From: Halorubrum lipolyticum DSM 21995 | Lineage (GTDB): Archaea; Halobacteriota; Halobacteria; Halobacteriales; Haloferacaceae | Assembly (NCBI RefSeq): GCF_000337375.1 | Contig: NZ_AOJG01000010.1 | Coordinates: 1 to 64,000, forward strand | Length of the DNA stretch: 64,000 nucleotides | Direction of reading: 5' to 3' | Part shown: one piece after another, positions 1 through 64,000 of the stretch | How the letters are laid out: each line of letters begins with the position of its first letter | Numbering within the stretch: the stretch's first letter is position 1 | Position numbers and translations under genes: made by a program | The notes under the pieces: generated by a model | Seen by the model: the letters and a program-made list of their open reading frames with translations, nothing else | Database searches by the model: none | What the model was told of the DNA's origin: nothing

Positions 1-64
1 GAGCGACTGAAGCGCGCAGCGAGCGTGCGCCGCCCTCGGCGACTGGGGCTTTGGAGGTCGTCAC
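1..64 (-). CDS. Possible 5' end of a short leaderless repeat-family ORF (partial)
   Basis: Reading leftward, a GTG at 62-64 opens a frame (M-T-T-S-K-A-P-V-A-E-G) that runs off the window. A good TATA-like box (TTTATAAG on the minus strand, 82-89) lies 25 bases upstream, the usual spacing for leaderless haloarchaeal genes. The bases around the start closely match a second site at 63607-63660, where another TATA plus GTG opens with M-I-T-S-N-S-P-T-A. The peptide has no recognisable domain. It may be a real small gene or part of a dispersed non-coding repeat. Confidence 0.25.
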   Translation of the reverse strand, partial: MTTSKAPVAEGGARSLRASVA

Positions 65-201
65 CGCAGTATCGTCGTACCCTTATAAACAGCCGACAGC
101 AACACCACTCGATCACGTATAAATAACCACTCACCCAACTCGCTATACCCACTCCCGCTATCGATCGAGAAGCGCGCTTCGCCGACCGACCGGTTCAGCC
201 G
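65..201. other. Intergenic stretch with two TATA-like boxes
   Basis: This A/T-richer gap lies between the left-edge ORF and the stop of the first regulator gene. It holds CTTATAAA at 82-89 and TATAAATAA near 118-126. The first is well placed for the leftward ORF; the second has no obvious start codon at the right distance. No gene is seen. Confidence 0.4.
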
Positions 202-3084
202 TCAGCCGTCGACGTGGGGGGCGGCCACCGACGCGTGATCGTCGATCAGCGCCGTGAACAGCTTCCGCTGTGCGGTCCGGATGTGCTGGTAGAACGCCTG
301 CGGAGAGATGTCCAGCGAGTTCGCGACGGTTTCGCCGGTCGCTTTCCGCGGCGATTCGAAGAACCCGCTGTAGTACGCCGTCTCCAGGACCTCGAGCTGT
401 CTGTCGGTCAGCCGGTCGAGAACCGACGCGTAGAACCCGTGTTCTGACGCCTGTTCGCGCGTCTGCTTCGACGCGAGGTCGACGTCGCCGAACCGCTCGC
501 GGAGGAACTGCGTGACGTGCCGGTGATCGACGCCGCCGGGGACGTCGATGGCTAGCTCCGTGCCCGCGCTCGTCGCCGTCGCGTTCCGGAGGATGGCCCC
601 GTGGTCGGCCAGCTCCGCCGCGAGAAACGGCTCGGTCAGTCGGAGCCGCAACACGCCCCCGGTATCGCCGCCGCGGATCCGCCGAACGGCCTCGACGGCC
701 ACGAGGTCGTCGGTCGCGTCGACGACGGCGTCGACCGGTGCGTCCTCGACGGTGAGGAACACGGAGTTACCGGTCTCGGTCTGCTGGACGCCGCCCTCGT
801 AGGCGAGCGTACAGTCGGCGACCTCGGCCAACCGCGCGAGCACGAACGACGGGTCGCGAACCGCGTACTCGACGCGGGTCATCGAGGTGGTGAGCAGCGC
901 GCGCTTGCGCTCGCTGGCGCTGATGGCGGCGGCGATCGTCTCGCCCAGCTCCGCGAGGACGGTCCGGACGGTCTCGTCGAAAGCGTCCGGCGTCTCCGCG
1001 TACACGGTCAACACGCCGTACGAGAGGTCGTTGTACACGAGCGGGACGCTCAACGCGGAGAGCAGGTCGCGCGAGATCGCGTCCGTGCGCCACGGCGACG
1101 CGCGGAGGTCGGTCGCGACGTTCGGGACGTGCGTCACGTCGCGCGTCGCCGCGGTCCGACCCGCGGGCTCGACGCCGTCGGCGGCGACGGGGAACGACTG
1201 CGTATCGAGGTAGCCCCGGTCGGTCCCCGCCCACGCCCGCGGTGTCACCGCCTCTCCCGTGTCGTCGCGGGCGCCGATCCACGCGAGTCGGAAGCGCCCG
1301 TCGGCGGTGAGCCGTTCGCAGACGGTGTGGTCGATCTCCTCGCGGGTCTCGGACTGCACGATCCCGTGATCGATCTCGCGGATGGTCTCGTTGATCCGGT
1401 TGAGCGCTGAGAGTCGATCGTTCTGCCGCTGGAGCTCGCGGTCCTGTTCGCGGAGCTGGGACTCGCGATCGACCCGGTCGAGCGCCGCTTCGGCCGTCGC
1501 CGCGAGGAGGTCGGCGAGTTCCCGCGTGACCTCGTCGAAGGCGCCGACTGCGGTCGATCCAGCGACGAACACGCCGTGGTTCCCGAGCGGGATGTACGCC
1601 GCGCTCCGGAGGTCGGTGGCGGGGTTCCCGAGGCGGTCCGCGTCGTGGATATCCGCGAGGAACAGCGCCTCGTCCTCGACGAAGCTGTGGCTCGTGAGGT
1701 CGCGGCCGTCCGCGTGTACGGCCGGCAACGGCCCGTGCGCGCTCCGCATCGCCCGCGAGCGGGCGGCGGGTCGGAGGCGGGTGTCGTCGGCGTCGAAGAG
1801 GTAGACGGCGCCGGCGTCGAGACCGAGGACGCCGGGAGTGTCGTCGACGACGTGCTGAGCGATCTCCTGGTGCGTTTCGGCGTACAGGAAGTCCCGGGCG
1901 GTCCCTTGCAGGGTGGCCAGCGCCCGCTCGCGCTGCTTGCGCTTCGTCACGTCCCGACAGCTGTACAGCAGCGTTCCGTCCTCGATGGACACCTCTCGAA
2001 CGTTCACCAACAGCGTGTGTTCACGGCCGGCCTTGTCGGTGGCCGTGGTCTCGATGTTCTTCAGAACGCCCTCGTCGGCCAGCCTCTCGCGGTCGAAGAG
2101 CCCCTCGCCGAGCAGGTCCTCGATGGTCCCCAGCTCGCGGATCTCCTCGGCGGTGTACCCGAAGATGAAGTGGGCGTTGGGGCAGACGTACGTGTACTCG
2201 CCGCCCTCGTCGGTCATCAGGACGGTGTCAGTCATGTTGTTGAGGGTGACGCGGTGGAGCCGTTCCGACCGCCGAAGCTCTCGTTCGAGGGCGACCCGAT
2301 CGGTGATGTCCACGCCGTCGACGACGATCGATACCAGATCGTCCCGCTCGTCGGTGACCGGTCGCACGGAGAGTTCCAGCACCCGCTCGTCGGCCGCGTC
2401 TCTGACGACGACGGCGTGCCCGAACTCACCGTCCCGAGCGACGTCGACGAGGCGTCGAATGTCCTCCCTCGGCCGGTCGGTCTCGGCCCACCACGGCAGC
2501 GTCCAGAACGGGTCGCCGACGACGGCGTCGACGTCGACCTCGACGTCAGCGTCGACCATCTCGCGGGCGGCCCGATTGACGCGCGTGAGCCTGCCGTCGG
2601 GATCGAGGACCCACGTCGCCGAGCGGGTGTCGTGGAAGGAGGCGTCGAACTGCCGCGCGCGCTCGCGCCGCGTCGCCGACCGCTGGGCCTCCCGGATCGC
2701 CCGTTCGGTCCGGCGGAGGGAGTCCGAGACGGCCGCCTCGATGTCGCCGACAGCGACGTAGTCGGTGACCCCGGCGTCGATCGCCTCGCTGGCAATCGCC
2801 TCGCTTCCCTCGGCCGTCCCGAGGATGACCGGAAGCGCGACCGTTCTGTCGCGGATCCGGCGAACGAGGTCGACGCCTGTGGTCTCCGGGAGCCCGGAGT
2901 CGGTCACGACGCAGTCGACCCCGGATCCGCGGAGCGCGTCCAGGGCCGCCGAGGCCGTCGAGACGGCGTGGACGGTCGCGTCGGACCGCTCTCGGAGGGC
3001 GTCGGCGTACGCGGTCGTCCACGTCGTCTCGCCGACCACGACGACCGCGGCGGTGTCGAGAGCGCTGTTGGATGCGGAACTCAT
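202..3084 (-). CDS. Multi-domain HTH_10 (Bat-like) transcriptional regulator with receiver, PAS and GAF domains
   Basis: This 960-aa cytoplasmic protein has an N-terminal receiver-like domain (about 12-130), two PAS domains (about 145-270 and 275-400), two GAF-type sensor domains (about 400-560 and 590-750) and a C-terminal HTH_10 DNA-binding domain (about 900-955, starting LTDRQLEVLETAYYSGFF). The order matches the haloarchaeal bacterio-opsin-activator family, in which a sensed signal is coupled directly to transcription without a kinase domain. The receiver keeps the phospho-acceptor-like Asp (D62 in VVTDSGLP) but has VVVVGET where the acidic pair is expected and TDYVAVG where a Lys is usual, so phosphorylation is doubtful. 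No TATA box is seen directly before the ATG; a candidate lies about 90 bases upstream. Target genes are unknown. Confidence 0.88.
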   Translation of the reverse strand: MSSASNSALDTAAVVVVGETTWTTAYADALRERSDATVHAVSTASAALDALRGSGVDCVVTDSGLPETTGVDLVRRIRDRTVALPVILGTAEGSEAIASEAIDAGVTDYVAVGDIEAAVSDSLRRTERAIREAQRSATRRERARQFDASFHDTRSATWVLDPDGRLTRVNRAAREMVDADVEVDVDAVVGDPFWTLPWWAETDRPREDIRRLVDVARDGEFGHAVVVRDAADERVLELSVRPVTDERDDLVSIVVDGVDITDRVALERELRRSERLHRVTLNNMTDTVLMTDEGGEYTYVCPNAHFIFGYTAEEIRELGTIEDLLGEGLFDRERLADEGVLKNIETTATDKAGREHTLLVNVREVSIEDGTLLYSCRDVTKRKQRERALATLQGTARDFLYAETHQEIAQHVVDDTPGVLGLDAGAVYLFDADDTRLRPAARSRAMRSAHGPLPAVHADGRDLTSHSFVEDEALFLADIHDADRLGNPATDLRSAAYIPLGNHGVFVAGSTAVGAFDEVTRELADLLAATAEAALDRVDRESQLREQDRELQRQNDRLSALNRINETIREIDHGIVQSETREEIDHTVCERLTADGRFRLAWIGARDDTGEAVTPRAWAGTDRGYLDTQSFPVAADGVEPAGRTAATRDVTHVPNVATDLRASPWRTDAISRDLLSALSVPLVYNDLSYGVLTVYAETPDAFDETVRTVLAELGETIAAAISASERKRALLTTSMTRVEYAVRDPSFVLARLAEVADCTLAYEGGVQQTETGNSVFLTVEDAPVDAVVDATDDLVAVEAVRRIRGGDTGGVLRLRLTEPFLAAELADHGAILRNATATSAGTELAIDVPGGVDHRHVTQFLRERFGDVDLASKQTREQASEHGFYASVLDRLTDRQLEVLETAYYSGFFESPRKATGETVANSLDISPQAFYQHIRTAQRKLFTALIDDHASVAAPHVDG

Positions 3085-3282
3085 GTGAAACGCGACGGCA
3101 CCGATCGCGTGCCGGTACGCGACGCGGCGCGTCGATGCCGTCGACTACTCGCCGAACGAGGAAAATCTCTGCTATTTACTATTCAATCCCCGATCTTCGT
3201 CGGCGTTCGGCGTTCGTCCGGGCGCCGCCGCGACCGAGCGGAGCGGACGGCTTTTAGGTCGTCGCGGTCGAAACGGGCCGGT

Positions 3283-3984
3283 GTGACACGCTCCGACGCC
3301 TCGGGCGGGCTCCGGTCGCTCGGTCGGCTCCGGCGCGCGCCCGTCCGGCGGCGCGTTCGCGACGCCATCGCCGAGGAACTGCTCGGCACGCCGCGGAGCC
3401 TCGCCGTCGTGCTCGGCTTCACCGCGTTCATGCTCGCGGTCGGGATCGGGTACTACGCGCCGACCGCCGGCGAGGTGCCGGTCCCGCTGTGGCCGCTGTA
3501 CGCGGACTCGGCCGTCGCGGTCGCGCTCGGCGGGATCGCCCTTTTAAGTCTCGTTCCGACGGTCCGCCGCGGAGAGCGCGTGACCGACGCCCCCGTTTCG
3601 CGCGGGCTCGCGTACCTCCAGACCGTCGCGTTCGTCTGGCTGGTCCAGTTCGGGCTCTGGCCGGTCGTCTCCCTGAACCTCGCGTTCGGCGCGTACGTCG
3701 CGGCCCCCGACGCGTGGATCTACTACTGGGGCGTGCTCGGGACGCACCTGCTGTTCGTCGGACTCGCGCTGCTGTTCCCGGCGTTCGGTCGAACGACCCG
3801 CGGCGCGCTGGGGCTCGCGCTCGCGCTCGTCGTCGGCAACGTCGCCCTCGACTACGGCGCCGGCTTCCACCCGCCGCTCCTGTACGAGCCCGGACCCCTG
3901 CTGGCGGGTTCGACGCTCGCGATCGGCGTCGGATCGGTCTGGCTCGCGAGCCGGTCGTTCCGGCAGCTCGGCGAGGATATTTAA
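3283..3984 (+). CDS. DUF1405 family integral membrane protein
   Basis: A 233-aa protein with a short basic N-terminus followed by about six hydrophobic helices (for example FTAFMLAVGIGYYAP and LALALVVGNVALDYGAGF). The pattern fits the archaeal DUF1405 family of unknown function, where a polar N-terminus precedes a multi-spanning bundle. I chose GTG 3283 because a TATA-like TTTTAG (3252-3257) lies about 28 bases before it and the family homology begins close to it; the frame stays open far upstream only because of high GC. The gene stands alone and ends just before the tRNA-Arg repeat region. Confidence 0.75.
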   Translation: MTRSDASGGLRSLGRLRRAPVRRRVRDAIAEELLGTPRSLAVVLGFTAFMLAVGIGYYAPTAGEVPVPLWPLYADSAVAVALGGIALLSLVPTVRRGERVTDAPVSRGLAYLQTVAFVWLVQFGLWPVVSLNLAFGAYVAAPDAWIYYWGVLGTHLLFVGLALLFPAFGRTTRGALGLALALVVGNVALDYGAGFHPPLLYEPGPLLAGSTLAIGVGSVWLASRSFRQLGEDI

Positions 3985-4002
3985 AAGGCGGAGGACGGCG
4001 GG

Positions 4003-4045
4003 CGCTACTGCTCACTTCGTTCGCAGGTAGCGGGCACGGCGGGAT
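4003..4045. repeat. 43-bp direct repeat, copy 1 (tRNA-Arg 3' end plus flank)
   Basis: Identical over 43 bases to 4183-4225. Copy 2 includes the last 15 bases of tRNA-Arg(CCT) and 28 bases of its 3' flank. Copy 1 is therefore a detached duplicate of a tRNA 3' end, 180 bp further downstream of the tRNA. Such copies are typical of attachment-site or recombination scars at tRNA genes. Confidence 0.85.
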
Positions 4046-4122
4046 CCTCGCGAGCGAACGGAGTGAGCGAGCGTGGAGCCGGTCGCGCTCGTGACTGAGC
4101 AGTAGCGAAGGAGCGGGCGCGA

Positions 4123-4175
4123 CGGGATTCGAACCTCAGTCACTCCGCTCGCTTCGTTCCCTGCTTCGAATCCCG
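4123..4175. repeat. Inverted repeat carrying a T-arm-like sequence
   Basis: CGGGATTCGAA at 4123-4133 pairs perfectly with TTCGAATCCCG at 4165-4175 across a 31-base loop. Each arm resembles the T-arm of a tRNA on opposite strands. The loop contains CTCGCTTCGTT, the complement of the AACGAAGCGAG-type loop seen in hairpins elsewhere in the window. There is no anticodon arm, so this is not a tRNA gene. Confidence 0.6.
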
Positions 4176-4182
4176 CTTGTGC

Positions 4183-4225
4183 CGCTACTGCTCACTTCGT
4201 TCGCAGGTAGCGGGCACGGCGGGAT
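4183..4225. repeat. 43-bp direct repeat, copy 2 (overlaps the tRNA-Arg 3' end)
   Basis: This is the native copy of the repeat also found at 4003-4045. It spans the last 15 bases of the tRNA and its immediate 3' flank, which can fold as a small hairpin (CTAC-CTGC and GCAG-TAG arms, loop GAACGAAGTGA on the minus strand). Confidence 0.85.
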
Positions 4226-4283
4226 TCGAACCCGCGATCGAGAGGTTAGGAACCTCTCGCCCTGTCCGCTAGGCCACGCGCCC
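4211..4283 (-). tRNA. tRNA-Arg (anticodon CCT)
   Basis: Read on the minus strand this folds as a standard cloverleaf. The acceptor GGGCGCG pairs with CGTGCCC (one G-U), followed by discriminator G. The anticodon stem AGAGG/CCTCT encloses the loop TTCCTAA, giving anticodon CCT. The T-arm is GCGGG-TTCGAAT-CCCGC. CCA is not encoded. It decodes AGG. Its 3' end is duplicated at 4003-4045. Confidence 0.93.
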
Positions 4284-4343
4284 GAGGCGGTGGAGAGTGG
4301 AGAAAACGTCGCCGCGGGGATCGGTCGGCGCCGCGGAGCCGAA

Positions 4344-4628
4344 TTACGCGCTGGTCTCTTTCTCGGTGTCGGTCTCGAGGTCCGCGTCCTCGTCGTCGAG
4401 CGTGGAGTCGGTATCGATCGTCGACTCCGCCTCATCGTCGCCCTGCATCTGCTGTAGTTCGTCCTCGACCTGTTCGCGCCCCTTCTTGAACTCGCCCATC
4501 GCCTGGCCGGTCGATCGAGCGAGCTTCGGGATCTTGTTCGCCCCGAACAGCAGGACCAACACGAGCAGGATGATGAGGAGCTCCGGGCCCGCCGGAATGC
4601 CGCCGATCAGTGGAATCGCACTTGCCAT
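4344..4628 (-). CDS. tatA: Twin-arginine translocase subunit TatA/E
   Basis: A 94-aa protein with a single N-terminal membrane helix (PELLIILLVLVLLFGANKIPKLAR), the conserved hinge FGANKIPKLARSTGQAMGEFKKG, an amphipathic helix and a very acidic disordered tail. These are the hallmarks of TatA/TatE, which oligomerises to form the pore of the twin-arginine export system. Haloarchaea send most secreted proteins through this route, and several Tat lipoproteins in this window would depend on it. A TATA-like CTATAG (near 4654) lies about 27 bases before the ATG. No tatC is nearby. Confidence 0.93.
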   Translation of the reverse strand: MASAIPLIGGIPAGPELLIILLVLVLLFGANKIPKLARSTGQAMGEFKKGREQVEDELQQMQGDDEAESTIDTDSTLDDEDADLETDTEKETSA

Positions 4629-4817
4629 CTCTACACGACCGTAGCTCTCTGGCGACTATAGTCTTTTTGCCTCGATGAACGACCAACGGATACCGTCCGA
4701 GCGTCTCCGAACCCGTCGATCGCGGGCGTTCGACGTTCGAGGCGATTCGCCTCGGATCCGGACCGAACCGGCTGTCGACGGCGAAACGATGAAACCGCGG
4801 CGCCGCGACCGATCGGT

Positions 4818-5288
4818 ATGACCGATGTTGGCGACGACGCCCCGACCTTCACCGCCTCGATCGTGACCGACGAGATCGAACCGTTCGACCTGTCCGACCA
4901 CCTCGGCGGCGAGCCGGTCGTGCTCGCCTTCTTCCCGGCCGCCTTCTCGAACACTTGCACCGACGAGATGGAGGCGCTCCGCGACGGCTTCGACCGCGAC
5001 GACTGCACCCTGTTCGGCGTGAGCACCGACCTCCCCCACGCGCTCGCGGCCTACCGGGGGCAGTACGAGCTCCCGTTCGGGCTCGTCGCCGACACCGAGC
5101 GCCGCGCGATCGAAGCGTACGACGTCGTCGAGTCGTTCGAGGACTACGGGGTCGACACGGTCGCGCGGCGGGCCGTCTTCGTGATCGACGGCGACGGCGT
5201 CGTGACGTACCGCTGGCTCGCGGAGAACCCCGGACGGGAACCGGACTACGACGCGCTGGCGGCGGCGGTCGCGGACGCGGCCGAGTAG
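4818..5288 (+). CDS. Peroxiredoxin (AhpC/TSA-type, redoxin family)
   Basis: A 156-aa thioredoxin-fold protein. The segment PAAFSNTC (40-47) matches the peroxidatic P-x3-(T/S)-x2-C motif, making C47 the likely peroxidatic cysteine. A second Cys near residue 62 could be the resolving residue, as in BCP/PrxQ-like enzymes. It would reduce hydrogen peroxide or organic hydroperoxides in the cytoplasm at the expense of a thioredoxin-like donor. The C-terminal half (VARRAVFVIDGDGVVTYRW) is the usual family strand pair. The gene is monocistronic and convergent with the acyl-CoA synthetase gene. Confidence 0.9.
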   Translation: MTDVGDDAPTFTASIVTDEIEPFDLSDHLGGEPVVLAFFPAAFSNTCTDEMEALRDGFDRDDCTLFGVSTDLPHALAAYRGQYELPFGLVADTERRAIEAYDVVESFEDYGVDTVARRAVFVIDGDGVVTYRWLAENPGREPDYDALAAAVADAAE

Positions 5289-5324
5289 CGTCCGAAACGG
5301 CGGTCGCGGCGGTCGAGGCGATCG

Positions 5325-7355
5325 TCAGGCCGCGTCGCGGAGGTCCGCCAGCGACTCCGGGTTCTCCATCGACGAGAGGTCGCCCGGGTCCTCGCCTTTA
5401 TAAACGGATTCGATCGCGCGGCGGATGATCTTCCCGGACTGCGTCTTCGGAAACGCGTCGACGAAGAGGAGCTCTCGCGGCCGGAACGGCTTCCCGTGCT
5501 CCTCGCCCACGAGCGCCCGGAGCTCTTCGCGGAGGTCGTCGCTCGGCTCGACGCCGGGCTCGAGCACGACGTACGCGACCACCGCGGTACCGGTGGTGTC
5601 GTCGGGGACGCCGACCGCGGCCGCCTGGTTGACGGCGTCGTGGTCGATGAGCACGCCCTCGATCTCGGCCGGCCCGACCTTCCGCCCCGCGACGTTCAGG
5701 GCGTCGTCCGCGCGGCCGTGGAGGAACCAGAACCCGTCCGAATCCTTCTGCGCGAAGTCGCCGTGGTCCCACAGGTCCTCCCACGTCGACCAGTACTCCT
5801 CGAGGTAGCGCTCGTCGCCGGACCACAGCGACTTCGTCATCGACGGGCAGGAGTCGCGCGCGACGAGATAACCGCGCTCGCCCGACTCCCTGACCGACTC
5901 GCCCGTCTCGTCGACGATGTCGATATCCATCCCGAGCCCCGGTCCGCCGAGCGTGCACGGCTTCAGGGGTTGATTCGGCATCGGCATCAAAAAGCAGCCG
6001 CAGATCTCCGTGCCGCCGGAGATGTTGAGTATCGGGCAGTCGCCCCCGCCGACCGCGTCGTAGAACCAGCGCCACGACTCCGGGTCCCACGGCTCGCCGG
6101 TCGAGCCCAAGATGCGGAGCGAGGAGAGGTCGTGACCCTCGACCCACGAGTCCCCGTGCTTGCGGAGCGCGCGGATCGCGGTCGGCGAGATGCCGAACTG
6201 CGTGATTCCGTGCCGGTCGATCATCTCCCAGAAGCGGTCCGGCTCGGGGTGGTCGGGCGCGCCCTCGTACATCACCACCGTCCCGCCGAACGCGTGGTTG
6301 CCGATCAGCGTCCACGGCCCCATCATCCAGCCGATGTCGGAGACCCAGAAGAACCGGTCCGCGGGCTTCTGGTCGAAGCCGAAGTGGATCTCCTTGGCGC
6401 ACTGCGTCAGGACCCCGGCGTGGGTGTGGACGATCCCCTTCGGCTCGCCGGTGGTACCGGAGGAGTACAGCAGCATGGACTCCTGATCGCTGGGGAGTCG
6501 CTTCGTCTCGTAGCTCGGCGACCGCGACGCGACCGCCTCGGTCCACGTGGCGTCGCGGTCGGGGGTCCACGGGACCGGGTCGGCGGCGACGCCCTCGGCG
6601 TCGGGGTCGCTCGCGGGCGTCGCCCCCAGCCGGTCGTACACCACGGCGTGCTCCACGTGACCCGCCTCGGCGATCGCCGCGTCGGCGGTCGCCTTCAGCC
6701 GAACCTCGCTCCCGCGGCGGTAGAAGCCGTCTCCCGTGAACAAGACGGACGGCTCGGCGGCCGCGATCCGGGTCGCCGTCGCCTCCGTACCGAACCCGGA
6801 GAAGATCGGCACCGCGATCGCGCCGACCTTCAGGCAGCCGTAGAGGATCGCGACGACTTCGGGAACCATCGGCATGTACAGCCCCACGGTGTCCCCGGTC
6901 TCGACGCCGACGGACTCGAGGTAGTTGGCGACGCGGTCGCTCTGGCGGGCCAGCTCGTGGAACGTGACCTCCCGAACGTCGCCGGGCTCGCCCTCCCAGA
7001 TCAGCGCGACCCGGTTGCGGTCCGGCGAGTCGACCGCGGCGTGGCGGTCGACGACGTTGTGCGCGACGTTGATCTCGCCGCCGGGGTACCAGTCGGTGAA
7101 CTGCGGCCCGTCGCCGTCGTCACGCACTCGGTCGTAGTCGGTGTAGAAGTCGATGTCGAGGTACGCAGTGATCTCGTCCCAGAACCAGTCGACGCCGGAC
7201 GCCGGCTCGCCCGGGACCTCCGAGGTGGTCCGGGCGATCAGCTCCTCGTAGCCGTCGATCCCGTACTCCCGCATGAACGCGGCGACGTTCGTCGACTCGG
7301 CGAACGCCGCGCTCGGCTCGTGTACGATCTCGTCTGTCCCCTCGTACTCGTCCAT
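5325..7355 (-). CDS. AMP-forming acyl-CoA (acetyl/propionyl-type) synthetase
   Basis: A 676-aa ANL-superfamily adenylating enzyme that activates a short carboxylic acid with ATP and CoA. The P-loop-like A3 motif is YSSGTTGEPKG (297-307). A later core motif is GGTEICGCF, and the C-terminal catalytic lysine sits in KTQSGKIIRR (about K642). The ACAS-type N-terminal segment (FWDEITAYLDIDFYTDYDRV) and the overall length place it with acetyl/propionyl-CoA synthetases rather than long-chain ligases. Exact acyl specificity is not readable. A TATA-like AAAATTACTT (7384-7394) lies about 30 bases before the ATG. Confidence 0.88.
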   Translation of the reverse strand: MDEYEGTDEIVHEPSAAFAESTNVAAFMREYGIDGYEELIARTTSEVPGEPASGVDWFWDEITAYLDIDFYTDYDRVRDDGDGPQFTDWYPGGEINVAHNVVDRHAAVDSPDRNRVALIWEGEPGDVREVTFHELARQSDRVANYLESVGVETGDTVGLYMPMVPEVVAILYGCLKVGAIAVPIFSGFGTEATATRIAAAEPSVLFTGDGFYRRGSEVRLKATADAAIAEAGHVEHAVVYDRLGATPASDPDAEGVAADPVPWTPDRDATWTEAVASRSPSYETKRLPSDQESMLLYSSGTTGEPKGIVHTHAGVLTQCAKEIHFGFDQKPADRFFWVSDIGWMMGPWTLIGNHAFGGTVVMYEGAPDHPEPDRFWEMIDRHGITQFGISPTAIRALRKHGDSWVEGHDLSSLRILGSTGEPWDPESWRWFYDAVGGGDCPILNISGGTEICGCFLMPMPNQPLKPCTLGGPGLGMDIDIVDETGESVRESGERGYLVARDSCPSMTKSLWSGDERYLEEYWSTWEDLWDHGDFAQKDSDGFWFLHGRADDALNVAGRKVGPAEIEGVLIDHDAVNQAAAVGVPDDTTGTAVVAYVVLEPGVEPSDDLREELRALVGEEHGKPFRPRELLFVDAFPKTQSGKIIRRAIESVYKGEDPGDLSSMENPESLADLRDAA

Positions 7356-7406
7356 CCCGTCCGGCCGTTTTCGCGGTGACCGTAAGTAATTTTCCTGAAA
7401 GTTCGG

Positions 7407-7799
7407 CTACCGCGGATCGACGCACTCGCCGGCGACCGAGACGGTCTCGCCGTCGACGACGACCCTCCCGTCGTACAGGGCGCAGACCCCGGCCTCCCAC
7501 GCCAGTCGCCCCTCCCAGTCGGCGCCCGTCACGACCACCTCGTGGCGGCCCGTCTCGCCGACGACCACCTCGAACGCGCGGGCGACGCCGGGGTCGATCC
7601 GGTCGGAGGTCTCCTCGTACCTCGTCCCGTCGTCTCCCTCGACGAGCACGTCCGCCTCGACCGGGTCGTCGCCGTCGTTCCGGACCGTCAGGTCGAGTCG
7701 ACCGGGATCGTTCTCTCCCGGACCGAGACAGCCGGCGGTGGCTCCCGTCGCCACGGTCGCGGCCGCCGCCGTCGCCGTGAGGAGTTCGCGTCGGTGCAC
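7407..7799 (-). CDS. Small Tat lipoprotein of unknown function
   Basis: About 130 aa starting at GTG 7799 (MHRRELLTATAAAATVATG...). The twin-arginine HRRELL, a hydrophobic stretch and the lipobox TAGC mark a Tat-exported, lipid-anchored protein. An upstream ATG at 7838 is possible but would place 13 extra residues before the signal. The mature part is a single all-beta domain (LDLTVRNDGDDPVEADVLVEGDDGTRYEE) of the type common in haloarchaeal lipoproteins that resemble CARDB/transthyretin-like folds. Two cysteines near the C-terminus (GVCALYD, AGECVDPR) could form a disulfide. No specific role can be assigned. Confidence 0.7.
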   Translation of the reverse strand: MHRRELLTATAAAATVATGATAGCLGPGENDPGRLDLTVRNDGDDPVEADVLVEGDDGTRYEETSDRIDPGVARAFEVVVGETGRHEVVVTGADWEGRLAWEAGVCALYDGRVVVDGETVSVAGECVDPR

Positions 7800-7838
7800 G
7801 GTGGTAACTCGTCGCTGCGGAACTTGAACCCCGCACAT

Positions 7839-8082
7839 GCGACTGCTCGAACGCGGTGTGGAGCGTGACCGCCGTTGGAATCCCCTTCTCGCGGCGGCTT
7901 CTCGTCCGGAATAGCGGACAGCTCAGAGGGGTTCTCGATCGGTCACGGGAGCGAGTATACGGGGTCGGCCGAGTGATTGTTCATACGCGATCGGATTTAT
8001 AACCTATCGACGCCGCCAGTCATAACCGTTTAAATACTGAACCACACCGGGTCGACGTCCGGAACGGACGGGTCGGGTCGCC
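7839..8082. other. Intergenic stretch with TATA-like boxes
   Basis: This gap between two leftward genes holds ATTTATAACC (7995-8004) and GTTTAAATAC (8029-8038). Neither is spaced to drive an evident annotated start. No RNA gene or larger ORF is visible. Confidence 0.4.
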
Positions 8083-8850
8083 CTACTCCCGGACGAGCAG
8101 CTCGATCTCGTGACCGTCCTGGTCCTTCGTGAACGCGTAGTTGTGGTCGCAGGACTCCGGATCGCGGTAGTCGGCCGCCTCGCGGGTCATCAGCGTGTCC
8201 CACGCCTCGTCGAGGTCGTCGACGCGGACGCAGAGGTGACCCCAGCCGTCGCCCATCGTGTACTCGCGGCCGTCGTAGTTGTAGGTGAGCTCCAGCTTCA
8301 TCGCCTCCTTCGGGGCGTCCTCGGGGGCCATGAAGTAGTTCGCGAAGGTGTCGGCCTCCCAGCGCCCGCGCGCCTCGGCGTGCTCGAACTTGCGGGTCCA
8401 GTAGCCGAGCGCCTCGTCGGCGTCCTCGACGCGGATCATCGTGTGGTCGATGCTCCACTTCGCGCCGTAGTCGCGCTTGACGATCTCGATCTCGTGGCCG
8501 TCGGGGTCCTTCACGAACGCGTAGCGGTTCCCGCAGGACTCGGGGTCGCGGTAGTCGTCGACGCCCGCCGCCATCAGCTCGTCGTACGACTCCTGTAAGG
8601 CGTCCTCGGGGACGCGCACGGCGATGTGGCCCCACGCGTCGCCGATCTCGTAGGTGTTGTCGCCGTGGTTGTAGGTGAGCTCCAGCGTCGCGCCGTCCTC
8701 GTGCATCTCCTCGGGACCGAGGTGGACGTTGGTGAAGGTGTCGGCCTCCCAGCGGCTCTTCTCCTCGTAGTTCAGGTGGGTCTGGTACCAGTCGAGGCTC
8801 TCATCTAAGTCCTCGACGCGGATCATCACGTGGTCGAAGGTTCCGTCCAT
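8083..8850 (-). CDS. Two-domain VOC (glyoxalase/bleomycin-resistance/dioxygenase) superfamily protein
   Basis: A 255-aa protein made of two tandem VOC modules (about 1-120 and 125-255) that share long stretches, including RWEADTF(T/A)N, (E/Q)YT/ELTYN.. and DPESC.NxYAF.KD.DGHEIE. Each module begins with the usual (F)DHVMIRVED / DHTMIRVED strand containing a metal-ligand His, and each ends with a Glu in GHEIE. The family includes glyoxalases, extradiol dioxygenases and isomerases that bind a divalent metal. The substrate is unknown; lactoylglutathione-lyase-like annotation would be a guess. ATG 8850 is chosen because CTTTTGG (8874-8880) lies about 25 bases upstream. Confidence 0.82.
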   Translation of the reverse strand: MDGTFDHVMIRVEDLDESLDWYQTHLNYEEKSRWEADTFTNVHLGPEEMHEDGATLELTYNHGDNTYEIGDAWGHIAVRVPEDALQESYDELMAAGVDDYRDPESCGNRYAFVKDPDGHEIEIVKRDYGAKWSIDHTMIRVEDADEALGYWTRKFEHAEARGRWEADTFANYFMAPEDAPKEAMKLELTYNYDGREYTMGDGWGHLCVRVDDLDEAWDTLMTREAADYRDPESCDHNYAFTKDQDGHEIELLVRE

Positions 8851-9045
8851 ACGCGGTTCATCGGTCGCTCGCCCCAAAAGCGTACTGAAGGGGGGCGAGG
8901 GTGGCCGCGACCGGCTCGCCGCGGGAGGGGAGCCCCGACAAACGCCGTCCGTGTTTTCTGCAGTTACTTTCGGGTTAATAGATAGTCACGGACTCTGATA
9001 CGTAGGTGGCGGGGGACGCCGCGGACGGCGTCGCTCGCCGCACCG

Positions 9046-10191
9046 ATGCAAGACACACGAGATCCGCCGTCGGCCACGACCGACGGCATCGACGAGTCGT
9101 ATCGCGCTGAACCAACGCTCGACGCGGAAGCGGTCCCCGGACCGGGCGCCGTCGGCGCCGGAACCGCTGATTCGCGCGGAACGACTGCGACCGAACCGAC
9201 TCCGATCGAACCGACCGAACCGACTCCGATCGAACCGACCGAACCGACTCCGATCGAACCGACCGACGCGGCCGAGACGGTCGACGCCATGGACCGCGTC
9301 CGCTCCCTCGTCGGGTTCGCCTCGGGCTCCCCGTTCGTGGCGGCGATCGCCGCGATCGAGACGGTCATCGCGACCGTCCTGTTGGGCGTGCCGCTCTCGC
9401 CCGCGCCGGCCGTGGTCGGGCTCGTCGCGTTCGCGGTGTACACCGTCGACCACGTCGCGGACGCGGCGGCGGACGCCCGGTCGACCCCCGAACGCGCGCG
9501 GATCGCCCGCCGATACGGCGACCAGTTGATGATCGCCGCCGCGGTCGCCTACGGGCTCGCCGTGGCGCTCTCGACGCTCGGCGGACCGCTCGCGCTCGGC
9601 GTCGCGCTGCTCCCCGGGGCGTTCTGGATCGCCTACGCCTCCGACTGGCTCCCGAACGCCGGGCGAGCCGTCCGCTCGCTCGCGCCCGACGACGGCCTCG
9701 CGGCCGCGCCGCGGCTCCCCCGCCTGAAGGAGGTGCCCGTCGTCAGTTCCGTCGTCGTCGCCGCCGGGTGGACGATCGCGGTCACGGTCCTCCCGCTGGC
9801 GTTCGCCGACGCCGCGGTGTCGACCCCGACCGTCGCGGTCGCGGTCGCGTACTTCCTCCCGCGGTCGTTCGTCGACACAGAGCTCCCGAACGTCCGGGAC
9901 GTGGCGGCGGACGCCGCCGCGGGGGTCGCGACGCTCCCGATCGTCCTCGGCGTCGCCGGGACCCGACGCGTGCTGTACGGCGTCGACCTCCTGACGGCGG
10001 CGACGCTGGCGGCGGCGACGGCGACCGGGGTTCTCGCGCCGGGACTCGCCGCGGCGCTCGGCGTCGGGATCGCGGCGTCGCTCGCGGTCACCGCGCTCGC
10101 CGGGCGCGTCGACGACGACGCGGTGTTGGGCGTCGCCCCCGACTGCAGCTACCTCGTCGTCGCGGTCGCGCTCGCGTTCGTCGCGGCGTGA
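9046..10191 (+). CDS. UbiA-family prenyltransferase with a repeat-bearing N-terminal extension
   Basis: A 381-aa protein. From about residue 83 (MDRVRSLVGFASG) it is a multi-spanning membrane protein with eight or nine helices and two Asp-rich motifs: VDHVADAAADA, near the first cytoplasmic loop, and DTELPNVRD in the second half. These are the prenyl-diphosphate/Mg-binding motifs of UbiA prenyltransferases, which attach isoprenoid chains to quinone, glycerol or other acceptors. Residues 1-80 form a polar Thr/Pro/Glu-rich extension containing three exact EPTPIEPT repeats. The core could start at ATG 9292 instead. A TATA-like TTAATAG (8975-8981) would give a roughly 40-base leader for the 9046 start. 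Acceptor unknown. Confidence 0.78.
   Translation: MQDTRDPPSATTDGIDESYRAEPTLDAEAVPGPGAVGAGTADSRGTTATEPTPIEPTEPTPIEPTEPTPIEPTDAAETVDAMDRVRSLVGFASGSPFVAAIAAIETVIATVLLGVPLSPAPAVVGLVAFAVYTVDHVADAAADARSTPERARIARRYGDQLMIAAAVAYGLAVALSTLGGPLALGVALLPGAFWIAYASDWLPNAGRAVRSLAPDDGLAAAPRLPRLKEVPVVSSVVVAAGWTIAVTVLPLAFADAAVSTPTVAVAVAYFLPRSFVDTELPNVRDVAADAAAGVATLPIVLGVAGTRRVLYGVDLLTAATLAAATATGVLAPGLAAALGVGIAASLAVTALAGRVDDDAVLGVAPDCSYLVVAVALAFVAA
9193..9264. repeat. Three perfect tandem 24-bp repeats inside the UbiA-family gene
   Basis: Three identical 24-base units (9193-9216, 9217-9240, 9241-9264), in frame, each encode EPTPIEPT in the N-terminal extension. Such tracts change copy number by slippage, so length variation between strains is likely. 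Confidence 0.95.
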
Positions 10192-10340
10192 GCGCGTAAC
10201 GGACCGCGAGTCTGACGGCGGGACTGCGGGGGCGGTGCGACGCCGCCGCGTCCCCGCCGTCAGCCTCGCTGTTTCCGCTCCGCTCACCGCAGACGACCGC
10301 ACGGCAGCGACGAAAATGTCTGCCCTCCGGAACAAAATGA

Positions 10341-10347
10341 TTTATAT
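10341..10347 (+). promoter_or_regulatory. TATA box for the 7TM histidine kinase
   Basis: TTTATAT lies 28 bases before GTG 10369 and is followed by an A/T-rich initiator, so a leaderless transcript is likely. Confidence 0.6.
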
Positions 10348-10368
10348 CAAGACTGTCTGCAATTAATT

Positions 10369-12114
10369 GTGTTCGGGCTGAGCCCCCTCTCGGTCGCGTT
10401 GCTCTCCGCGATCGTGACCGGCACGTCCGCGGCGATCCTCGCGTGGCGCGAGCGACCGGAGGCCGGGGCGACGTGGCTGACGGTGCTGCTCGTCGGGCAG
10501 GTGTGGTGGACGGCATTCCTCGTCTTCGAACTGGAGGCGCCGACGCTCGCGGCGAAGTCGCTCTGGTACGACGTGCAGTGGCTCGGCGTGGTGATCATCC
10601 CCGTCGGCTGGCTGCTGTTCGCGCTGGAGTACACGGGACGTGACCGGTACGTGACGCCGAGGTACGTGGCGGCGCTCCTCGTCGTGCCCGTCGTCACGCT
10701 GGTCGTCGTCGCGACCGGCGACCCGTGGGGGCTCGTGGTCACCGACCGCGAGGTCGCGGCGACCGCGGTCGGGTCGTTCCTCCGCGTCGAGACGGGGGCG
10801 TGGTACTACGTCGTCGCCGGGTACACGTACCTGCTCGGGGTGTTCGGCTCGATCCCGATCCTCCAGCTCGTCCGCGACGACGCGCGTCCGTTCCGCGGGC
10901 AGAGCGCCGCGCTGCTCGTGGGGACGGCGGCGCCGTGGGCCAGCAGCGTCCTCTACCTCACCGGGACGTTCCCGGTCGCCGGGCTGGACCCGACGCCGCT
11001 CGCGTTCGCGGTCTCGGGGGTCGCGTACCTGCTCGCGCTCTCTCGGTTCCGGCTGCTCACCCTCGCGCCGGCGCCGCGTCGGCGCGCGCGGCAGTTGGTG
11101 TTCGAGAACCTCCACGACCCGGCGTTCGTGATCGGGACCGAGGGGTACGTGATCGACTTGAACCAGAGCGCCGCGGAGCGGTTCGGGATCGACCGACGGG
11201 CCGCGATCGGCGAGGAGGCCGACGCGGTCGTCCCGCGGTACGACGAGGTCTCGGCGGCGGACTCGGACCGGTCTCCGCTCTCCGTCGTGGGGTCCCGGGG
11301 TCGCCGCCCCTACGAGGTCACCGTCCGGTGCATCTCCGACGGCCACGGGCGACCGACCGGCGAGGTGGTCGTGTTCCACGACGTCGGCGAGTACCTCGGG
11401 CAACAGCAGCGGCTGGACGTGCTCAACCGCGTGTTCAGACACGACGTGCGGACGGAGACGAACCTGATCTACGGGTACGCCGACCTGCTCCGCGAGGACC
11501 CGACCGACGAGCACGCGCTGGCGGTGGTCAAGCAGAGCGCCGCGCGCATCCTCGATCTCAGCGAGCGCACCCGGACGGCGAGCGAGCTGTTCAACCCGAT
11601 GTCGGAGGCGTCGCCCCCCGTCCCGCTCGACGTGCTCGTCGACGAGGCCGTCGGGACGCTCCGGACCGAGTTCCCGGACGCGAACGTCTCCGTCGAGGGC
11701 GACGTGCCGGGAGTCCAGGTTCCGGCGGTGTTACGGGTGGTCGCGGAGAGCCTGTGTTCGAACGCGGTCCGGCACAACGACAGCGAACCCCCCTCCGTGT
11801 GGCTCAGTGTCGCCGCGGAGGACGGGTGGGTCGATCTCTCCGTGGCCGACGACGGCCCCGGGATCGACGACGCGGAACGCGAGGTCCTGAAGCGCGGGAC
11901 CGAGACGCCGCTCGAACACGGCAGCGGGCTTGGCCTGTGGATCGTGAAGTGGGGCGTCGATCAGGTCGGCGGGAACGTCTCGTTCGCGGACCGGGAGCCG
12001 CGCGGAACGGTCGTCACCGTCTCGGTGCCGATCAGGGACGACGAGGGCGGCGGCGAAGGCGCGGACGACGCGGGCGGCAGCGAGGACAGGGGCGACGCGG
12101 ACGCGGGTCGGTAG
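10369..12114 (+). CDS. Membrane-bound histidine kinase with 7TM sensor and PAS domain
   Basis: A 581-aa sensor kinase. The first 230 or so residues contain seven hydrophobic helices resembling the haloarchaeal histidine-kinase N-terminal 7TM domain. A PAS domain follows (about 240-345, starting VFENLHDPAFVIGTEGYVIDLN). The phospho-acceptor His is H358 in FRHDVRTETNLI, and the HATPase_c domain shows N, G1 (DDGPGID) and G2 (GSGLGLWIVKWG) boxes. The tail is acidic and disordered. It probably reports a membrane or extracellular signal to an unlinked response regulator, since none is adjacent. It starts with GTG, supported by a TATA box 28 bases upstream. Confidence 0.88.
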   Translation: MFGLSPLSVALLSAIVTGTSAAILAWRERPEAGATWLTVLLVGQVWWTAFLVFELEAPTLAAKSLWYDVQWLGVVIIPVGWLLFALEYTGRDRYVTPRYVAALLVVPVVTLVVVATGDPWGLVVTDREVAATAVGSFLRVETGAWYYVVAGYTYLLGVFGSIPILQLVRDDARPFRGQSAALLVGTAAPWASSVLYLTGTFPVAGLDPTPLAFAVSGVAYLLALSRFRLLTLAPAPRRRARQLVFENLHDPAFVIGTEGYVIDLNQSAAERFGIDRRAAIGEEADAVVPRYDEVSAADSDRSPLSVVGSRGRRPYEVTVRCISDGHGRPTGEVVVFHDVGEYLGQQQRLDVLNRVFRHDVRTETNLIYGYADLLREDPTDEHALAVVKQSAARILDLSERTRTASELFNPMSEASPPVPLDVLVDEAVGTLRTEFPDANVSVEGDVPGVQVPAVLRVVAESLCSNAVRHNDSEPPSVWLSVAAEDGWVDLSVADDGPGIDDAEREVLKRGTETPLEHGSGLGLWIVKWGVDQVGGNVSFADREPRGTVVTVSVPIRDDEGGGEGADDAGGSEDRGDADAGR

Positions 12115-12144
12115 GCACTTGTCCGGCGCCGGCCACGTCGAAAC

Positions 12145-12573
12145 ATGGACACCTATCTCCCGTACGCCCTGCTCGCGATGGGTGCGTACGCGTTGGTCTC
12201 GCCGCTGATGCGCGTCGCGACGACCGGTCCCAACGCGATCCCGAGCGACGTCGCGGTCGTCGTTTCGAACTCGCTTCTCATCCTCATGGCCGTCGGCGTG
12301 CTCGCGTACACCGGACAGGGGTTCGCGGAGCACCTCTCCTCGCCGAAAATGATCCACGTGCTGGCGGCCGGCGTCTTCCTCGGGATCGGAATCCTGGCGC
12401 TGTACCGCTCGCTGGCGCTCGGCCCGGTGAGCGTCGTGACGCCCATCTTCGCGATGTTCCTTGTGTTCTCCTCCGTGATCGGCTTCCTCGTCTTAGGGGA
12501 GTCGTTCACCGCGCGGAAGGCGCTGGGGATCGCCTTCGCTGTGGCGTCGGTGTACCTCGTGTCGGGCGCCTGA
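12145..12573 (+). CDS. Single-domain EamA/DMT-superfamily transporter
   Basis: A 142-aa membrane protein with about five helices and the EamA signature near its C-terminus (LGPVSVVTPIFAMFLVFSSVIGFLVLGESFTARKALG). It is half the length of the usual two-domain DMT exporters and would have to act as a dimer, like EmrE-size proteins. Family members move metabolites, amino acids or drugs across the membrane; the substrate is unknown. It begins 30 bases after the kinase gene on the same strand, so the two may be co-transcribed. Confidence 0.82.
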   Translation: MDTYLPYALLAMGAYALVSPLMRVATTGPNAIPSDVAVVVSNSLLILMAVGVLAYTGQGFAEHLSSPKMIHVLAAGVFLGIGILALYRSLALGPVSVVTPIFAMFLVFSSVIGFLVLGESFTARKALGIAFAVASVYLVSGA

Positions 12574-12689
12574 GTCCGGTCCCGGTCTCGACGCCGCGCG
12601 TCGGCGCCCCGTGTCGACGCCCCGATCCGGAAACGCCCGCCGCGTGACGAAATCCCTTTACTACCGACGGAGAAAGGGGTGTACTCCCA

Positions 12690-14189
12690 GTGGCTCGCCT
12701 CCCGAACCCCTTCCGTGCGCTCATCTTATACATCGGCTTCGCCCTCGCGAAGGCGGGACTGATCGACCGTCACCGCGTGGTCCGGACCACGGACCTCGCG
12801 TGGCCACGGATCGTCACGGGGATCGCTCGGATGTCGAAGAACGCGGTCGACGTGGCGATGGTCGGCGTCGCCGTCGGCACCAGCGCCGTCGCCGGCGTCG
12901 GCTTCGCCGGCCCCTACTGGGGGCTCGCGTTCGCGCTCGGCGGGGGCGTCGCCGGCGGCACCATCGCCCTCGTCTCCCAGCGCTTCGGCGCGGAGGCGTA
13001 CGGGGAGCTCGGCGACGCCGTCCGGGCGAGCGTCCTCCTCGCGATCCTCATCACGATCCCAGTCTCGGCCGTCTTCTGGACGTTCTCGACGCGATTCATC
13101 GACGTGTTGAGCAGCAACGAGGCCGCGATCGCGTTCGGCGCCGACTACCTCCGGATCGTGGGGCTCGGCGTCCCCTTCGCCGCGCTCAACCTCGTCGGGA
13201 GCCGGGTGCTCGTCGGCTGCGACGACGCCTACACCGCGATGCAGGTCCGGGCGGGCGGCGCGGTCGCGAACATCGTCTTGAGCGCCGCGTTCATCTTCGG
13301 GCTGGGGTGGGGCGTCGAGGGCGCCGCGCTCGGCACCGTCCTCTCGAACGTGCTCGCCGTCGCCGCGTTCACCGTCGGGCTCGTTCGGGGCCGAGTCCCC
13401 GGGATCGGCGAGTTCCCGATCGCGATCGACCCGTTCGGCTCGTACGTGAACCCGGACATGCTCCGCGACCTCGTGGAGATCGGCGTCCCGGTCGGCGCGC
13501 GTAACCTCGTGTGGACCGTCGCGGAGTTCCCAATGCTCGCCATCCTCGACGTCTTCGGCGAGAACACCGTCGCGGCGTTCGTCATCGCCCGGCGCATCTG
13601 GGGGATCATGAACGCCCCCGGCTGGGGCTTCGGGCTCGCCTCCTCCAGCCTGGTCGGGCAGGAGCTCGGCGGCGAAGACCCCGCGGAGGCGGAGGCGTAC
13701 GCCAGCGACATCATCCGCTTCTCCGTGGCGACGTACGTCGTCTTCGCGGCGCTGACGGCCGTCTTCGCGACCGACATCGTCACGCTGTTCGCCGAGACGC
13801 CCGACAGCCCCGAGATCCCGATCGCCGTGAACCTCGTGTACGCGGCGTGCGTCGCCGTCATCTTCCAGGGGATCTCGGGCGGCGCGGCGGGGCCGCTCGA
13901 CGCGGCCGGCGACACGAAGATCCCATTCGCGAGCCAGTTCCTCGGGATGTTCTGCGTGTCGATCCCGCTGGCGTACGTCGGGGCCCGCGAGACGACGCCC
14001 GCGATCGACGTGCCGGGGCTCGCGACGATCCCGGAGATCGCGCTCCCCGCGATCGGGCTGTGGGGGGTGTACCTCGCGTTCGTCGCCGAGACGACGATCC
14101 CCGCCGCGATCAACTACTGGCGGTTCCGCTCCGGGAAGTGGAAGAAGATAAGCGAGGCGTACCGGCCGGACGCGCCGGCCGACGACTGA
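12690..14189 (+). CDS. MATE-family multidrug/toxin efflux transporter
   Basis: A 499-aa protein with about twelve transmembrane helices in two pseudo-symmetric halves, typical of MATE antiporters (ARMSKNAVDVAMVGVAVGTSAVAGVGFAGPYW in the first half, VFGENTVAAFVIARRIWGIMNAPGWGFGLASSSLVGQELG in the second). MATE proteins expel cationic drugs or metabolites using Na+ or H+ gradients, fitting a halophile. GTG 12690 is preceded by CCTTTACTAC about 30 bases upstream. It follows a short gap after the DMT transporter. Confidence 0.9.
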   Translation: MARLPNPFRALILYIGFALAKAGLIDRHRVVRTTDLAWPRIVTGIARMSKNAVDVAMVGVAVGTSAVAGVGFAGPYWGLAFALGGGVAGGTIALVSQRFGAEAYGELGDAVRASVLLAILITIPVSAVFWTFSTRFIDVLSSNEAAIAFGADYLRIVGLGVPFAALNLVGSRVLVGCDDAYTAMQVRAGGAVANIVLSAAFIFGLGWGVEGAALGTVLSNVLAVAAFTVGLVRGRVPGIGEFPIAIDPFGSYVNPDMLRDLVEIGVPVGARNLVWTVAEFPMLAILDVFGENTVAAFVIARRIWGIMNAPGWGFGLASSSLVGQELGGEDPAEAEAYASDIIRFSVATYVVFAALTAVFATDIVTLFAETPDSPEIPIAVNLVYAACVAVIFQGISGGAAGPLDAAGDTKIPFASQFLGMFCVSIPLAYVGARETTPAIDVPGLATIPEIALPAIGLWGVYLAFVAETTIPAAINYWRFRSGKWKKISEAYRPDAPADD

Positions 14190-14284
14190 TCTCCCTCGCG
14201 GTCCCCTCCGGCGAACGGACGAGTTAGCCCGGCGGCTACCGGGGTAACGTCCGCATAGCAATACCGCTAGGGACGAATATTCAC

Positions 14285-15556
14285 GTGTCCATGAACTTCG
14301 AGCGTCTCACAGCGGTCGGCGTCGCCGTCCTCGGTACCGTCTTCCTCGTCGCCGCCCTCGCGGCCGGCGGCGCGGCCGGTACCGACGTGACGCTCACCGT
14401 GTCCGTCGTCGATCAGGACGGCGATCCGGTCGGCGACGTGGAGGTGATCGCGACGTGGGAGACGGAGGACGACGAGACGCGCACGGCCACCGGAACGACG
14501 GCGAGCAACGGGAAGGTGTTCCTCGACGCCCCGGAGAACGCGACCGTCGAACTCGATGTCGACGACGACACCTACATCCGCAACCGACCGCTCACGGTCG
14601 AGGAGGCGAGCGAGTCAGCGGTCGATCTCGGAGTCGTGCGCAGCGGGACCGCGACTGTCTCGGTCGTCGACACGGAGGACCGGCCGCAGGCGGACGCGCG
14701 GGTGCGGGTCCGTGAGGGCGGTCGCACCGTGGACAGCGGGCGGACCGACGAGTCGGGCGCGTTCACGTCGGACCGGTTGGAGCGCGGCACGTACGAGCTC
14801 AGAGTCGTGAAACCCGGGTTCAACGAGACGATACAGGAGATAAACGTGACCGGGGAGGCGAACGCGAGCGTCGAGATCGAACGCGGCACCGTGTCGCTCG
14901 ACGTCCGCGTCCTCGACGACCACTTCGACCCGCCGACGGCGATCGAGACGGGGACGATCCGGGTGGAGTCGTCCGTCTACGACGCCGAGGTGACCATCAC
15001 CGAGGGCACCGTCTCGCTGAACGTTCCCGTCAACGTCGACTACACCGCGGAAGTCGTCAAAGACGGGTACGGCGCGGGGTCACAGATGATCTCCGTCGGG
15101 GAGTCGGACGTGAACGCGAACGTGACGGCACAGCGGACGCCGACGCTCTCGGTGACCCCGGCGAACGAGCGGGTGCTCGTGGGCGAGACGACCCGCGTCA
15201 CCGTGCGCAACGCCTACGACGAGCCCGTCGAGGGGGTGACCGTGGAGGTCGACGGAACCGAGGTCGGCGAGACCGACGACAGCGGCGAGCTCGCGGTGTC
15301 CATCGACGAGGCCGGCGAGCGGGAGGTCGTCGCGACCGACGGCGACGTCACGTCCGAACCGGCCGCGATCACGGGCGTCGACGAAGGCGGCGACGCGAAC
15401 GAGACGGACGACGCGAACGAGACGAACGGCTCCGACGGGACGGGCGACTCCGGTGAGACCGACGACGGCTCGCCCGGGTTCGGCGTCGTCGCCGCGGTCG
15501 CGGCGCTACTCGGAGCCGTCGCCGTCGGAGTGAGGCGCGGGAGAGGGCCCGACTGA
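14285..15556 (+). CDS. Secreted surface protein with repeated Ig/CarboxypepD-reg-like domains and PGF-CTERM-like anchor
   Basis: A 423-aa exported protein. An N-terminal signal helix (VGVAVLGTVFLVAALAAGGAAG) is followed by three to four beta-sandwich repeats of about 80-100 aa (VTLTVSVVDQDGDPVGDVEV, ATVSVVDTEDRPQADARV, PTLSVTPANERVLVGETTRV). Then comes a Thr/Asp/Asn linker with several N-glycosylation sequons, and a C-terminal SPGFG plus hydrophobic helix plus Arg cluster. The end matches the PGF-CTERM sorting signal processed by archaeosortase, which anchors proteins to the cell surface. A start at ATG 14291 is equally possible. The function is structural or adhesive at best; no catalytic motif is seen. 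Confidence 0.78.
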   Translation: MSMNFERLTAVGVAVLGTVFLVAALAAGGAAGTDVTLTVSVVDQDGDPVGDVEVIATWETEDDETRTATGTTASNGKVFLDAPENATVELDVDDDTYIRNRPLTVEEASESAVDLGVVRSGTATVSVVDTEDRPQADARVRVREGGRTVDSGRTDESGAFTSDRLERGTYELRVVKPGFNETIQEINVTGEANASVEIERGTVSLDVRVLDDHFDPPTAIETGTIRVESSVYDAEVTITEGTVSLNVPVNVDYTAEVVKDGYGAGSQMISVGESDVNANVTAQRTPTLSVTPANERVLVGETTRVTVRNAYDEPVEGVTVEVDGTEVGETDDSGELAVSIDEAGEREVVATDGDVTSEPAAITGVDEGGDANETDDANETNGSDGTGDSGETDDGSPGFGVVAAVAALLGAVAVGVRRGRGPD

Positions 15557-15573
15557 CGCCGATAGAGCCGGTC

Positions 15574-16785
15574 TCACCACGCCTCGCGCAGCACGCCCTC
15601 GATCGACTCCGGAGCCGCGTCGAGCCCCTCCGGGGCGCGGTCCATCGACCAGTCGTCCGCGACGTACCGGGCGATCGCGGGGAAGTCGGCCTCTTCGACC
15701 GGGTCCAGCTCCCGGAGCCGCGAGGGGACCGGGAGCGAGTCGCGGACGGCGGCGACCTCGCTGACCACGTCCTCGGCGATCGCGTCGCCGTCGCGGCCCG
15801 CGGTCGCGACGCCGAGCCCGTTCGCGAGCGCCCGGCGGCTCGCGTCCACCTCGTCGAAGAGGTACGCGAGGACGTGCGGCGCGACCGCCGCGTGGACCGC
15901 CCCCTGCTGTACGTCGTACCGGCGCGCGAACCCGTGGCCGAACGCGTGGATCACCGAGATCTTCCGGTCGAGCTGGACGAGGAGCGAGCCGACCACGGCG
16001 CGGTCGGTCGCCGACGGCCCCTCGGGTCGGTCGCCGGCGACGCGCGGGAGCGCGTCCCGGAGGAGCCGCGTCCCGTGAATCGCGGTCGCGTCGCTCACGG
16101 GCGAGGCGTCGGCCGCGTACGGCGTCTCGATCCCCTTGTCGAACCCGTTCATCGCCGATCCCGCCAACACCGACCGCGGGGTCGTCTCGAACAGCGCCGG
16201 GTCCGCGAGGTCGATCGCGGGCATCGCGCCGCCGCCGCTGACGGTCATCGGCTGGCCGGTGGGCGACGCGTCCGCGTCGAGCACCTCCAGCGACCCGCCC
16301 GTGGAGACGTCCGCGCCCGCGAACGTCGTCGGGATCACGACGACGGGGATCGCGGGGTCGGTCCCGGGCGCGAGGTCGCCGAGCGCGTCCGCCCCGGCCT
16401 CGGCGTCATCCCGGAGGTCGGCGAGGTCGCGTCCGTCGACGTCGAGCAGGGTCGCCTGTCGCGCGATGTCGAGGCTGCTCCCGCCGCCGACGGCGACGAG
16501 GGCGTCGGCACCGACCTCCGCCCGTCGGTCGAGCAGGTCGAACGCCGTCTCGACGCGCTTGTCCGGCGTCGTCCCGTCGAAGACGCCCGCGAGCCGGTCG
16601 CCGAGCCCCTCGCGTATCGGGTCCATCAGGTCGTCGTTGGCACCGACGTTCGAGCCGCAGACGACGAGCGCGTCGCCGAGCCCCCGCTCCCCGAGGGCGT
16701 CGCCGAGCTCGGCGGCGCGCCCGCGCCCGTACCGGATCTGACAGCCCTGATAGCCGTGCTCGAAGGAGTCCGCGATCGGTAGCAT
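15574..16785 (-). CDS. Iron-containing (group III) alcohol dehydrogenase family protein
   Basis: A 403-aa dehydroquinate-synthase-fold protein. The nucleotide-binding GGGSSLD follows LVAVG near residue 95, and metal-ligand histidines are visible in SVIHAFGHGFARRYDVQQGAVHAAVAPH, the pattern of Fe/Zn-dependent group III alcohol dehydrogenases. It would oxidise an alcohol or reduce an aldehyde with NAD(P). ATG 16785 is chosen over an upstream in-frame ATG at 16944 because homology begins here (FEHGYQGCQIRYGRG) and the upstream segment is low-complexity Arg/Gly. Substrate unknown. It is divergent from the RNA-ligase-like gene. Confidence 0.83.
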   Translation of the reverse strand: MLPIADSFEHGYQGCQIRYGRGRAAELGDALGERGLGDALVVCGSNVGANDDLMDPIREGLGDRLAGVFDGTTPDKRVETAFDLLDRRAEVGADALVAVGGGSSLDIARQATLLDVDGRDLADLRDDAEAGADALGDLAPGTDPAIPVVVIPTTFAGADVSTGGSLEVLDADASPTGQPMTVSGGGAMPAIDLADPALFETTPRSVLAGSAMNGFDKGIETPYAADASPVSDATAIHGTRLLRDALPRVAGDRPEGPSATDRAVVGSLLVQLDRKISVIHAFGHGFARRYDVQQGAVHAAVAPHVLAYLFDEVDASRRALANGLGVATAGRDGDAIAEDVVSEVAAVRDSLPVPSRLRELDPVEEADFPAIARYVADDWSMDRAPEGLDAAPESIEGVLREAW

Positions 16786-16946
16786 CGACCGCCGATACGC
16801 CAGGACGCGGTTTGTAACTGTGGGGGCGAGAGGCGGGCTCGCGGGGAGTCGGAGCGGGCGTCTCCGACGGACGACACCGCGCCCGCGACCCCAAAGAGCC
16901 AACCCGCTCCGGGACGCACGCTTCGACGACCCAGAGTCGCCCACTC

Positions 16947-17828
16947 ATGCGCTCGTTCCCACCACTGCCCGACGTCCGCGGCTCGCCGGCCCCCGACGAC
17001 CTCCTCGACGGCCACCTCTGGCTCCTCGAGCTGATCGACGGGACCGGCCTCCGCTTTTCCATGGACGAGTCCGGGCTCCTCCGCTTCGGCGGCCCGGAAA
17101 CGACGTACGCGGGCCCGGAGGCGGTCCCGATCGCGCTTCGTCCCGCCGTGGGGCGCGTCCGCGAGCGGTTCGACCGCGAGGCCCTCCGAGGGGCGGTCGA
17201 CGACCCCGAGGGCGTGGTCTTCTTCGGCGTCGCCACCCACCACCGGGGAACCGACTACGACTGGGACCGGCTCCCGCCGTTCCTCGGGACCGACGTGTGG
17301 ATCGGGCCGCGAGAGGAGACAGAGACCGGCGCTTTCCGGCCGCCAGACGCCGCTGCTGCCATTTTCGAGGGGATCGGCCTCGGGGCGGTCAACGCGTTCG
17401 AGCGAGAGGTCAACGGCCGCGACTTCGATCCGGAGACGTACGCGATCCCCGGCTCGGCGTGGCGCGACGGTCCCGCCGCCGGGGTCGTCGTGCGAAACAA
17501 GCGCGGGGGACGCGGGAAGGTTCTCGCGGCGGGAGCGGCGACGGGCGCGGGCGAGCGGCCCCGGGAGGGCGACTCCGACGTTCCGCCGCTCGACGACCCG
17601 GAGGCGATCGCCGCGGCGTACGCCACCGAGGAGCGAATCGAGCGGGTCGTCGACGACCTCGACCGGCGGAAGGCGGGCGCGACCGTCGACGCGGTCGCGG
17701 ACGGGGTCGTCGAGGCGGTCGCGAGGGAGACGCCCGTCCGGTTCGGCGCGGGCGGCGAGCGCGCGGATCCGGACCGGGTCCGCGCCGCGGTCGTCGAACG
17801 GGTTCGGGTCGTCGTCGACGGCCGGTAG
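16947..17828 (+). CDS. RNA-ligase-like nucleotidyltransferase-fold protein with degenerate active site
   Basis: This 293-aa protein has the layout of small archaeal/phage RNA ligases. A motif-I region LELIDGTGLRF (27-37) precedes GLLRFGG, followed by a motif-III region FFGVATHHRGTDYDWDRLPPF (93-112 and onward) and a motif-IV region AAGVVVRNKRG (177-187). In active ligases motif I is K-x-D-G, motif III ends in Glu and motif IV is E-G. Here the positions read L29-I-D-G, V95 and A178-G, so the nucleophilic Lys and both Glu appear replaced. Classification is from motif pattern and is fairly secure; loss of activity is inference. It could be a regulatory or RNA-binding paralogue. The tail (190-293) is Ala/Arg-rich and variable. 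Confidence 0.62.
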   Translation: MRSFPPLPDVRGSPAPDDLLDGHLWLLELIDGTGLRFSMDESGLLRFGGPETTYAGPEAVPIALRPAVGRVRERFDREALRGAVDDPEGVVFFGVATHHRGTDYDWDRLPPFLGTDVWIGPREETETGAFRPPDAAAAIFEGIGLGAVNAFEREVNGRDFDPETYAIPGSAWRDGPAAGVVVRNKRGGRGKVLAAGAATGAGERPREGDSDVPPLDDPEAIAAAYATEERIERVVDDLDRRKAGATVDAVADGVVEAVARETPVRFGAGGERADPDRVRAAVVERVRVVVDGR

Positions 17829-22417
<4,589 letters not shown>

Positions 22418-22433
22418 CCGCTTCGACGCTTCC

Positions 22434-25220
22434 TCACTCGTCCGCCCGCTCCACGCCGGTCACCTCGAACCGGGCGCCCCCCTCGCCGCCCTCCGCGATC
22501 CGGACCGACCAGCCGTGGGCCGCCGCCACCTGCTCGACGATCCGGAGGCCGAAGCCGGTTCCCTCTCGGGAGGTTGAGTAGCCGGCGTCGAACACCTCGT
22601 CGCGGTCCTCCGCCGCGATCCCCGGTCCGTCGTCTTCGACGAAGAACCCGACTTCGCGGCTCGTCTCGTCGCTCGCTCCGTCTCGTCCCCCGTCACCTCC
22701 GGTTCCGCTCCCTCCGTCGAGCGCGCCGACGGTGATCGCCACGTCGTCGCCGCCGTGCTCGACCGCGTTCCGCACCAGGTTCTCGACGAGCTGTCTGAGC
22801 CGGCTCTCGTCGGCCCGGAGCCACAGGTCCTCCTCGACCGTCAGCGTCGCGTCCGCGGTCTCGACCGTCTGCCAGCAGGACTCGACGACGGCGGAGAGCC
22901 GGACCGGCCGCGTCTCGCTCACCCGCTCGCCCTCGCGAGCGAGCGTCAGCAGGTCGGCGATCAGCGTGTCCATCCGCTCGTGGGCGCCCGCGACCGCGTC
23001 GAGGTGCTCGCTGTCGCACTCGTCGCTGGCCAGTTCGACGCGCCCCTGCGCCACGTTCAGCGGGTTCCGGAGGTCGTGCGAGACGACGCTGGCGAACTCC
23101 TCCAACCGGTCGTTCTGCCGCTCGAGCTCCGCGCTCCGCTCGTGGAGGCGGCTGGTCCGCGCCGCCGCGTTGAGCGCCGTCTCGGCCGCGGTGGCGAGGA
23201 TTCTCGCGAGGTGCTCGTCGGTCCCGTCGAACACGCCGGGCTCGGTCTCGCCGACGGAGATGGTCCCGTGCTCGCCGACGGGGAGGATCATCAGGCTCCG
23301 CAGCCCGGTTCCGGTGTCGGCCGCGCTCTCCGTCTCGATGTCGTCGTACACGCGAGGCTCGCCCCCCTCGAACGCCGCCCAGTTGAGGCTCCCGCCGTCG
23401 GGCGTGAACACTTCCCGCCGGGGGAGCACCCTTTCGACCGCGTCCGACACCGCGACGGGAACGAGCCCGCCGGCGTCCTCGTCGTACAGCCGAACGGTGA
23501 CCACGGAGAAGCCGAGCACCTCCTCGGCGGCGTCGACGACCCGCTCGGCGATCTCCGTCGGGGAGTCCGCCCGAATCAGGCTCCGGGTCGCGTCGTGGAG
23601 CCGCTCTAAGCTGGTCTCGCGGGCGACGCGGTCCAGCGCGGCCTCGAGGTGGTTCGCGAGGATCTCCGCGATGAGCACGTCGGTCTCGGTGAACGCGTGC
23701 GGCTTCGACGAGGAGATGACGAACAGCCCGTGGTCGCCGATCGGGTGGAGGACGATGCTCTCGGCGGGACTCTCCTCGTCGAGCCGGTCGAGCGCCGACA
23801 GCTCGCCGACGGCGAGCGGCTCGTCGCCGCGGTACGCCTCCCACGCGAGGGCCGCGCGCGTCCCGGGCGCGGCGCCCCGATCGTAGGAGGGCTGTTCGTC
23901 GAAGAACGACGGCACCGACGCGGCGAGCGCGACGGGTTCGAGCGCGTCGCCGGCCTCGTTCAGCAGGTGGATCCCGCTCAGCCCGCCGCCGATGATCTCG
24001 TCCGCGGCCTCGACGGCCAGCCGCGTCGTCTCCGCGACCGTCCGCGCGTAGTTGAGGTCCCGCGTCCACTCGCGGAGCCGCGCCAGCTTCTCCTCGCGCC
24101 GCTTCCGCTCGGAGATGTCGCGCGTGTTGATCACGAACCCGCTGACGCCGTGGTCGTCGAGCCGGTTGCTCCCCACCGACTCCACCCACAGGTACTCCCC
24201 GTCCGCGTCCGCGAGCCGGTACTCCACAGCCGGGTTCGGCTCGTCGCCTCCGACCGACCCCACGAACACCTCGACGACCCGCTCGCGGTCATCCGGGTGG
24301 ACGTACCCGAAGGCGTACTCGCCGACCAGGTCCGCCGGATCGTGGCCGAGGATCCGCTCGACCGAGGGGCTCGCGTACTGGAACGTCCCGTTCTCGTCGA
24401 GCGCGGTGACGATGTCGCTGGAGCGCTCGACGAACGCGCGGTGTCGCTCGCGCTCCGTCACGTCCCGGATGATGCCGACGAACCGCCGCTCGCCGTCCTC
24501 CTCGAACTCCCCGAAGGATATCGACAGGGGAATATCGCGGCCGTCGCGGTGTCTCCCGGGAAACTCGGCCGCCGACCAGTCGATCGAGCGCTCTCCGGTC
24601 GCGCAGTACCGCCCGATCGCCTCGCGGTGCGTCTCGCGCATCCGTTCCGGCATCAGCGTCTCCAGGGGCTCGCCGTCGAGCTCCGCGGGCGCGTAGCCGA
24701 ACAGCCGCTCGACCGCCGGGTTCGCGAACCGGATCCGGCTGTCGGCGTCGATGGTGACGATAGCGTCCATCGAGTGGTCGGTGATCGCCTGCAGGTGGGC
24801 CTGCGTCCGGTCGGCCTCGCGCTCGATCCGACGCTTCTCCGCGGCGTCGGCGACCCGGTTCGCCAGTATCTCGTACTGCTCCGTGCCGCCGCCCTTCTGG
24901 AGGTAGTCCGTCACGCCCGCCGAGATCGCCTCGCTGGCGACCGACTCCGACCCCTTCCCGGTGTACAAAATAAAGGGTAGGTCCGGGTCGCGCTCGCGGA
25001 CCGCCTCCAGGAACTCGATCCCGTTCGGTCCGGGCATGTCGTGGTCGGAGACGACACAGTCGATCGCCGTCTCGGACCCGTCGAGCCGTTCGAGCCCCTC
25101 GGTGGCGTTCGAGGCCGTGTCGACAGCGATCCGCGGGTCCTCGCGCTCGAGGAACGACGCCGTGACCTCCGCGAGGTCCGGGTCATCGTCGACGTGGAGC
25201 ACGCGGATGCGGTCGCCCAT
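22434..25220 (-). CDS. Hybrid multi-sensor histidine kinase (receiver-PAS-PAS-GAF-GAF-HisKA-HATPase)
   Basis: A 928-aa soluble kinase. The receiver domain (1-125) is canonical: acidic DDD at 11-13, phospho-acceptor D59 in VVSDHDMPG, and Lys K109 in TDYLQKG. Two PAS domains (about 140-262 and 263-385) precede two GAF-like domains (about 390-540 and 545-700). The dimerisation/phosphotransfer His is H715 in VVSHDLRNPLN. HATPase motifs are NLVRNAVEHG, EDDGPGI and GTGFGLRIVEQV. No membrane segments are seen, so it senses a cytoplasmic or diffusible signal. Its receiver resembles that of the first regulator in the window but is intact. No dedicated response regulator is adjacent. Confidence 0.92.
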   Translation of the reverse strand: MGDRIRVLHVDDDPDLAEVTASFLEREDPRIAVDTASNATEGLERLDGSETAIDCVVSDHDMPGPNGIEFLEAVRERDPDLPFILYTGKGSESVASEAISAGVTDYLQKGGGTEQYEILANRVADAAEKRRIEREADRTQAHLQAITDHSMDAIVTIDADSRIRFANPAVERLFGYAPAELDGEPLETLMPERMRETHREAIGRYCATGERSIDWSAAEFPGRHRDGRDIPLSISFGEFEEDGERRFVGIIRDVTERERHRAFVERSSDIVTALDENGTFQYASPSVERILGHDPADLVGEYAFGYVHPDDRERVVEVFVGSVGGDEPNPAVEYRLADADGEYLWVESVGSNRLDDHGVSGFVINTRDISERKRREEKLARLREWTRDLNYARTVAETTRLAVEAADEIIGGGLSGIHLLNEAGDALEPVALAASVPSFFDEQPSYDRGAAPGTRAALAWEAYRGDEPLAVGELSALDRLDEESPAESIVLHPIGDHGLFVISSSKPHAFTETDVLIAEILANHLEAALDRVARETSLERLHDATRSLIRADSPTEIAERVVDAAEEVLGFSVVTVRLYDEDAGGLVPVAVSDAVERVLPRREVFTPDGGSLNWAAFEGGEPRVYDDIETESAADTGTGLRSLMILPVGEHGTISVGETEPGVFDGTDEHLARILATAAETALNAAARTSRLHERSAELERQNDRLEEFASVVSHDLRNPLNVAQGRVELASDECDSEHLDAVAGAHERMDTLIADLLTLAREGERVSETRPVRLSAVVESCWQTVETADATLTVEEDLWLRADESRLRQLVENLVRNAVEHGGDDVAITVGALDGGSGTGGDGGRDGASDETSREVGFFVEDDGPGIAAEDRDEVFDAGYSTSREGTGFGLRIVEQVAAAHGWSVRIAEGGEGGARFEVTGVERADE

Positions 25221-25283
25221 GGACTCGAAATACTCGTGACGCCGGCATAACCGTTTGGACCGGCTGAGAGCAGCGTCCGACGG

Positions 25284-25685
25284 CTACTCCCCGCCAGCCG
25301 GCCGGAAGACGACGAGCGGCTCCCCGTCGGTCGCGCGCTCCTCGACGCCGACCGCGACCCCGTCGCCGACGTCGACGCCGTCGACGTCGGGGGACACGCC
25401 CCGCAGGACGCCCGTGAGCCGGACCGGCCCGAAGTCGGCGACGGCGTTCACGTACGGGGCGTCGTCGGCGAACCGCGGCCCGGCGACGTGGACGACGCTG
25501 TACGTCTCGACGGTCCCCGTCTCGGCGAGGGGCTCCTCGGTGAGCGTCGCGGAGCCGCACTCCGGACACACCCGCCGCGGGGGGAGCGACCCGTGCCCGT
25601 CGGGACACGCGAGCGCGTACCCCTCGCCGTCCGCGAGGGCGTCGAGCCACTCGTCGTACCCCGCGTTGCTCGCGGGCGCGCTCAT
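25284..25685 (-). CDS. DUF35-type OB-fold acyl-CoA-associated zinc-ribbon protein
   Basis: A 133-aa protein with an N-terminal helix (YDEWLDALADGEGYALACPDGHG), a rubredoxin-like zinc ribbon (CPDGHG...CPECG) and a C-terminal OB-fold (VETYSVVHVAG...). This is the DUF35 architecture. In archaea, DUF35 proteins bridge thiolase and HMG-CoA synthase and channel acetoacetyl-CoA; other copies partner SCP-type thiolases in lipid breakdown. Its start overlaps the stop of the thiolase gene (ATGA), so it is probably the obligate partner of that enzyme. No HMG-CoA synthase is next to it. Confidence 0.85.
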   Translation of the reverse strand: MSAPASNAGYDEWLDALADGEGYALACPDGHGSLPPRRVCPECGSATLTEEPLAETGTVETYSVVHVAGPRFADDAPYVNAVADFGPVRLTGVLRGVSPDVDGVDVGDGVAVGVEERATDGEPLVVFRPAGGE

Positions 25686-26848
25686 TTCGCCACCTCCAGC
25701 ACGTGGACGACCGCGCTGGCCACCGTCCCGCCGGCGTTGTGCGCGACGCCCACCTCGGCGTCGCCGACGTGGCCGCTGTTGGGGTGATCGCCGCGCAGCA
25801 GCCGGGTCAGCTCCGCGATCTGCGAGCCGCCGGTCGCGCCGACCGGGTGGCCCTTCGCCTTCAGCCCGCCCGAGAGGTTCACGGGGAGGTCCCCGTCGGC
25901 GGTCGTGACCCCGTCGCGGGCGGCCCCGATCCCCTCGCCGGGGTCGAAGAAGCCGAGCGACTCCAGGGCGAGCACCTCCGCGATGGTGAAGCAGTCGTGG
26001 ACCTCCGCCACGTCGACGTCGTCGGGACCGATCCCGGCGTCCGCGTAGGCGGCGTCGGCCGCGTCGTCGGCGGCGGGGGTGCGCGCGAGGTGCTCGCGGT
26101 CCGCGAGCGCCATCCGGTCGGTCCCCTGTCCGGTCCCCGTCACCGCGACCGGGGCGTCCACGTCGTGGTCGGCCGCGTACTCCTCGGAGACGATCACGAG
26201 GGCGCTCGCGCCGTCGGTGATCGGGCAGGCGTCGTAGAGGTGGAGGGGCTCGGCGACGGGCGGGGCGTCGAGCGCCTCCTCGACGGACACCTCCCGGCGG
26301 TACTGCGCGTACTCGTTGGGAAGCGCGTTCTCGTGGTTCTTCGCGGCGACGTGGGCCAGATCGCGGCGACTCCCGCCGTAGGCGTCGAAGTAGGCGCTCG
26401 CCATCAGCGCGTACGCGCCGGGGAACGTCACTCCGGCCCGCACTTCGAACAAGTCGTCGGCGGCGATGGCGAGCCCCTCCGTCACCTCGTCGGTCGGGAG
26501 GTTGGTCATCCGCTCCATCCCGCCGGCCACCACCACGTCGGCGTCGCCCGCGCGGACGGTTCGGACCGCCTCGCGGACCGCGACGCCGGCGGAGGCGCAC
26601 GCCTCCTCGTAGCGGGTCGCCGGGCAGTTCAGGCCGGCCGCCTCGGCCATCAGCGGCGCCTGGTGGCCTTGGTGCTCGGCGAGCGCACCCATGAAGTTGC
26701 CGTAGTTCAGCTCCTCGACGTCCTCGCGGGGGACGCCGGCGTCCTCGAACGCGCGCAGCGCGGCCGTCGCGAAGAGGTCCCGGCCCGTCCGGTCCGGGTG
26801 GCTCCCGAAGCGCGTGAGCCCGACCCCGGCGACGCGTGCGTCGGTCAT
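25682..26848 (-). CDS. Thiolase-family (SCP2/acetyl-CoA acetyltransferase-like) enzyme
   Basis: A 388-aa thiolase-fold protein. The nucleophilic Cys is C84 in EEACASAGVAV. The HDCFTIAE and GGLKAKGHPVGATGG motifs supply the catalytic histidines. The fourth motif reads AHNAGG rather than the bacterial CxG, as in archaeal and SCP-x-type thiolases that work with DUF35 partners. It would form or cleave a beta-ketoacyl-CoA. ATG 26848 is selected because a TATA-like AATAAACC (about 26870-26878) is 25-30 bases upstream; an in-frame ATG at 26908 adds an unsupported 20 aa. Confidence 0.86.
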   Translation of the reverse strand: MTDARVAGVGLTRFGSHPDRTGRDLFATAALRAFEDAGVPREDVEELNYGNFMGALAEHQGHQAPLMAEAAGLNCPATRYEEACASAGVAVREAVRTVRAGDADVVVAGGMERMTNLPTDEVTEGLAIAADDLFEVRAGVTFPGAYALMASAYFDAYGGSRRDLAHVAAKNHENALPNEYAQYRREVSVEEALDAPPVAEPLHLYDACPITDGASALVIVSEEYAADHDVDAPVAVTGTGQGTDRMALADREHLARTPAADDAADAAYADAGIGPDDVDVAEVHDCFTIAEVLALESLGFFDPGEGIGAARDGVTTADGDLPVNLSGGLKAKGHPVGATGGSQIAELTRLLRGDHPNSGHVGDAEVGVAHNAGGTVASAVVHVLEVAK

Positions 26849-26924
26849 ACACGAACGATTGTCGGGATCCGGTTTATTGCTGCCGGAAGCCGGGAAGGCC
26901 TCCGCCACCGAGGCGGAGTCGTGA

Positions 26925-27677
26925 CTACCCGATGTACCGCAGGTCGTCGTCCGGCACCGCCGGTCCGTCCTGCATCTCGCGGATCTTGCCGACGACCTCT
27001 TCCATCTCCTCGGCGCGGTCCTCGAGGCTCTCGTAGTCGATCGAGAAGTCGAGCAGCGCCGCGAGCACTTCGAGCACCGCGCGCGCGCTCTTCGGGTCGA
27101 CGAGGTAGCCGCTCGTCTCGCCCATCAGGCAGGCGGCGTCGAAGCCGCGGCGGCCGCCGAGCCCGAGCACGAGCCCGGAGACGCCGACGATGCCGCCGGC
27201 GGGCTCGTCCGGTCGGAACTCGACGCCGGCGTCCTCCAGCGCCTCGACGAGGTCGCCGTCGGAGACCGCGCCGAGCACGGTGTACTCCTCGACGAGCTCG
27301 CCGGTCGGCACACCGCCGAGCGCGTACGCCCGGGTCGCGCCGAACTCCGCGGCGATGTCGAGGAACGTCGTGGTGAGCGTGTAGTGGCCCTTGTTCGAGC
27401 CGGCCTGGTGGTCGCCGGTCAACACGAGCAGGTCGGCGCCGTCGGTCTCGACCGCGTGGAACTCCGCGCAGGTCAGCTCCGCGACGCCGTCGCCGTCGAC
27501 GCTCACCTGCGGCGGGAACTCCGTGGTGTACACGCGACGGACCAACTCGCCGTCGAACTCCTCTAACAGGTGCTCGGCCGCGAGCTTCCCCACGTGGCCG
27601 ACGCCCGGCAGCCCCTCGATGAGCACCGGGTCGTCGAGCTCCGGCGTCGCGACCTCGTCGATCTCGATGTCGTCCAT
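26925..27677 (-). CDS. PAC2-family proteasome assembly chaperone-like protein
   Basis: A 250-aa protein of the PAC2/DUF75 family. It has the opening VLIEGLPGVGHVGKLAAEHLL, the core LLVLTGDHQAG...GHYTLTTTFLDIA, the middle AYALGGVPTGE and an acidic helical tail. Archaeal homologues (PbaA/PbaB type) bind the proteasome, but whether they assist assembly in haloarchaea is not settled. It is the last gene in the L44e-S27e-aIF2-alpha-Nop10 run, a placement conserved in many archaea, which suggests a tie to translation quality control. Confidence 0.88.
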   Translation of the reverse strand: MDDIEIDEVATPELDDPVLIEGLPGVGHVGKLAAEHLLEEFDGELVRRVYTTEFPPQVSVDGDGVAELTCAEFHAVETDGADLLVLTGDHQAGSNKGHYTLTTTFLDIAAEFGATRAYALGGVPTGELVEEYTVLGAVSDGDLVEALEDAGVEFRPDEPAGGIVGVSGLVLGLGGRRGFDAACLMGETSGYLVDPKSARAVLEVLAALLDFSIDYESLEDRAEEMEEVVGKIREMQDGPAVPDDDLRYIG

Positions 27678-27806
27678 ACCGGAGTCGTCGGGGCGGCGGT
27701 CACAAGAGGGTGGCTATTCCGGCGGCGCTGGCGGGGCTCGGCGTCGAGAGAGTTGCGGCAGCGGTGCGATCTGGGCCCGGCGTCGGCGGCGAGAGCGGGA
27801 ACCGCG

Positions 27807-27989
27807 CTACTCCGACCGTCGCCGCCGCGCCCGGCGCCGGTACTCCCCGTAGGGGTCCTCGGGGCTGAACGGCGCCGGCGCGCTGTTCTCGGTCGGGCCG
27901 TCGCACTCCGGGCAGCGATCACCGAGCGCGTACACCGGTCGGTCGTGGGCGGTCTCCCAGTTCGCGCAGACGCGGATATCGGATTTCAC
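27807..27989 (-). CDS. nop10: H/ACA RNP component Nop10
   Basis: A 60-aa protein beginning with GTG. The core includes a zinc-binding half with RVCANW and RCPECDGP, then the conserved PAPFSPEDPYGEYRR segment that wraps the Cbf5 catalytic domain, and a basic tail. Nop10 is needed with Cbf5, Gar1 and L7Ae for H/ACA-guided pseudouridylation of rRNA. Size and motif order are exactly those of archaeal Nop10. Confidence 0.95.
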   Translation of the reverse strand: MKSDIRVCANWETAHDRPVYALGDRCPECDGPTENSAPAPFSPEDPYGEYRRRARRRRSE

Positions 27990-27996
27990 AGATACA

Positions 27997-28001
27997 AAAA
28001 G
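27997..28001 (-). terminator. T-rich terminator after the aIF2-alpha gene
   Basis: On the minus strand a TTTTT run lies about 20 bases past the aIF2-alpha stop and just before the Nop10 start. Archaeal polymerases end at such T tracts, so part of the transcripts may stop here; it may equally serve as an A/T-rich promoter element for nop10. Confidence 0.4.
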
Positions 28002-28019
28002 CGGCGCGGGTCGGATCGA

Positions 28020-28820
28020 CTACTCGTCGTCCTCGCGGCGCTCGCGGTGGAACCCGCCGACGCCGCCGGCGGCCTCGATGGCCTCGCGGGCGCGGGCCGC
28101 GGCGGCCTCCAGCTGGTCCTCGGCCGTCTTGTAGTCGGGCGCGCGGACCTTGATCCGGTACTCGGGCGAGCCGACGTAGCCGACCTCGAGGTCGACGCCG
28201 TCCGGGACCTCGCCGTTGCCCTCCGCCGCGGTGAGGGCCTCGCGCACGTCGTCGACGCCGTCGGGGGCCGCTGATTCGAGGTCGACGTAGCCGGTCACGT
28301 CGACGTAGGGCACGGAGACGTTGTCGCGGGCGGCCTCGACGACGGCGTCGAGCGCGTCGTCGTCGAGGTCGACGTCTTCGAGCGCCTCCTCGCCGCTGAT
28401 CGCGGCCGCCTCGAAGGCGTCGTACAGGGAGTCGTACTCGACGAGCAGCGCGTTGGCGACCGTGGTGTAGCGGTCGTCGTCCACGTCCTCGCCGAGCGCG
28501 ATGAGCATCCAGTTGTCGGCCTTCTGTGAGTTCTTCCAGTCCTGAATCTTGTCCTTTCGCTGGTGTTCGTTGACGTCTTTGATCGAGAGGTCGATCTGGT
28601 TCGACGACTCGTCGACGTCGAGCACCTTCGCGACGACCGTCTGTCCCTCGCGGACGTGGTCGCGGACGTTCTTGATCCAGCCGGAGGCGACCTCGCTGAT
28701 GTGACAGAGGCCGCGCTTCTCCTCGTACTCGTCGAGGTCGACGAAGACGCCGAAGTCGGCGATCTCGTCGACGTCGCCGACCACCAGCTCGCCGGGTTCG
28801 GGCCAGCCGCTGTACTTCAT
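28020..28820 (-). CDS. Translation initiation factor aIF2 subunit alpha
   Basis: A 266-aa protein. The N-terminal S1/OB domain (about 5-85) shows [18 protein letters not shown] and [15 protein letters not shown] helical domain follows ([24 protein letters not shown]) and then an alpha-beta C-terminal domain ([32 protein letters not shown]). With beta and gamma subunits it forms the ternary complex that carries initiator Met-tRNA to the small ribosomal subunit. It follows the S27e gene with an 18-base gap and should share its transcript. Confidence 0.97.
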
Positions 28821-28838
28821 GACGGAGCGGTGAGGCGG

Positions 28839-29012
28839 TTACCGCGCCTCAACGGTTTCGACGATCTCGCCGTGGAGCTCGGCCTCCCCGCCGGTCGGGG
28901 TCGCGAGCGTCGTGCCGCAGACCGCACACGACACCACGGAGGAGGCTTTGCCGAAGACGACCTGTTCGTTCTCGCAGTCGCCGCAGGCGACGCGGTGGAA
29001 GCTTCCCGCCAT
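28839..29012 (-). CDS. rps27e: 30S ribosomal protein S27e
   Basis: A 57-aa zinc-ribbon ribosomal protein (MAGSFHRVACGDCENEQVVF...). The four-cysteine pattern CGDC...CAVC coordinates zinc, as in archaeal S27e. The gene starts two bases downstream of the L44e stop and is followed 18 bases later by aIF2-alpha, the usual archaeal order. Confidence 0.95.
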   Translation of the reverse strand: MAGSFHRVACGDCENEQVVFGKASSVVSCAVCGTTLATPTGGEAELHGEIVETVEAR

Positions 29013-29014
29013 GC

Positions 29015-29296
29015 TTACTCCTGGAACGTGAGCCGGCCGGCGCGCCAGCCTTCACGCATGTGGGCCTTGCCGCAGTCGCCGCAGCGGTACTTCAGGTGGG
29101 TCTTCTTGGTCGGCTTGTCGCCACCGGGCACCTTCGAGTACCCGCCGGCGTTGCCGATCGTCGCGAGCGCGCGGCGTCGCTGGCGCGCGTCGCGTTTCAT
29201 TCCGGTCGCCCGACCCGATCGAACCTTCTCCACTTCGTGCTCCTGGTGGGAGTCACAGTTGGGACAGTACGTGTTGAAACGACGTGGCATTTCCAT
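29015..29296 (-). CDS. rpl44e: 50S ribosomal protein L44e
   Basis: A 93-aa protein starting M(EM)[19 protein letters not shown], with a second zinc half-site [14 protein letters not shown] and basic middle. It is a zinc-ribbon protein of the large ribosomal subunit near the E-site, present in archaea and eukaryotes. It heads the operon with S27e, aIF2-alpha, Nop10 and PAC2. The two Met near the start make the exact start ambiguous by two residues. Confidence 0.96.
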
Positions 29297-29398
29297 GGAT
29301 ATCGACCTTGAGTCGCGGTTCGTCGCCGACGCTTAAAACGGGTTTGGTATGGCCCGCGTGCGGCGGTGCGATCTCCGTGAGCCCCCGCTCACCGCCCT

Positions 29399-30100
29399 TC
29401 ACGACTCCTCCCACTCGGCGACGGCTCTGACCGGCGACCCGTCTCCCCCCCGAAGCCGGAGCGGGAAGGCGTACAGCCGGAACCGCTCGGGGAGCCCGTC
29501 GAGCCCGCACAGGTTCTCGACGATCGCCAGCGAATCCGTTAAAAGTGCGTCGTGGGCGGGAGTGCCGTCGGGCTCGTCCTCGCGGGCGTATCCGGCTTCC
29601 TCCGGCGACGCGGGCGGCGTCGGGTCCGGCCCGAACGCGTCGAGTCCGACCCCGACGCCCAGCCCGCGGCACCGCTCCGCGGCCGCCGCGGTCAGGTACG
29701 GGTGGTCGCGGTATCGGTCGGTCCCCCAGCGCGACGCCCACCCGGTCCGGAGGACGAGGAGGTCGGCGTCGAAGTCCGCGGCGTCAGCGTCGGCGTCGTC
29801 GAGGGCGTTCGGCTCGGGGAGCGCCTCGGCACCGATCGCTTCCCGCGGCGCCAGCGGCCGGCAGTCGACGAGGCGGGCGTCGAACGCGAACGCGCCGACG
29901 CCGCGCTCGTCGATCGTCTCGCCCTCGGAGAGCGTGTGGCGCGGCGCGTCCACGTGGGTCCCGGCGTGGGTCCCGGTCCGCAGCTCGCTCGTCGCGTAGC
30001 CGTCGGCCTCGTGGGTCGCGTCGAGCGCGAGCGTCACGTCGGGGTCGCCCGGATACGTCGGCATCCCCGTCTCGATCGGCCGCGAGAGGTCGCGGAACAC
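29399..30100 (-). CDS. Cyclase-family (kynurenine formamidase-like) metal hydrolase
   Basis: About 233 aa. The signature GTHAGTHVDAPRH contains the H-x-G-T-H-x-D-x-P-x-H metal site of the cyclase/arylformamidase family, which hydrolyses N-formylkynurenine or cyclises polyketides in various organisms. A second His region (DLLVLRTGWASRWG) supports the fold. GTG 30100 is chosen because a strong TTTAAAT box lies 25 bases before it; ATG 30124 would sit inside that box. Substrate unknown; no kynurenine pathway genes are adjacent. Confidence 0.82.
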   Translation of the reverse strand: MFRDLSRPIETGMPTYPGDPDVTLALDATHEADGYATSELRTGTHAGTHVDAPRHTLSEGETIDERGVGAFAFDARLVDCRPLAPREAIGAEALPEPNALDDADADAADFDADLLVLRTGWASRWGTDRYRDHPYLTAAAAERCRGLGVGVGLDAFGPDPTPPASPEEAGYAREDEPDGTPAHDALLTDSLAIVENLCGLDGLPERFRLYAFPLRLRGGDGSPVRAVAEWEES

Positions 30101-30199
30101 GGAGCGAGGTGGCTCCGAACGCATTTAAACCGTCCGTCGCGTCTCGGGCGGCCTTCCGCGGCCCGAACGTATTTCCTCCGCCCGCCGCTCGGTGGGCCC

Positions 30200-32386
30200 A
30201 TGTCGGAACTGCCGCTCGACGCCTACTACGACCTCACGCAGATCGGCGAGGTCGCCGTCTCGCCCGCCGGTGACCGCGTCGCCTTCACCGCGACCGAGTA
30301 CGACCAGGCCGAAGACGAGCCCGTCGCCTCGCTGTTCGTCGTCCCGACCGACGGCTCCCGGGAGCCGCACCGCCTGACGAGCGCGTCGGGCGCCTCCTCG
30401 CCGGCGTGGGGGCCCGAGGGCGACCGCCTCGCGTTCGTCGCCGCCCGCGAGCGCGACGCCGAGCGACGGGTCGGCTGGCGGGATCGGGACGAGGAGGACG
30501 GCGAATCGGACGACGAGGGCGGCGCGGAGGACGAATCGGACGACGAGTCAGCCGATGAGGACGACGACGACCCCCTCGGAAACGGCGACGAGGAGCCGAA
30601 GCCGCAGGTGTGGCTGTTCGACCTCGCCCTCGGCGGCGACGCCCGACAGGTCACGGACCGCGACGAGGGCGTCGCCGGCTTCGACTGGTCGCCCGACGGC
30701 GACCGACTGGTGATCGAGTCGCGCGACCCGACCGACGAGGAGTCGGAGTACCTCGATCAGGTGCGCGAGGAGGGAGGCCCGATCGAGACGACCCGGCTCC
30801 AGCACAAGGTGAACGGCGCGGGGTGGACCGACGACGTGACCGCGTACCTCTTCGTGGTCGACCTCGCGGACCTCGACGACCCCGAGAGCGACCCCCGACG
30901 GCTCGACGACGCGTACGGCGGCGGCGCGTTCCAAGATGTCTCCGGTATGGACCCGACGTGGGGGCCGGACGGCCGGATCGCGTTCACGTCCTGTCGGCTC
31001 GACCGCCCCGACGACACGAGCGTTCGAGACCTCTACGCCGTCTCGCCCGACTGCGGCGACGCCGAGCGGCTCACGGGCGGCGACCTCACCCACGGCGCGC
31101 CGGCGTGGCGCCCGGGAAGCGACGAGGTCGCGACGGTCGCGAGCGACCCTAACGACCCGCCCGCGCCGGCGGAGGTGTATCTCGTCGACGGCGGAGCGGG
31201 CGGTGAGGGCGACGGCGTCGCCTCCCTCACCGGCGAGCTCGATCGGACGATCGCCCGCGGCGGCGAGCCCGAGTGGGTCGACGGCGCGATCTACACGCGG
31301 ATCGCCGACGAGAGCAGCACCCGGCTGGTCCGCGTGGAGCGCGACGGAACCGCGGAGCGCGTCTTCGAGGCGCAGGGCCGCGGCCGCGCCATGGCCGCGT
31401 TCGACGTCGCCGCCGACGGCTCGACGGCGGTCATCGTCCTCTCGGATCCCGAGGACGGGACCGACCTGTACGCGGTCGCCGTCGACGACCTCGACGCGGC
31501 GGGCGGCGCCGCCGACGGGGACGCCGATACGGCGATAGAACCCGACTCCCTCCGGCGGCTCACCCGCGTCAACGAGTCGCTCACCGACGAGTTCGCGATG
31601 CCGGAGGCGCGGCGCGTCGAGTGGGAGTCGGGCAGCTGGACGATCGACGGCGTGCTCTATCACGACCCCGAGGTCGACCCCGCCGACGGCGACCACCCGC
31701 TGGTGGTGGCGATCCACGGCGGGCCGATGTCGTACGACGAGCCGGTCTTCAGCTTCGCCCACGCCGCGCTGACGAGCCGCGGGTACCTCGTGCTCCGGCC
31801 GAACTACCGGGGCGGGACCTCCCGCGGCCGCGAGTTCACCGCCGAGCTGACCGGGGCGTGGGGGACCGCCGAGGTCGACGACATCGCCGCGGGCGTCGAG
31901 GCGCTGGCCGATCGCGGCTGGGTCGACCCCGACCGCGTGTTCGGCCACGGCTTCTCGTACGGGGGGATCGCGCAGGGGTTCCTCGTCACGCGTGAGCCCG
32001 ACCTCTTCGCGGCGGCGGCGCCCGAGCACGGCATCTACGACCTCCGGTCGGCGTTCGGCACGGACGACACCCACGTCTGGCTGGAGGCGGAGTTCGGGCT
32101 CCCGTGGGAGGAGCCGGAGGCGTACGACGCGTCGACGGCGGTGCTCGACGCGGGGGACATCGAGACGCCCCTGCTGGTGATGGCCGGCGGGGAGGACTGG
32201 CGGTGCCCCTCCTCGCAGTCGGAGCAGCTGTACGTCGCCGCCCGGAAGCAGGGGATCGACGCCGAGCTGGTCGTCTACCCGGACGAGCACCACAACATCG
32301 GGGACCCCGACCGCGCGATCCACCGGCTGACGAAGATCCTCGACTGGTACGAGGCGCACGACCCGGCGGTCGACGGGGACGACTGA
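30200..32386 (+). CDS. S9-family prolyl-oligopeptidase/acylaminoacyl-peptidase-like serine peptidase
   Basis: A 728-aa two-domain protein. The N-terminal beta-propeller (about 1-430) has repeated SPAGDRVAFTA and W(S/G)PDG(D)R blades. The C-terminal alpha/beta-hydrolase has nucleophile S586 in HGFSYGGI, acid D666 in GGEDWRC and catalytic His H698 in PDEHHNIGD. Between blades is an unusually acidic stretch (about residues 95-135, mostly Asp/Glu/Ser), a salt adaptation or linker. It would trim short peptides in the cytoplasm, as no signal peptide is seen. ATG 30200 is preceded by a TATA-like GTATTT 28 bases upstream. Confidence 0.93.
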   Translation: MSELPLDAYYDLTQIGEVAVSPAGDRVAFTATEYDQAEDEPVASLFVVPTDGSREPHRLTSASGASSPAWGPEGDRLAFVAARERDAERRVGWRDRDEEDGESDDEGGAEDESDDESADEDDDDPLGNGDEEPKPQVWLFDLALGGDARQVTDRDEGVAGFDWSPDGDRLVIESRDPTDEESEYLDQVREEGGPIETTRLQHKVNGAGWTDDVTAYLFVVDLADLDDPESDPRRLDDAYGGGAFQDVSGMDPTWGPDGRIAFTSCRLDRPDDTSVRDLYAVSPDCGDAERLTGGDLTHGAPAWRPGSDEVATVASDPNDPPAPAEVYLVDGGAGGEGDGVASLTGELDRTIARGGEPEWVDGAIYTRIADESSTRLVRVERDGTAERVFEAQGRGRAMAAFDVAADGSTAVIVLSDPEDGTDLYAVAVDDLDAAGGAADGDADTAIEPDSLRRLTRVNESLTDEFAMPEARRVEWESGSWTIDGVLYHDPEVDPADGDHPLVVAIHGGPMSYDEPVFSFAHAALTSRGYLVLRPNYRGGTSRGREFTAELTGAWGTAEVDDIAAGVEALADRGWVDPDRVFGHGFSYGGIAQGFLVTREPDLFAAAAPEHGIYDLRSAFGTDDTHVWLEAEFGLPWEEPEAYDASTAVLDAGDIETPLLVMAGGEDWRCPSSQSEQLYVAARKQGIDAELVVYPDEHHNIGDPDRAIHRLTKILDWYEAHDPAVDGDD

Positions 32387-32421
32387 GTCGTCTCACCGTC
32401 GCTGGCGAAAGGTTCCCGCCC

Positions 32422-32808
32422 TCAGTGTTCGACGAACTCCACGAGGACTCCGCCCGTCGAGCGCGGGTGCAGGAAGGCGACCTCGTGGCCCCACGCCCCG
32501 GGTCGCGGCTCCTCGTCGACGAGGTCGACCCCGAGGTCGCGGGCGCGGTCGAGCGCCCCGGAGACGTCGTCGGTCGCGAGCGCGACGTGGTGGATCCCCG
32601 GCCCCTCGCGGTCGAGGTAGTCCGCTATCGCGCCGCCCGCGGTCGGTTCGAGCAGCTCGAAGTAGCCGCCGTCCTCGAGTTCGAGGAAGACGACTTCCAT
32701 CCCGTCGAACGTCTCCTCGTGGGCGACGGGCGCGTCGAGCAGGCCGTCGAACAGGTCGGCGAGGTCGGCGGCGTCGCGCGTCGCGACGCCGACGTGGTCG
32801 AATCGCAT
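32422..32808 (-). CDS. mce: Methylmalonyl-CoA epimerase
   Basis: A 128-aa single VOC-domain enzyme (MRFDHVGVATRDAADLADLFDGLL...GIHHVALATDD...VLVEFVEH). His residues in DHVGV and HHVAL and the C-terminal Glu supply the metal site. It interconverts (S)- and (R)-methylmalonyl-CoA, feeding methylmalonyl-CoA mutase, whose large subunit is encoded 950 bases downstream, also on the minus strand. The start ATG is supported by a palindromic CTTATAAG centred 28 bases upstream. Together these genes fit propionyl-CoA or branched-chain metabolism. Confidence 0.93.
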   Translation of the reverse strand: MRFDHVGVATRDAADLADLFDGLLDAPVAHEETFDGMEVVFLELEDGGYFELLEPTAGGAIADYLDREGPGIHHVALATDDVSGALDRARDLGVDLVDEEPRPGAWGHEVAFLHPRSTGGVLVEFVEH

Positions 32809-32832
32809 ACGTCTCGGATCCGCCGCCGCCGA

Positions 32833-32840
32833 CTTATAAG
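32833..32840. promoter_or_regulatory. Palindromic TATA box shared by two divergent genes
   Basis: CTTATAAG reads the same on both strands. Its centre is about 28 bases from the epimerase ATG (32808) and 30 bases from the GTG at 32867 that can start the transporter gene. Either polymerase direction could use it; preference would depend on the flanking BRE. Confidence 0.6.
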
Positions 32841-32866
32841 AACCGAGCGAGAGTCGGGCCTCACCC

Positions 32867-33727
32867 GTGTCCCGCCGGGACCCAAAGGTTTGGATAGCAC
32901 CCGGGAGAAATGCGTTCAGGCCAGTGAGCGACTCACGACCCGACGCGACGACGGAGCAGATGTCGTCACGGAACATCCTCGGATCGCTGCTCGAGAGCGG
33001 GCTCCACGAGATGCAGCGGGAGCGGTCCGGGCTGCTGCTCTCGGGGCTGTCGGCGGGGCTCGACATCGGGTTCGGTCCGCTGATGATGGCGGTGGTGTTG
33101 ACGCTCTCGCCGGGGGGCTTCGGCGACCTCGGAACCGAGCTGCTGCTGGCGAGTGTCTACTCTATCGGCTTCATGTTCGTCATCCTCGGCCGTTCGGAGC
33201 TGTTCACGGAGCACACGACGCTGGCCGTGATCCCGGTGCTCGATCGGCAGGCGTCGCTCCGACAGCTGGGTCGGCTCTGGGGGCTCGTGTACGTCGGGAA
33301 CGTCGTCGGCGGGCTGTTCTTCACCCTGCTCGTGACGCTCCTGATGCCGGAGCTCGGCGTCGTCGACCCGGCGTCGTTCGAGAGGATCGCCCTGAAGCTC
33401 GTCGATCACGACCTCCCGTGGCTGTTCGTCGGCGGCGTCTTCGCGGGGTGGCTGATGGGGCTGCTGGCGTGGCTCGTGACGGCGGCGCAGGACACGACCG
33501 CGCGCATCCTCCTCGTGTTGATCGTCACCGGCACGATCGGCCTGCTCCACCTCCCGCACTCGATCGCGGGCAACGTGGAGGTGCTGTTCGGGCTGATCGT
33601 CTCGTCCGCCATCACGCCGACCGACTACATCGGGTTCCTCGTGCTGGCGACGCTCGGCAACGCCTTCGGCGGCGCGGTGTTCGTCGCGCTGCTGAAGTAC
33701 GGCCACGTGGTCCGCGGCGCGAACTGA
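32867..33727 (+). CDS. Formate/nitrite transporter (FNT) family channel
   Basis: A 286-aa protein (267 if the GTG at 32924 is the start) with six membrane helices. The region GLSAGLDIGFGPLMMAVV, the re-entrant SVYSIGFMFVILGRSELFTEHT, and the paired GNVVGG and LGNAFGGAVFVALL motifs are those of FNT pentameric channels for formate, nitrite or hydrosulfide. GTG 32867 is suggested by the TATA box 30 bases upstream, but the first 20 residues are not family-like. The gene sits between epimerase and mutase without an obvious link to them. Confidence 0.86.
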   Translation: MSRRDPKVWIAPGRNAFRPVSDSRPDATTEQMSSRNILGSLLESGLHEMQRERSGLLLSGLSAGLDIGFGPLMMAVVLTLSPGGFGDLGTELLLASVYSIGFMFVILGRSELFTEHTTLAVIPVLDRQASLRQLGRLWGLVYVGNVVGGLFFTLLVTLLMPELGVVDPASFERIALKLVDHDLPWLFVGGVFAGWLMGLLAWLVTAAQDTTARILLVLIVTGTIGLLHLPHSIAGNVEVLFGLIVSSAITPTDYIGFLVLATLGNAFGGAVFVALLKYGHVVRGAN

Positions 33728-33763
33728 GGCCGAAAGGGGGATCGGTCGACTAACCGATCGACC

Positions 33764-35440
33764 TCACCGCCCCGGCTTGTACTCCCCGAACTCGTCGCGG
33801 AGCACGTCCGAGATCTCCTGGACCGTCGCGTACGCCTTCACGGCGTCGACGATGTGGGGCATCACGTTCTCTGATCCTTGCGCGGCCTCGCGGAGCGACG
33901 CGAGCGCGTCGTCGACCGCGTCGCCGTCGCGCTCGGCTTTCACCCCGTCGAGGCGCTCGCGCTGGTTCTGCTCCTGTTCCGGGTCGACCTCTTCGAGGTC
34001 CATCTCCGGCTCCTCGTCGACCTCGAACTCGTTGACGCCGACGATCACCCGATCGCCCTCCTCGATCTCGCGCTGGCGCTCGAAGGCCACGTCCTGGATC
34101 TGCCGCTGGACCCACTGGCTCTTGACGGCCTCTAACATCCCGCCGCGGCGGTCGACCTCCTCCAGTATCTCGAAGGCGTCCTCCTCGATCCCGTCGGTGA
34201 GGTTCTCGACGTAGTACGAGCCCGCGAGCGGGTCGATCGTGTCGGCCGCGCCCGACTCGTGCGCGAGGATCTGCTGGGTGCGGAGCGCGGTCCGGACCGA
34301 CTTCTCGGTGGGGAGCGCGAGCGCCTCGTCTTTCCCGTTGGTGTGGAGGCTCTGGGTGCCTCCCAGCACCGCCGCGAGCGCCTGATACGCCACCCGGACG
34401 ACGTTGTTCTCGATCTGCTGGGCGGTCAGGGTGGAGCCGCCGGTCTGCGTGTGGAACTTGAGCTGTTTCGACTTGGGGTTCTCGGCGCCGAACCGCTCCT
34501 CCATGATCTGCGCCCACATCCGGCGGGCGGCGCGGAACTTCGCGGCCTCCTCGAAGACGTTGTTGTGGGCGTTGAAGAAAAACGATAGTTGGGGGGCGAA
34601 CTCGTCGACGTCGAGCCCGGCGTCGATCGCGGCCTCGACGTACTCGATCCCGTCGCCGAGGGTGAACGCGACCTCTTGGGCCGCGGTCGACCCCGCCTCG
34701 CGGATGTGGTACCCCGAGATGGAGATGGTGTTGAAGCTGGGGGTCTCGGCGGCGCAGAAGTCGAAGATGTCCGTGATGAGTCGCATCGAGGACTCGGGCG
34801 GGTAGATGTAGAGGTTCCGCGCGATGTACTCCTTCATGATGTCGTTCTGGATGGTGCCCCGGAGCTCCTCGCGTGGGACGCCCTGTTTGTCCCCCATGGC
34901 GACGTACATCGCCAGGAGGACCGCCGCGGGGGCGTTGATCGTCATCGACGTGGACACCTCGTCGAGGGGGATCCCGTCGAAGACGGTCTCGAAGTCGTCT
35001 AAGGTGTCGATGGCGACGCCCGACCGTCCCACCTCGCCCTCGGCCATCGCGGCGTCGGAGTCGTACCCCATCTGCGTCGGGAGGTCGAACGCCATCGAGA
35101 GCCCGGAGGAGCCCTGATCGATGAGGTAGTTGAACCGCTCGTTCGTCTCCGCGGCGGTGCCCATCCCCGCGTACTGGCGCATCGTCCAGAGCCGCCCGCG
35201 GTGCATCGTCGAGTAGACGCCGCGCGTGTACGGCTCCTCGCCCGGGTTCCCCAGGTCCTCGCGGTAGTCGTGGTCCGGGACGTCGGCGGGCGTGTACAGC
35301 GGGTCGACCTCCTGTCCGCCCGTGTCGGTGGTGAACGTCTCCTTCCGCTCCCCGAACCGGTCGACCGTCTCGCCGTAGGTCCCCTCCTCCCACGACTCCT
35401 TGGCGTCCCGGATCGCGTCCAGTTCCTCAGGATCGTACAT
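33764..35440 (-). CDS. mcmA: Methylmalonyl-CoA mutase, large (catalytic) subunit
   Basis: A 558-aa TIM-barrel catalytic subunit. Typical segments include [34 protein letters not shown], and [17 protein letters not shown] around the substrate and radical site. The C-terminal B12-binding domain of single-chain mutases is absent, so it must work with a separate small cobalamin subunit not seen in this window. It rearranges (R)-methylmalonyl-CoA to succinyl-CoA. ATG 35440 is chosen over the ATG at 35473; GTTAAGT near 35468 is a weak TATA about 28 bases upstream. Confidence 0.95.
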
Positions 35441-35573
35441 TAGTAAACGGGTCGCGCGAGCGGGACTTAACACTTTTCGGCGGCCGCGCTCGCGCCGCCG
35501 ACCTCGATTCCCCCGACCGCTCCGAACCCCCGCGGACGGTCGGTTTCAAGTGACGTGCGGCCGAACGCCGAGC

Positions 35574-36239
35574 ATGGACGCTGCCGCCGACCCCACCGAG
35601 CGCTTCCTCGCCGCGACGGCGCCCGAGCACACCGCGACGCAGGCGGAGATGGCGGCCCTCGCGGACGATTGGGGGTTCCCCATCATCGGGCCGGAGGCGG
35701 GGGCGGTCCTCCGGCTGCTCGCTCGTCTGACCGACGCCGAGCGCGTCTTCGAGTTCGGTTCCGGCTTCGGCTACTCCGCGACGTGGTTCCTGCGCGGCGG
35801 CGTCGACGCCGTGATCTGCACGGAGTTCGACGAGGACGAGGCCGAGCGCGGCGTCCGGTTCGCCGCCGACGGCGGCTACGCCGACAGCGTCACCTTCGAG
35901 GTCGGCGACGCGCTGGAGACGATCGAGCGCTACGACGGCCCCTTCGACGTGGTCCTCATCGACCACCAGAAACACAGATACGCCGAGGCGTACCGCACTG
36001 TCCTCCCGAAGGTCCGGACGGGCGGCGTGATCGTCGCCGACAACGTCATCCGCGGCTCGGCCGACTTCGGTGACCTCGTCGCGCACTTCGAGGACGGCGC
36101 GCCGCTGCCCGATCCCGAGGTCGACGAGAAGACCCGCGGGATCGGGGAGTACGTCGGCACCGTGCGCTCCGACGACGCCGTCGAGACGGCGATCCTCCCG
36201 GTCGGTTCCGGGATCGCGGTGTCGACGAAGGTGGCGTGA
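35574..36239 (+). CDS. Class I SAM-dependent O-methyltransferase (caffeoyl-CoA OMT-like)
   Basis: A 221-aa Rossmann-fold methyltransferase. The SAM loop is VFEFGSGFGYSATWFL, the acidic ribose-binding position is TEFDED, and VVLIDHQKHRYAEA...VLPKVRTGGVIVADNV is characteristic of O-methyltransferase family 3 (COMT-type). Substrate unknown; archaeal members often act on small metabolites or catechol-like compounds. The ATG is preceded by GGTTTCAAG about 30 bases upstream, a weak TATA. Confidence 0.87.
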   Translation: MDAAADPTERFLAATAPEHTATQAEMAALADDWGFPIIGPEAGAVLRLLARLTDAERVFEFGSGFGYSATWFLRGGVDAVICTEFDEDEAERGVRFAADGGYADSVTFEVGDALETIERYDGPFDVVLIDHQKHRYAEAYRTVLPKVRTGGVIVADNVIRGSADFGDLVAHFEDGAPLPDPEVDEKTRGIGEYVGTVRSDDAVETAILPVGSGIAVSTKVA

Positions 36240-36288
36240 CCCCGCGCAGCCCTTTCTTCCGCCGTTTTCGACGAGAAAACACCGAAGA

Positions 36289-36945
36289 TCAGCGTTCGGT
36301 TCCGTCCGTCAGCAGGGGGACCAGTAGTGATGCCAACGCTTCCGTGTCACGAGCCGTCACGGACGGATCGGACGGGTCCTCGTCACCGACGTAGACCGTT
36401 TCGAACCCCGCTTCGCGTGCCGGGACGACGTCCTCCTCGTAGGTGTCGCCGACGTAGACCGTCGTCTCCGCGGGCAGTCGCTCCCTCGCCGCATCGAAGA
36501 TCGCTTGGCTCGGCTTCCGCGCGCCGATCTCGTTGGAGATGAGGACCGCGTCCACGAGGTCGTCGAGGCCGTGTTCCGCGAGCTTGCGGCGTTGCATTCG
36601 GCCGTCGCCATTCGTGAGGACGCCGACATTGTGTCGGTCCGCGATGGACGCCACAAGTTCGCATACCGCGGGGGCGAGGCGTGTCGCCGCGGCTTCCAGC
36701 TCAACGTACTCCGTCGCGAGCGCTGCCGGGTTCACATCGAGGTCGTATCGCTCGCGAACGGCGTCGAAGGCCTGCTCGTAGGGATCCGACTCCACGCGTT
36801 CGATCCCTTGGAGCACCTGTTCAGAGTACGTCTCGGCCATCTCCTCGGTCGGATCGATCGGGAGGGTTCGCGCAAAGAGTTCCTCGAAGGGCACCGCATA
36901 ATTGAGGAGGGTCCCGTCGAGGTCGAAGTACACTGTCGTCGTCAC
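36289..36945 (-). CDS. HAD-superfamily hydrolase
   Basis: A 218-aa phosphatase-like protein beginning at GTG 36945. Motif I is FDLDGTLLN with the nucleophile and acid Asp pair, motif II is LTNGDG, motif III is the Lys in GARKPSQAIF, and motif IV is VGDTYEEDV. A helical cap lies between motifs I and II. This fits the phosphoglycolate-phosphatase/haloacid-dehalogenase-like subfamily (HAD-IA). It would dephosphorylate a small metabolite. ACTTTTCG about 25 bases upstream may serve as promoter. Confidence 0.87.
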   Translation of the reverse strand: MTTTVYFDLDGTLLNYAVPFEELFARTLPIDPTEEMAETYSEQVLQGIERVESDPYEQAFDAVRERYDLDVNPAALATEYVELEAAATRLAPAVCELVASIADRHNVGVLTNGDGRMQRRKLAEHGLDDLVDAVLISNEIGARKPSQAIFDAARERLPAETTVYVGDTYEEDVVPAREAGFETVYVGDEDPSDPSVTARDTEALASLLVPLLTDGTER

Positions 36946-37041
36946 GGGGTGTGGCTCTCCCCGCGACGAAAAGTAGGTTCCGAACGAGAGGCACCCGTAT
37001 CGGCCGAAGCTATTCGGGCGTCGACGCCGAACCCCCACTCG

Positions 37042-37713
37042 ATGAAGGTGGGCCTCATCTCGGACGTACACGCGAACCTCCCCGCGCTCGAAACCGTCCT
37101 CGACGACATGCCGGCCGTCGACCGGATCGTCTGCGCCGGCGACGTGATCGGGTACAACCCGTGGCCGGCCGAGTGCGTCGAGCGCGTCCGCGAGGTCGCC
37201 GCGATGACCGTCCGCGGCAACCACGACCGCACGGTCGGGACGCCCGAGAAGTACCGGGCCAATCGCATGGCCGAGGCCGGGCTCGAACACGCGAAGGAGT
37301 CGCTCTCGGACGACCAGCGCGCGTGGCTCGACGGGCTCCCGCGCGCCGAGACGTTCGCGGGGGGGCGATTCCTCCTCGTCCACTCGCACCCCGCGGCCGA
37401 GCGCGAGGATGCGTACGTCTACCCCGAGGAGTTCCCGAATCTGGACCGCCACATGGGCGATCACGACGGGATCGTGCTCGGGCACACGCACGTCCAGGGG
37501 AAGCGGTCGGTCGCGGGCGGGGTCGTCGTTAATCCGGGGAGCGTCGGGCAGCCGCGCGACGGCGACCCCGACGCGGGGTACGCCGTGCTCGACACGCAGA
37601 CCGACGAGGTCGATCTCCGCCGCGTCGCATACGACATCGATCGGGTGAGCGAGGCGGTCGCCGACGCCGGACTCCCCGAGCGAACGGCCGCGCGTCTTTA
37701 TAAAGGCGAGTGA
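37042..37713 (+). CDS. Metallophosphoesterase (YfcE/MJ0936-like)
   Basis: A 223-aa calcineurin-like phosphoesterase with all five motifs: DVHANLPALE, GDVIGYNP, GNHDR, VHSHP and GHTHVQ. These bind two metals. Homologues hydrolyse phosphodiesters such as bis-pNPP or cyclic nucleotides, but the physiological substrate is unknown. ATG 37042 gives the standard start (MKVGLISDVHAN). The gene is divergent from the HAD hydrolase. Confidence 0.9.
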   Translation: MKVGLISDVHANLPALETVLDDMPAVDRIVCAGDVIGYNPWPAECVERVREVAAMTVRGNHDRTVGTPEKYRANRMAEAGLEHAKESLSDDQRAWLDGLPRAETFAGGRFLLVHSHPAAEREDAYVYPEEFPNLDRHMGDHDGIVLGHTHVQGKRSVAGGVVVNPGSVGQPRDGDPDAGYAVLDTQTDEVDLRRVAYDIDRVSEAVADAGLPERTAARLYKGE

Positions 37714-37750
37714 CGGAACGCGGCGCTGGACCCGCGGACGAACAGGCGCG

Positions 37751-38074
37751 TCACGGCCAGACGCCAGCCACGAAGAGGACGTTCCGCACCGCGGTCGCGA
37801 GCGAGAGGACGCCGACGCCGGCGCACATCAGCGTCGCGACGAGCCGACGGGTCCCGCCGGCGACCGCGACGGGGATCCCGATGAGGACCATTCCGGCGGC
37901 CTTGGTGAACAGCATCCCGGGGACGAGTCCGAACGCGGCGATGAAGGCGGCGCCGACCGGCGACCCCTCGACGAACTGCCCGCTCGCGACCGCGACGTAG
38001 GTCGAGGCGATGTCGGCGGCGGCGCCGACGAGGAGGAGCGCGACGGCGGCGGCGAGTCGCGAGGGCACTGCCAC
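37751..38074 (-). CDS. Small integral membrane protein (DUF5658-like)
   Basis: A 107-aa protein from GTG 38074 (MAVPSRLAAAVALLLVGAAADIASTYVAVAS...) with three to four hydrophobic helices and little polar sequence. The first helix plus ADIASTYVA...EGSPVGAAFI pattern resembles haloarchaeal DUF5658 proteins of unknown function; this match is by general pattern. A TATA-like CTTATTAC (near 38092-38099) is 25 bases upstream and supports this start over an ATG at 38206. Function unknown. Confidence 0.62.
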   Translation of the reverse strand: MAVPSRLAAAVALLLVGAAADIASTYVAVASGQFVEGSPVGAAFIAAFGLVPGMLFTKAAGMVLIGIPVAVAGGTRRLVATLMCAGVGVLSLATAVRNVLFVAGVWP

Positions 38075-38186
38075 ACCGGAGGCGATGAACCGTAATAAGC
38101 TTCCGGGGACTCGCGGAATTGACCGACGTGAACCGGGTAGGCGGGGATTAACGGGCTGGCCGCGGTGCGCGCACAGCACGACTTCA

Positions 38187-38193
38187 TTTAAAC
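38187..38193 (+). promoter_or_regulatory. TATA box for the thioredoxin-reductase-like gene
   Basis: TTTAAAC lies 30 bases before ATG 38217. A second A/T element (CATATAT, 38204-38210) lies too close to the start to be the TATA box. Confidence 0.5.
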
Positions 38194-38216
38194 CGCCGCG
38201 ACGCATATATCCGGTA

Positions 38217-39293
38217 ATGAGTTCGTCCGACGACGAGTACGAGATCGCAGTGGTCGGCGGCGGGCCGGCCGGCCTGACGACCGCGCTGTACGGGGCCCGA
38301 CTGGGTCACGAAACGGTCCTGATCGACCGCGGCGGCGGCCGCGCGGCGATGATGGCCGACACGCACAACGTGATCGGCGTCACCGAGGACACCTCCGGCA
38401 ACGAGTTCCTCGCGACCGGCCGCGAGCAGGTGGAGTCGTACGGCGGGACCTTCGAGCGCGGCTTCGTCACCGACGTCAACCGCACCGACGACGACCGGTT
38501 CCGGCTGACGACGAACGACGCCGAGATCCTCGCGGACCGCGTCGTCCTCGCGACCGGCTTCTCCGACGAGCGCCCGGACCCGCCCCTGCCCCGAACCGGA
38601 AAGGGGCTCCACTACTGCCTCCACTGCGACGCGTACATGTTCGTCGACGAGCCCGTGTACGTGATGGGTCACGGCGAGGCCGCCGCCCACGTCGCGATGA
38701 TCATGCTGAACGTGACCGACGACGTGGACGTCCTGACCCGCGGCGAGGCGCCGACGTGGAGCGACGAGACCGCCGCCCAACTGGAGGCGCACCCGGTCGA
38801 CGTCGTCGACGAGGACGTAACCGGCGTCGAGAACGACCCCGAATCCGGCTGGCTCGACGCGCTGGAGTTCGCGGACGGCACCCGCCGCGAGTACCGCGGC
38901 GGCTTCGCGATGTACGGCTCCGACTACAACACCGCCTTGGCCGAGGGGCTCGGCTGCGAGCTGACCGAGGGCGGCGAGATCGACGTCGACGACCACGGCC
39001 GCACCAGCGAGGACGGCGTCTTCGCGGTCGGCGACATCACCCCCGGCCACAACCAGGTGCCCGTCGCGATGGGTCAGGGCGCGAAGGCCGGCCTCGCGAT
39101 CCACAAGGAGATCCGCGAGTTCCCGCGCTCGACGGAGTCGATCGAGGCTGAGGGCCCGGTCGACCCCGACGAGGTGCCCGCCATCCCGCCGGAGCTCATG
39201 GCGACCGCGGTCGCCCACGAGGGTCACGCCGGCGGACCGCGCGAGGAGGGCGTCGAGGCCGACGTGGAAACGCCCGCGGCCGACGACGACTGA
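38217..39293 (+). CDS. FAD-dependent thioredoxin-reductase-like oxidoreductase
   Basis: A 358-aa flavoprotein. The FAD-binding GGGPAGL is near residue 15, a second nucleotide fold contains VMGHGEAAAHVA, and FAVGDITPGHNQVPVAMGQGAKAGLAI is the family's C-terminal FAD motif. The redox site reads YCLHCDAY, a C-x-x-C where thioredoxin reductases usually have CATC. About 50 extra acidic residues follow the fold. It could reduce a thioredoxin or glutaredoxin-like partner, or be a haloarchaeal paralogue with a different acceptor. Neighbouring genes do not reveal the partner. Confidence 0.85.
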   Translation: MSSSDDEYEIAVVGGGPAGLTTALYGARLGHETVLIDRGGGRAAMMADTHNVIGVTEDTSGNEFLATGREQVESYGGTFERGFVTDVNRTDDDRFRLTTNDAEILADRVVLATGFSDERPDPPLPRTGKGLHYCLHCDAYMFVDEPVYVMGHGEAAAHVAMIMLNVTDDVDVLTRGEAPTWSDETAAQLEAHPVDVVDEDVTGVENDPESGWLDALEFADGTRREYRGGFAMYGSDYNTALAEGLGCELTEGGEIDVDDHGRTSEDGVFAVGDITPGHNQVPVAMGQGAKAGLAIHKEIREFPRSTESIEAEGPVDPDEVPAIPPELMATAVAHEGHAGGPREEGVEADVETPAADDD

Positions 39294-39360
39294 AGAGGGC
39301 TGGCTGCGGACGAGTGCCGGAGGGTCGGAGATGTCTCGACTGCAGGGCCCGATCGACGCG

Positions 39361-39873
39361 TCAGTCCTGTCGGTCGAGGACGCCGCGAATGAATGCACCC
39401 TTTTCAGCGGTGTACCGGTCCCGATTCTCGGGATATCGCGCCGCGAGCCGTCGCTTCAACGAGGCGTACCGCTCGGCGAGCTCCGAATCGTCTCGGAGCG
39501 CGTCTCTGAAAGCAATCTTCTCGTCGTGAAACGTGCTCCCGACTTCGGCGATCGAGAGGTAGCACGTGCGGTTCTCCGGCGGTCCCTTCGCGAGGAACAC
39601 CCGTCCGTCCACCTCGTCAGGGCGGCGTTCATAGCCACACGCTTCAAGTGGTGAGACGAGCTCGCTCGCGGTCGTCGACTCGTCGACCAAGGCGAGCACG
39701 TCGAGTATCGGCTTGGCAGGCATACCCTCGACCGCGGTGCTACCGATGTGTTCGAAGCGATCGACTCGGTCGCCGACAACATCGATCAGCCGGGCGACTT
39801 CCGCGTCGTACGCGTCGCTCCACGACTCCTGATAAGGCTCTAACTCGACAGTGCCGCGAGCTGGCCCGACCAT
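39361..39873 (-). CDS. GrpB-family (UPF0157) nucleotidyltransferase-fold protein
   Basis: A 170-aa protein with the GrpB/UPF0157 signature: VELEPYQESWSDAYDAEVARL, FEHIGSTAVEGMPAKPILDVLALVD and the C-terminal FRDALRDDSELAERYASLKRRLAARY. The GSTAV...DVL core is the nucleotidyltransferase active-site loop. Some relatives are fused to dephospho-CoA kinase; here it stands alone and the reaction is unknown. It precedes a hairpin-rich non-coding region next to tRNA-Gly. Confidence 0.88.
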   Translation of the reverse strand: MVGPARGTVELEPYQESWSDAYDAEVARLIDVVGDRVDRFEHIGSTAVEGMPAKPILDVLALVDESTTASELVSPLEACGYERRPDEVDGRVFLAKGPPENRTCYLSIAEVGSTFHDEKIAFRDALRDDSELAERYASLKRRLAARYPENRDRYTAEKGAFIRGVLDRQD

Positions 39874-39903
39874 GAAAGTGCCTCTGCCTCGGAATACAAA
39901 CAA

Positions 39904-40056
39904 TTTTCAGTATTTTCCGAGCGAAGCGAGGAAAATCGCCGGCCGGGACTCCCGCGAGCGAGCGAAGCGAGTGAGTGGGAGTACGGGCGGCGCACGACCG
40001 AAGGGAGTTTGCTGAGCGAAGCGAAGCAAACGTCGACTGACGAAGTCAGTCGGAAG
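39904..40056. repeat. Cluster of short hairpins with a common GAGCGAAGCGA loop
   Basis: Three inverted repeats occur in a row. ATTTTCC/GGAAAAT (39912-39936) and GTTTGCT/AGCAAAC (40007-40031) each enclose exactly GAGCGAAGCGA. ACTCCC/GGGAGT (39948-39982) has a longer loop containing the same 11-mer. Different stems with one loop indicate a repeated structural element rather than chance. Confidence 0.75.
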
Positions 40057-40080
40057 TGCGCCGGCCGGGATTTGAACCGG
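40057..40080. repeat. Partial copy of the tRNA-Gly 3' end
   Basis: This matches the start of 40212-40235 (the tRNA-Gly 3' half) with a single base missing, then diverges. It is a detached direct copy lying about 155 bp beyond the native 3' end. Confidence 0.75.
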
Positions 40081-40149
40081 AGGAAGACGGTCCGGGCGTG
40101 CGGCGCTTCGCGCCGTTCCGGGCTGCGACTTCCAGGGTTCAAACCCCTT

Positions 40150-40217
40150 GGCGCATCTTCCCGCACGACTCACTCGTCGCTGTCGCTCCTCGTTCGTAGT
40201 GTGCGGGAAGATGCGCC
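40150..40217. repeat. 17-bp perfect inverted repeat overlapping the tRNA-Gly 3' end
   Basis: GGCGCATCTTCCCGCAC (40150-40166) is the exact reverse complement of 40201-40217, with 34 bases between. The right arm includes the last six bases of tRNA-Gly. The left arm is followed inward by another T-arm-like sequence (GGGTTCAAACCCC at about 40135-40147), making it an inverted copy of the tRNA end. Confidence 0.8.
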
Positions 40218-40282
40218 GGCCGGGATTTGAACCCGGGCCATGAGCTTGGAAGGCTCAGGTCCTACCACTAGACCACCGGCGC
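40212..40282 (-). tRNA. tRNA-Gly (anticodon TCC)
   Basis: On the minus strand the acceptor GCGCCGG pairs with CCGGCGC, with discriminator A. The D-arm contains TAGTGGTAGGAC. The anticodon stem TGAGC/GCTCA encloses CTTCCAA, giving anticodon TCC. The T-arm is CCGGG-TTCAAAT-CCCGG. It decodes GGA/GGG. CCA is not encoded. Downstream of it are several partial copies of its own 3' end. Confidence 0.93.
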
Positions 40283-40460
40283 GCGTTGGGGCGTCCGTTG
40301 TTGAACGCGTCTACACGTAGGCCGAACAGTTCTGATAAACGTTCCGTGTTCTCGTCGCCGAGACGCGTCGTCGGACAGCTGAACGCGGTCGATGAAGAAC
40401 GGTCGACGAAGGGCGGTCGACCGGTGTGAGACGCGAGACCGGAACTGTCGGAAAAAGCGG
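40283..40460. other. Intergenic gap upstream of tRNA-Gly
   Basis: No ORF or repeat stands out. The tRNA promoter is expected near 40300-40330; no strong TATA is evident. A short A-rich GGAAAAAGCGG sits just after the lipoprotein stop (reading minus) and may end its transcript. Confidence 0.3.
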
Positions 40461-41048
40461 TCAGACGATGGTGAACTGGTTGGTGACCGTGGTCGCGATA
40501 TCGGTGGCCTCGCCGCCCTTGATGTGGACCTCGTACTCGTAGTCGCCCGGGTCGGTCTCCTCGTCGGTCACGATCTTCGAGCCCCACGTCGAGCGGTCCC
40601 ACGCCTCGTGTGCGCCCTCCCAGTTGAGTTCGAGGGGGCCGTAGTCCGCGTCGGGGAACTCGACGACGACGGAGTCGATCGCGTCGGCGCCCAGCGGGTC
40701 GCCGGTCTCGGGGTCGAAGATGCCGACGTGGAGGCCCACCTCCATCCCGGCCGAGAACCGCCCGAGACTGGCGCAGTCGTCGCCCGAATCGCCTCCGGAC
40801 TCGTTCGTCGACTCGTTCGTGGACCCGTTGGTCGTGTTGCCGGTCGTCGTCGTCTCGTTGGTGACGGTCGGTCCGTCCTCGTCTTCGACCCCGGGATCAG
40901 TGATGTACGTACAGCCCGCGAGGCTGACCGAGGCCCACGTGGCCGCGCTCGCCGCGACCAGACGGCGGCGCGTCACCGGCGAGTCGGTCGCGTCCGACGA
41001 CTCGGTGGAGGTGCTGTCGGTTCGTTCCGAAGGCTGGTCTCGATTCAT
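40461..41048 (-). CDS. Tat lipoprotein with one 'GIFDPETG' beta domain
   Basis: A 195-aa protein. An unusually long polar N-terminus (about 25 aa) precedes the twin-arginine TRRRLVAASAATWASVSLAGC, whose lipobox Cys anchors it to the membrane. A Thr/Asn/Ser-rich linker with many N-glycosylation sequons follows. The C-terminal 115-aa domain (CASLGRFSAGMEVGLHVGIFDPETGDPL...SVVVEFPD...LELNWEG...YEYEVHIKGG...NQFTIV) is shared with the divergent gene at 41151-42140, which has two copies. The domain is all-beta and unnamed to me. The TATA-like TTTATATG (41072-41079, minus) is 28 bases upstream. Confidence 0.72.
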   Translation of the reverse strand: MNRDQPSERTDSTSTESSDATDSPVTRRRLVAASAATWASVSLAGCTYITDPGVEDEDGPTVTNETTTTGNTTNGSTNESTNESGGDSGDDCASLGRFSAGMEVGLHVGIFDPETGDPLGADAIDSVVVEFPDADYGPLELNWEGAHEAWDRSTWGSKIVTDEETDPGDYEYEVHIKGGEATDIATTVTNQFTIV

Positions 41049-41071
41049 ATTAGCTGGTATCCTCCGGACAG

Positions 41072-41128
41072 CATATAAATCTAAACACGGGTTATTAGCT
41101 TCCTACGAACCGGGGACGCCTTTATATG
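41072..41128. promoter_or_regulatory. Divergent promoter pair for the two related lipoproteins
   Basis: Two TATA boxes face away from each other: CATATAAA (41072-41079, serving the minus-strand gene) and TTTATATG (41121-41128, serving the plus-strand gene 30 bases on). The shared 40-base gap suggests joint control. Confidence 0.6.
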
Positions 41129-41150
41129 TGTCGGATATGTCGGTCGAACC

Positions 41151-42140
41151 ATGGGATCCGATGGACGACAGGCCAGTAGAACCGATTCACAACAAACAAG
41201 CGCCAGCGATTCGGGAACGGCGAGCACGACGCGTCGACGGCTGTTAGCCACCGGCGCGGCGACGTGGGCGACCGTCGGACTGGCCGGCTGTATGGGCGAC
41301 GACGGTGACGACGGAGGCGACGGGTCCGACGGCGGATCCTCCGAAGCACGGAACTACGTTGTCACCGCTGAGACCGGCGCCGGCTCCGAGGGCGTCCCCG
41401 AGAGCGCGGGATTCATTTCGTCGTGTTCCGCGAGTCGGTACTTCGTACCGGGGATGCAGGCGGTCTTCTACGTGGGCATCTTCGACCCCGAGACCGGTGA
41501 CCAGCTCACCGACGAGGACCTCGAAAGCGTCGTCGTCAACGTCGATGGGCTCCAGAACGTCGAACTCGGTTGGGCCGGCGACGACGAGGAGAACCCGGCC
41601 GACGAGTGGGGCGGCTCGTTCGTCATTCCGGAGGACACAGAGGTCGGCTCGTATTCGTACACGGTCGAGGTATCCAACGGCGACAACAACTACCAGACCG
41701 TCGGTATCCTCGAAGACTCCTTCGAGGTCATCGAGCAGTCGAATCCGACCAACTACGTCGTCACGACCGAGACGTGGTGGGACAATCAGGCACCCGAGGA
41801 GTCGGTCGGCTTCGTCGAGTCCTGCGGTCCGGAGCGGCAGTTCACCCAGGACATGGATGTCACGTTCGTCATCGGCGTCTACGACGGCTCGAGCGGCGAG
41901 ATCGTCGGCAGCGACACCCTCGACTCCGTGACGATCGAATCGACCGACGGCGCGTTCGATCCGATCGAGCTGTCGTGGGACGAAGGCGGCGAGGACTCCG
42001 AACCGCAGTGGTCCGGCACGCTCGACACCGCCGATCTGGCACCGGAGACCTACGGCTACGAGGTCGTCGTCACCAACGGCGACGCGAACTACTACAACGT
42101 CGGCATCGCCTCGAACCAGTTCACGATCATCGAGCTGTAA
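41151..42140 (+). CDS. Tat lipoprotein with two tandem 'VGIFDPETG' beta domains
   Basis: A 329-aa protein with a polar N-terminal stretch, twin-arginine TTRRRLLATGAATWATVGLAGC (lipobox Cys) and an acidic Gly/Asp linker. Two tandem copies of a 115-aa beta domain follow (about 65-190 and 195-325). Each has a Cys in (I/V)(S/E)SC, then (R/Q)(Y/F)..GMQAVFYVGIFDPETG or DMDVTFVIGVYDGSSG, then (L/I)(E/D)SV(V/T)(V/I), then YSYTVEVSNGDNNYQTVGI or YGYEVVVTNGDANYYNVGI. It is likely a surface-attached binding protein; ligand unknown. A T-run after the stop may terminate it. Confidence 0.73.
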   Translation: MGSDGRQASRTDSQQTSASDSGTASTTRRRLLATGAATWATVGLAGCMGDDGDDGGDGSDGGSSEARNYVVTAETGAGSEGVPESAGFISSCSASRYFVPGMQAVFYVGIFDPETGDQLTDEDLESVVVNVDGLQNVELGWAGDDEENPADEWGGSFVIPEDTEVGSYSYTVEVSNGDNNYQTVGILEDSFEVIEQSNPTNYVVTTETWWDNQAPEESVGFVESCGPERQFTQDMDVTFVIGVYDGSSGEIVGSDTLDSVTIESTDGAFDPIELSWDEGGEDSEPQWSGTLDTADLAPETYGYEVVVTNGDANYYNVGIASNQFTIIEL

Positions 42141-42163
42141 GGCCGGCGCGGTTCCGGGACCGA

Positions 42164-42168
42164 TTTTT
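42164..42168 (+). terminator. T-run terminator after the two-domain lipoprotein
   Basis: TTTTT lies 24 bases past the stop at 42140. The same A/T tract (TTTTTACA) sits about 20 bases before the CoxG-like ATG and may also be its TATA box. Confidence 0.4.
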
Positions 42169-42186
42169 ACACCGCACACACTGCCA

Positions 42187-42792
42187 ATGAACCACAACGA
42201 TACACAGTCATCCGGCGGGAACACCGCCGAACCGACGGATTCGGAGTCGATCGACACGGACGAACACGGCGAGGTGAGTGCGGAGACCGACGCGGAGACC
42301 GCCGCGGGTAACGAGATCGACACCGAGTCAGCCGACGGGACGCTGACGTTTTCGGATTCGGTGGCCATCGAGACGACGCCCGAGGATCTCTGGTCGACGA
42401 TCTCGGATCCGGTGACGCTGACCGAGTGCGTGCCGGGCGCGGAGTCGATCGAGCGCGTCTCCGAACGGAAGTACACCGTCGAGATCACGCGCGGGGTGAG
42501 CCACCTCACCGTCTCGCTGTCGGGCGAGGCCGAGTTCGTCGAGATGAATCCCCCCGACACCGTGGTGACGAGCGCCACCGCGTTCGATTCGAAGACGGGC
42601 AGCGACTTCGACATCCTGGCGGGGATGGAGATCCAGCCGGCCGACGACGGGGGCGCCGAACTGGCTTACTCCGCCGAGGTGTCGATCAGCGGCGGCGTCG
42701 GGACGATGAGCCCGCGGCTCCTCCGACCGATCGTCAACCGCGACATCAAGCGCTACTTCGAGAACGTCAAAACCGTCGTCGAAACCGAGTAG
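42187..42792 (+). CDS. CoxG-like SRPBCC-superfamily protein
   Basis: A 201-aa protein. Residues 1-50 are acidic and disordered, followed by a 145-aa SRPBCC fold (LTFSDSVAIETTPEDLWSTISDPVTLTECVPGAESIE...YTVEITRGVSHLTVSLSGEAEFVEM...MSPRLLRPIVNRDIKRYFENVK). The opening around the CVPG segment is the hallmark of CoxG, which in CO-oxidising bacteria helps place CO dehydrogenase at the membrane, and of related lipid- or ligand-binding START-like proteins. No CO dehydrogenase genes are nearby, so it is probably recruited to another pathway in this island. Confidence 0.78.
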   Translation: MNHNDTQSSGGNTAEPTDSESIDTDEHGEVSAETDAETAAGNEIDTESADGTLTFSDSVAIETTPEDLWSTISDPVTLTECVPGAESIERVSERKYTVEITRGVSHLTVSLSGEAEFVEMNPPDTVVTSATAFDSKTGSDFDILAGMEIQPADDGGAELAYSAEVSISGGVGTMSPRLLRPIVNRDIKRYFENVKTVVETE

Positions 42793-42919
42793 GGGCTGCC
42801 CAGTGCGGTTCCGGTCCTGCTCGCCAGTGGTCAGTCGTCTCGCACGACTCTACCCGCCGCCTGCCGCGTCAGAGCGTTTTTGCAGGTCATATATACATGC
42901 GCAATCGAAAAGGCACCCA

Positions 42920-43579
42920 ATGACAGCCGATCCGACCGACGCATTCGACGAGATCTCCGAGTACGACTCGACCGCCCTATTTAAACCGAAGGTGGTGTCG
43001 TTGGTCGTCTCCAACAGCGAGGAGCGGGGCCCGAACCTCATGACCGCCTCGTGGTGGATGCTCGCCGGATACAACCCGTTCCGCTATCTGCTCGCCGTGA
43101 GCCACAAGACGCTGACTCACGAGCTCATCGAGGAGAGCGGGGAGTTCGTGCTGGCCGCGCCGTCGATGGAGATGATCGACGCGCTGACGCTCTCGGGGAT
43201 GGTCAGCGGCCGGGACATCGACAAGATCGAGCACCTCGATCTGGAAACGGTTCCCGGCCGGGACGTCGACGTGCCGCTGTTGGTCGACGCCACCGGTAAC
43301 ATCGAGTGTTCGGTGATGGAGTCGTTCGAGTTCATGGACTGCACCTACTACTTCGGGGAAGTCGAGAACGCCTACGTCACCTCCGGCGGGATGGACGGTC
43401 GACTCCTGTCGCCGGACGCCGACGTGCTGGCCTACATGGGCAGCGACTGGGGCGAGGAGGAGACCAAGACCAAATACCGCTATTACGCCGACATCACCGC
43501 CGAGTCGATCAAGCGGTTCCCCGGCGACGAGGTCGTCGACTCGCTGCCGCCGGAGCTCCGCGAGCAGTTCGACGACTGA
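42920..43579 (+). CDS. Flavin reductase-like (flavoredoxin-type) FMN-binding protein
   Basis: A 219-aa split-barrel flavoprotein (LFKPKVVSLVVSNSEERGPNLMTASWWMLAGYNPFRYLLAVSHKTLTHELIEESGEFVLAAPS...). The PNLMTASWW..YNPF and SH.TLTHELI segments match the flavin reductase/FlaRed family that supplies FMNH2 to oxygenases or carries electrons. The ATG has a CATATATA box 31 bases upstream. Its last 60 or so bases are repeated as a remnant at 50743-50804. It sits after CoxG and before the ABC cluster. Confidence 0.85.
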   Translation: MTADPTDAFDEISEYDSTALFKPKVVSLVVSNSEERGPNLMTASWWMLAGYNPFRYLLAVSHKTLTHELIEESGEFVLAAPSMEMIDALTLSGMVSGRDIDKIEHLDLETVPGRDVDVPLLVDATGNIECSVMESFEFMDCTYYFGEVENAYVTSGGMDGRLLSPDADVLAYMGSDWGEEETKTKYRYYADITAESIKRFPGDEVVDSLPPELREQFDD

Positions 43580-43585
43580 GGGGGC

Positions 43586-44152
43586 TCACCACAGGGCGGT
43601 CGACCGCTGGATGACGAAGTGGGGCTCGTCGCTGTCTTCGTCGCCGAAGAGGAACGAGAGGAACGACAGCGAGTAGCGGTGGTCCGCGATGTCGATGGCG
43701 TGTCCGTCGACGTCGTCGAAGCGGTCCGCGTAGCGCTCGACGGTGTCTCGGTGGACCTGGAGGCCGTACTGCCGTCGGAGCGTGCGCTCACAGGCGGTCG
43801 GCGACTCGTCGGCGGCGTGGAACACGCAGAGGTCGACGACGGGCTTCGCGTACGCGCAGCCCTCGTAGAACAGCGCCGAGAGGTCGCCCTGAAACGACCG
43901 CCCGCAGTCGAGACACTCGTACTGCTGGACGTCGACCCCGACGTCTTCGAGCCCCTCGGCGGTGACCAACCGCGCGACCGTCTTCGGTTCGTTCTGATAG
44001 CCGTTCTTCCGATGTTCGTCCGAGCCGCAGTTCGGACAGGGCCGCGGATCGCCCCTGCGCTCGTCGGCGACCTGCCGGAGCTCCTCGTGGATCGCGTTGA
44101 CGAACAGCGGCGAGACGGCCGGATCGAACGGCTTCTCGTCTGGGCCTCGCAT
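43586..44152 (-). CDS. Zinc-ribbon protein derived from a transposase N-terminal half; candidate regulator
   Basis: A 188-aa protein. Two zinc half-sites, CPNCGS with the following RKNGYQNE and YECLDCGRSFQ, form the ribbon seen at the N-terminus of IS1/IS6-like transposases. A helical part (YAKPVVDLCVFHAADESPTACERTLRRQYGLQVHRDTVERYADRFDD) resembles their helix-turn-helix. The catalytic DDE domain is absent and no terminal inverted repeats flank the gene. It may be a domesticated DNA-binding protein controlling the divergent ABC operon; three TCACGTTA repeats lie in the gap. A TATA-like TTTATGCC (about 44175-44182) is 24-30 bases upstream. Function is inference. Confidence 0.6.
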   Translation of the reverse strand: MRGPDEKPFDPAVSPLFVNAIHEELRQVADERRGDPRPCPNCGSDEHRKNGYQNEPKTVARLVTAEGLEDVGVDVQQYECLDCGRSFQGDLSALFYEGCAYAKPVVDLCVFHAADESPTACERTLRRQYGLQVHRDTVERYADRFDDVDGHAIDIADHRYSLSFLSFLFGDEDSDEPHFVIQRSTALW

Positions 44153-44183
44153 ACGGTCCCGTCGACCCCCGTTGGCATAAATC

Positions 44184-44249
44184 TCACGTTATTATTCGTA
44201 CCAAATATCACGTTATCTGTCGTATTTACCGTCCCCCTTTATCACGTTA
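44184..44249. promoter_or_regulatory. Three direct TCACGTTA repeats between divergent genes (candidate operator)
   Basis: TCACGTTA occurs at 44184-44191, 44208-44215 and 44242-44249, each within a similar A/T-rich context (AT(A/C)TCACGTTA(T/G)). They lie upstream of the zinc-ribbon gene's TATA box and between it and the ABC operon promoter. Three copies in 66 bases look like binding sites of a single regulator. Confidence 0.6.
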
Positions 44250-44294
44250 GTATTCAAATCCAAAAAGCCACCTAATAGAAAAACACGGAAACAA

Positions 44295-44303
44295 TTTATA
44301 TAT
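44295..44303 (+). promoter_or_regulatory. TATA box for the Fbp-type ABC operon
   Basis: TTTATATAT begins 28 bases before ATG 44323, the strongest TATA box in the island. Confidence 0.65.
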
Positions 44304-44322
44304 CGACGAAAGAGGTCCGTCC

Positions 44323-45537
44323 ATGAGCGACGAGAAGCCTGAAAACGGCACTCTGGAGCGAGCAGAGACGGACGGACAGCGGCTCGGTAGAGGAGGGGTG
44401 ACCTCCCGTCGGACGTTCCTCGCTACCGGGGCCGCGGTGTCGGCCGCAGCAGTCGCGGGCTGCGCCGGCGGGACCGGATCGGGGTCGACTGAGGGGCCGG
44501 AGCCGCCGTGGACCACCGAGGAGTTAGCCGATCAGATCGATGATGAGTCGACAGTAACGATTTACGCGGCAAACGGTGACCGACCAACGTGGGAGGCACT
44601 GGTCAACGTAATCAACGAGGAGTTCGGGACGAGCCTCAAACTTGAGCAGTACAACGCTCACGCAGGCGCCGTCTCCCAGCGGTTTATGCAGGAACACCAA
44701 GCGAACAGTACAAAAGCCGATCTGATCACAACGGCAAACGACGTAACCGCACTCATCCGAGAGGACGGCCGATCGGTCGCCGAAAAATACTACGAAACCG
44801 GTCTTGAAGAGAACTTCTGGTTTACCGACGTTCTTAACGATAATGAGGTGTACCCGTGGATGGTTCATGCCCTCAATGGCGGTGCTTGGTCTGTGATGCC
44901 GATCAACGAGACCGTCTTTGAGGATCGGGGCCTCGACTATCCCGAGAGCTACAACGACCTCTTCGAGGATCAGTACGAGGGATTGGAGGTCGCTCTACCG
45001 GGGTATGTCGTTGACAATCAGATCGGCTGGATTATTGACTACCACGCCGCCGAGACTGAGATGGATAACATGGAGTGGATGGAAACGCTCGTCGATCATC
45101 TGAACTTCGTCGGTGTCGAGTCCCACTCGACGGGTGCGCGGTCGGTCGCCGAAGGAAACACGCCGATGATGTTCTACAACTTCCCGTCGACGATCCATCC
45201 GCTGATGGACGAGTACCCACTCCGTGCGAACTTTGTCGATCCTGTGAAAGGGAGCTCATGGAAGACCGAGCTGTCGATCCCTGCCAATGCCCCGAACCCG
45301 TGGGTCGCTCGGTTCGTCCTGAGTGCGACACTTGAATCGGCAGTCCAACGCCGGATCATCCACGATGTGCCACAGGTCGCACCTGGACGCACGGACATTG
45401 ATTACGCTGCTGAGGAGCCGACTGAATATATGCAAAAGCGGATGAACGCTGACACTATCAACTATTCCTTCGAGGAGAGCAGTCAGTTCATCGAGATTGG
45501 ACAGCAAGCCAAAGACGAAGGTGTATTGGACTTCTAA
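44323..45537 (+). CDS. ABC transporter substrate-binding lipoprotein (Fbp/family-1 type)
   Basis: A 404-aa exported binding protein. The N-terminal Tat signal has SRRTFLATG and the lipobox AVAGC, with the anchoring Cys at C47. The mature part begins TVTIYAANGDRPTWEALVNVINEEFGTSLKLEQYNAHAG and includes GYVVDNQIGWIIDY and TPMMFYNFPSTIHPLMDEYP, the pattern of family-1 solute-binding proteins related to iron(III), thiamine or phosphonate transport. The ligand is unknown; no clear Tyr-pair iron site is assigned. It is followed by its ATPase (79-base gap) and permease. Codons end in A/T far more often than in the surrounding genes. Confidence 0.83.
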   Translation: MSDEKPENGTLERAETDGQRLGRGGVTSRRTFLATGAAVSAAAVAGCAGGTGSGSTEGPEPPWTTEELADQIDDESTVTIYAANGDRPTWEALVNVINEEFGTSLKLEQYNAHAGAVSQRFMQEHQANSTKADLITTANDVTALIREDGRSVAEKYYETGLEENFWFTDVLNDNEVYPWMVHALNGGAWSVMPINETVFEDRGLDYPESYNDLFEDQYEGLEVALPGYVVDNQIGWIIDYHAAETEMDNMEWMETLVDHLNFVGVESHSTGARSVAEGNTPMMFYNFPSTIHPLMDEYPLRANFVDPVKGSSWKTELSIPANAPNPWVARFVLSATLESAVQRRIIHDVPQVAPGRTDIDYAAEEPTEYMQKRMNADTINYSFEESSQFIEIGQQAKDEGVLDF

Positions 45538-45616
45538 TCGGAGCGTCGGCCAACCTCGTTTGGCTTACTAGCGGTCCGACACCATCTATCGAACTACCGA
45601 CAATACTGAAATACTC

Positions 45617-46732
45617 ATGCCAGATGACGCCCAACTAACCGTCCGTAATCTCCGCAAGCGATTCGGAGATGAGTTTGCGATCACTGATGTCGACCTCACG
45701 GTCGGCGTCGACGAGAGCGTCGCCCTCCTCGGACCGAGCGGCTGCGGCAAAACGACGATCCTCCGCTGTATCGCCGGGGTCGAGACTCCCGATGAAGGGG
45801 CAATTACGATCGACGGAGAGACTGTCCAAGGACCGAACGTCTCGAGGTCTCCAGAGGATCGGGACGTGGGAATGGTCTACCAGAACTACGCCATCTGGCC
45901 CCACAAGACGGTCTACGAGAACGTCGTCTTTCCGCTGAAACACGGCGATCACGACCTATCTAGAGCCGAATACGAGCCACGCGTCGATTCGGTACTAGAG
46001 ATGGTCGAGATTGCCAATCTCAAAAACAACCCTGCGACCGATCTAAGCGGCGGTCAACAGCAGCGAGTCGCACTGGCCCGGTCGCTGGTTCACGATCCCC
46101 CGCTGTTGCTGCTGGACGAGCCACTGAGCAACTTGGATAAGGGACTCCGGCGAAATATGCGCTATGAGTTACAGCGCCTTCAACACGAGATCGGCTTTAG
46201 CATGTTATATGTGACACATAATCAACAGGAGGCGTTCTACTTGGCTGACCGGGTGATCGTTGTACGCGATGGGCGTGTCGTCGAAAGCGGTTCTTCACGA
46301 GAGCTGTACCGCCGTCCGACCACGGCGTTCACCCGCGATTTCGTCGGCCAGCGGAACCGGTTTAATGGCGTGATCGAGACGGACACCGACGGTCAAATAC
46401 TCGTCAGAACCGATCTCGGACGGATTCCCTATGATAATGTTGGGTACGTCGCAACGGAGGCCAAGACCGGCTCCGTCGTCTGTTTCCTCCGTCCCGGCGA
46501 TATCTCGATCGGTAAGTTCGCTTCCAACGAGGCCGATACCTTGCAGTTCGAGGGCATTGTCGTTGCCGAGGGACTCTTAGATGACAGATACGAGATTCGA
46601 GTCCAACTATCGGGCACCGAGACTGAACTGACACTTCACACACGAATAAATCAGTCCTACGAGCCCGGCGACAGTCTGTACGGTTACGTCCCACCGAGGG
46701 CGATTCAGGTCTACGAGGACCCCGCAGAATGA
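45617..46732 (+). CDS. ABC transporter ATP-binding protein (FbpC-like)
   Basis: A 371-aa ATPase. It shows Walker A GPSGCGKTT, Q-loop YQNYAIWPHKTV, signature LSGGQQQRVALARSL, Walker B LLLLDEPLSNLD and the His switch VTHNQQEA. The last 90 residues form a TOBE-type regulatory domain (GSVVCFLRPGDISIG). This is the energising subunit for the permease that follows, whose start codon overlaps its stop. Base composition matches the A/T-shifted segment. Confidence 0.92.
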   Translation: MPDDAQLTVRNLRKRFGDEFAITDVDLTVGVDESVALLGPSGCGKTTILRCIAGVETPDEGAITIDGETVQGPNVSRSPEDRDVGMVYQNYAIWPHKTVYENVVFPLKHGDHDLSRAEYEPRVDSVLEMVEIANLKNNPATDLSGGQQQRVALARSLVHDPPLLLLDEPLSNLDKGLRRNMRYELQRLQHEIGFSMLYVTHNQQEAFYLADRVIVVRDGRVVESGSSRELYRRPTTAFTRDFVGQRNRFNGVIETDTDGQILVRTDLGRIPYDNVGYVATEAKTGSVVCFLRPGDISIGKFASNEADTLQFEGIVVAEGLLDDRYEIRVQLSGTETELTLHTRINQSYEPGDSLYGYVPPRAIQVYEDPAE

Positions 46733-48519
46733 GTGGTCTCAGAGAGCTGTACAGTCGAATCAGCGCCGCGATCAGTCGGCTCGTCCGGCTATGGACGTCA
46801 ACGGTAGACCATCCAAGAGCCAAAGGTGTCGTCCTCAAGACCATCGTTGGGACCGTTGCCGTACTCACGCTCGTCCCGCTGCTGTTTCTGTTGTGGACGA
46901 GCGTCTGGACCGGCTATCCCGGACAGTTCGACGCCTCGTTCACGCTCGACAACGTACTCTCGGTGTACATCGAAGGGGCCTACAACGTCCCGACGTTGCT
47001 GTCTCACTCCGTTTTTGTCGCGCTTGGCATGACGCTGATCGCAATGTCACTTGGCCTGACGTTCGCGTGGCTATTCGTCAGGACGAACCTTCCCACGAAA
47101 GGTGCGATGGAACTCGTCCTTCTCTCACCGTACGCCGTGCCGGGATATATTTCGGCGCTCATGTACATCACCACCTACGATCCGAACAACGGCCTTGTGT
47201 CAACGTTCCTTGCTGATACACTAGGTGTAGGAATCCCGATCAACATTTTCAGCCCGCTTGGGATCACCATCGTCGTAGGGATCAACGGGGTGACAGCGTT
47301 CTACCTGTTTACTGTTCCCGCCCTCCAGAACATGGACCCCGCGCTCGAAGAAGTCAGCCGTATTCACGGAGCCAATATTTTCCAGACGATTCGGTCGATC
47401 AGCTTTCCGCTGATACTGCCCGCGATCCTCTCGGGAGCGCTCGTCACTTTCTTGCGGGGACTCGGTGAGTTCTCTGTCGTCGAGATCCTCGGTGTTCGGG
47501 AGGGATTCGATGTGTATGCGACTGCAATCTGGGCGGCGATCCAACAGCAGGCACCACCGGAGTACGGCCAGTCGGCGGCGTTGGCGCTCAGTTTACTCCT
47601 CGTTACGGCCGTGTTGATGTGGTACTACCGTCGGCTTACGAGCCGAAACCAAGATTATATGACCGTCACAGGACGGGGATACCAACCCGACCGGTGGGAC
47701 TTGGGTAGGTGGCGATGGCCTATCGCGGCCACACTCTGGGTCGTGCTGTTCGTCCTCTGGATTCTCCCGTTGGTGGTCATGATCGCCGTCTCGTTCCACT
47801 CGACGTGGCTCGGGCAGTTCGATCCCGCGAGCCTCTCGCTCATCCACTACGCGGATGTCCTCACCAGCCAGCGACTCCAAGAGTCGTTTCTCAACAGCGG
47901 TATCGTTGCAGTTACCGGCGCGACACTTGGCACAATACTGGTCGTCGGCATCGCCTACTACACTCAGCGGACGGCGTACCGGTTTAGGTCCTCCATCGAG
48001 TTCCTGTCGCTGACGCCGCTAGCAATTCCGGGAATCATCTTGGGTACGGGCGTCCTTTTCACCGTTTTGTGGGTGGGACGCATTCATCCGCTGCTGAATT
48101 TCTACGGCACGCTGGGAGTCATTATCATCGGCAGCGTCATCGTTTTTATACCGTTTTCGTCGCGGATCGCTATCGGGAATATCGTCCAGATCCACTCCGA
48201 TCTCGAAGATGTCGCTCGTGTCTCGGGTGCGTCGTGGGTTGGGCAAATGCGAGAGATTTTCCTTCCACTATTTAAGAATACCACGGCTATTCTCTGGTTT
48301 TATCTGCTGGTCCACATCGTCCAACTGCTTTCGATTCCGATTATGACCTACACCTCAGATACGCGGGTGATCCCAGTCGACATCTTCGATATCTACTACC
48401 AGCAGGCGAACATCGAATTGGTCTCGGCAGTCTCGACCATCTTCGTGCTGTTGTTGGCGTCGATACTGGTCGTATTCCGTCTATTCGGTATCAGATTCTA
48501 CGATCTCGATCACCGTTAA
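46729..48519 (+). CDS. ABC transporter permease, two-module FbpB-like
   Basis: A 596-aa membrane protein with about twelve helices arranged as two six-helix permease modules, each with an EAA-like loop (EEVSRIHGANIFQTIRSISFPLILPAIL and EDVARVSGASWVGQMREIFLPLFKN). This fused form is typical of iron(III)/thiamine-family transporters. It completes the operon with the binding protein and ATPase, overlapping the ATPase gene by four bases. It converges with the Pht5-like gene on the other strand. Confidence 0.9.
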   Translation: MSGLRELYSRISAAISRLVRLWTSTVDHPRAKGVVLKTIVGTVAVLTLVPLLFLLWTSVWTGYPGQFDASFTLDNVLSVYIEGAYNVPTLLSHSVFVALGMTLIAMSLGLTFAWLFVRTNLPTKGAMELVLLSPYAVPGYISALMYITTYDPNNGLVSTFLADTLGVGIPINIFSPLGITIVVGINGVTAFYLFTVPALQNMDPALEEVSRIHGANIFQTIRSISFPLILPAILSGALVTFLRGLGEFSVVEILGVREGFDVYATAIWAAIQQQAPPEYGQSAALALSLLLVTAVLMWYYRRLTSRNQDYMTVTGRGYQPDRWDLGRWRWPIAATLWVVLFVLWILPLVVMIAVSFHSTWLGQFDPASLSLIHYADVLTSQRLQESFLNSGIVAVTGATLGTILVVGIAYYTQRTAYRFRSSIEFLSLTPLAIPGIILGTGVLFTVLWVGRIHPLLNFYGTLGVIIIGSVIVFIPFSSRIAIGNIVQIHSDLEDVARVSGASWVGQMREIFLPLFKNTTAILWFYLLVHIVQLLSIPIMTYTSDTRVIPVDIFDIYYQQANIELVSAVSTIFVLLLASILVVFRLFGIRFYDLDHR

Positions 48520-48525
48520 CAGTAC

Positions 48526-49521
48526 TCAGCAGTCGAGCGTCGATTCGACGAACAGCTCCTCGGGATCGTACTGTCGTGGAATCAGCCCTTGATCGTGAGC
48601 ATACCGAATGAACGTCCGCAGTTCCTGCCGAGTCCGTTCGGTCAGTCCGTACTCCCATGCGTGTGGACCGAGCGTCTCGGCTTGGTCGACGCGATGGAGA
48701 TGTGACCATGTGAGCGAGGTCTTGGCGCTCGGACTCCGGTTCCGCTCAAAACACCGGTCCCGGGAGTCGACGAACGCATCAAAAACGTTGACTGCGACCC
48801 ACGGGTGAGCCTCTAAGACCTCATCTCGAATGGCAACGACGTGCATCGGGGGGTGGATACCCGTATCCGCGTAGTATTGTTTCTCCTCGGCGATCGGCTC
48901 GTCGAAAAACAGTTCGGCGGTCTCGGATTCGACAACTGCGTTGAACATCTCTCCAGCGGGGTCCATGGCCGCATCGAGGTCACCAGATAGCAGGGCCTGC
49001 TTGAGATCCAGTGGCTCTTCGACGGCATCACCGCCCTGCTCTCCCGCGATTGGGGCGATATCGAACCTGTCAGGAAGCGATGCCCCGACGTCATCGTCCT
49101 TCCGTCGGAACCACTGAACGGTTTCGAGATCTAGCCCGTAATACTCCTGAAGGATCCCGCGAATCCAGACGTTTGCGGTCGTCTCCCACGACTGTATGCC
49201 CACCTTTTTGCCAGCTAGATCAGTTGGATCCGAGATATCGCTGTGAACGTGTTTGAACAGGAACGAATGACGAAACTTCTTTTCGGGGAACACCGGAATC
49301 GCCGTGAAAGCGTGTTTATCGGGATCGCTCCGCGAGGAGAGATAGGAGGCCAACGACACCTCACAGATATCGAACTCCTCGTGGCGGAAGAACCGCCGGT
49401 GTCGTTTCGGAGGGTATTCGATGATTGTCGTTAGATCGATCCCCTCTGGCTCTATCTCTCCAGTCATGAGTGGTCTCACGATATCACCGATATAGCTGCT
49501 CAGGCTGAGTTCGATGGTCAT
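48526..49521 (-). CDS. Pht5/4,5-dihydroxyphthalate-decarboxylase-like periplasmic-binding-fold protein (copy A)
   Basis: A 331-aa protein (MTIELSLSSYIGDIVRPLMTGEIEPEGIDLTTI...FDICEVSLASYLSSRSDPDKHAFTAIPVFPEKKFRHSFLFKH...DLAGKKVGIQSWETTANVWIRGILQEYYG...PWVAVNVFDAFVDS). The features are those of the PBP2 subfamily that includes Pht5 and SsuA/THI5-like proteins. No signal peptide or lipobox is present, so it probably acts in the cytoplasm as a binding protein or enzyme. Its codon use matches the A/T-shifted segment, unlike its GC-rich paralogue at 49648. Real decarboxylase activity is unproven. Confidence 0.72.
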   Translation of the reverse strand: MTIELSLSSYIGDIVRPLMTGEIEPEGIDLTTIIEYPPKRHRRFFRHEEFDICEVSLASYLSSRSDPDKHAFTAIPVFPEKKFRHSFLFKHVHSDISDPTDLAGKKVGIQSWETTANVWIRGILQEYYGLDLETVQWFRRKDDDVGASLPDRFDIAPIAGEQGGDAVEEPLDLKQALLSGDLDAAMDPAGEMFNAVVESETAELFFDEPIAEEKQYYADTGIHPPMHVVAIRDEVLEAHPWVAVNVFDAFVDSRDRCFERNRSPSAKTSLTWSHLHRVDQAETLGPHAWEYGLTERTRQELRTFIRYAHDQGLIPRQYDPEELFVESTLDC

Positions 49522-49647
49522 CTGTGATCGATTCTTTTACTGAGCGTCCTATAGTTGTAGGGCTGGTACTCAGCGATCGAGAACTACAGACAGTCGACCT
49601 CCACGAGAACATCGATCAGTCAACAGTGATAACTCGGCCGACCGCTC

Positions 49648-50619
49648 TCAGGCGAAGTACGGCGTCTCGAGGTGCTCGGTCGCGAACAGCTCCTCGAGGC
49701 CGTACCGCTCGTCGGCGACGCCCTGCCGGTGGGCGTGATCGATAAGCCTCTCCAGCGTCGCGACGTTGCCCTCGGAGAGCCCGTACTCCCAAGGGTCCTC
49801 GCCCAGCACCTCGCGCTGCTCGTCGGCGTGGATGTCGGCCCAGACGAGCGGGAGGTCACGCGGCCGGTCGAGCGTCGACAGGCCGATCTCCTTGGCCCGT
49901 TCGAAGGCGTCGTAGAGGTTCTGGGCGACCCACGGTTTCTCTCGAAGTAACTCGTCTTCGAGCGCGATCGCGTGCATGATCGGGAAGATCGACGTCTCGC
50001 GGAAGTACTCCTGTTCGACCGACTTGACGTCGTCGAACAGCCGCTCCACGTTCGCACCGTCAAGGTCGATCGGATGAAACACCGCGTCGAGGTCGCCGCG
50101 GTCGAGCATCTCCGTCAGCATGCCGACCATCGACCGCTGGTGGTCGAGGTACTCGACGTCGTAGCGGTCCGGCACGTCGACGTCGACGATCTCCGACCCA
50201 CCGGCGACCCACTCGATCGACGAGAGGTCGACGCCGTGCCGCTCCGCGAGGGTCCCGCGCTGCCAGATACCGGTCGTCGTCTGCCAGTTGACGATCCCGA
50301 CCCGCTTGCCGTCGAGGTCGCCGATCGAGTCGATTCCCGCGTCGGTGCGCTTGTACATGTACGAGTGCCGGAACTTCCGAAACGGGAAGACGGGGATCGC
50401 CGTGAACGGGTAGCGGTCGGGGTCGCTCCGAGAGGCGAGATACGTGCCCATCGAGAGCTCGCAGGCGTCGAACTCGCGGCCGTGGACCATCCGGGAGAAG
50501 CGGGTCGGATTCGGGTAGTCGACGGCCGTCAGGTCCACTCCTTCCGGGGTCACGCGACCGTCCCAGAGCGGCTCGGTCCAAGCGTAATCGTGACAGGCGA
50601 GCGTGAGGTCGAGCGTCAT
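49648..50619 (-). CDS. Pht5/4,5-dihydroxyphthalate-decarboxylase-like periplasmic-binding-fold protein (copy B)
   Basis: A 323-aa paralogue of the gene at 48526. It shares the FDACELSMGTYLASRSDPDRYPFTAIPVFPFRKFRHSYMYK region, DLDGKRVGIVNWQTTTGIWQRGTLAE and PWVAQNLYDAFERA. It too lacks a signal peptide. ATG 50619 starts MTLDLTLACHDYAWTEPLWDGRVTPEGVDL, the family N-terminus; CTACAATCTAC about 30 bases upstream may be its promoter. Its GC-rich codon use is like the host, so the two copies probably have different histories. Ligand or reaction unknown. Confidence 0.75.
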   Translation of the reverse strand: MTLDLTLACHDYAWTEPLWDGRVTPEGVDLTAVDYPNPTRFSRMVHGREFDACELSMGTYLASRSDPDRYPFTAIPVFPFRKFRHSYMYKRTDAGIDSIGDLDGKRVGIVNWQTTTGIWQRGTLAERHGVDLSSIEWVAGGSEIVDVDVPDRYDVEYLDHQRSMVGMLTEMLDRGDLDAVFHPIDLDGANVERLFDDVKSVEQEYFRETSIFPIMHAIALEDELLREKPWVAQNLYDAFERAKEIGLSTLDRPRDLPLVWADIHADEQREVLGEDPWEYGLSEGNVATLERLIDHAHRQGVADERYGLEELFATEHLETPYFA

Positions 50620-50742
50620 GCATTCGAACACGAACAGCGAGTAGATTGTAGTTCCGATCGGTAAGCGATCGATCCGCGGAGTCACTGCAGTTCGGTCAAA
50701 TCATTCATTGGGCTCGGGAACCATCTAATAGGTCGACAGCGT

Positions 50743-50804
50743 TGCCGAGTCGATCAAGCGGTTCCCCGCCGACGAGGTCGTCGACTCGCCGCCGCCAGAG
50801 GTCC
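50743..50804 (+). pseudogene. 3' fragment of a flavin reductase gene
   Basis: Over about 62-64 bases this matches 43499-43560, the 3' end of the intact flavin reductase gene, with four mismatches (encoding AESIKRFPADEVVDSPPPEVRA). Upstream and downstream the match is lost, so the rest of the gene is missing. With the intact copy it brackets the 7.2-kb segment that holds the Fbp-type operon and both Pht5-like genes. Confidence 0.8.
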
Positions 50805-50824
50805 GCGCGAAACGCAGCAAGGGA

Positions 50825-51604
50825 CTATTCGGCTTCCCAGAAGGTCAGGCGGTCGCCAAGTGCGTCCACGCCGTAGATGAAGACGATCCCCAGCAGGGTT
50901 ATCATCACCAGCGCGGCGTACATCCGCTGGATGGTAAACAGACGCCAGGACCGCCAGATGAGATAGCCCAGCCCCGATTTCGCCGCCAGCATTTCGATGA
51001 CGACGATGAGGTTGAACCCGACGCCCAAACCGAGGCTCAGCCCAGCGAAAATCTCCGAGAGCGACCCGGGGAGCAGTACGTCGCGGTACAATGCGAGTGT
51101 CCCGGCACCGTTGTCGAGCGCGGCGTCGATGTACGCGTCGTCTATCTGCTGGACACCACCCATCGTGTTGACCGCGACCAGCAGGAATATGGCGATGCTC
51201 ATCGCCAGCACTCGAACCGTCTCGGTCACGCCCAGTAGCGTGAACATGATAGGGACGAGCGCGATCTTCGGGATGGGATAGAACAGACTCACGTACGGGT
51301 TCACGAGAAGTCGAATCGGTCGCGACCATCCCATCCAGAGACCGATCGCGATACCGCTCGTTGAACCCACGAAGAAGGCGAGTAGGACGCGCCGCAGGCT
51401 GACCCAAGTGTGATAGGCCAACGACCCCTCGACGAGTAACTGACCGGTTACGCCCACGACGACCGACGGCGGCGGGAAGAAGGTCGGATTGACGACGGCC
51501 AGTCTGGCGAGCACCTCCCAACACAGCAACACCGCGAGAATAGGGGCGACATGGAACCCGAGTTTTCGCGGGGACGTGTACCGACGGCGGCGGGATTGGC
51601 TCAT
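50825..51604 (-). CDS. ABC transporter permease (SsuC/TauC-like)
   Basis: A 259-aa protein with about six helices. The EAA-loop region DAALDNGAGTLALYRDVLLPGSLSEIFAGLSLGLGVGF matches the BPD_transp_1 family of nitrate/sulfonate/taurine importers. It overlaps the ATPase gene by four bases and is the last gene of the SBP-ATPase-permease operon. The substrate cannot be told from sequence; sulfonates, nitrate, taurine and pyrimidines all use this family. Confidence 0.9.
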   Translation of the reverse strand: MSQSRRRRYTSPRKLGFHVAPILAVLLCWEVLARLAVVNPTFFPPPSVVVGVTGQLLVEGSLAYHTWVSLRRVLLAFFVGSTSGIAIGLWMGWSRPIRLLVNPYVSLFYPIPKIALVPIMFTLLGVTETVRVLAMSIAIFLLVAVNTMGGVQQIDDAYIDAALDNGAGTLALYRDVLLPGSLSEIFAGLSLGLGVGFNLIVVIEMLAAKSGLGYLIWRSWRLFTIQRMYAALVMITLLGIVFIYGVDALGDRLTFWEAE

Positions 51605-52464
51605 CGCTCGACCGACTGCTGAACCTCGTCGCTTAACAGTTCCCAGACGCGCTCGCGAAGCGTGGTGAACTCGTCTGTCGGGATCGACCCGCGAGTACGC
51701 GGTCGCGGCAGATCCACGTCTAGCACCTCCTTTACACCGCCGGGTCTGGCGGTCATGACTGCCAGTCGGTCACCGAGAGTTATCGCCTCCTCGATATCGT
51801 GTGTGACGTAGACGACCGTCTTTTTCGTCTCGCTCCACAGTGAGAGCAGTTCCGCCTGGAGGTTGCGTTTCGTCTGTGCGTCCAGCACGCCGAACGGTTC
51901 GTCCATCAGGAGAACTTCGGGATCGTTCGTGAACGCGCGGGCGATAGCGACGCGTTGTTTCATTCCGCCGGATAACTGATGCGGGTAGGAGTCGGCAAAC
52001 TCCGCCAGGTCGACCTTCTCCAAGTAGGTTCGGGCCTTCTCGTGGCGGCGTTGTTTCTCGACGCCGTCCATCTTCAACCCGAACGCGACGTTGTCGAGGA
52101 CGGTCTTCCAGGGGAAGATGCCGTGTTCCTGAAAGACCATGTTCGTCACGGAGCCACCGTCAGCACGCGCCGCTGAGATCTCGACCGTCCCGGTGTAGTC
52201 GGAGTCGAGTCCCGAGAGGATGCGAAGGAATGTTGACTTTCCGCACCCCGAGGGACCGAGCAGGCAGAAAAACTCTTGATCGTGGATCGTTAGATCCACG
52301 TCTGCGAGTGCCTCGACATCGTCTGACCGGGCTGCGTAGGTCTTCCCGACGCCGCGTGCGCGGATACACGGGGACTCGGTCACTGACTCCTCGCGGGAAG
52401 TCTCGGCCATCTCTGTGGCCTTCGAGTTCTGCTCATTGAACGCTTTCGGTGGCTCTCCATTCAT
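51601..52464 (-). CDS. ABC transporter ATP-binding protein (SsuB/TauB-like)
   Basis: A 287-aa ATPase. It has Walker A GPSGCGKST, Q-loop FQEHGIFPW, signature LSGGMKQRVAIARAF, Walker B VLLMDEPFGVLD and His VTHDIEEA. The chain ends without a TOBE domain, as usual for Ssu/Tau-type ATPases. The first about 30 residues are polar and may not all be translated; MAETSREE is an alternative start. It begins 15 bases after the binding-protein stop and overlaps the permease start. Confidence 0.92.
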   Translation of the reverse strand: MNGEPPKAFNEQNSKATEMAETSREESVTESPCIRARGVGKTYAARSDDVEALADVDLTIHDQEFFCLLGPSGCGKSTFLRILSGLDSDYTGTVEISAARADGGSVTNMVFQEHGIFPWKTVLDNVAFGLKMDGVEKQRRHEKARTYLEKVDLAEFADSYPHQLSGGMKQRVAIARAFTNDPEVLLMDEPFGVLDAQTKRNLQAELLSLWSETKKTVVYVTHDIEEAITLGDRLAVMTARPGGVKEVLDVDLPRPRTRGSIPTDEFTTLRERVWELLSDEVQQSVER

Positions 52465-52479
52465 ACTCGGTGGCGTCGA

Positions 52480-53727
52480 TTACTGGCAGATGGTGTCGCC
52501 CGGGAAGTCGGGCAGCTCTGATATCTCACCGATGGGCGTGTACGGCCGCGGTGCGTTCTCTCCCCACTGTCTGACTTGGTCCGGCGAGGGAGCAGCTTCC
52601 GCCTCGGAGACGCGCCCGACCGAGTCGAGCGCCTCCGACAGCAGCGAGGTGTCGAACAGTTCGCTCCGCTCGACGGGATTGTCCACGTACCCACGGCAGG
52701 CGTGGTACTCCTGCTGGCGCATCACGTCGTCCTGGTTGACGCGTCCGTTCTTGTTCGGGATTGCCGGGACCGACGACTTGATCGCCTGTTTGTTGATGTC
52801 GAACGCCTCGTTGATGATGGTCGCGACCTCGTCGTCCGGGTACGAACCCATCTCGTAGTACGTCCGGACCCCTTTCAGGTAGCCTTCGAGCCATCGGACG
52901 GCCACGTCCGTTCGCTGCTCGATGAACGGGCCACCGAAAAAGTACGCGGCGATCTGCATCCGGGGGGCGACCGCCGACGCGTACAGGACGTGCCCGGCGT
53001 TTGCGTTGTTCGCCAGTGCCAGTCCCAGCGGGTCCGGTGCGATGCACGCGTCTACGTCGCCGGACATCAGCGCCGACACCATATTCGAGAACTGTATCTC
53101 GTTGACCTCCACGTCCTCCCAACTCATGTCGTATGCGGTGAGCACCCGGCCGAGGACGTAGTCCAGTGAGCCGCCTTCGGCGTTGTGTGCGACCGTGAGC
53201 GGCCCGTCGACTGCGTCGGCGATCTCCGGGAACGTGGCGTCTTCCGAGTAGATGCCCTCCCGGGCCCAGACCCGCGCTGCTCCCGGTACGTTCGGGTAGT
53301 GCTGTGCCATGTCGGCCGCGATTTTGATGGGCACGTCCTGCGAGATGGAGTTGGCGATGCTGGCCCCGAACGACCCGGCGGCGACGTCGATGTCGCCCGA
53401 CGCCAACTGTGGCGCCGCCAGCGGGACGCCGTTGATTCGCTCGCGCTCGACCTCGATGTTCCGCTCCTCGAAGTATCCCTCCTCTTGAGCGATGAGAATC
53501 GGTACGACCGTCGCGATGGGAAGGGTCCCGAACGTCACGGTGTCGGTACCGCTCCCCCCGATTGTGGACCCGAGACAGCCACCGAGCGCGGCGGCCGTCG
53601 TCGCTCCGGCGGCACCGAGGAACTGTCGGCGTGAGGGCGCCGCGTCACGGCCGTCTGTCTCGCTTCGTTTCGACGTCGATGACCGTCGTCCCGTTGAGTC
53701 GGCAGACGATCGCTCCGCCCGTTTCAT
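52480..53727 (-). CDS. ABC transporter substrate-binding lipoprotein (SsuA/THI5-like)
   Basis: A 415-aa exported binding protein. A long polar N-terminus precedes SRRQFLGAAGATTAAALGGC, a Tat signal with lipobox Cys C51. The mature part (TVTFGTLPIATVVPILIAQEEGYFEERNIEVERERING...ASGDIDVAAGSFGASIANSISQ) is the SsuA/NMT1/THI5 solute-binding family, which captures sulfonates, nitrate or HMP-like compounds. It heads the operon with the ATPase and permease that follow. TTTTTAATAAGG (about 53747-53758 on the minus strand) is a strong promoter 20-30 bases upstream. Confidence 0.87.
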   Translation of the reverse strand: MKRAERSSADSTGRRSSTSKRSETDGRDAAPSRRQFLGAAGATTAAALGGCLGSTIGGSGTDTVTFGTLPIATVVPILIAQEEGYFEERNIEVERERINGVPLAAPQLASGDIDVAAGSFGASIANSISQDVPIKIAADMAQHYPNVPGAARVWAREGIYSEDATFPEIADAVDGPLTVAHNAEGGSLDYVLGRVLTAYDMSWEDVEVNEIQFSNMVSALMSGDVDACIAPDPLGLALANNANAGHVLYASAVAPRMQIAAYFFGGPFIEQRTDVAVRWLEGYLKGVRTYYEMGSYPDDEVATIINEAFDINKQAIKSSVPAIPNKNGRVNQDDVMRQQEYHACRGYVDNPVERSELFDTSLLSEALDSVGRVSEAEAAPSPDQVRQWGENAPRPYTPIGEISELPDFPGDTICQ

Positions 53728-53843
53728 GAGTCACAGTCACTTCTTCCCCTTATTAAAAAGCCTCCCAATTCCCCGGTCGTGAGAGTCCGAGACAGTAGAA
53801 ACCTGCAAAACAGTTATTGTGGAATGGACTACACATCGGCCTG
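53728..53843. promoter_or_regulatory. Divergent promoter region, Ssu/Tau operon and TIG-repeat protein A
   Basis: Facing left is TTTTTAATAAGG (minus strand, 53747-53758) for the binding-protein gene. Facing right is GTTATTG (about 53811-53817), 30 bases before ATG 53844. Only some 50 bases separate the two, so common control is likely. Confidence 0.5.
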
Positions 53844-55298
53844 ATGGGACCCAATCGCTCCTCCAAAACGGAAGACCGTGAGCCAAGCCTCCGACAGCCC
53901 GACCATCGAGGGACGCTCGTCTTGAGCGACGAGAGTGGGTATGTCGGTGATACGATCACGTTCCACGGTCGGAACTTCCCGACTGACGAACAGTTCGACA
54001 TCGAGTGGCGGACCGTCGAGGGGTCGTGGGGCGTCCTCGAGGCCCACGAAATTGTCGGGCCGCAGTTTCGCCCGCGAACCGAGACGATTGCGACGGTCAC
54101 CACCGACGCGGACGGTCGCTTCGACCACGAGTGGACGATACCGGAAGATTACGGCAGTTTCCACACCGTATCGGTCACCACGAAAGACGGAACGACCGTC
54201 GATCAGGCCGAGTTCGAGATCTCGCCGTGGTTCGAACTCGACCGGAAGAGCGCGGAACTCGGTGACTTCGTTGTCGTCACGGGCTACGGACTGGGTCCCG
54301 GCGTGATGGTCAACAACTACCAGGTCGCCTGGGACAACACCACCGTCGGATTCCTGACGGGCGTCCGGAACCGTGGCACGGCGACGGCCGAAATCCGCGC
54401 CGTCGGGCCGCCGGGCGAGCACATCCTGCAGGTCTGGCGGGGGTATCGCGGAATGCCGTTCCTCCAGAACAACACTCAGTCGCCGTACGGAAAAGTCGCG
54501 AACGGGCGACAGACGGCCTGGACTGTGGACGTGACCGAACCAGAGACGGACCCGCAAACCGCCTGGGTCGATCCCATGCCTGAGGAGCGCCCGCTCAGCA
54601 CTCACTACCCCGAGTTAGACGAGGCGAGCGAGGCCGAGCTGTCGATCTCCCCGGAGTACGGCCAGTCCGGGACGGAGGCGATTATCACCGGCGAGCAGTT
54701 CCAGCCCCACACCGAAGTCGATCTCATCTGGTACCACCACAGCGGCCACGAACCCCAAGGCCCGGACAAACCGCCGCTGCCGACCATTACAGCGGAACCC
54801 TGGCCCGAGACGCTACCGACCGTCGAGACCGACGCGGACGGTCGATTCCAAGTCGACGTGACGATACCGAAGGACATCGGGTCGACGCGACCGATAACCG
54901 CCCGCGTCGGCGGGCGTGACGTGGCGGTGACGGGGTTCATGATGCAACCCTCCATCGAGACCTTCTCGCCGACGAGCGGCCCGGTCGGGACCGAAATCGA
55001 GATCGAACTCACCGGCGTGGGATGGACCCAGTACGAGATGTCACCGCTTTTCGTCTACGACAACGGCCCGCTGGGATACGCCTGCGGGCTGAGCGATAAG
55101 GAGGACGGAACGACGATTCGGACCATTTTGCAGGCCTCGGGACAGCCCGGGTGGCACTTCATCGACGCCTACCCGACGCTCTTCCGGATGCAAGAGGAGG
55201 AGCCGGAGTTCGAGCTCAACGCACACCTCTCGTACCTCGACAATCATCCGATGCGGCCGGTGCCGGCGTTCCACTTCGCGTTTGAGATCACCGAGTAG
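53844..55298 (+). CDS. Ig/TIG-repeat protein A, unknown function
   Basis: About 484 aa from ATG 53844 (MGPNRSSKTED...). There is no signal peptide or transmembrane helix. Four Ig-like repeats of about 100-110 aa can be seen, each with GD.(I/V)..(H/T)G...P...(F/V)(D/Q)(I/L)(E/I)W, a later TVTTDADGRF...TIPED and a closing ...F.(I/M).P. One example is TLVLSDESGYVGDTITFHGRNFPTDEQFDIEWRTVEG near residues 27-60. It is about 60% like the protein encoded at 56147-57589. The family seems to accompany Ssu/Tau-type transporters; binding or scaffolding is the most that can be inferred. Confidence 0.65.
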   Translation: MGPNRSSKTEDREPSLRQPDHRGTLVLSDESGYVGDTITFHGRNFPTDEQFDIEWRTVEGSWGVLEAHEIVGPQFRPRTETIATVTTDADGRFDHEWTIPEDYGSFHTVSVTTKDGTTVDQAEFEISPWFELDRKSAELGDFVVVTGYGLGPGVMVNNYQVAWDNTTVGFLTGVRNRGTATAEIRAVGPPGEHILQVWRGYRGMPFLQNNTQSPYGKVANGRQTAWTVDVTEPETDPQTAWVDPMPEERPLSTHYPELDEASEAELSISPEYGQSGTEAIITGEQFQPHTEVDLIWYHHSGHEPQGPDKPPLPTITAEPWPETLPTVETDADGRFQVDVTIPKDIGSTRPITARVGGRDVAVTGFMMQPSIETFSPTSGPVGTEIEIELTGVGWTQYEMSPLFVYDNGPLGYACGLSDKEDGTTIRTILQASGQPGWHFIDAYPTLFRMQEEEPEFELNAHLSYLDNHPMRPVPAFHFAFEITE

Positions 55299-55333
55299 AG
55301 CCTTTCCCCTTCTTTTCCCGCGTTTTCGTCGAG

Positions 55334-56122
55334 TTACCGGAGGGCGGCTTCCGCGGGGCGATCATTCTCGTCGGGCGTCCACGTGATGAGTCGGTCGCCG
55401 ATCCATCTGAGCCCGTACGTGATGCCGACGCCGATAGCGGCGATAACGGTCAGCGTGGCATAGACATCACCCAGCGAGTACGTTTGATAGGACACCCAGA
55501 GGTAGTATCCCAGCCCGCGCCCGCCGGCCAGCAGCTCCGCCGAGATGACGATGAGCAGCGCCGTGTTCATCGCCAGTCGCAGGCCGACAAAGATGGCCGG
55601 CAGAGACCCCGGTAGGAGGATCTCCCGAAATATCGTGAGCGAACTCGTGGCACCGTTGTCAGTTGCCACGTCGAAATAGATATTCCGTATCTGCCGGGCA
55701 CCGTTCATCGCGTTCCACAACATGACGAAGAAACCACCGAGTGCGGCCGTGAACACGAGCGCGCTGCTGTCGGTGCTAAACACGAGCACCACCAGCGGGA
55801 GCAACGCGATAACCGGGATCGGATACACTGCGGAAAACAGTGGCCCGAGTAGCGCCTTCACGGTGTCGTTCCAACCCATGATGACCCCGACGCTGACTCC
55901 GGACACAGCCGCCAGCACCGAAGCGAGGAGTGTCCGCTCGATAGTCGCCGAGAGGTGGCCGAGAAACGCCTGCTCACCCAGCAACGTAAGCGTGCGCTCG
56001 AAGACCGTCACTGGCGGCGGCAAGACTCCTGGATCCACCACGCCGAAGACACCGACGGCGAGCTGCCAGGCGAGTAGCGCGGCGGCGAGCGAGAGCGTCT
56101 GATAGAGGCGGTCGGAGTTCAT
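55334..56122 (-). CDS. ABC transporter permease (SsuC/TauC-like), without its own ATPase or binding protein
   Basis: A 262-aa membrane protein with six helices and the EAA loop DVATDNGATSSLTIFREILLPGSLPAIFVGLRLAMNTALL. It is related to the permease at 50825 but clearly different. It begins 24 bases after TIG-repeat protein B on the same strand, so the two form an operon. No ATPase or binding protein accompanies it, so it may share the ATPase at 51601 or form a mixed permease with 50825. Confidence 0.86.
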   Translation of the reverse strand: MNSDRLYQTLSLAAALLAWQLAVGVFGVVDPGVLPPPVTVFERTLTLLGEQAFLGHLSATIERTLLASVLAAVSGVSVGVIMGWNDTVKALLGPLFSAVYPIPVIALLPLVVLVFSTDSSALVFTAALGGFFVMLWNAMNGARQIRNIYFDVATDNGATSSLTIFREILLPGSLPAIFVGLRLAMNTALLIVISAELLAGGRGLGYYLWVSYQTYSLGDVYATLTVIAAIGVGITYGLRWIGDRLITWTPDENDRPAEAALR

Positions 56123-56146
56123 CGAAGATCCGGCGGGGAGGCGTGA

Positions 56147-57589
56147 CTACTCCTCGATTTTAAACGCCATGTGGTAGGCCGGCAGCGGCCGGATCGGGTG
56201 GTTGTCGAGATACGACAGGTGCGGTCGGAGCTCGAACTCCGGCTCCTCTTCTTGCATCTCGAAGATCATCGGGACGGCGTCGATGAAGTGCCAGCCGGGC
56301 TCGCCGGTGGCCGGCAGTTCAAGCCGGACGGTCCCGCCGCCGTCGTCGTCGGTCAGCCCGCAGACGTAGCCCAGCGGCTTGTTGTCGTAGAGGAAGTACG
56401 GAGCGTTCTCGTACACCGGCCAGCCGACGCCGGAGAGCTCGATCTCGATCGTCGTCCCGACGGGGCCGCTGGTCGGCGTGAACGTCTCGATCGACGGCTG
56501 CATCATGAAGCCGGTGACCGCGATCTCGCGGCCGCCGACCGCGGCCGTGATCGGCCGGGTGGAGCCCTCGGCCCTCGGGATCGTGAACTCCGTCTGGAAC
56601 GCGCCGTCGTCGTCGGTCGTGACCGTCGGGAGCACGTCCGGCTTCGGCTCCGGCGTGATCGGGACCCCCTTGACGCGGTGGCCCTCGTGGCGGTACCAGA
56701 TCAGGTTGACCTCCTCGTTCGCCGGGAAGTTCTCGCCGGTGATGAACGCCGAGGTACCGGGCTGCCCCGAGGACGGCGAGATCGACAGCTCCGCGTCGGT
56801 CTCCTCGTCGATCTCCGGGTAGTGAATGCTGATCGGGCTCTCGTCGAGCTGCTCGTCGAGCCACGCCGTCCGCGGCTCGCCCTCGGGCTCGGTGACCTCG
56901 ACGGTCCACTGCGACTGTCGCCCGTCGGCGACCGGGCCGTACGGCGACTGGGTGTTGTTCTGGAGGTACGGGACGCCGCGGTAGTTGCGCCACACCTGCA
57001 CGACGTGTTTGCCCGGCGGGCCGACCGCGCGGATGCGAGCGGTCGCCGTCCCGCGGTTCATCACGCCCGTCATAAAGCCCACGTTGCCGTTGTCCCACGC
57101 GACCTGGTAGTTGTTGGTGACGACGTTCGGGCCGATCCCGTGGCCGGTGACCGTGAAGAAGTCACCGAGGGGGGCCTCGGTGTTCTCGAGTTCGAAGTGC
57201 GGGAGGATCGTGAACGTCGCCGTGGCGACCGTCGACTCGCCGTCGACGACCTCGATCCGGTGTTCGCCGCCGTAGTCTTGGGCGACGGTCCACTCCTCGT
57301 CGAACGCGCCCGACCCGTCCGTCGTGACGGTGGCGACGGTCTCCGTCCGGGGGTGGTACTGCGGGCCGACGACCTCGTTCGCCTTGAGGACGCCCCAGCG
57401 GCCGTCGCTCGTCTTCCACTTGATCTCGTAGCGTTCGTTCGCCGGGAGGTTCCGGCCTTTAAATGTGATCGTGTCGCCGACGTATCCCTCTTGGTCGCTG
57501 ACGACCAGCGTCCCCGAGGAGTCACTCCCCCGTCGGTGTCCCTGGAGGGTCTCTTCGAGGTCCGACGATATCGCTGAGTCCTTACTCAT
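56147..57589 (-). CDS. Ig/TIG-repeat protein B, unknown function
   Basis: About 480 aa from ATG 57589 (MSKDSAISSDLEETLQ...), no signal peptide. It shares the four-repeat layout and long segments with protein A, such as NYQVAWDN(T/G)xVGF(L/M)TGV.NRGTATA.IRAVGPPG and YLDNHP(M/I)RP(V/L)PA(F/Y)H. Its sequence is GC-rich and host-like. A strong minus-strand TTTATTAAAT (about 57609-57620) lies 20-30 bases before the start. It leads an operon with the orphan permease at 55334. The lack of an export signal in both copies makes a cytoplasmic or membrane-side role more likely than adhesion. Confidence 0.65.
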   Translation of the reverse strand: MSKDSAISSDLEETLQGHRRGSDSSGTLVVSDQEGYVGDTITFKGRNLPANERYEIKWKTSDGRWGVLKANEVVGPQYHPRTETVATVTTDGSGAFDEEWTVAQDYGGEHRIEVVDGESTVATATFTILPHFELENTEAPLGDFFTVTGHGIGPNVVTNNYQVAWDNGNVGFMTGVMNRGTATARIRAVGPPGKHVVQVWRNYRGVPYLQNNTQSPYGPVADGRQSQWTVEVTEPEGEPRTAWLDEQLDESPISIHYPEIDEETDAELSISPSSGQPGTSAFITGENFPANEEVNLIWYRHEGHRVKGVPITPEPKPDVLPTVTTDDDGAFQTEFTIPRAEGSTRPITAAVGGREIAVTGFMMQPSIETFTPTSGPVGTTIEIELSGVGWPVYENAPYFLYDNKPLGYVCGLTDDDGGGTVRLELPATGEPGWHFIDAVPMIFEMQEEEPEFELRPHLSYLDNHPIRPLPAYHMAFKIEE

Positions 57590-57726
57590 GTGTGGTTCCA
57601 CGGCGGCGTTATTTAATAAACCCAGCCAGTCATTCCCAGCCGGTGGAACGCCGCGGGCCCTAGAGGATTCCTGAGGACTGAAAAGAGAGGATCAATCTTA
57701 TTGAGTAGGGTGCAGACCGTGTTCGT

Positions 57727-58251
57727 ATGTCGTCGAAAAACGCATCAGCCAAGCTGTTCGGCCGCGACGTCGAGTTTACGTACTCCGAGACGTGGATCGC
57801 CTACGCCCTGTTCGCGTTGCGGCTGATGATGGGCTGGGTGTTCTTCTACGCCGGGATCGTGAAGGTCATCGACCCGAACTGGAGCGCTCGACCGTTCCTC
57901 CTCAACGTCGATCAGGCGAACCCGCTGGTCGACGTGTGGGTGGCGATGGCCGACTGGGTCTGGCTGCTGACCCCGCTCAATCAGGTCGGGCTGACGCTCG
58001 TCGGGATCGCGCTCCTCGTCGGCGCGTTCGTACGGCTGAGTGCCTTCTTCGGCGCGATGATGATGCTGTTCTACTGGGCGTCCGCCTACCCCTTCCCGGA
58101 CGCGATCTTCATCGACTTCCACCTGATCTACGCGTTCCTGCTGTTCGCGCTGGGCGCGGCGGGTGCCGGTCGCATCCTCGGGCTGGACCAGTGGATCGAA
58201 GAGCTCGATATCGTCAAGAACAACCCGCGGCTCACCGTGCTGCTCGGCTAG
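57727..58251 (+). CDS. DoxX-family integral membrane protein
   Basis: A 174-aa protein with four helices. LRLMMGWVFFYAGIVKVIDP, FLLFALGAAGAGRILGLD and PLNQVGLTLVGIALLVGAFVRLSAFFGAMMML are the DoxX/DoxD family pattern. Relatives include the thiosulfate:quinone oxidoreductase subunits and proteins tied to redox stress. In a sulfonate-type transport island a sulfur or quinone link is tempting but unproven. CTTATTGA (near 57695) is about 30 bases upstream of the ATG. It ends with a T-rich terminator. Confidence 0.86.
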   Translation: MSSKNASAKLFGRDVEFTYSETWIAYALFALRLMMGWVFFYAGIVKVIDPNWSARPFLLNVDQANPLVDVWVAMADWVWLLTPLNQVGLTLVGIALLVGAFVRLSAFFGAMMMLFYWASAYPFPDAIFIDFHLIYAFLLFALGAAGAGRILGLDQWIEELDIVKNNPRLTVLLG

Positions 58252-58263
58252 GTCGCGACGGAT

Positions 58264-58270
58264 TCTTTTT
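58264..58270 (+). terminator. T-tract terminator after the DoxX gene
   Basis: A TCTTTTT tract lies about 13-19 bases past the stop codon, a common archaeal stop signal for transcription. Confidence 0.5.
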
Positions 58271-58349
58271 AAACCCGCCGGCTGCCGGTCTCCGCCGCCG
58301 ACTCCGTCCGACCCTCGATCGCGTGTCGCGTCGAGACCGGACGGCGCAC

Positions 58350-59000
58350 TCAGTCGTCCGACGGAGCGACGGTCGCGTAGCAGTTCCCGCTGGAGATCTC
58401 GACGTCGACGGCGCCGAGAGCGCTCTCTCCGAGGTCGGCCTCGAACTCCTCGGGCGAGTAGATGTGATAGTACCGCGGCACCGTCTCGCCGCCCGGGAGC
58501 GTCCAGTCGACGGTCGTGTCGAACCCCTCCTCCCGGTCGAACCGGTCGTGGGCCGTGCTCCACGCGCTCACAAGCGCGGTCCCGCCCGGCGCGAGGACCC
58601 GCGCGAGCTCGTCGAGGCTCCGGACCCGCGCCTCTCGCGAGGGGAGGTGGTGGAGGGTCGCGACGTAGACGGCGAGCCCGACGGCGTCGGTCGCGATCGG
58701 GAGGCTCGCGGCGTCGCCGTGGACGAACGAGGCGGCCCCGTCGTACCCTCGCTCGCGGGCCCGAGCGACCGCCTCGCGGAGGAGCTCGCGGCTGAGGTCG
58801 ACGCCGACGACCGCCTCCGCGCGCTCGGCGAGCGGCTCGGCGTGGCGCCCGTTGCCGCAGCCGACGTCGAGCGCGCGCGTCGCGGCGCGCCCGTCGAGGA
58901 ACGACTCGACCTCCGGCCACGCGTACTCCCTCGTCTTCGAGAAGTGCGCGGCGATCCGGTCGTACGTCGACTGCGGGTCGCCGGTCGACTGGGGATCCAT
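58350..59000 (-). CDS. Class I SAM-dependent methyltransferase
   Basis: A 216-aa Rossmann-fold enzyme. The SAM motif reads ALDVGCGNGRHAEPLAE, the acidic loop is VVGVDLSRELL, and motif VAVYVATLHHLPSREARVRSLDELARVLAPGGTALVS continues the family's second half, much like UbiE/TrmB-type and ALKBH8-tRNA methyltransferase domains. The target is unknown. It stands between the DoxX gene and the pilus operon, on the same strand as the latter but about 110 bases beyond its stop. Confidence 0.86.
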   Translation of the reverse strand: MDPQSTGDPQSTYDRIAAHFSKTREYAWPEVESFLDGRAATRALDVGCGNGRHAEPLAERAEAVVGVDLSRELLREAVARARERGYDGAASFVHGDAASLPIATDAVGLAVYVATLHHLPSREARVRSLDELARVLAPGGTALVSAWSTAHDRFDREEGFDTTVDWTLPGGETVPRYYHIYSPEEFEADLGESALGAVDVEISSGNCYATVAPSDD

Positions 59001-59110
59001 ACCGGGCGGTCGGTCCGGACCGATTTAGGTCCGGTGGGCCGCGGTCGCCGGGCGAACGCTGCCCCCGTCCCGTCCCGCGCCCCCGTCCCGTCCCGTCTCG
59101 CGCCACCGGT

Positions 59111-61252
59111 TCACAGCAGGTCGATCACGAGGAACGCGGCGAGCGTCAGCGCGAGCAGGACGACGACGTGTTTCACGCCGTCTCGGACCGATCCCTCGCC
59201 GAGCTGGCCGGCGACGAGCCCGGAGCAGACCGCCTGTATGGCGGCGGCGTGGAAGAACAGCTGCTCGTAGGCGGTCGCGTCGATCTCCCCGAGCCCGTCC
59301 GTGATCCCCCCCGCACCGCTCGGCGCGCCGGGGAGGTCGCCCGCTCCGGCACCGGTGCCGGAGATCGCCGCCTCCTCGATCGCGGGGATGAACGAGACCG
59401 ACAGCGAGGCGATGATCCCCAGGAACACGAGGAAGGAGATGTAGATCACGAGGAGGTACGTGAGCATCACCTGTCGGCGCTCTCGGCGGAGCGACCACGT
59501 CGCTCGCGCCTCGTCGGCCGCGATCCGGAGCACGGGACCCACGTCGCCGCTGGCGCGCATCGCGTTCGTGATCAGCGCGACCGCCCGCGAGGTCATCGGC
59601 GACCGGACCCGCCGCTCCAGCCGCCTGAGGGCGGCGCCCACGTCGGCGCCCCAGTCGATGTCGCGGCGGGTGCGTCGCAGGTCCTCGGTCAGCGCCTCCA
59701 GGTTCGAGTCCGCGACGCGGCGGACGCTCCCGACCACGGAGGTACCCGCCTCGTTGACGCTGGCGAGGCGGTCGAGGAAGTCGGGAACCGCCGACTCGAT
59801 CCGCCGGATTCGACGCTTGCGCGCCTCGTAGACGCCGGCGTAGCTCGCGAGCACGAGCGCGGTCGCGGCGGCGATCGGCCGCTCGACCTGCCCGACCATC
59901 TCGGCCGGGGGGCCGAGCGTGATCGGGAAGGCGAACGCGAGGAGGCCGACGACCGCGAGCGGAACGGAGACGAGGAACACCGTCCGCGGCGCGTCGAGCA
60001 CGCTCTCGACCGGAGACGCGGCCCAGCGCCGCAGCGTTCGGATCCGATCGTACGCGCGGAGCCGCTCGCGGCTCGCCGCCCAGCGGTCCCCCGCCGGCGA
60101 GTCGCCCGCCACGCCGCCGTCGGGCCGCGGGCTCCCCTCCGCCCCCGCGTTCGCGGTGTCCCTCGCTTCGACCCCGTCGTCGATCGCCTCCGAGAGGTCG
60201 ACGGTCTCGGTGCCGCCGATCCCCTGCGTGACGCTGTCGACGTACACCACGAACCCGAACGTCGCCAGCGGGACCCCGAGGTAGACCACGACGCGCAACA
60301 GGGGGAGGGTGTCCTCCAACACGAGCCCGATCACCACGAGGATGGTGATGAAAAACAGCGGGCCGGCCACCAACGCGGTGACGTACGCCTCCGCGAACGT
60401 CGAGAGCAGTTCGAGGTACCGCTGCTGTTTCGCCTCGGCCTCCTCCTGGTACAGCTCGTACTGGTCGCTGAGGAACGCCGAGACGGGCTGACCGGTGCCG
60501 AGCACGGACGCGAGGTTCTCCGCGAAGTCGGCGAGGTCGTCGCTGGGGGTGCGACGAGAGGTGCGCTGGAGCGCGGTGAGCGCGTCGGTGCCGAAGGCGT
60601 TCATGTCGCGGACCGCGACCGATAGCTCGGTCGCCGCCTCGCCGTACACCGCCTCGTTCTCCGCGAGGGTGTCCATCACGCGCGGGAACGGCATCCCCGA
60701 CCGCGAGAGCGCGTACATGAACGCGACGGTCCGGGGAAGGGTGGCGTCGATCTCCGTTCCGCGGGCGTGAGCGCGCTGGTCGAGCAGCTCCCACCGCCCG
60801 TAGTACATCCCGACGGCGAGCGCGGCGCCGAGCGTCGCCGACGCCAGCGTCAACAGGAGGAACAGCTGGGGGAGCTCGAGCGCCGTGAGCCGCGTCACCC
60901 CCGCGACGAACCCGATCGACGCGGGGAGGGTCTCCCGCAGGGCCGCCTCGCTCACCTCGAGCGCCGAGAGGAGCCCGGCCGCGGCGTACACGCCGGCGAC
61001 GCTGCCGGCGACGCCGAGCACGCCGGCGTACAGGAGCGTCTTGGCGGCGTACGTCCGGTGAGTGCCGGCGACGTGGGCGGCGCGCATCAGGTCGCGCTGC
61101 CGCCGGCGCCGTGGCCCGTCCTCGGCCACGTAGTCGCCGAAGAGCGACAGCGCGGCCCGGGTGACGACGAGGTCCGCCCGCTCGTCGAGCGCGGGCAGGA
61201 GCAGCGCCAGACCGCAGCCGAGCGCGGCGAGGAGGGGCAGGTACGCGATCAT
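59111..61252 (-). CDS. Archaeal type IV pilus/secretion platform protein (TadC/PilC/FlaJ-like, two T2SSF domains)
   Basis: A 713-aa integral membrane protein with two T2SSF domains (about 190-330 and 480-650), each followed by paired helices. The second starts RIRRIESAVPDFLDRLASVNEAGTSVVGSVRRV and ends with VMLTYLLVIYISFLVFLGIIASLSVSFI. The length and duplication match the archaeal PilC/TadC group. It anchors the pilus ATPase at the membrane. Its start overlaps the stop of the ATPase gene by four bases. No pilins are encoded nearby. Confidence 0.9.
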   Translation of the reverse strand: MIAYLPLLAALGCGLALLLPALDERADLVVTRAALSLFGDYVAEDGPRRRRQRDLMRAAHVAGTHRTYAAKTLLYAGVLGVAGSVAGVYAAAGLLSALEVSEAALRETLPASIGFVAGVTRLTALELPQLFLLLTLASATLGAALAVGMYYGRWELLDQRAHARGTEIDATLPRTVAFMYALSRSGMPFPRVMDTLAENEAVYGEAATELSVAVRDMNAFGTDALTALQRTSRRTPSDDLADFAENLASVLGTGQPVSAFLSDQYELYQEEAEAKQQRYLELLSTFAEAYVTALVAGPLFFITILVVIGLVLEDTLPLLRVVVYLGVPLATFGFVVYVDSVTQGIGGTETVDLSEAIDDGVEARDTANAGAEGSPRPDGGVAGDSPAGDRWAASRERLRAYDRIRTLRRWAASPVESVLDAPRTVFLVSVPLAVVGLLAFAFPITLGPPAEMVGQVERPIAAATALVLASYAGVYEARKRRIRRIESAVPDFLDRLASVNEAGTSVVGSVRRVADSNLEALTEDLRRTRRDIDWGADVGAALRRLERRVRSPMTSRAVALITNAMRASGDVGPVLRIAADEARATWSLRRERRQVMLTYLLVIYISFLVFLGIIASLSVSFIPAIEEAAISGTGAGAGDLPGAPSGAGGITDGLGEIDATAYEQLFFHAAAIQAVCSGLVAGQLGEGSVRDGVKHVVVLLALTLAAFLVIDLL

Positions 61253-62919
61253 CCGTCGCCGGCGCCCGTCTCGGCGCGAGCGCCCGCCTCACCGGGGTCG
61301 ACGCTCCCGTCGCTCCGCTCTTCGAGCCGCTCCATCACGCGCTCGGGGTCGGCGTAGTACTCGTTGACGAGGGCGGTGAACGCCCGGTAATCGGTGACGC
61401 CGAGTCCGCGGAGCAGTTCGATGAAGCGCTCGCGGCGCCGGATCTCGCGGAGCAGCTCCGACCGTGACCAGCCGCGTTCGTCCGCGATCTCCTCCATGAG
61501 CGACGAGTCGTTCCGGCTGAACTCGTCGGTCTCGGCGTCCCACTCGAACGCCGAGGAGTAGTCGAGCTCTCCGGTGCGCTGGTCGATCCCGCCGATCTCG
61601 CCGATCGTCTTCGCGCGCCGGACGCGCTGGTCGCCGGAGCGGGTCAGCGTCTGGATCGACAGCATGTCGAGCGACTGGACCATCGCGCGCGGCACGTTGA
61701 TCGGCTCGTTCTCCAGCCGGTTGATCACCGTCTCGATCGAGTCGGCGTGCATCGTCGAGAAGGTGGTGTGACCCGTGTTCATCGCCTGGAACAGGGTGAT
61801 CGCCTCCTCCCCGCGGACCTCGCCGACGACGATGTACTCGGGCCGGTGACGCAGCGCGGAGCGGAGCAGGTCGTACATGTCGATGTCGGCGCCCTCGTAG
61901 CGGCGCTCGCGGGTGACCGAGGAGAGCCAGTTGTCGTGGTAGAGGGAGAGCTCGCGGGTGTCTTCGATGGTGAGTATCTTCGCGCGTGGCGGGACGAACA
62001 TCGACACCGCGTTCATCGAGGTCGTCTTTCCGGAGGCGGTGCCGCCCGCGAAGATGAGGCTCTTGTTGTGCTCGATACAGAGCCAGAAGTACGCCATCTG
62101 TGCGACCGAGAACGTGCCGTACTCCACGAGGTCGATCGGCGTGAACGGGTCCTCGGCGTACTGGCGGATGGTGAACGCGGAGCCGCGCGGCGTCACCTCC
62201 TCGCCGAGCGCGAGCTCCGCGCGGGAGCCGTCGGGCAGCGTCGTCTCAACGATCGGGTCGCCGACGGAGACGTGGCGCCCGGACTGCTGGGCGAGCCGGA
62301 TCACGTAGTTGTCGAGCTCGCCCTTCGCGAATGAGACGTTGGTCTCGATGTCTGTGTAGTCGTCGTGGTAGACGAACAGCGGGAGGTCGTAGCCGTCACA
62401 CGAGATGTCCTCGATGTGACGGTCGTTGAGGAGGGGGTCGACCTTCCCGTAGCCCCGGAAGTCGCGGTAGAGGTAGTACGCGAGCGCGTGGAACGTGTCC
62501 ATCCCGATATCGACGCCGTACCCCTCCAACAGCCCCTCAAGCTCCGTCCGGAGCGTCTCTTCGTCAGTCCGGCCGGTACCCTCGCGGTACAGCAGCGGGT
62601 CTCGGATGTCGTCGACCACGCGGTCGAGGAGGTCGCGCTCGAACCGGTCGAGGTCCGGCTCGACCGCGTGGTATCGGTGTTCGCTCTCCGCGTCGTCGTA
62701 GGTGATCACGACGTACGCGTACGGGGCGTTCACCCAGTAGCGGTCGACCTCGCGCTCGCCGTCGGGAACCGCGAAGGAGGCGAGCGGGCCGTCGGCGTCC
62801 GGCCTGAAGGGCCGAACGTCGATGTCGGACCCCCGAAGCACCTCCCACGTCCGCGAGAGCCGCCGCCGGAAGGCCTCGATGCGATCCCCGGCGTCGTCCT
62901 CGCGCGCGTCACTCGCCAT
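61249..62919 (-). CDS. Type II/IV secretion ATPase (TadA/PilB-like)
   Basis: A 556-aa hexameric ATPase that powers archaeal type IV pili or related secretion. The N-terminal domain (1-190) includes HALAYYLYRDFRGYGKVDPLL. The nucleotide site is AGGTASGKTTSMNAVS (Walker A), followed by AKILTIEDTRELSL (Asp box), VVGEVRGEEAITLFQAMNTGHTTFSTMHADS (Walker B and His box). The start ATG 62919 is preceded by a TTTTAAA box on the minus strand (about 62949-62957); the upstream in-frame ATG at 62985 would precede that box. It is co-transcribed with the platform protein. Confidence 0.95.
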   Translation of the reverse strand: MASDAREDDAGDRIEAFRRRLSRTWEVLRGSDIDVRPFRPDADGPLASFAVPDGEREVDRYWVNAPYAYVVITYDDAESEHRYHAVEPDLDRFERDLLDRVVDDIRDPLLYREGTGRTDEETLRTELEGLLEGYGVDIGMDTFHALAYYLYRDFRGYGKVDPLLNDRHIEDISCDGYDLPLFVYHDDYTDIETNVSFAKGELDNYVIRLAQQSGRHVSVGDPIVETTLPDGSRAELALGEEVTPRGSAFTIRQYAEDPFTPIDLVEYGTFSVAQMAYFWLCIEHNKSLIFAGGTASGKTTSMNAVSMFVPPRAKILTIEDTRELSLYHDNWLSSVTRERRYEGADIDMYDLLRSALRHRPEYIVVGEVRGEEAITLFQAMNTGHTTFSTMHADSIETVINRLENEPINVPRAMVQSLDMLSIQTLTRSGDQRVRRAKTIGEIGGIDQRTGELDYSSAFEWDAETDEFSRNDSSLMEEIADERGWSRSELLREIRRRERFIELLRGLGVTDYRAFTALVNEYYADPERVMERLEERSDGSVDPGEAGARAETGAGDG

Positions 62920-63124
62920 CGTCGTTACGGAGGCGTATGCGCCGAGGCGGTTTAAAATCCACCCGGCGATTATCAGCGGCGACATCGGGGGCCGTCGCGG
63001 GGTCGGCGTCGCTGGAGTGGCGCCACGCGGGGTAGCGGCGTCGTCGACTCCGCGCCTCGCCCGGTCCGACGGGGGATTCGCCCGTTACGTTCATACGGGA
63101 CGACCGCAAAGTACCGGACAGGAA

Positions 63125-63580
63125 ATGCGGCGTGACTACTTCGAACTGACCGTCGAGGGCGTCGACGACGACCGGCCGGCGACGCCGCTGGTCCGTATCG
63201 ACTTCCACGGACCGGACGGGCTCCTCCGCGACCGGCTCTCGGAGGCCGACGGCGAGCTCCTCGACGCCGACGACGTCGACGTGGCGTTCCGGCTCCGCGA
63301 ACCCCTCTCGACCGCGGACGACCCGGAAGGCGTCGTCGGCGTGACGAACCGCTACACCGGGGACTTCGTCCTCGAGCTCAACGAGACGGCCACGGACGTG
63401 CTCCCTTTCATCCACGCCGCGCGCGACTCGGCGGGCGACGAGGACGCCCGCTACCGGGTCGAGATCGACGTCGACGGCGAGCGGCTCGTCACCTACGACA
63501 AACACACCTTCCTCGTGTACGACCACGAGGGGAACCTCCTGCGCAACGAGAGCCTGATTCCCTCGGGCGTCGAGCTGTGA
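63125..63580 (+). CDS. DUF5793-type small acidic protein, unknown function
   Basis: A 151-aa protein (MRRDYFELTVEGVDDDRPATPLVRIDFHGPDGLL...DVDVAFRLREPLSTADDPEGVVGVTNRYTGDFVLELNETATDVLPFIHAARD...YDKHTFLVYDHEGNLLRNESLIPSGVEL). It resembles the haloarchaeal DUF5793 family: no membrane segment, one compact beta-rich domain, no catalytic motif. It is divergent from the pilus ATPase, with about 200 bases between them. No function can be assigned. Confidence 0.75.
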   Translation: MRRDYFELTVEGVDDDRPATPLVRIDFHGPDGLLRDRLSEADGELLDADDVDVAFRLREPLSTADDPEGVVGVTNRYTGDFVLELNETATDVLPFIHAARDSAGDEDARYRVEIDVDGERLVTYDKHTFLVYDHEGNLLRNESLIPSGVEL

Positions 63581-63606
63581 AGATCTCCACATCCCCAGTC
63601 GCCCAC

Positions 63607-63613
63607 GTATAAC
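63607..63613 (+). promoter_or_regulatory. TATA-like box before the short repeat-family ORF
   Basis: GTATAAC lies 27 bases before GTG 63634, matching the layout at the left edge of the window (TATA at 82-89, GTG at 64 on the minus strand). Confidence 0.4.
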
Positions 63614-63633
63614 TGGTTGACCGCGAATCAGCG

Positions 63634-63753
63634 GTGATCACCTCCAATTCCCCAACCGCACAGCACCACACCTCCCCAGCCTCGCCGTTCGCGCTCTTCG
63701 AGCGCTCACCGCGTCCAGCGAGAATCGAAGATTCTCTGGCAGCCGGCGCGTAG
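63634..63753 (+). CDS. Possible 39-aa leaderless ORF of a dispersed repeat family
   Basis: GTG 63634 opens M-I-T-S-N-S-P-T-A-Q-H-H and ends at TAG 63751 within a hairpin. The start region resembles the left-edge ORF in sequence, TATA spacing and first residues. A third, truncated look-alike starts at GTG 63577 (M-K-I-S-T-S-P-V-A-H-V, stop 63612), overlapping the end of the DUF5793 gene. Ser/Pro/His-rich composition and lack of any domain leave it uncertain whether it is translated. Confidence 0.3.
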   Translation: MITSNSPTAQHHTSPASPFALFERSPRPARIEDSLAAGA

Positions 63754-64000
63754 CGCCGGCGACCTCGCGGGCTGGCTCGCGGCCGCCGGTGGCGGCCGCT
63801 CGCAGGCGCGCCGACCGCATCGGTTCGATAAGCGATCGTCGCTGGCACTCGCGATCGGTTAATTACCGAATCGTCACCGTCGATCCGCTTCACCTACTCC
63901 CGTTATCGGTCAGAAACGGTCGTCGACGAACGGCCGGGTCGGTCGCGACTCCGTCCGACGTGCGCGAGTTCATCGAAGCCGCCCGCTACAGACTCACGTT

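Follow-up and report, generated by a model that had tools for sequence, protein, structure and literature searches.

Ig-repeat proteins of the TIG family and their constant lipoprotein partner in an importer-linked island of haloarchaea

Introduction

What do two paralogous Ig-repeat proteins without an export signal do among the genes of an ABC importer? The question is raised by a locus of Halorubrum lipolyticum DSM 21995, which lies in the 64,000-nucleotide stretch of contig NZ_AOJG01000010.1 that was analysed here and that we call the window. An earlier note, made from the letters of the window, had described the two proteins, tied them to Ssu/Tau-type transport and named no role for their family in transport; the papers that we found gave none either for TIG, as we call the family, or for its partner cIgLP described below, and we found no paper on the TIG protein in haloarchaea. 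The importer, the CoxG-like protein and the decarboxylase-like enzymes of the locus belong to known families, but the Ig protein pair TIG/cIgLP in an importer-linked catabolic island is undescribed. In the following we analyze the pair, its partners and its neighbours, and we conclude that TIG probably helps the cell to capture and use an organic nutrient.

Results

The two TIG genes of the window are the following.

53844..55298, plus strand: TIG_A, 484 residues, start at 53844, paralogue of TIG_B, inverted between the importer genes SBP and PermB
56147..57589, minus strand: TIG_B, 480 residues, start at 57589, four Ig-like domains (2x2 repeat), first gene of an operon and followed by PermB

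BLASTP aligned TIG_A and TIG_B with 64% identity over 483 columns, which is their whole length, and returned a second segment (E=1e-10) in which one half of the protein aligns with the other, so TIG is a duplicated two-domain unit. The AlphaFold2 model contains four Ig-like beta domains (mean pLDDT 76, pTM 0.74) with confident cores and uncertain loops, and the earlier description of a pair of about 480 residues with a four-repeat Ig-like layout therefore stands. A fold search with the model matched generic Ig and macroglobulin strings, which say nothing about function. The Pfam evidence for an IPT/TIG domain (PF01833) is above threshold and weak, with 24.0 and 24.4 bits against a gathering score of 20.9 and best stretches of about 26 of the 84 model positions. 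TIG shares with IPT/TIG domain proteins this match and the four Ig-like domains, but differs from them as a full-length family of its own (480 residues) that has no haloarchaeal export signal and is operon-linked to importers and catabolic enzymes. A putative structural relative, DR_A0006 (3GGN/2KCZ), was rejected as a chance match, as its E value went from 1.5e-4 with a single sequence to 0.024 with a profile and its alignment spans a domain border. Ahead of TIG_B, a TATA-like ttattaaata read by eye on the minus strand (57610-57619) suggests a leaderless start.

Among 40 distinct haloarchaeal TIG sequences we found no signal peptide, lipobox or N-terminal membrane helix, in agreement with what had been claimed for the pair of the window. 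The absence of a signal was judged by Kyte-Doolittle hydrophobicity of 19-residue stretches within the first 45 residues, where the most hydrophobic stretch had a mean of at most 0.55 in the 40 haloarchaeal sequences, compared to 1.63 in a homologue from Deinococcus. A composition-based localisation score, derived from a small training set, was intermediate (median 0.67, range 0.41-0.92).

A class-wide search of 391 genomes gave 33 TIG copies, spread over 24 genomes and 13 genera, the weakest copy having about 58% identity with nothing lower, and the TIG_B of Halorubrum kocurii being 99% identical to that of the window. The distribution is patchy, and species that lack TIG are common within the carrier genera. 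The other classes of the phylum gave short, weak Ig matches only, and viral contigs gave no relative. The plasmid search returned a single one, from Deinococcus sp. D7000, which aligns at 28% identity over 95% of the protein (E 2e-30) and carries a plain Sec-type signal peptide as judged by eye. Residues H110, D402-N403, C410, H434 and H464 are common to haloarchaea and Deinococcus, and the lone Cys of TIG is found in 32 of the 33 sequences that were aligned. The earlier note had overlooked both this homologue and the tightest partner of TIG. Given the Deinococcus signal, an extracytoplasmic place for TIG appears at least as plausible as the cytoplasmic or membrane-side one that had been proposed.

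The tightest partner is encoded some distance from the TIG genes in the window, next to a tRNA gene.

41151..42140, plus strand: cIgLP-L, Tat lipoprotein with two Ig-like domains and a TRRRLLATGAATWATVGLAGC signal, constant partner of TIG
40461..41048, minus strand: cIgLP-S, Tat lipoprotein with one such Ig-like domain, divergent from cIgLP-L

A profile search found cIgLP in 24 of the 391 genomes, exactly the set that carries TIG. The co-occurrence has a Fisher value of 8e-39 by genome and 1e-15 by genus (13/13 versus 0/73), and the figure by genus is the safer one because the genome counts include genomes that share descent. The proteins carry the twin Arg, the hydrophobic stretch and the lipobox Cys of a Tat lipoprotein (in the window RRRLLATGAATWATVGLAGC); all seven cIgLP-L starts that were checked have the RR and the lipobox, with R28-R29 and L44-A45-G46-C47 invariant. 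The partnership extends to Deinococcus sp. D7000, where the gene directly upstream of the TIG homologue encodes a secreted 160-residue protein of the cIgLP family (40.8 bits with the cIgLP profile), which like the adjoining TIG homologue has a Sec-type signal peptide. Besides the lipobox Cys, cIgLP has one Cys per Ig domain, and in the Deinococcus counterparts of both TIG and cIgLP the conserved Cys is the sole Cys of the protein. These lone conserved Cys residues suggest that the two partners may share a joint site or an inter-partner disulfide. The structure model of cIgLP (pLDDT 48) was too low for a fold search, and the copy numbers of TIG and cIgLP per genome are unequal.

The importer that surrounds TIG_A consists of four genes.

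55334..56122, minus strand: PermB, SsuC/TauC-type permease (BPD_transp_1, 58 bits), 24 bp after TIG_B
52480..53727, minus strand: SBP, NMT1/SsuA-like solute-binding protein (NMT1_2, 63.3 bits) with a Tat signal and a lipobox
51601..52464, minus strand: ABC ATPase of the importer (ABC_tran, 107 bits)
50825..51604, minus strand: PermA, second permease of the importer (BPD_transp_1, 71 bits)

All four products exceed the Pfam cut-offs, which makes this an ABC importer of the NMT1/SsuA-BPD superfamily. Every transporter protein tested missed the Ssu/Tau equivalog cut-offs (PermA 137 and PermB 113 versus 342 for TauC, the ATPase 225 versus 357, and the SBP 61 versus 163.5). Permeases, ATPase and SBP are of the same superfamily as those of the SsuABC/TauABC-type (NMT1/SsuA) importers, but the island importer differs in falling far below those cut-offs, in having two unlike permeases, and in an operon led by an Ig-repeat protein and, in several genera, ended by CoxG. 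Sulfonate or taurine as the substrate was set aside, since superfamily likeness was the only argument for it.

An orthologue of PermB (at least 48% identity) is present in 14 of the 24 TIG genomes and in none of 24 controls. The same 14 genomes hold the SBP (at least 47% identity), compared to none of 367 others, with one 39% outlier outside the TIG genomes. Repeated linkage to an SsuC/TauC permease had been set beforehand as the test of a tie to transport, and in 12 of the 14 genomes PermB indeed starts 3-62 bp behind a TIG gene that is read in the same direction. Four genomes have the whole run TIG-PermB-SBP-ATPase-PermA-CoxG and others nearly all of it, across several genera, and TIG-PermB adjacency appears in separate clades of the TIG family tree. 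Other genera have PermB, SBP, ATPase and PermA together in one operon behind TIG, so that the four are one transporter, split here by TIG_A; the gene order that had been reported was correct, but the “complete operon” and the “matching permease” seen in it are parts of the same transporter. In ten of the 24 TIG genomes the PermB/SBP transporter is absent and different importers or catabolic genes take its place, and therefore TIG cannot be regarded as a subunit dedicated to Ssu/Tau transport. The proposed tie to Ssu/Tau-type transport thus holds for the linkage and for the presence of the SBP in TIG genomes, but not for these ten genomes nor at the equivalog level. Some ABC importer lies within about 20 kb of TIG in 21 of 24 genomes, a count from neighbourhood tables that has no random-locus baseline; the importer is the one described above, a different member of its superfamily, the type found at 44323-48519 (see below), or a Liv-like one (sequence reading only).

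This coupling bears on a quite improbable explanation, in which TIG is an ordinary structural or adhesive Ig string and a mere passenger of the island. The fold matches to generic Ig or macroglobulin strings would fit such a role, but TIG keeps 55-99% identity across genera, and this conservation, the coupling to importer operons and the perfect co-occurrence with cIgLP are all unlike fast-evolving adhesins. An ordinary surface adhesin was likewise rejected on account of the missing signal peptide, the compact high identity and the operon coupling.

The third constant member and the edge of the island are encoded close to cIgLP.

42187..42792, plus strand: CoxG-like SRPBCC protein (PF06240, 79.4 bits versus a cut-off of 22.2)
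40212..40282, minus strand: tRNA-Gly, island edge, present at empty sites too

A CoxG orthologue (at least 47% identity) was found in 23 of the 24 TIG genomes and nowhere else, the next best match having 41%. It is well supported that TIG, cIgLP and the CoxG-like protein are the constant core, to which ABC importers and genes for decarboxylases or hydroxylases are added as modules. In the CO dehydrogenase and Sulfolobus glycerol-3-phosphate dehydrogenase systems, too, a CoxG-like SRPBCC protein is encoded next to metabolic genes, and the island protein may, as there, anchor a soluble partner; it differs from them by accompanying TIG and cIgLP (23/24), in most cases with no Mo hydroxylase.

The genes that flank the island (38217-39293 and 58350-59000) are 2.5-12.5 kb apart in eight of eight TIG-lacking Halorubrum genomes, compared to 16.5-19 kb in three carriers. 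The four empty Halorubrum sites that were read have the tRNA-Gly and a distantly related DoxX (about 32% identity) and lack every gene from cIgLP to TIG. It follows that in Halorubrum the island was gained or lost as a unit.

The attached genes of the window are the following.

49648..50685, minus strand: DHPdc1, 4,5-dihydroxyphthalate-decarboxylase-like, no signal, true start probably internal
48526..49521, minus strand: DHPdc2, paralogue of DHPdc1 (40% identical)
42920..43579, plus strand: flavin-reductase-like protein (PF01613, 86 bits), frequent island member
44323..48519, plus strand: second ABC importer, with a Tat SBP (44323-45537), an ATPase (45617-46732) and a fused permease (46729-48519)
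57727..58251, plus strand: DoxX-family membrane protein (PF07681, 29.9 bits), adjoining TIG_B

DHPdc1 aligns almost full length (residues 25-341, E 1.4e-51) with the solved 4,5-dihydroxyphthalate decarboxylase (PDB 9JP7) and is, by this alignment, a clear relative of it. The setting differs, as the window has two paralogues, both putative decarboxylases, in an importer island and no complete phthalate pathway was identified around them. DHPdc-family genes are present in 13 of 24 TIG genomes and in none of 24 controls; they often occupy the slot behind TIG where PermB is absent, in two genomes with a 1-bp overlap with TIG. A methyltransferase gene follows the second TIG copies in five genomes, DoxX adjoins TIG or lies close to it in 12 of 24, and some TIG islands contain an Xdh-type hydroxylase gene or genes that read as UbiD, isochorismatase-like and UbiX-like. 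The last four point to a (hetero)aromatic acid ligand without proving it, and the compound of the island is probably a carboxylated (hetero)aromatic.

These neighbours argue for a different place of TIG, as a carrier or scaffold in the cytoplasm below the importer, tethered by CoxG to the inner membrane face and passing the compound to DHPdc, Xdh or UbiD. We regard this, the main rival of the explanation preferred below, as somewhat doubtful and only slightly less probable than that one. All 40 haloarchaeal TIG proteins have no export signal, whereas the cIgLP and SBP proteins encoded in these islands do; the downstream operon-mates of TIG (DHPdc, methyltransferase and CoxG) are cytosolic, with the two DHPdc overlaps noted above; and CoxG, found in all but one TIG genome, has homologues that tether a soluble enzyme to the membrane in the archaeon Sulfolobus (PMC11962113). 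Against a cytoplasmic carrier are the clear Sec-type signal on the bacterial homologue and the extracytoplasmic lipoprotein nature of cIgLP, the strictest partner. In addition, Ig-repeat strings are rarely cytosolic ligand carriers.

Genes for an FeS protein, NrfD and a 2Fe-2S lipoprotein adjoin cIgLP in eight genomes. Together with the His, Asp-Asn and Cys residues common to haloarchaea and Deinococcus, they could indicate that TIG is an enzyme or redox partner in which these invariant residues make up a catalytic or metal site where the substrate is converted. This is improbable in our judgement, because TIG resembles no enzyme family in the profile libraries, and the conserved C-terminal motif sits in low-confidence loops of the model, so that no site can be drawn.

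Discussion

Our preferred explanation, to which we give a probability of roughly 0.4, is that the locus is a gain-or-loss island for the uptake and breakdown of a small organic compound, with TIG and cIgLP forming a complex on the external side of the membrane. In haloarchaea cIgLP would be exported by Tat and would take TIG along as a bound partner. The two, acting as one complex, would capture the ligand and hand it over to the Tat-anchored SBP, after which PermA, PermB and the ATPase would import it for the DHPdc-type enzymes to act upon within the cell.

The Tat pathway carries folded proteins. A ride on the Tat signal of cIgLP would explain the absence of a signal in every haloarchaeal TIG, and partners that leave by Sec would each need a signal, which matches the Deinococcus pair with its one Sec-type signal each. 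Export of a heterodimer by Tat with one signal peptide is established (PMC10924467). Signal-less TIG is always accompanied by a Tat substrate (24 genomes), which is a necessary feature of such a hitchhiker, not a proof. The likeness to the known single-signal heterodimers is this constant Tat-signal partner; the difference is that TIG and cIgLP are Ig-like proteins, not cofactor enzymes, and that their complex is a putative one. Besides the cytosolic operon-mates of TIG, the intermediate composition of TIG, the unequal copy numbers, the poor cIgLP model and the finding of a single bacterial relative count against the outer-face complex. The wider proposal, that TIG-cIgLP is a new extracytoplasmic ligand-capture complex common to haloarchaea and Deinococcus, that the haloarchaeal TIG leaves on the Tat signal of cIgLP, and that the complex serves as a front end for unrelated importer families, appears rather unlikely.

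A family of 480-residue proteins with a weak IPT/TIG match in the profile libraries is thus found to have one strict partner, a three-gene core and a repeated attachment to importers. Through the TIG/cIgLP set an uptake route can be approached concretely in archaea, a group in which few such routes have been charted. Should export on the Tat signal of cIgLP prove true, TIG would be a clean natural case of a protein that has no signal peptide because its partner uses Tat and not Sec.

Gene neighbours of the TIG and cIgLP proteins

One of the two copies of TIG (the four-Ig-domain protein) in Salinibaculum sp. KK48 (L011:5137-6576) is a paralogue without the conserved cysteine, which is retained in the other KK48 copy. 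In genome G165 (L046:2480-10979) the TIG gene is adjoined by genes for an Xdh-type molybdenum hydroxylase and for XdhC-like and MobA-like proteins, the latter two labels being read from the sequence.

The gene for cIgLP, the Tat lipoprotein with Ig-like domains, is adjoined in eight genomes by genes for a DsrO/TtrB-like Tat FeS protein, for an NrfD membrane protein and for a 2Fe-2S ferredoxin lipoprotein (L058:16296-19674; L062:17027-20000; also L052, L053, L055, L063, L064 and L065). No catalytic molybdopterin subunit was seen next to these genes in the stretches read.

Edges of the island

The following features of the window are referred to below:
40057-40078 and 40212-40233, exact 22-nt repeat of the tRNA-Gly 3' end
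40212-40282 (-), tRNA-Gly
42920-43579 (+), flavin-reductase-like protein
43586-44152, zinc-ribbon-like protein
57727-58251 (+), DoxX
59111-62985, genes for a pilus-type secretion ATPase and a membrane protein, as read from their sequences

The zinc-ribbon-like protein is found again beside the flavin-reductase-like protein in several islands. Immediately past the far edge of the island lie the pilus-type genes, and the one closer to the island is also found at the empty sites, the matching positions in Halorubrum genomes lacking TIG. At four of these sites (L108, L109, L110 and L111) a DoxX gene and a gene of 94-96 aa adjoin tRNA-Gly; this DoxX shows only about 32% identity to that of the island. 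At the tRNA-Gly edge, the two copies of the 22-nt repeat are 155 bp apart, an arrangement that resembles the trace of an integration event.
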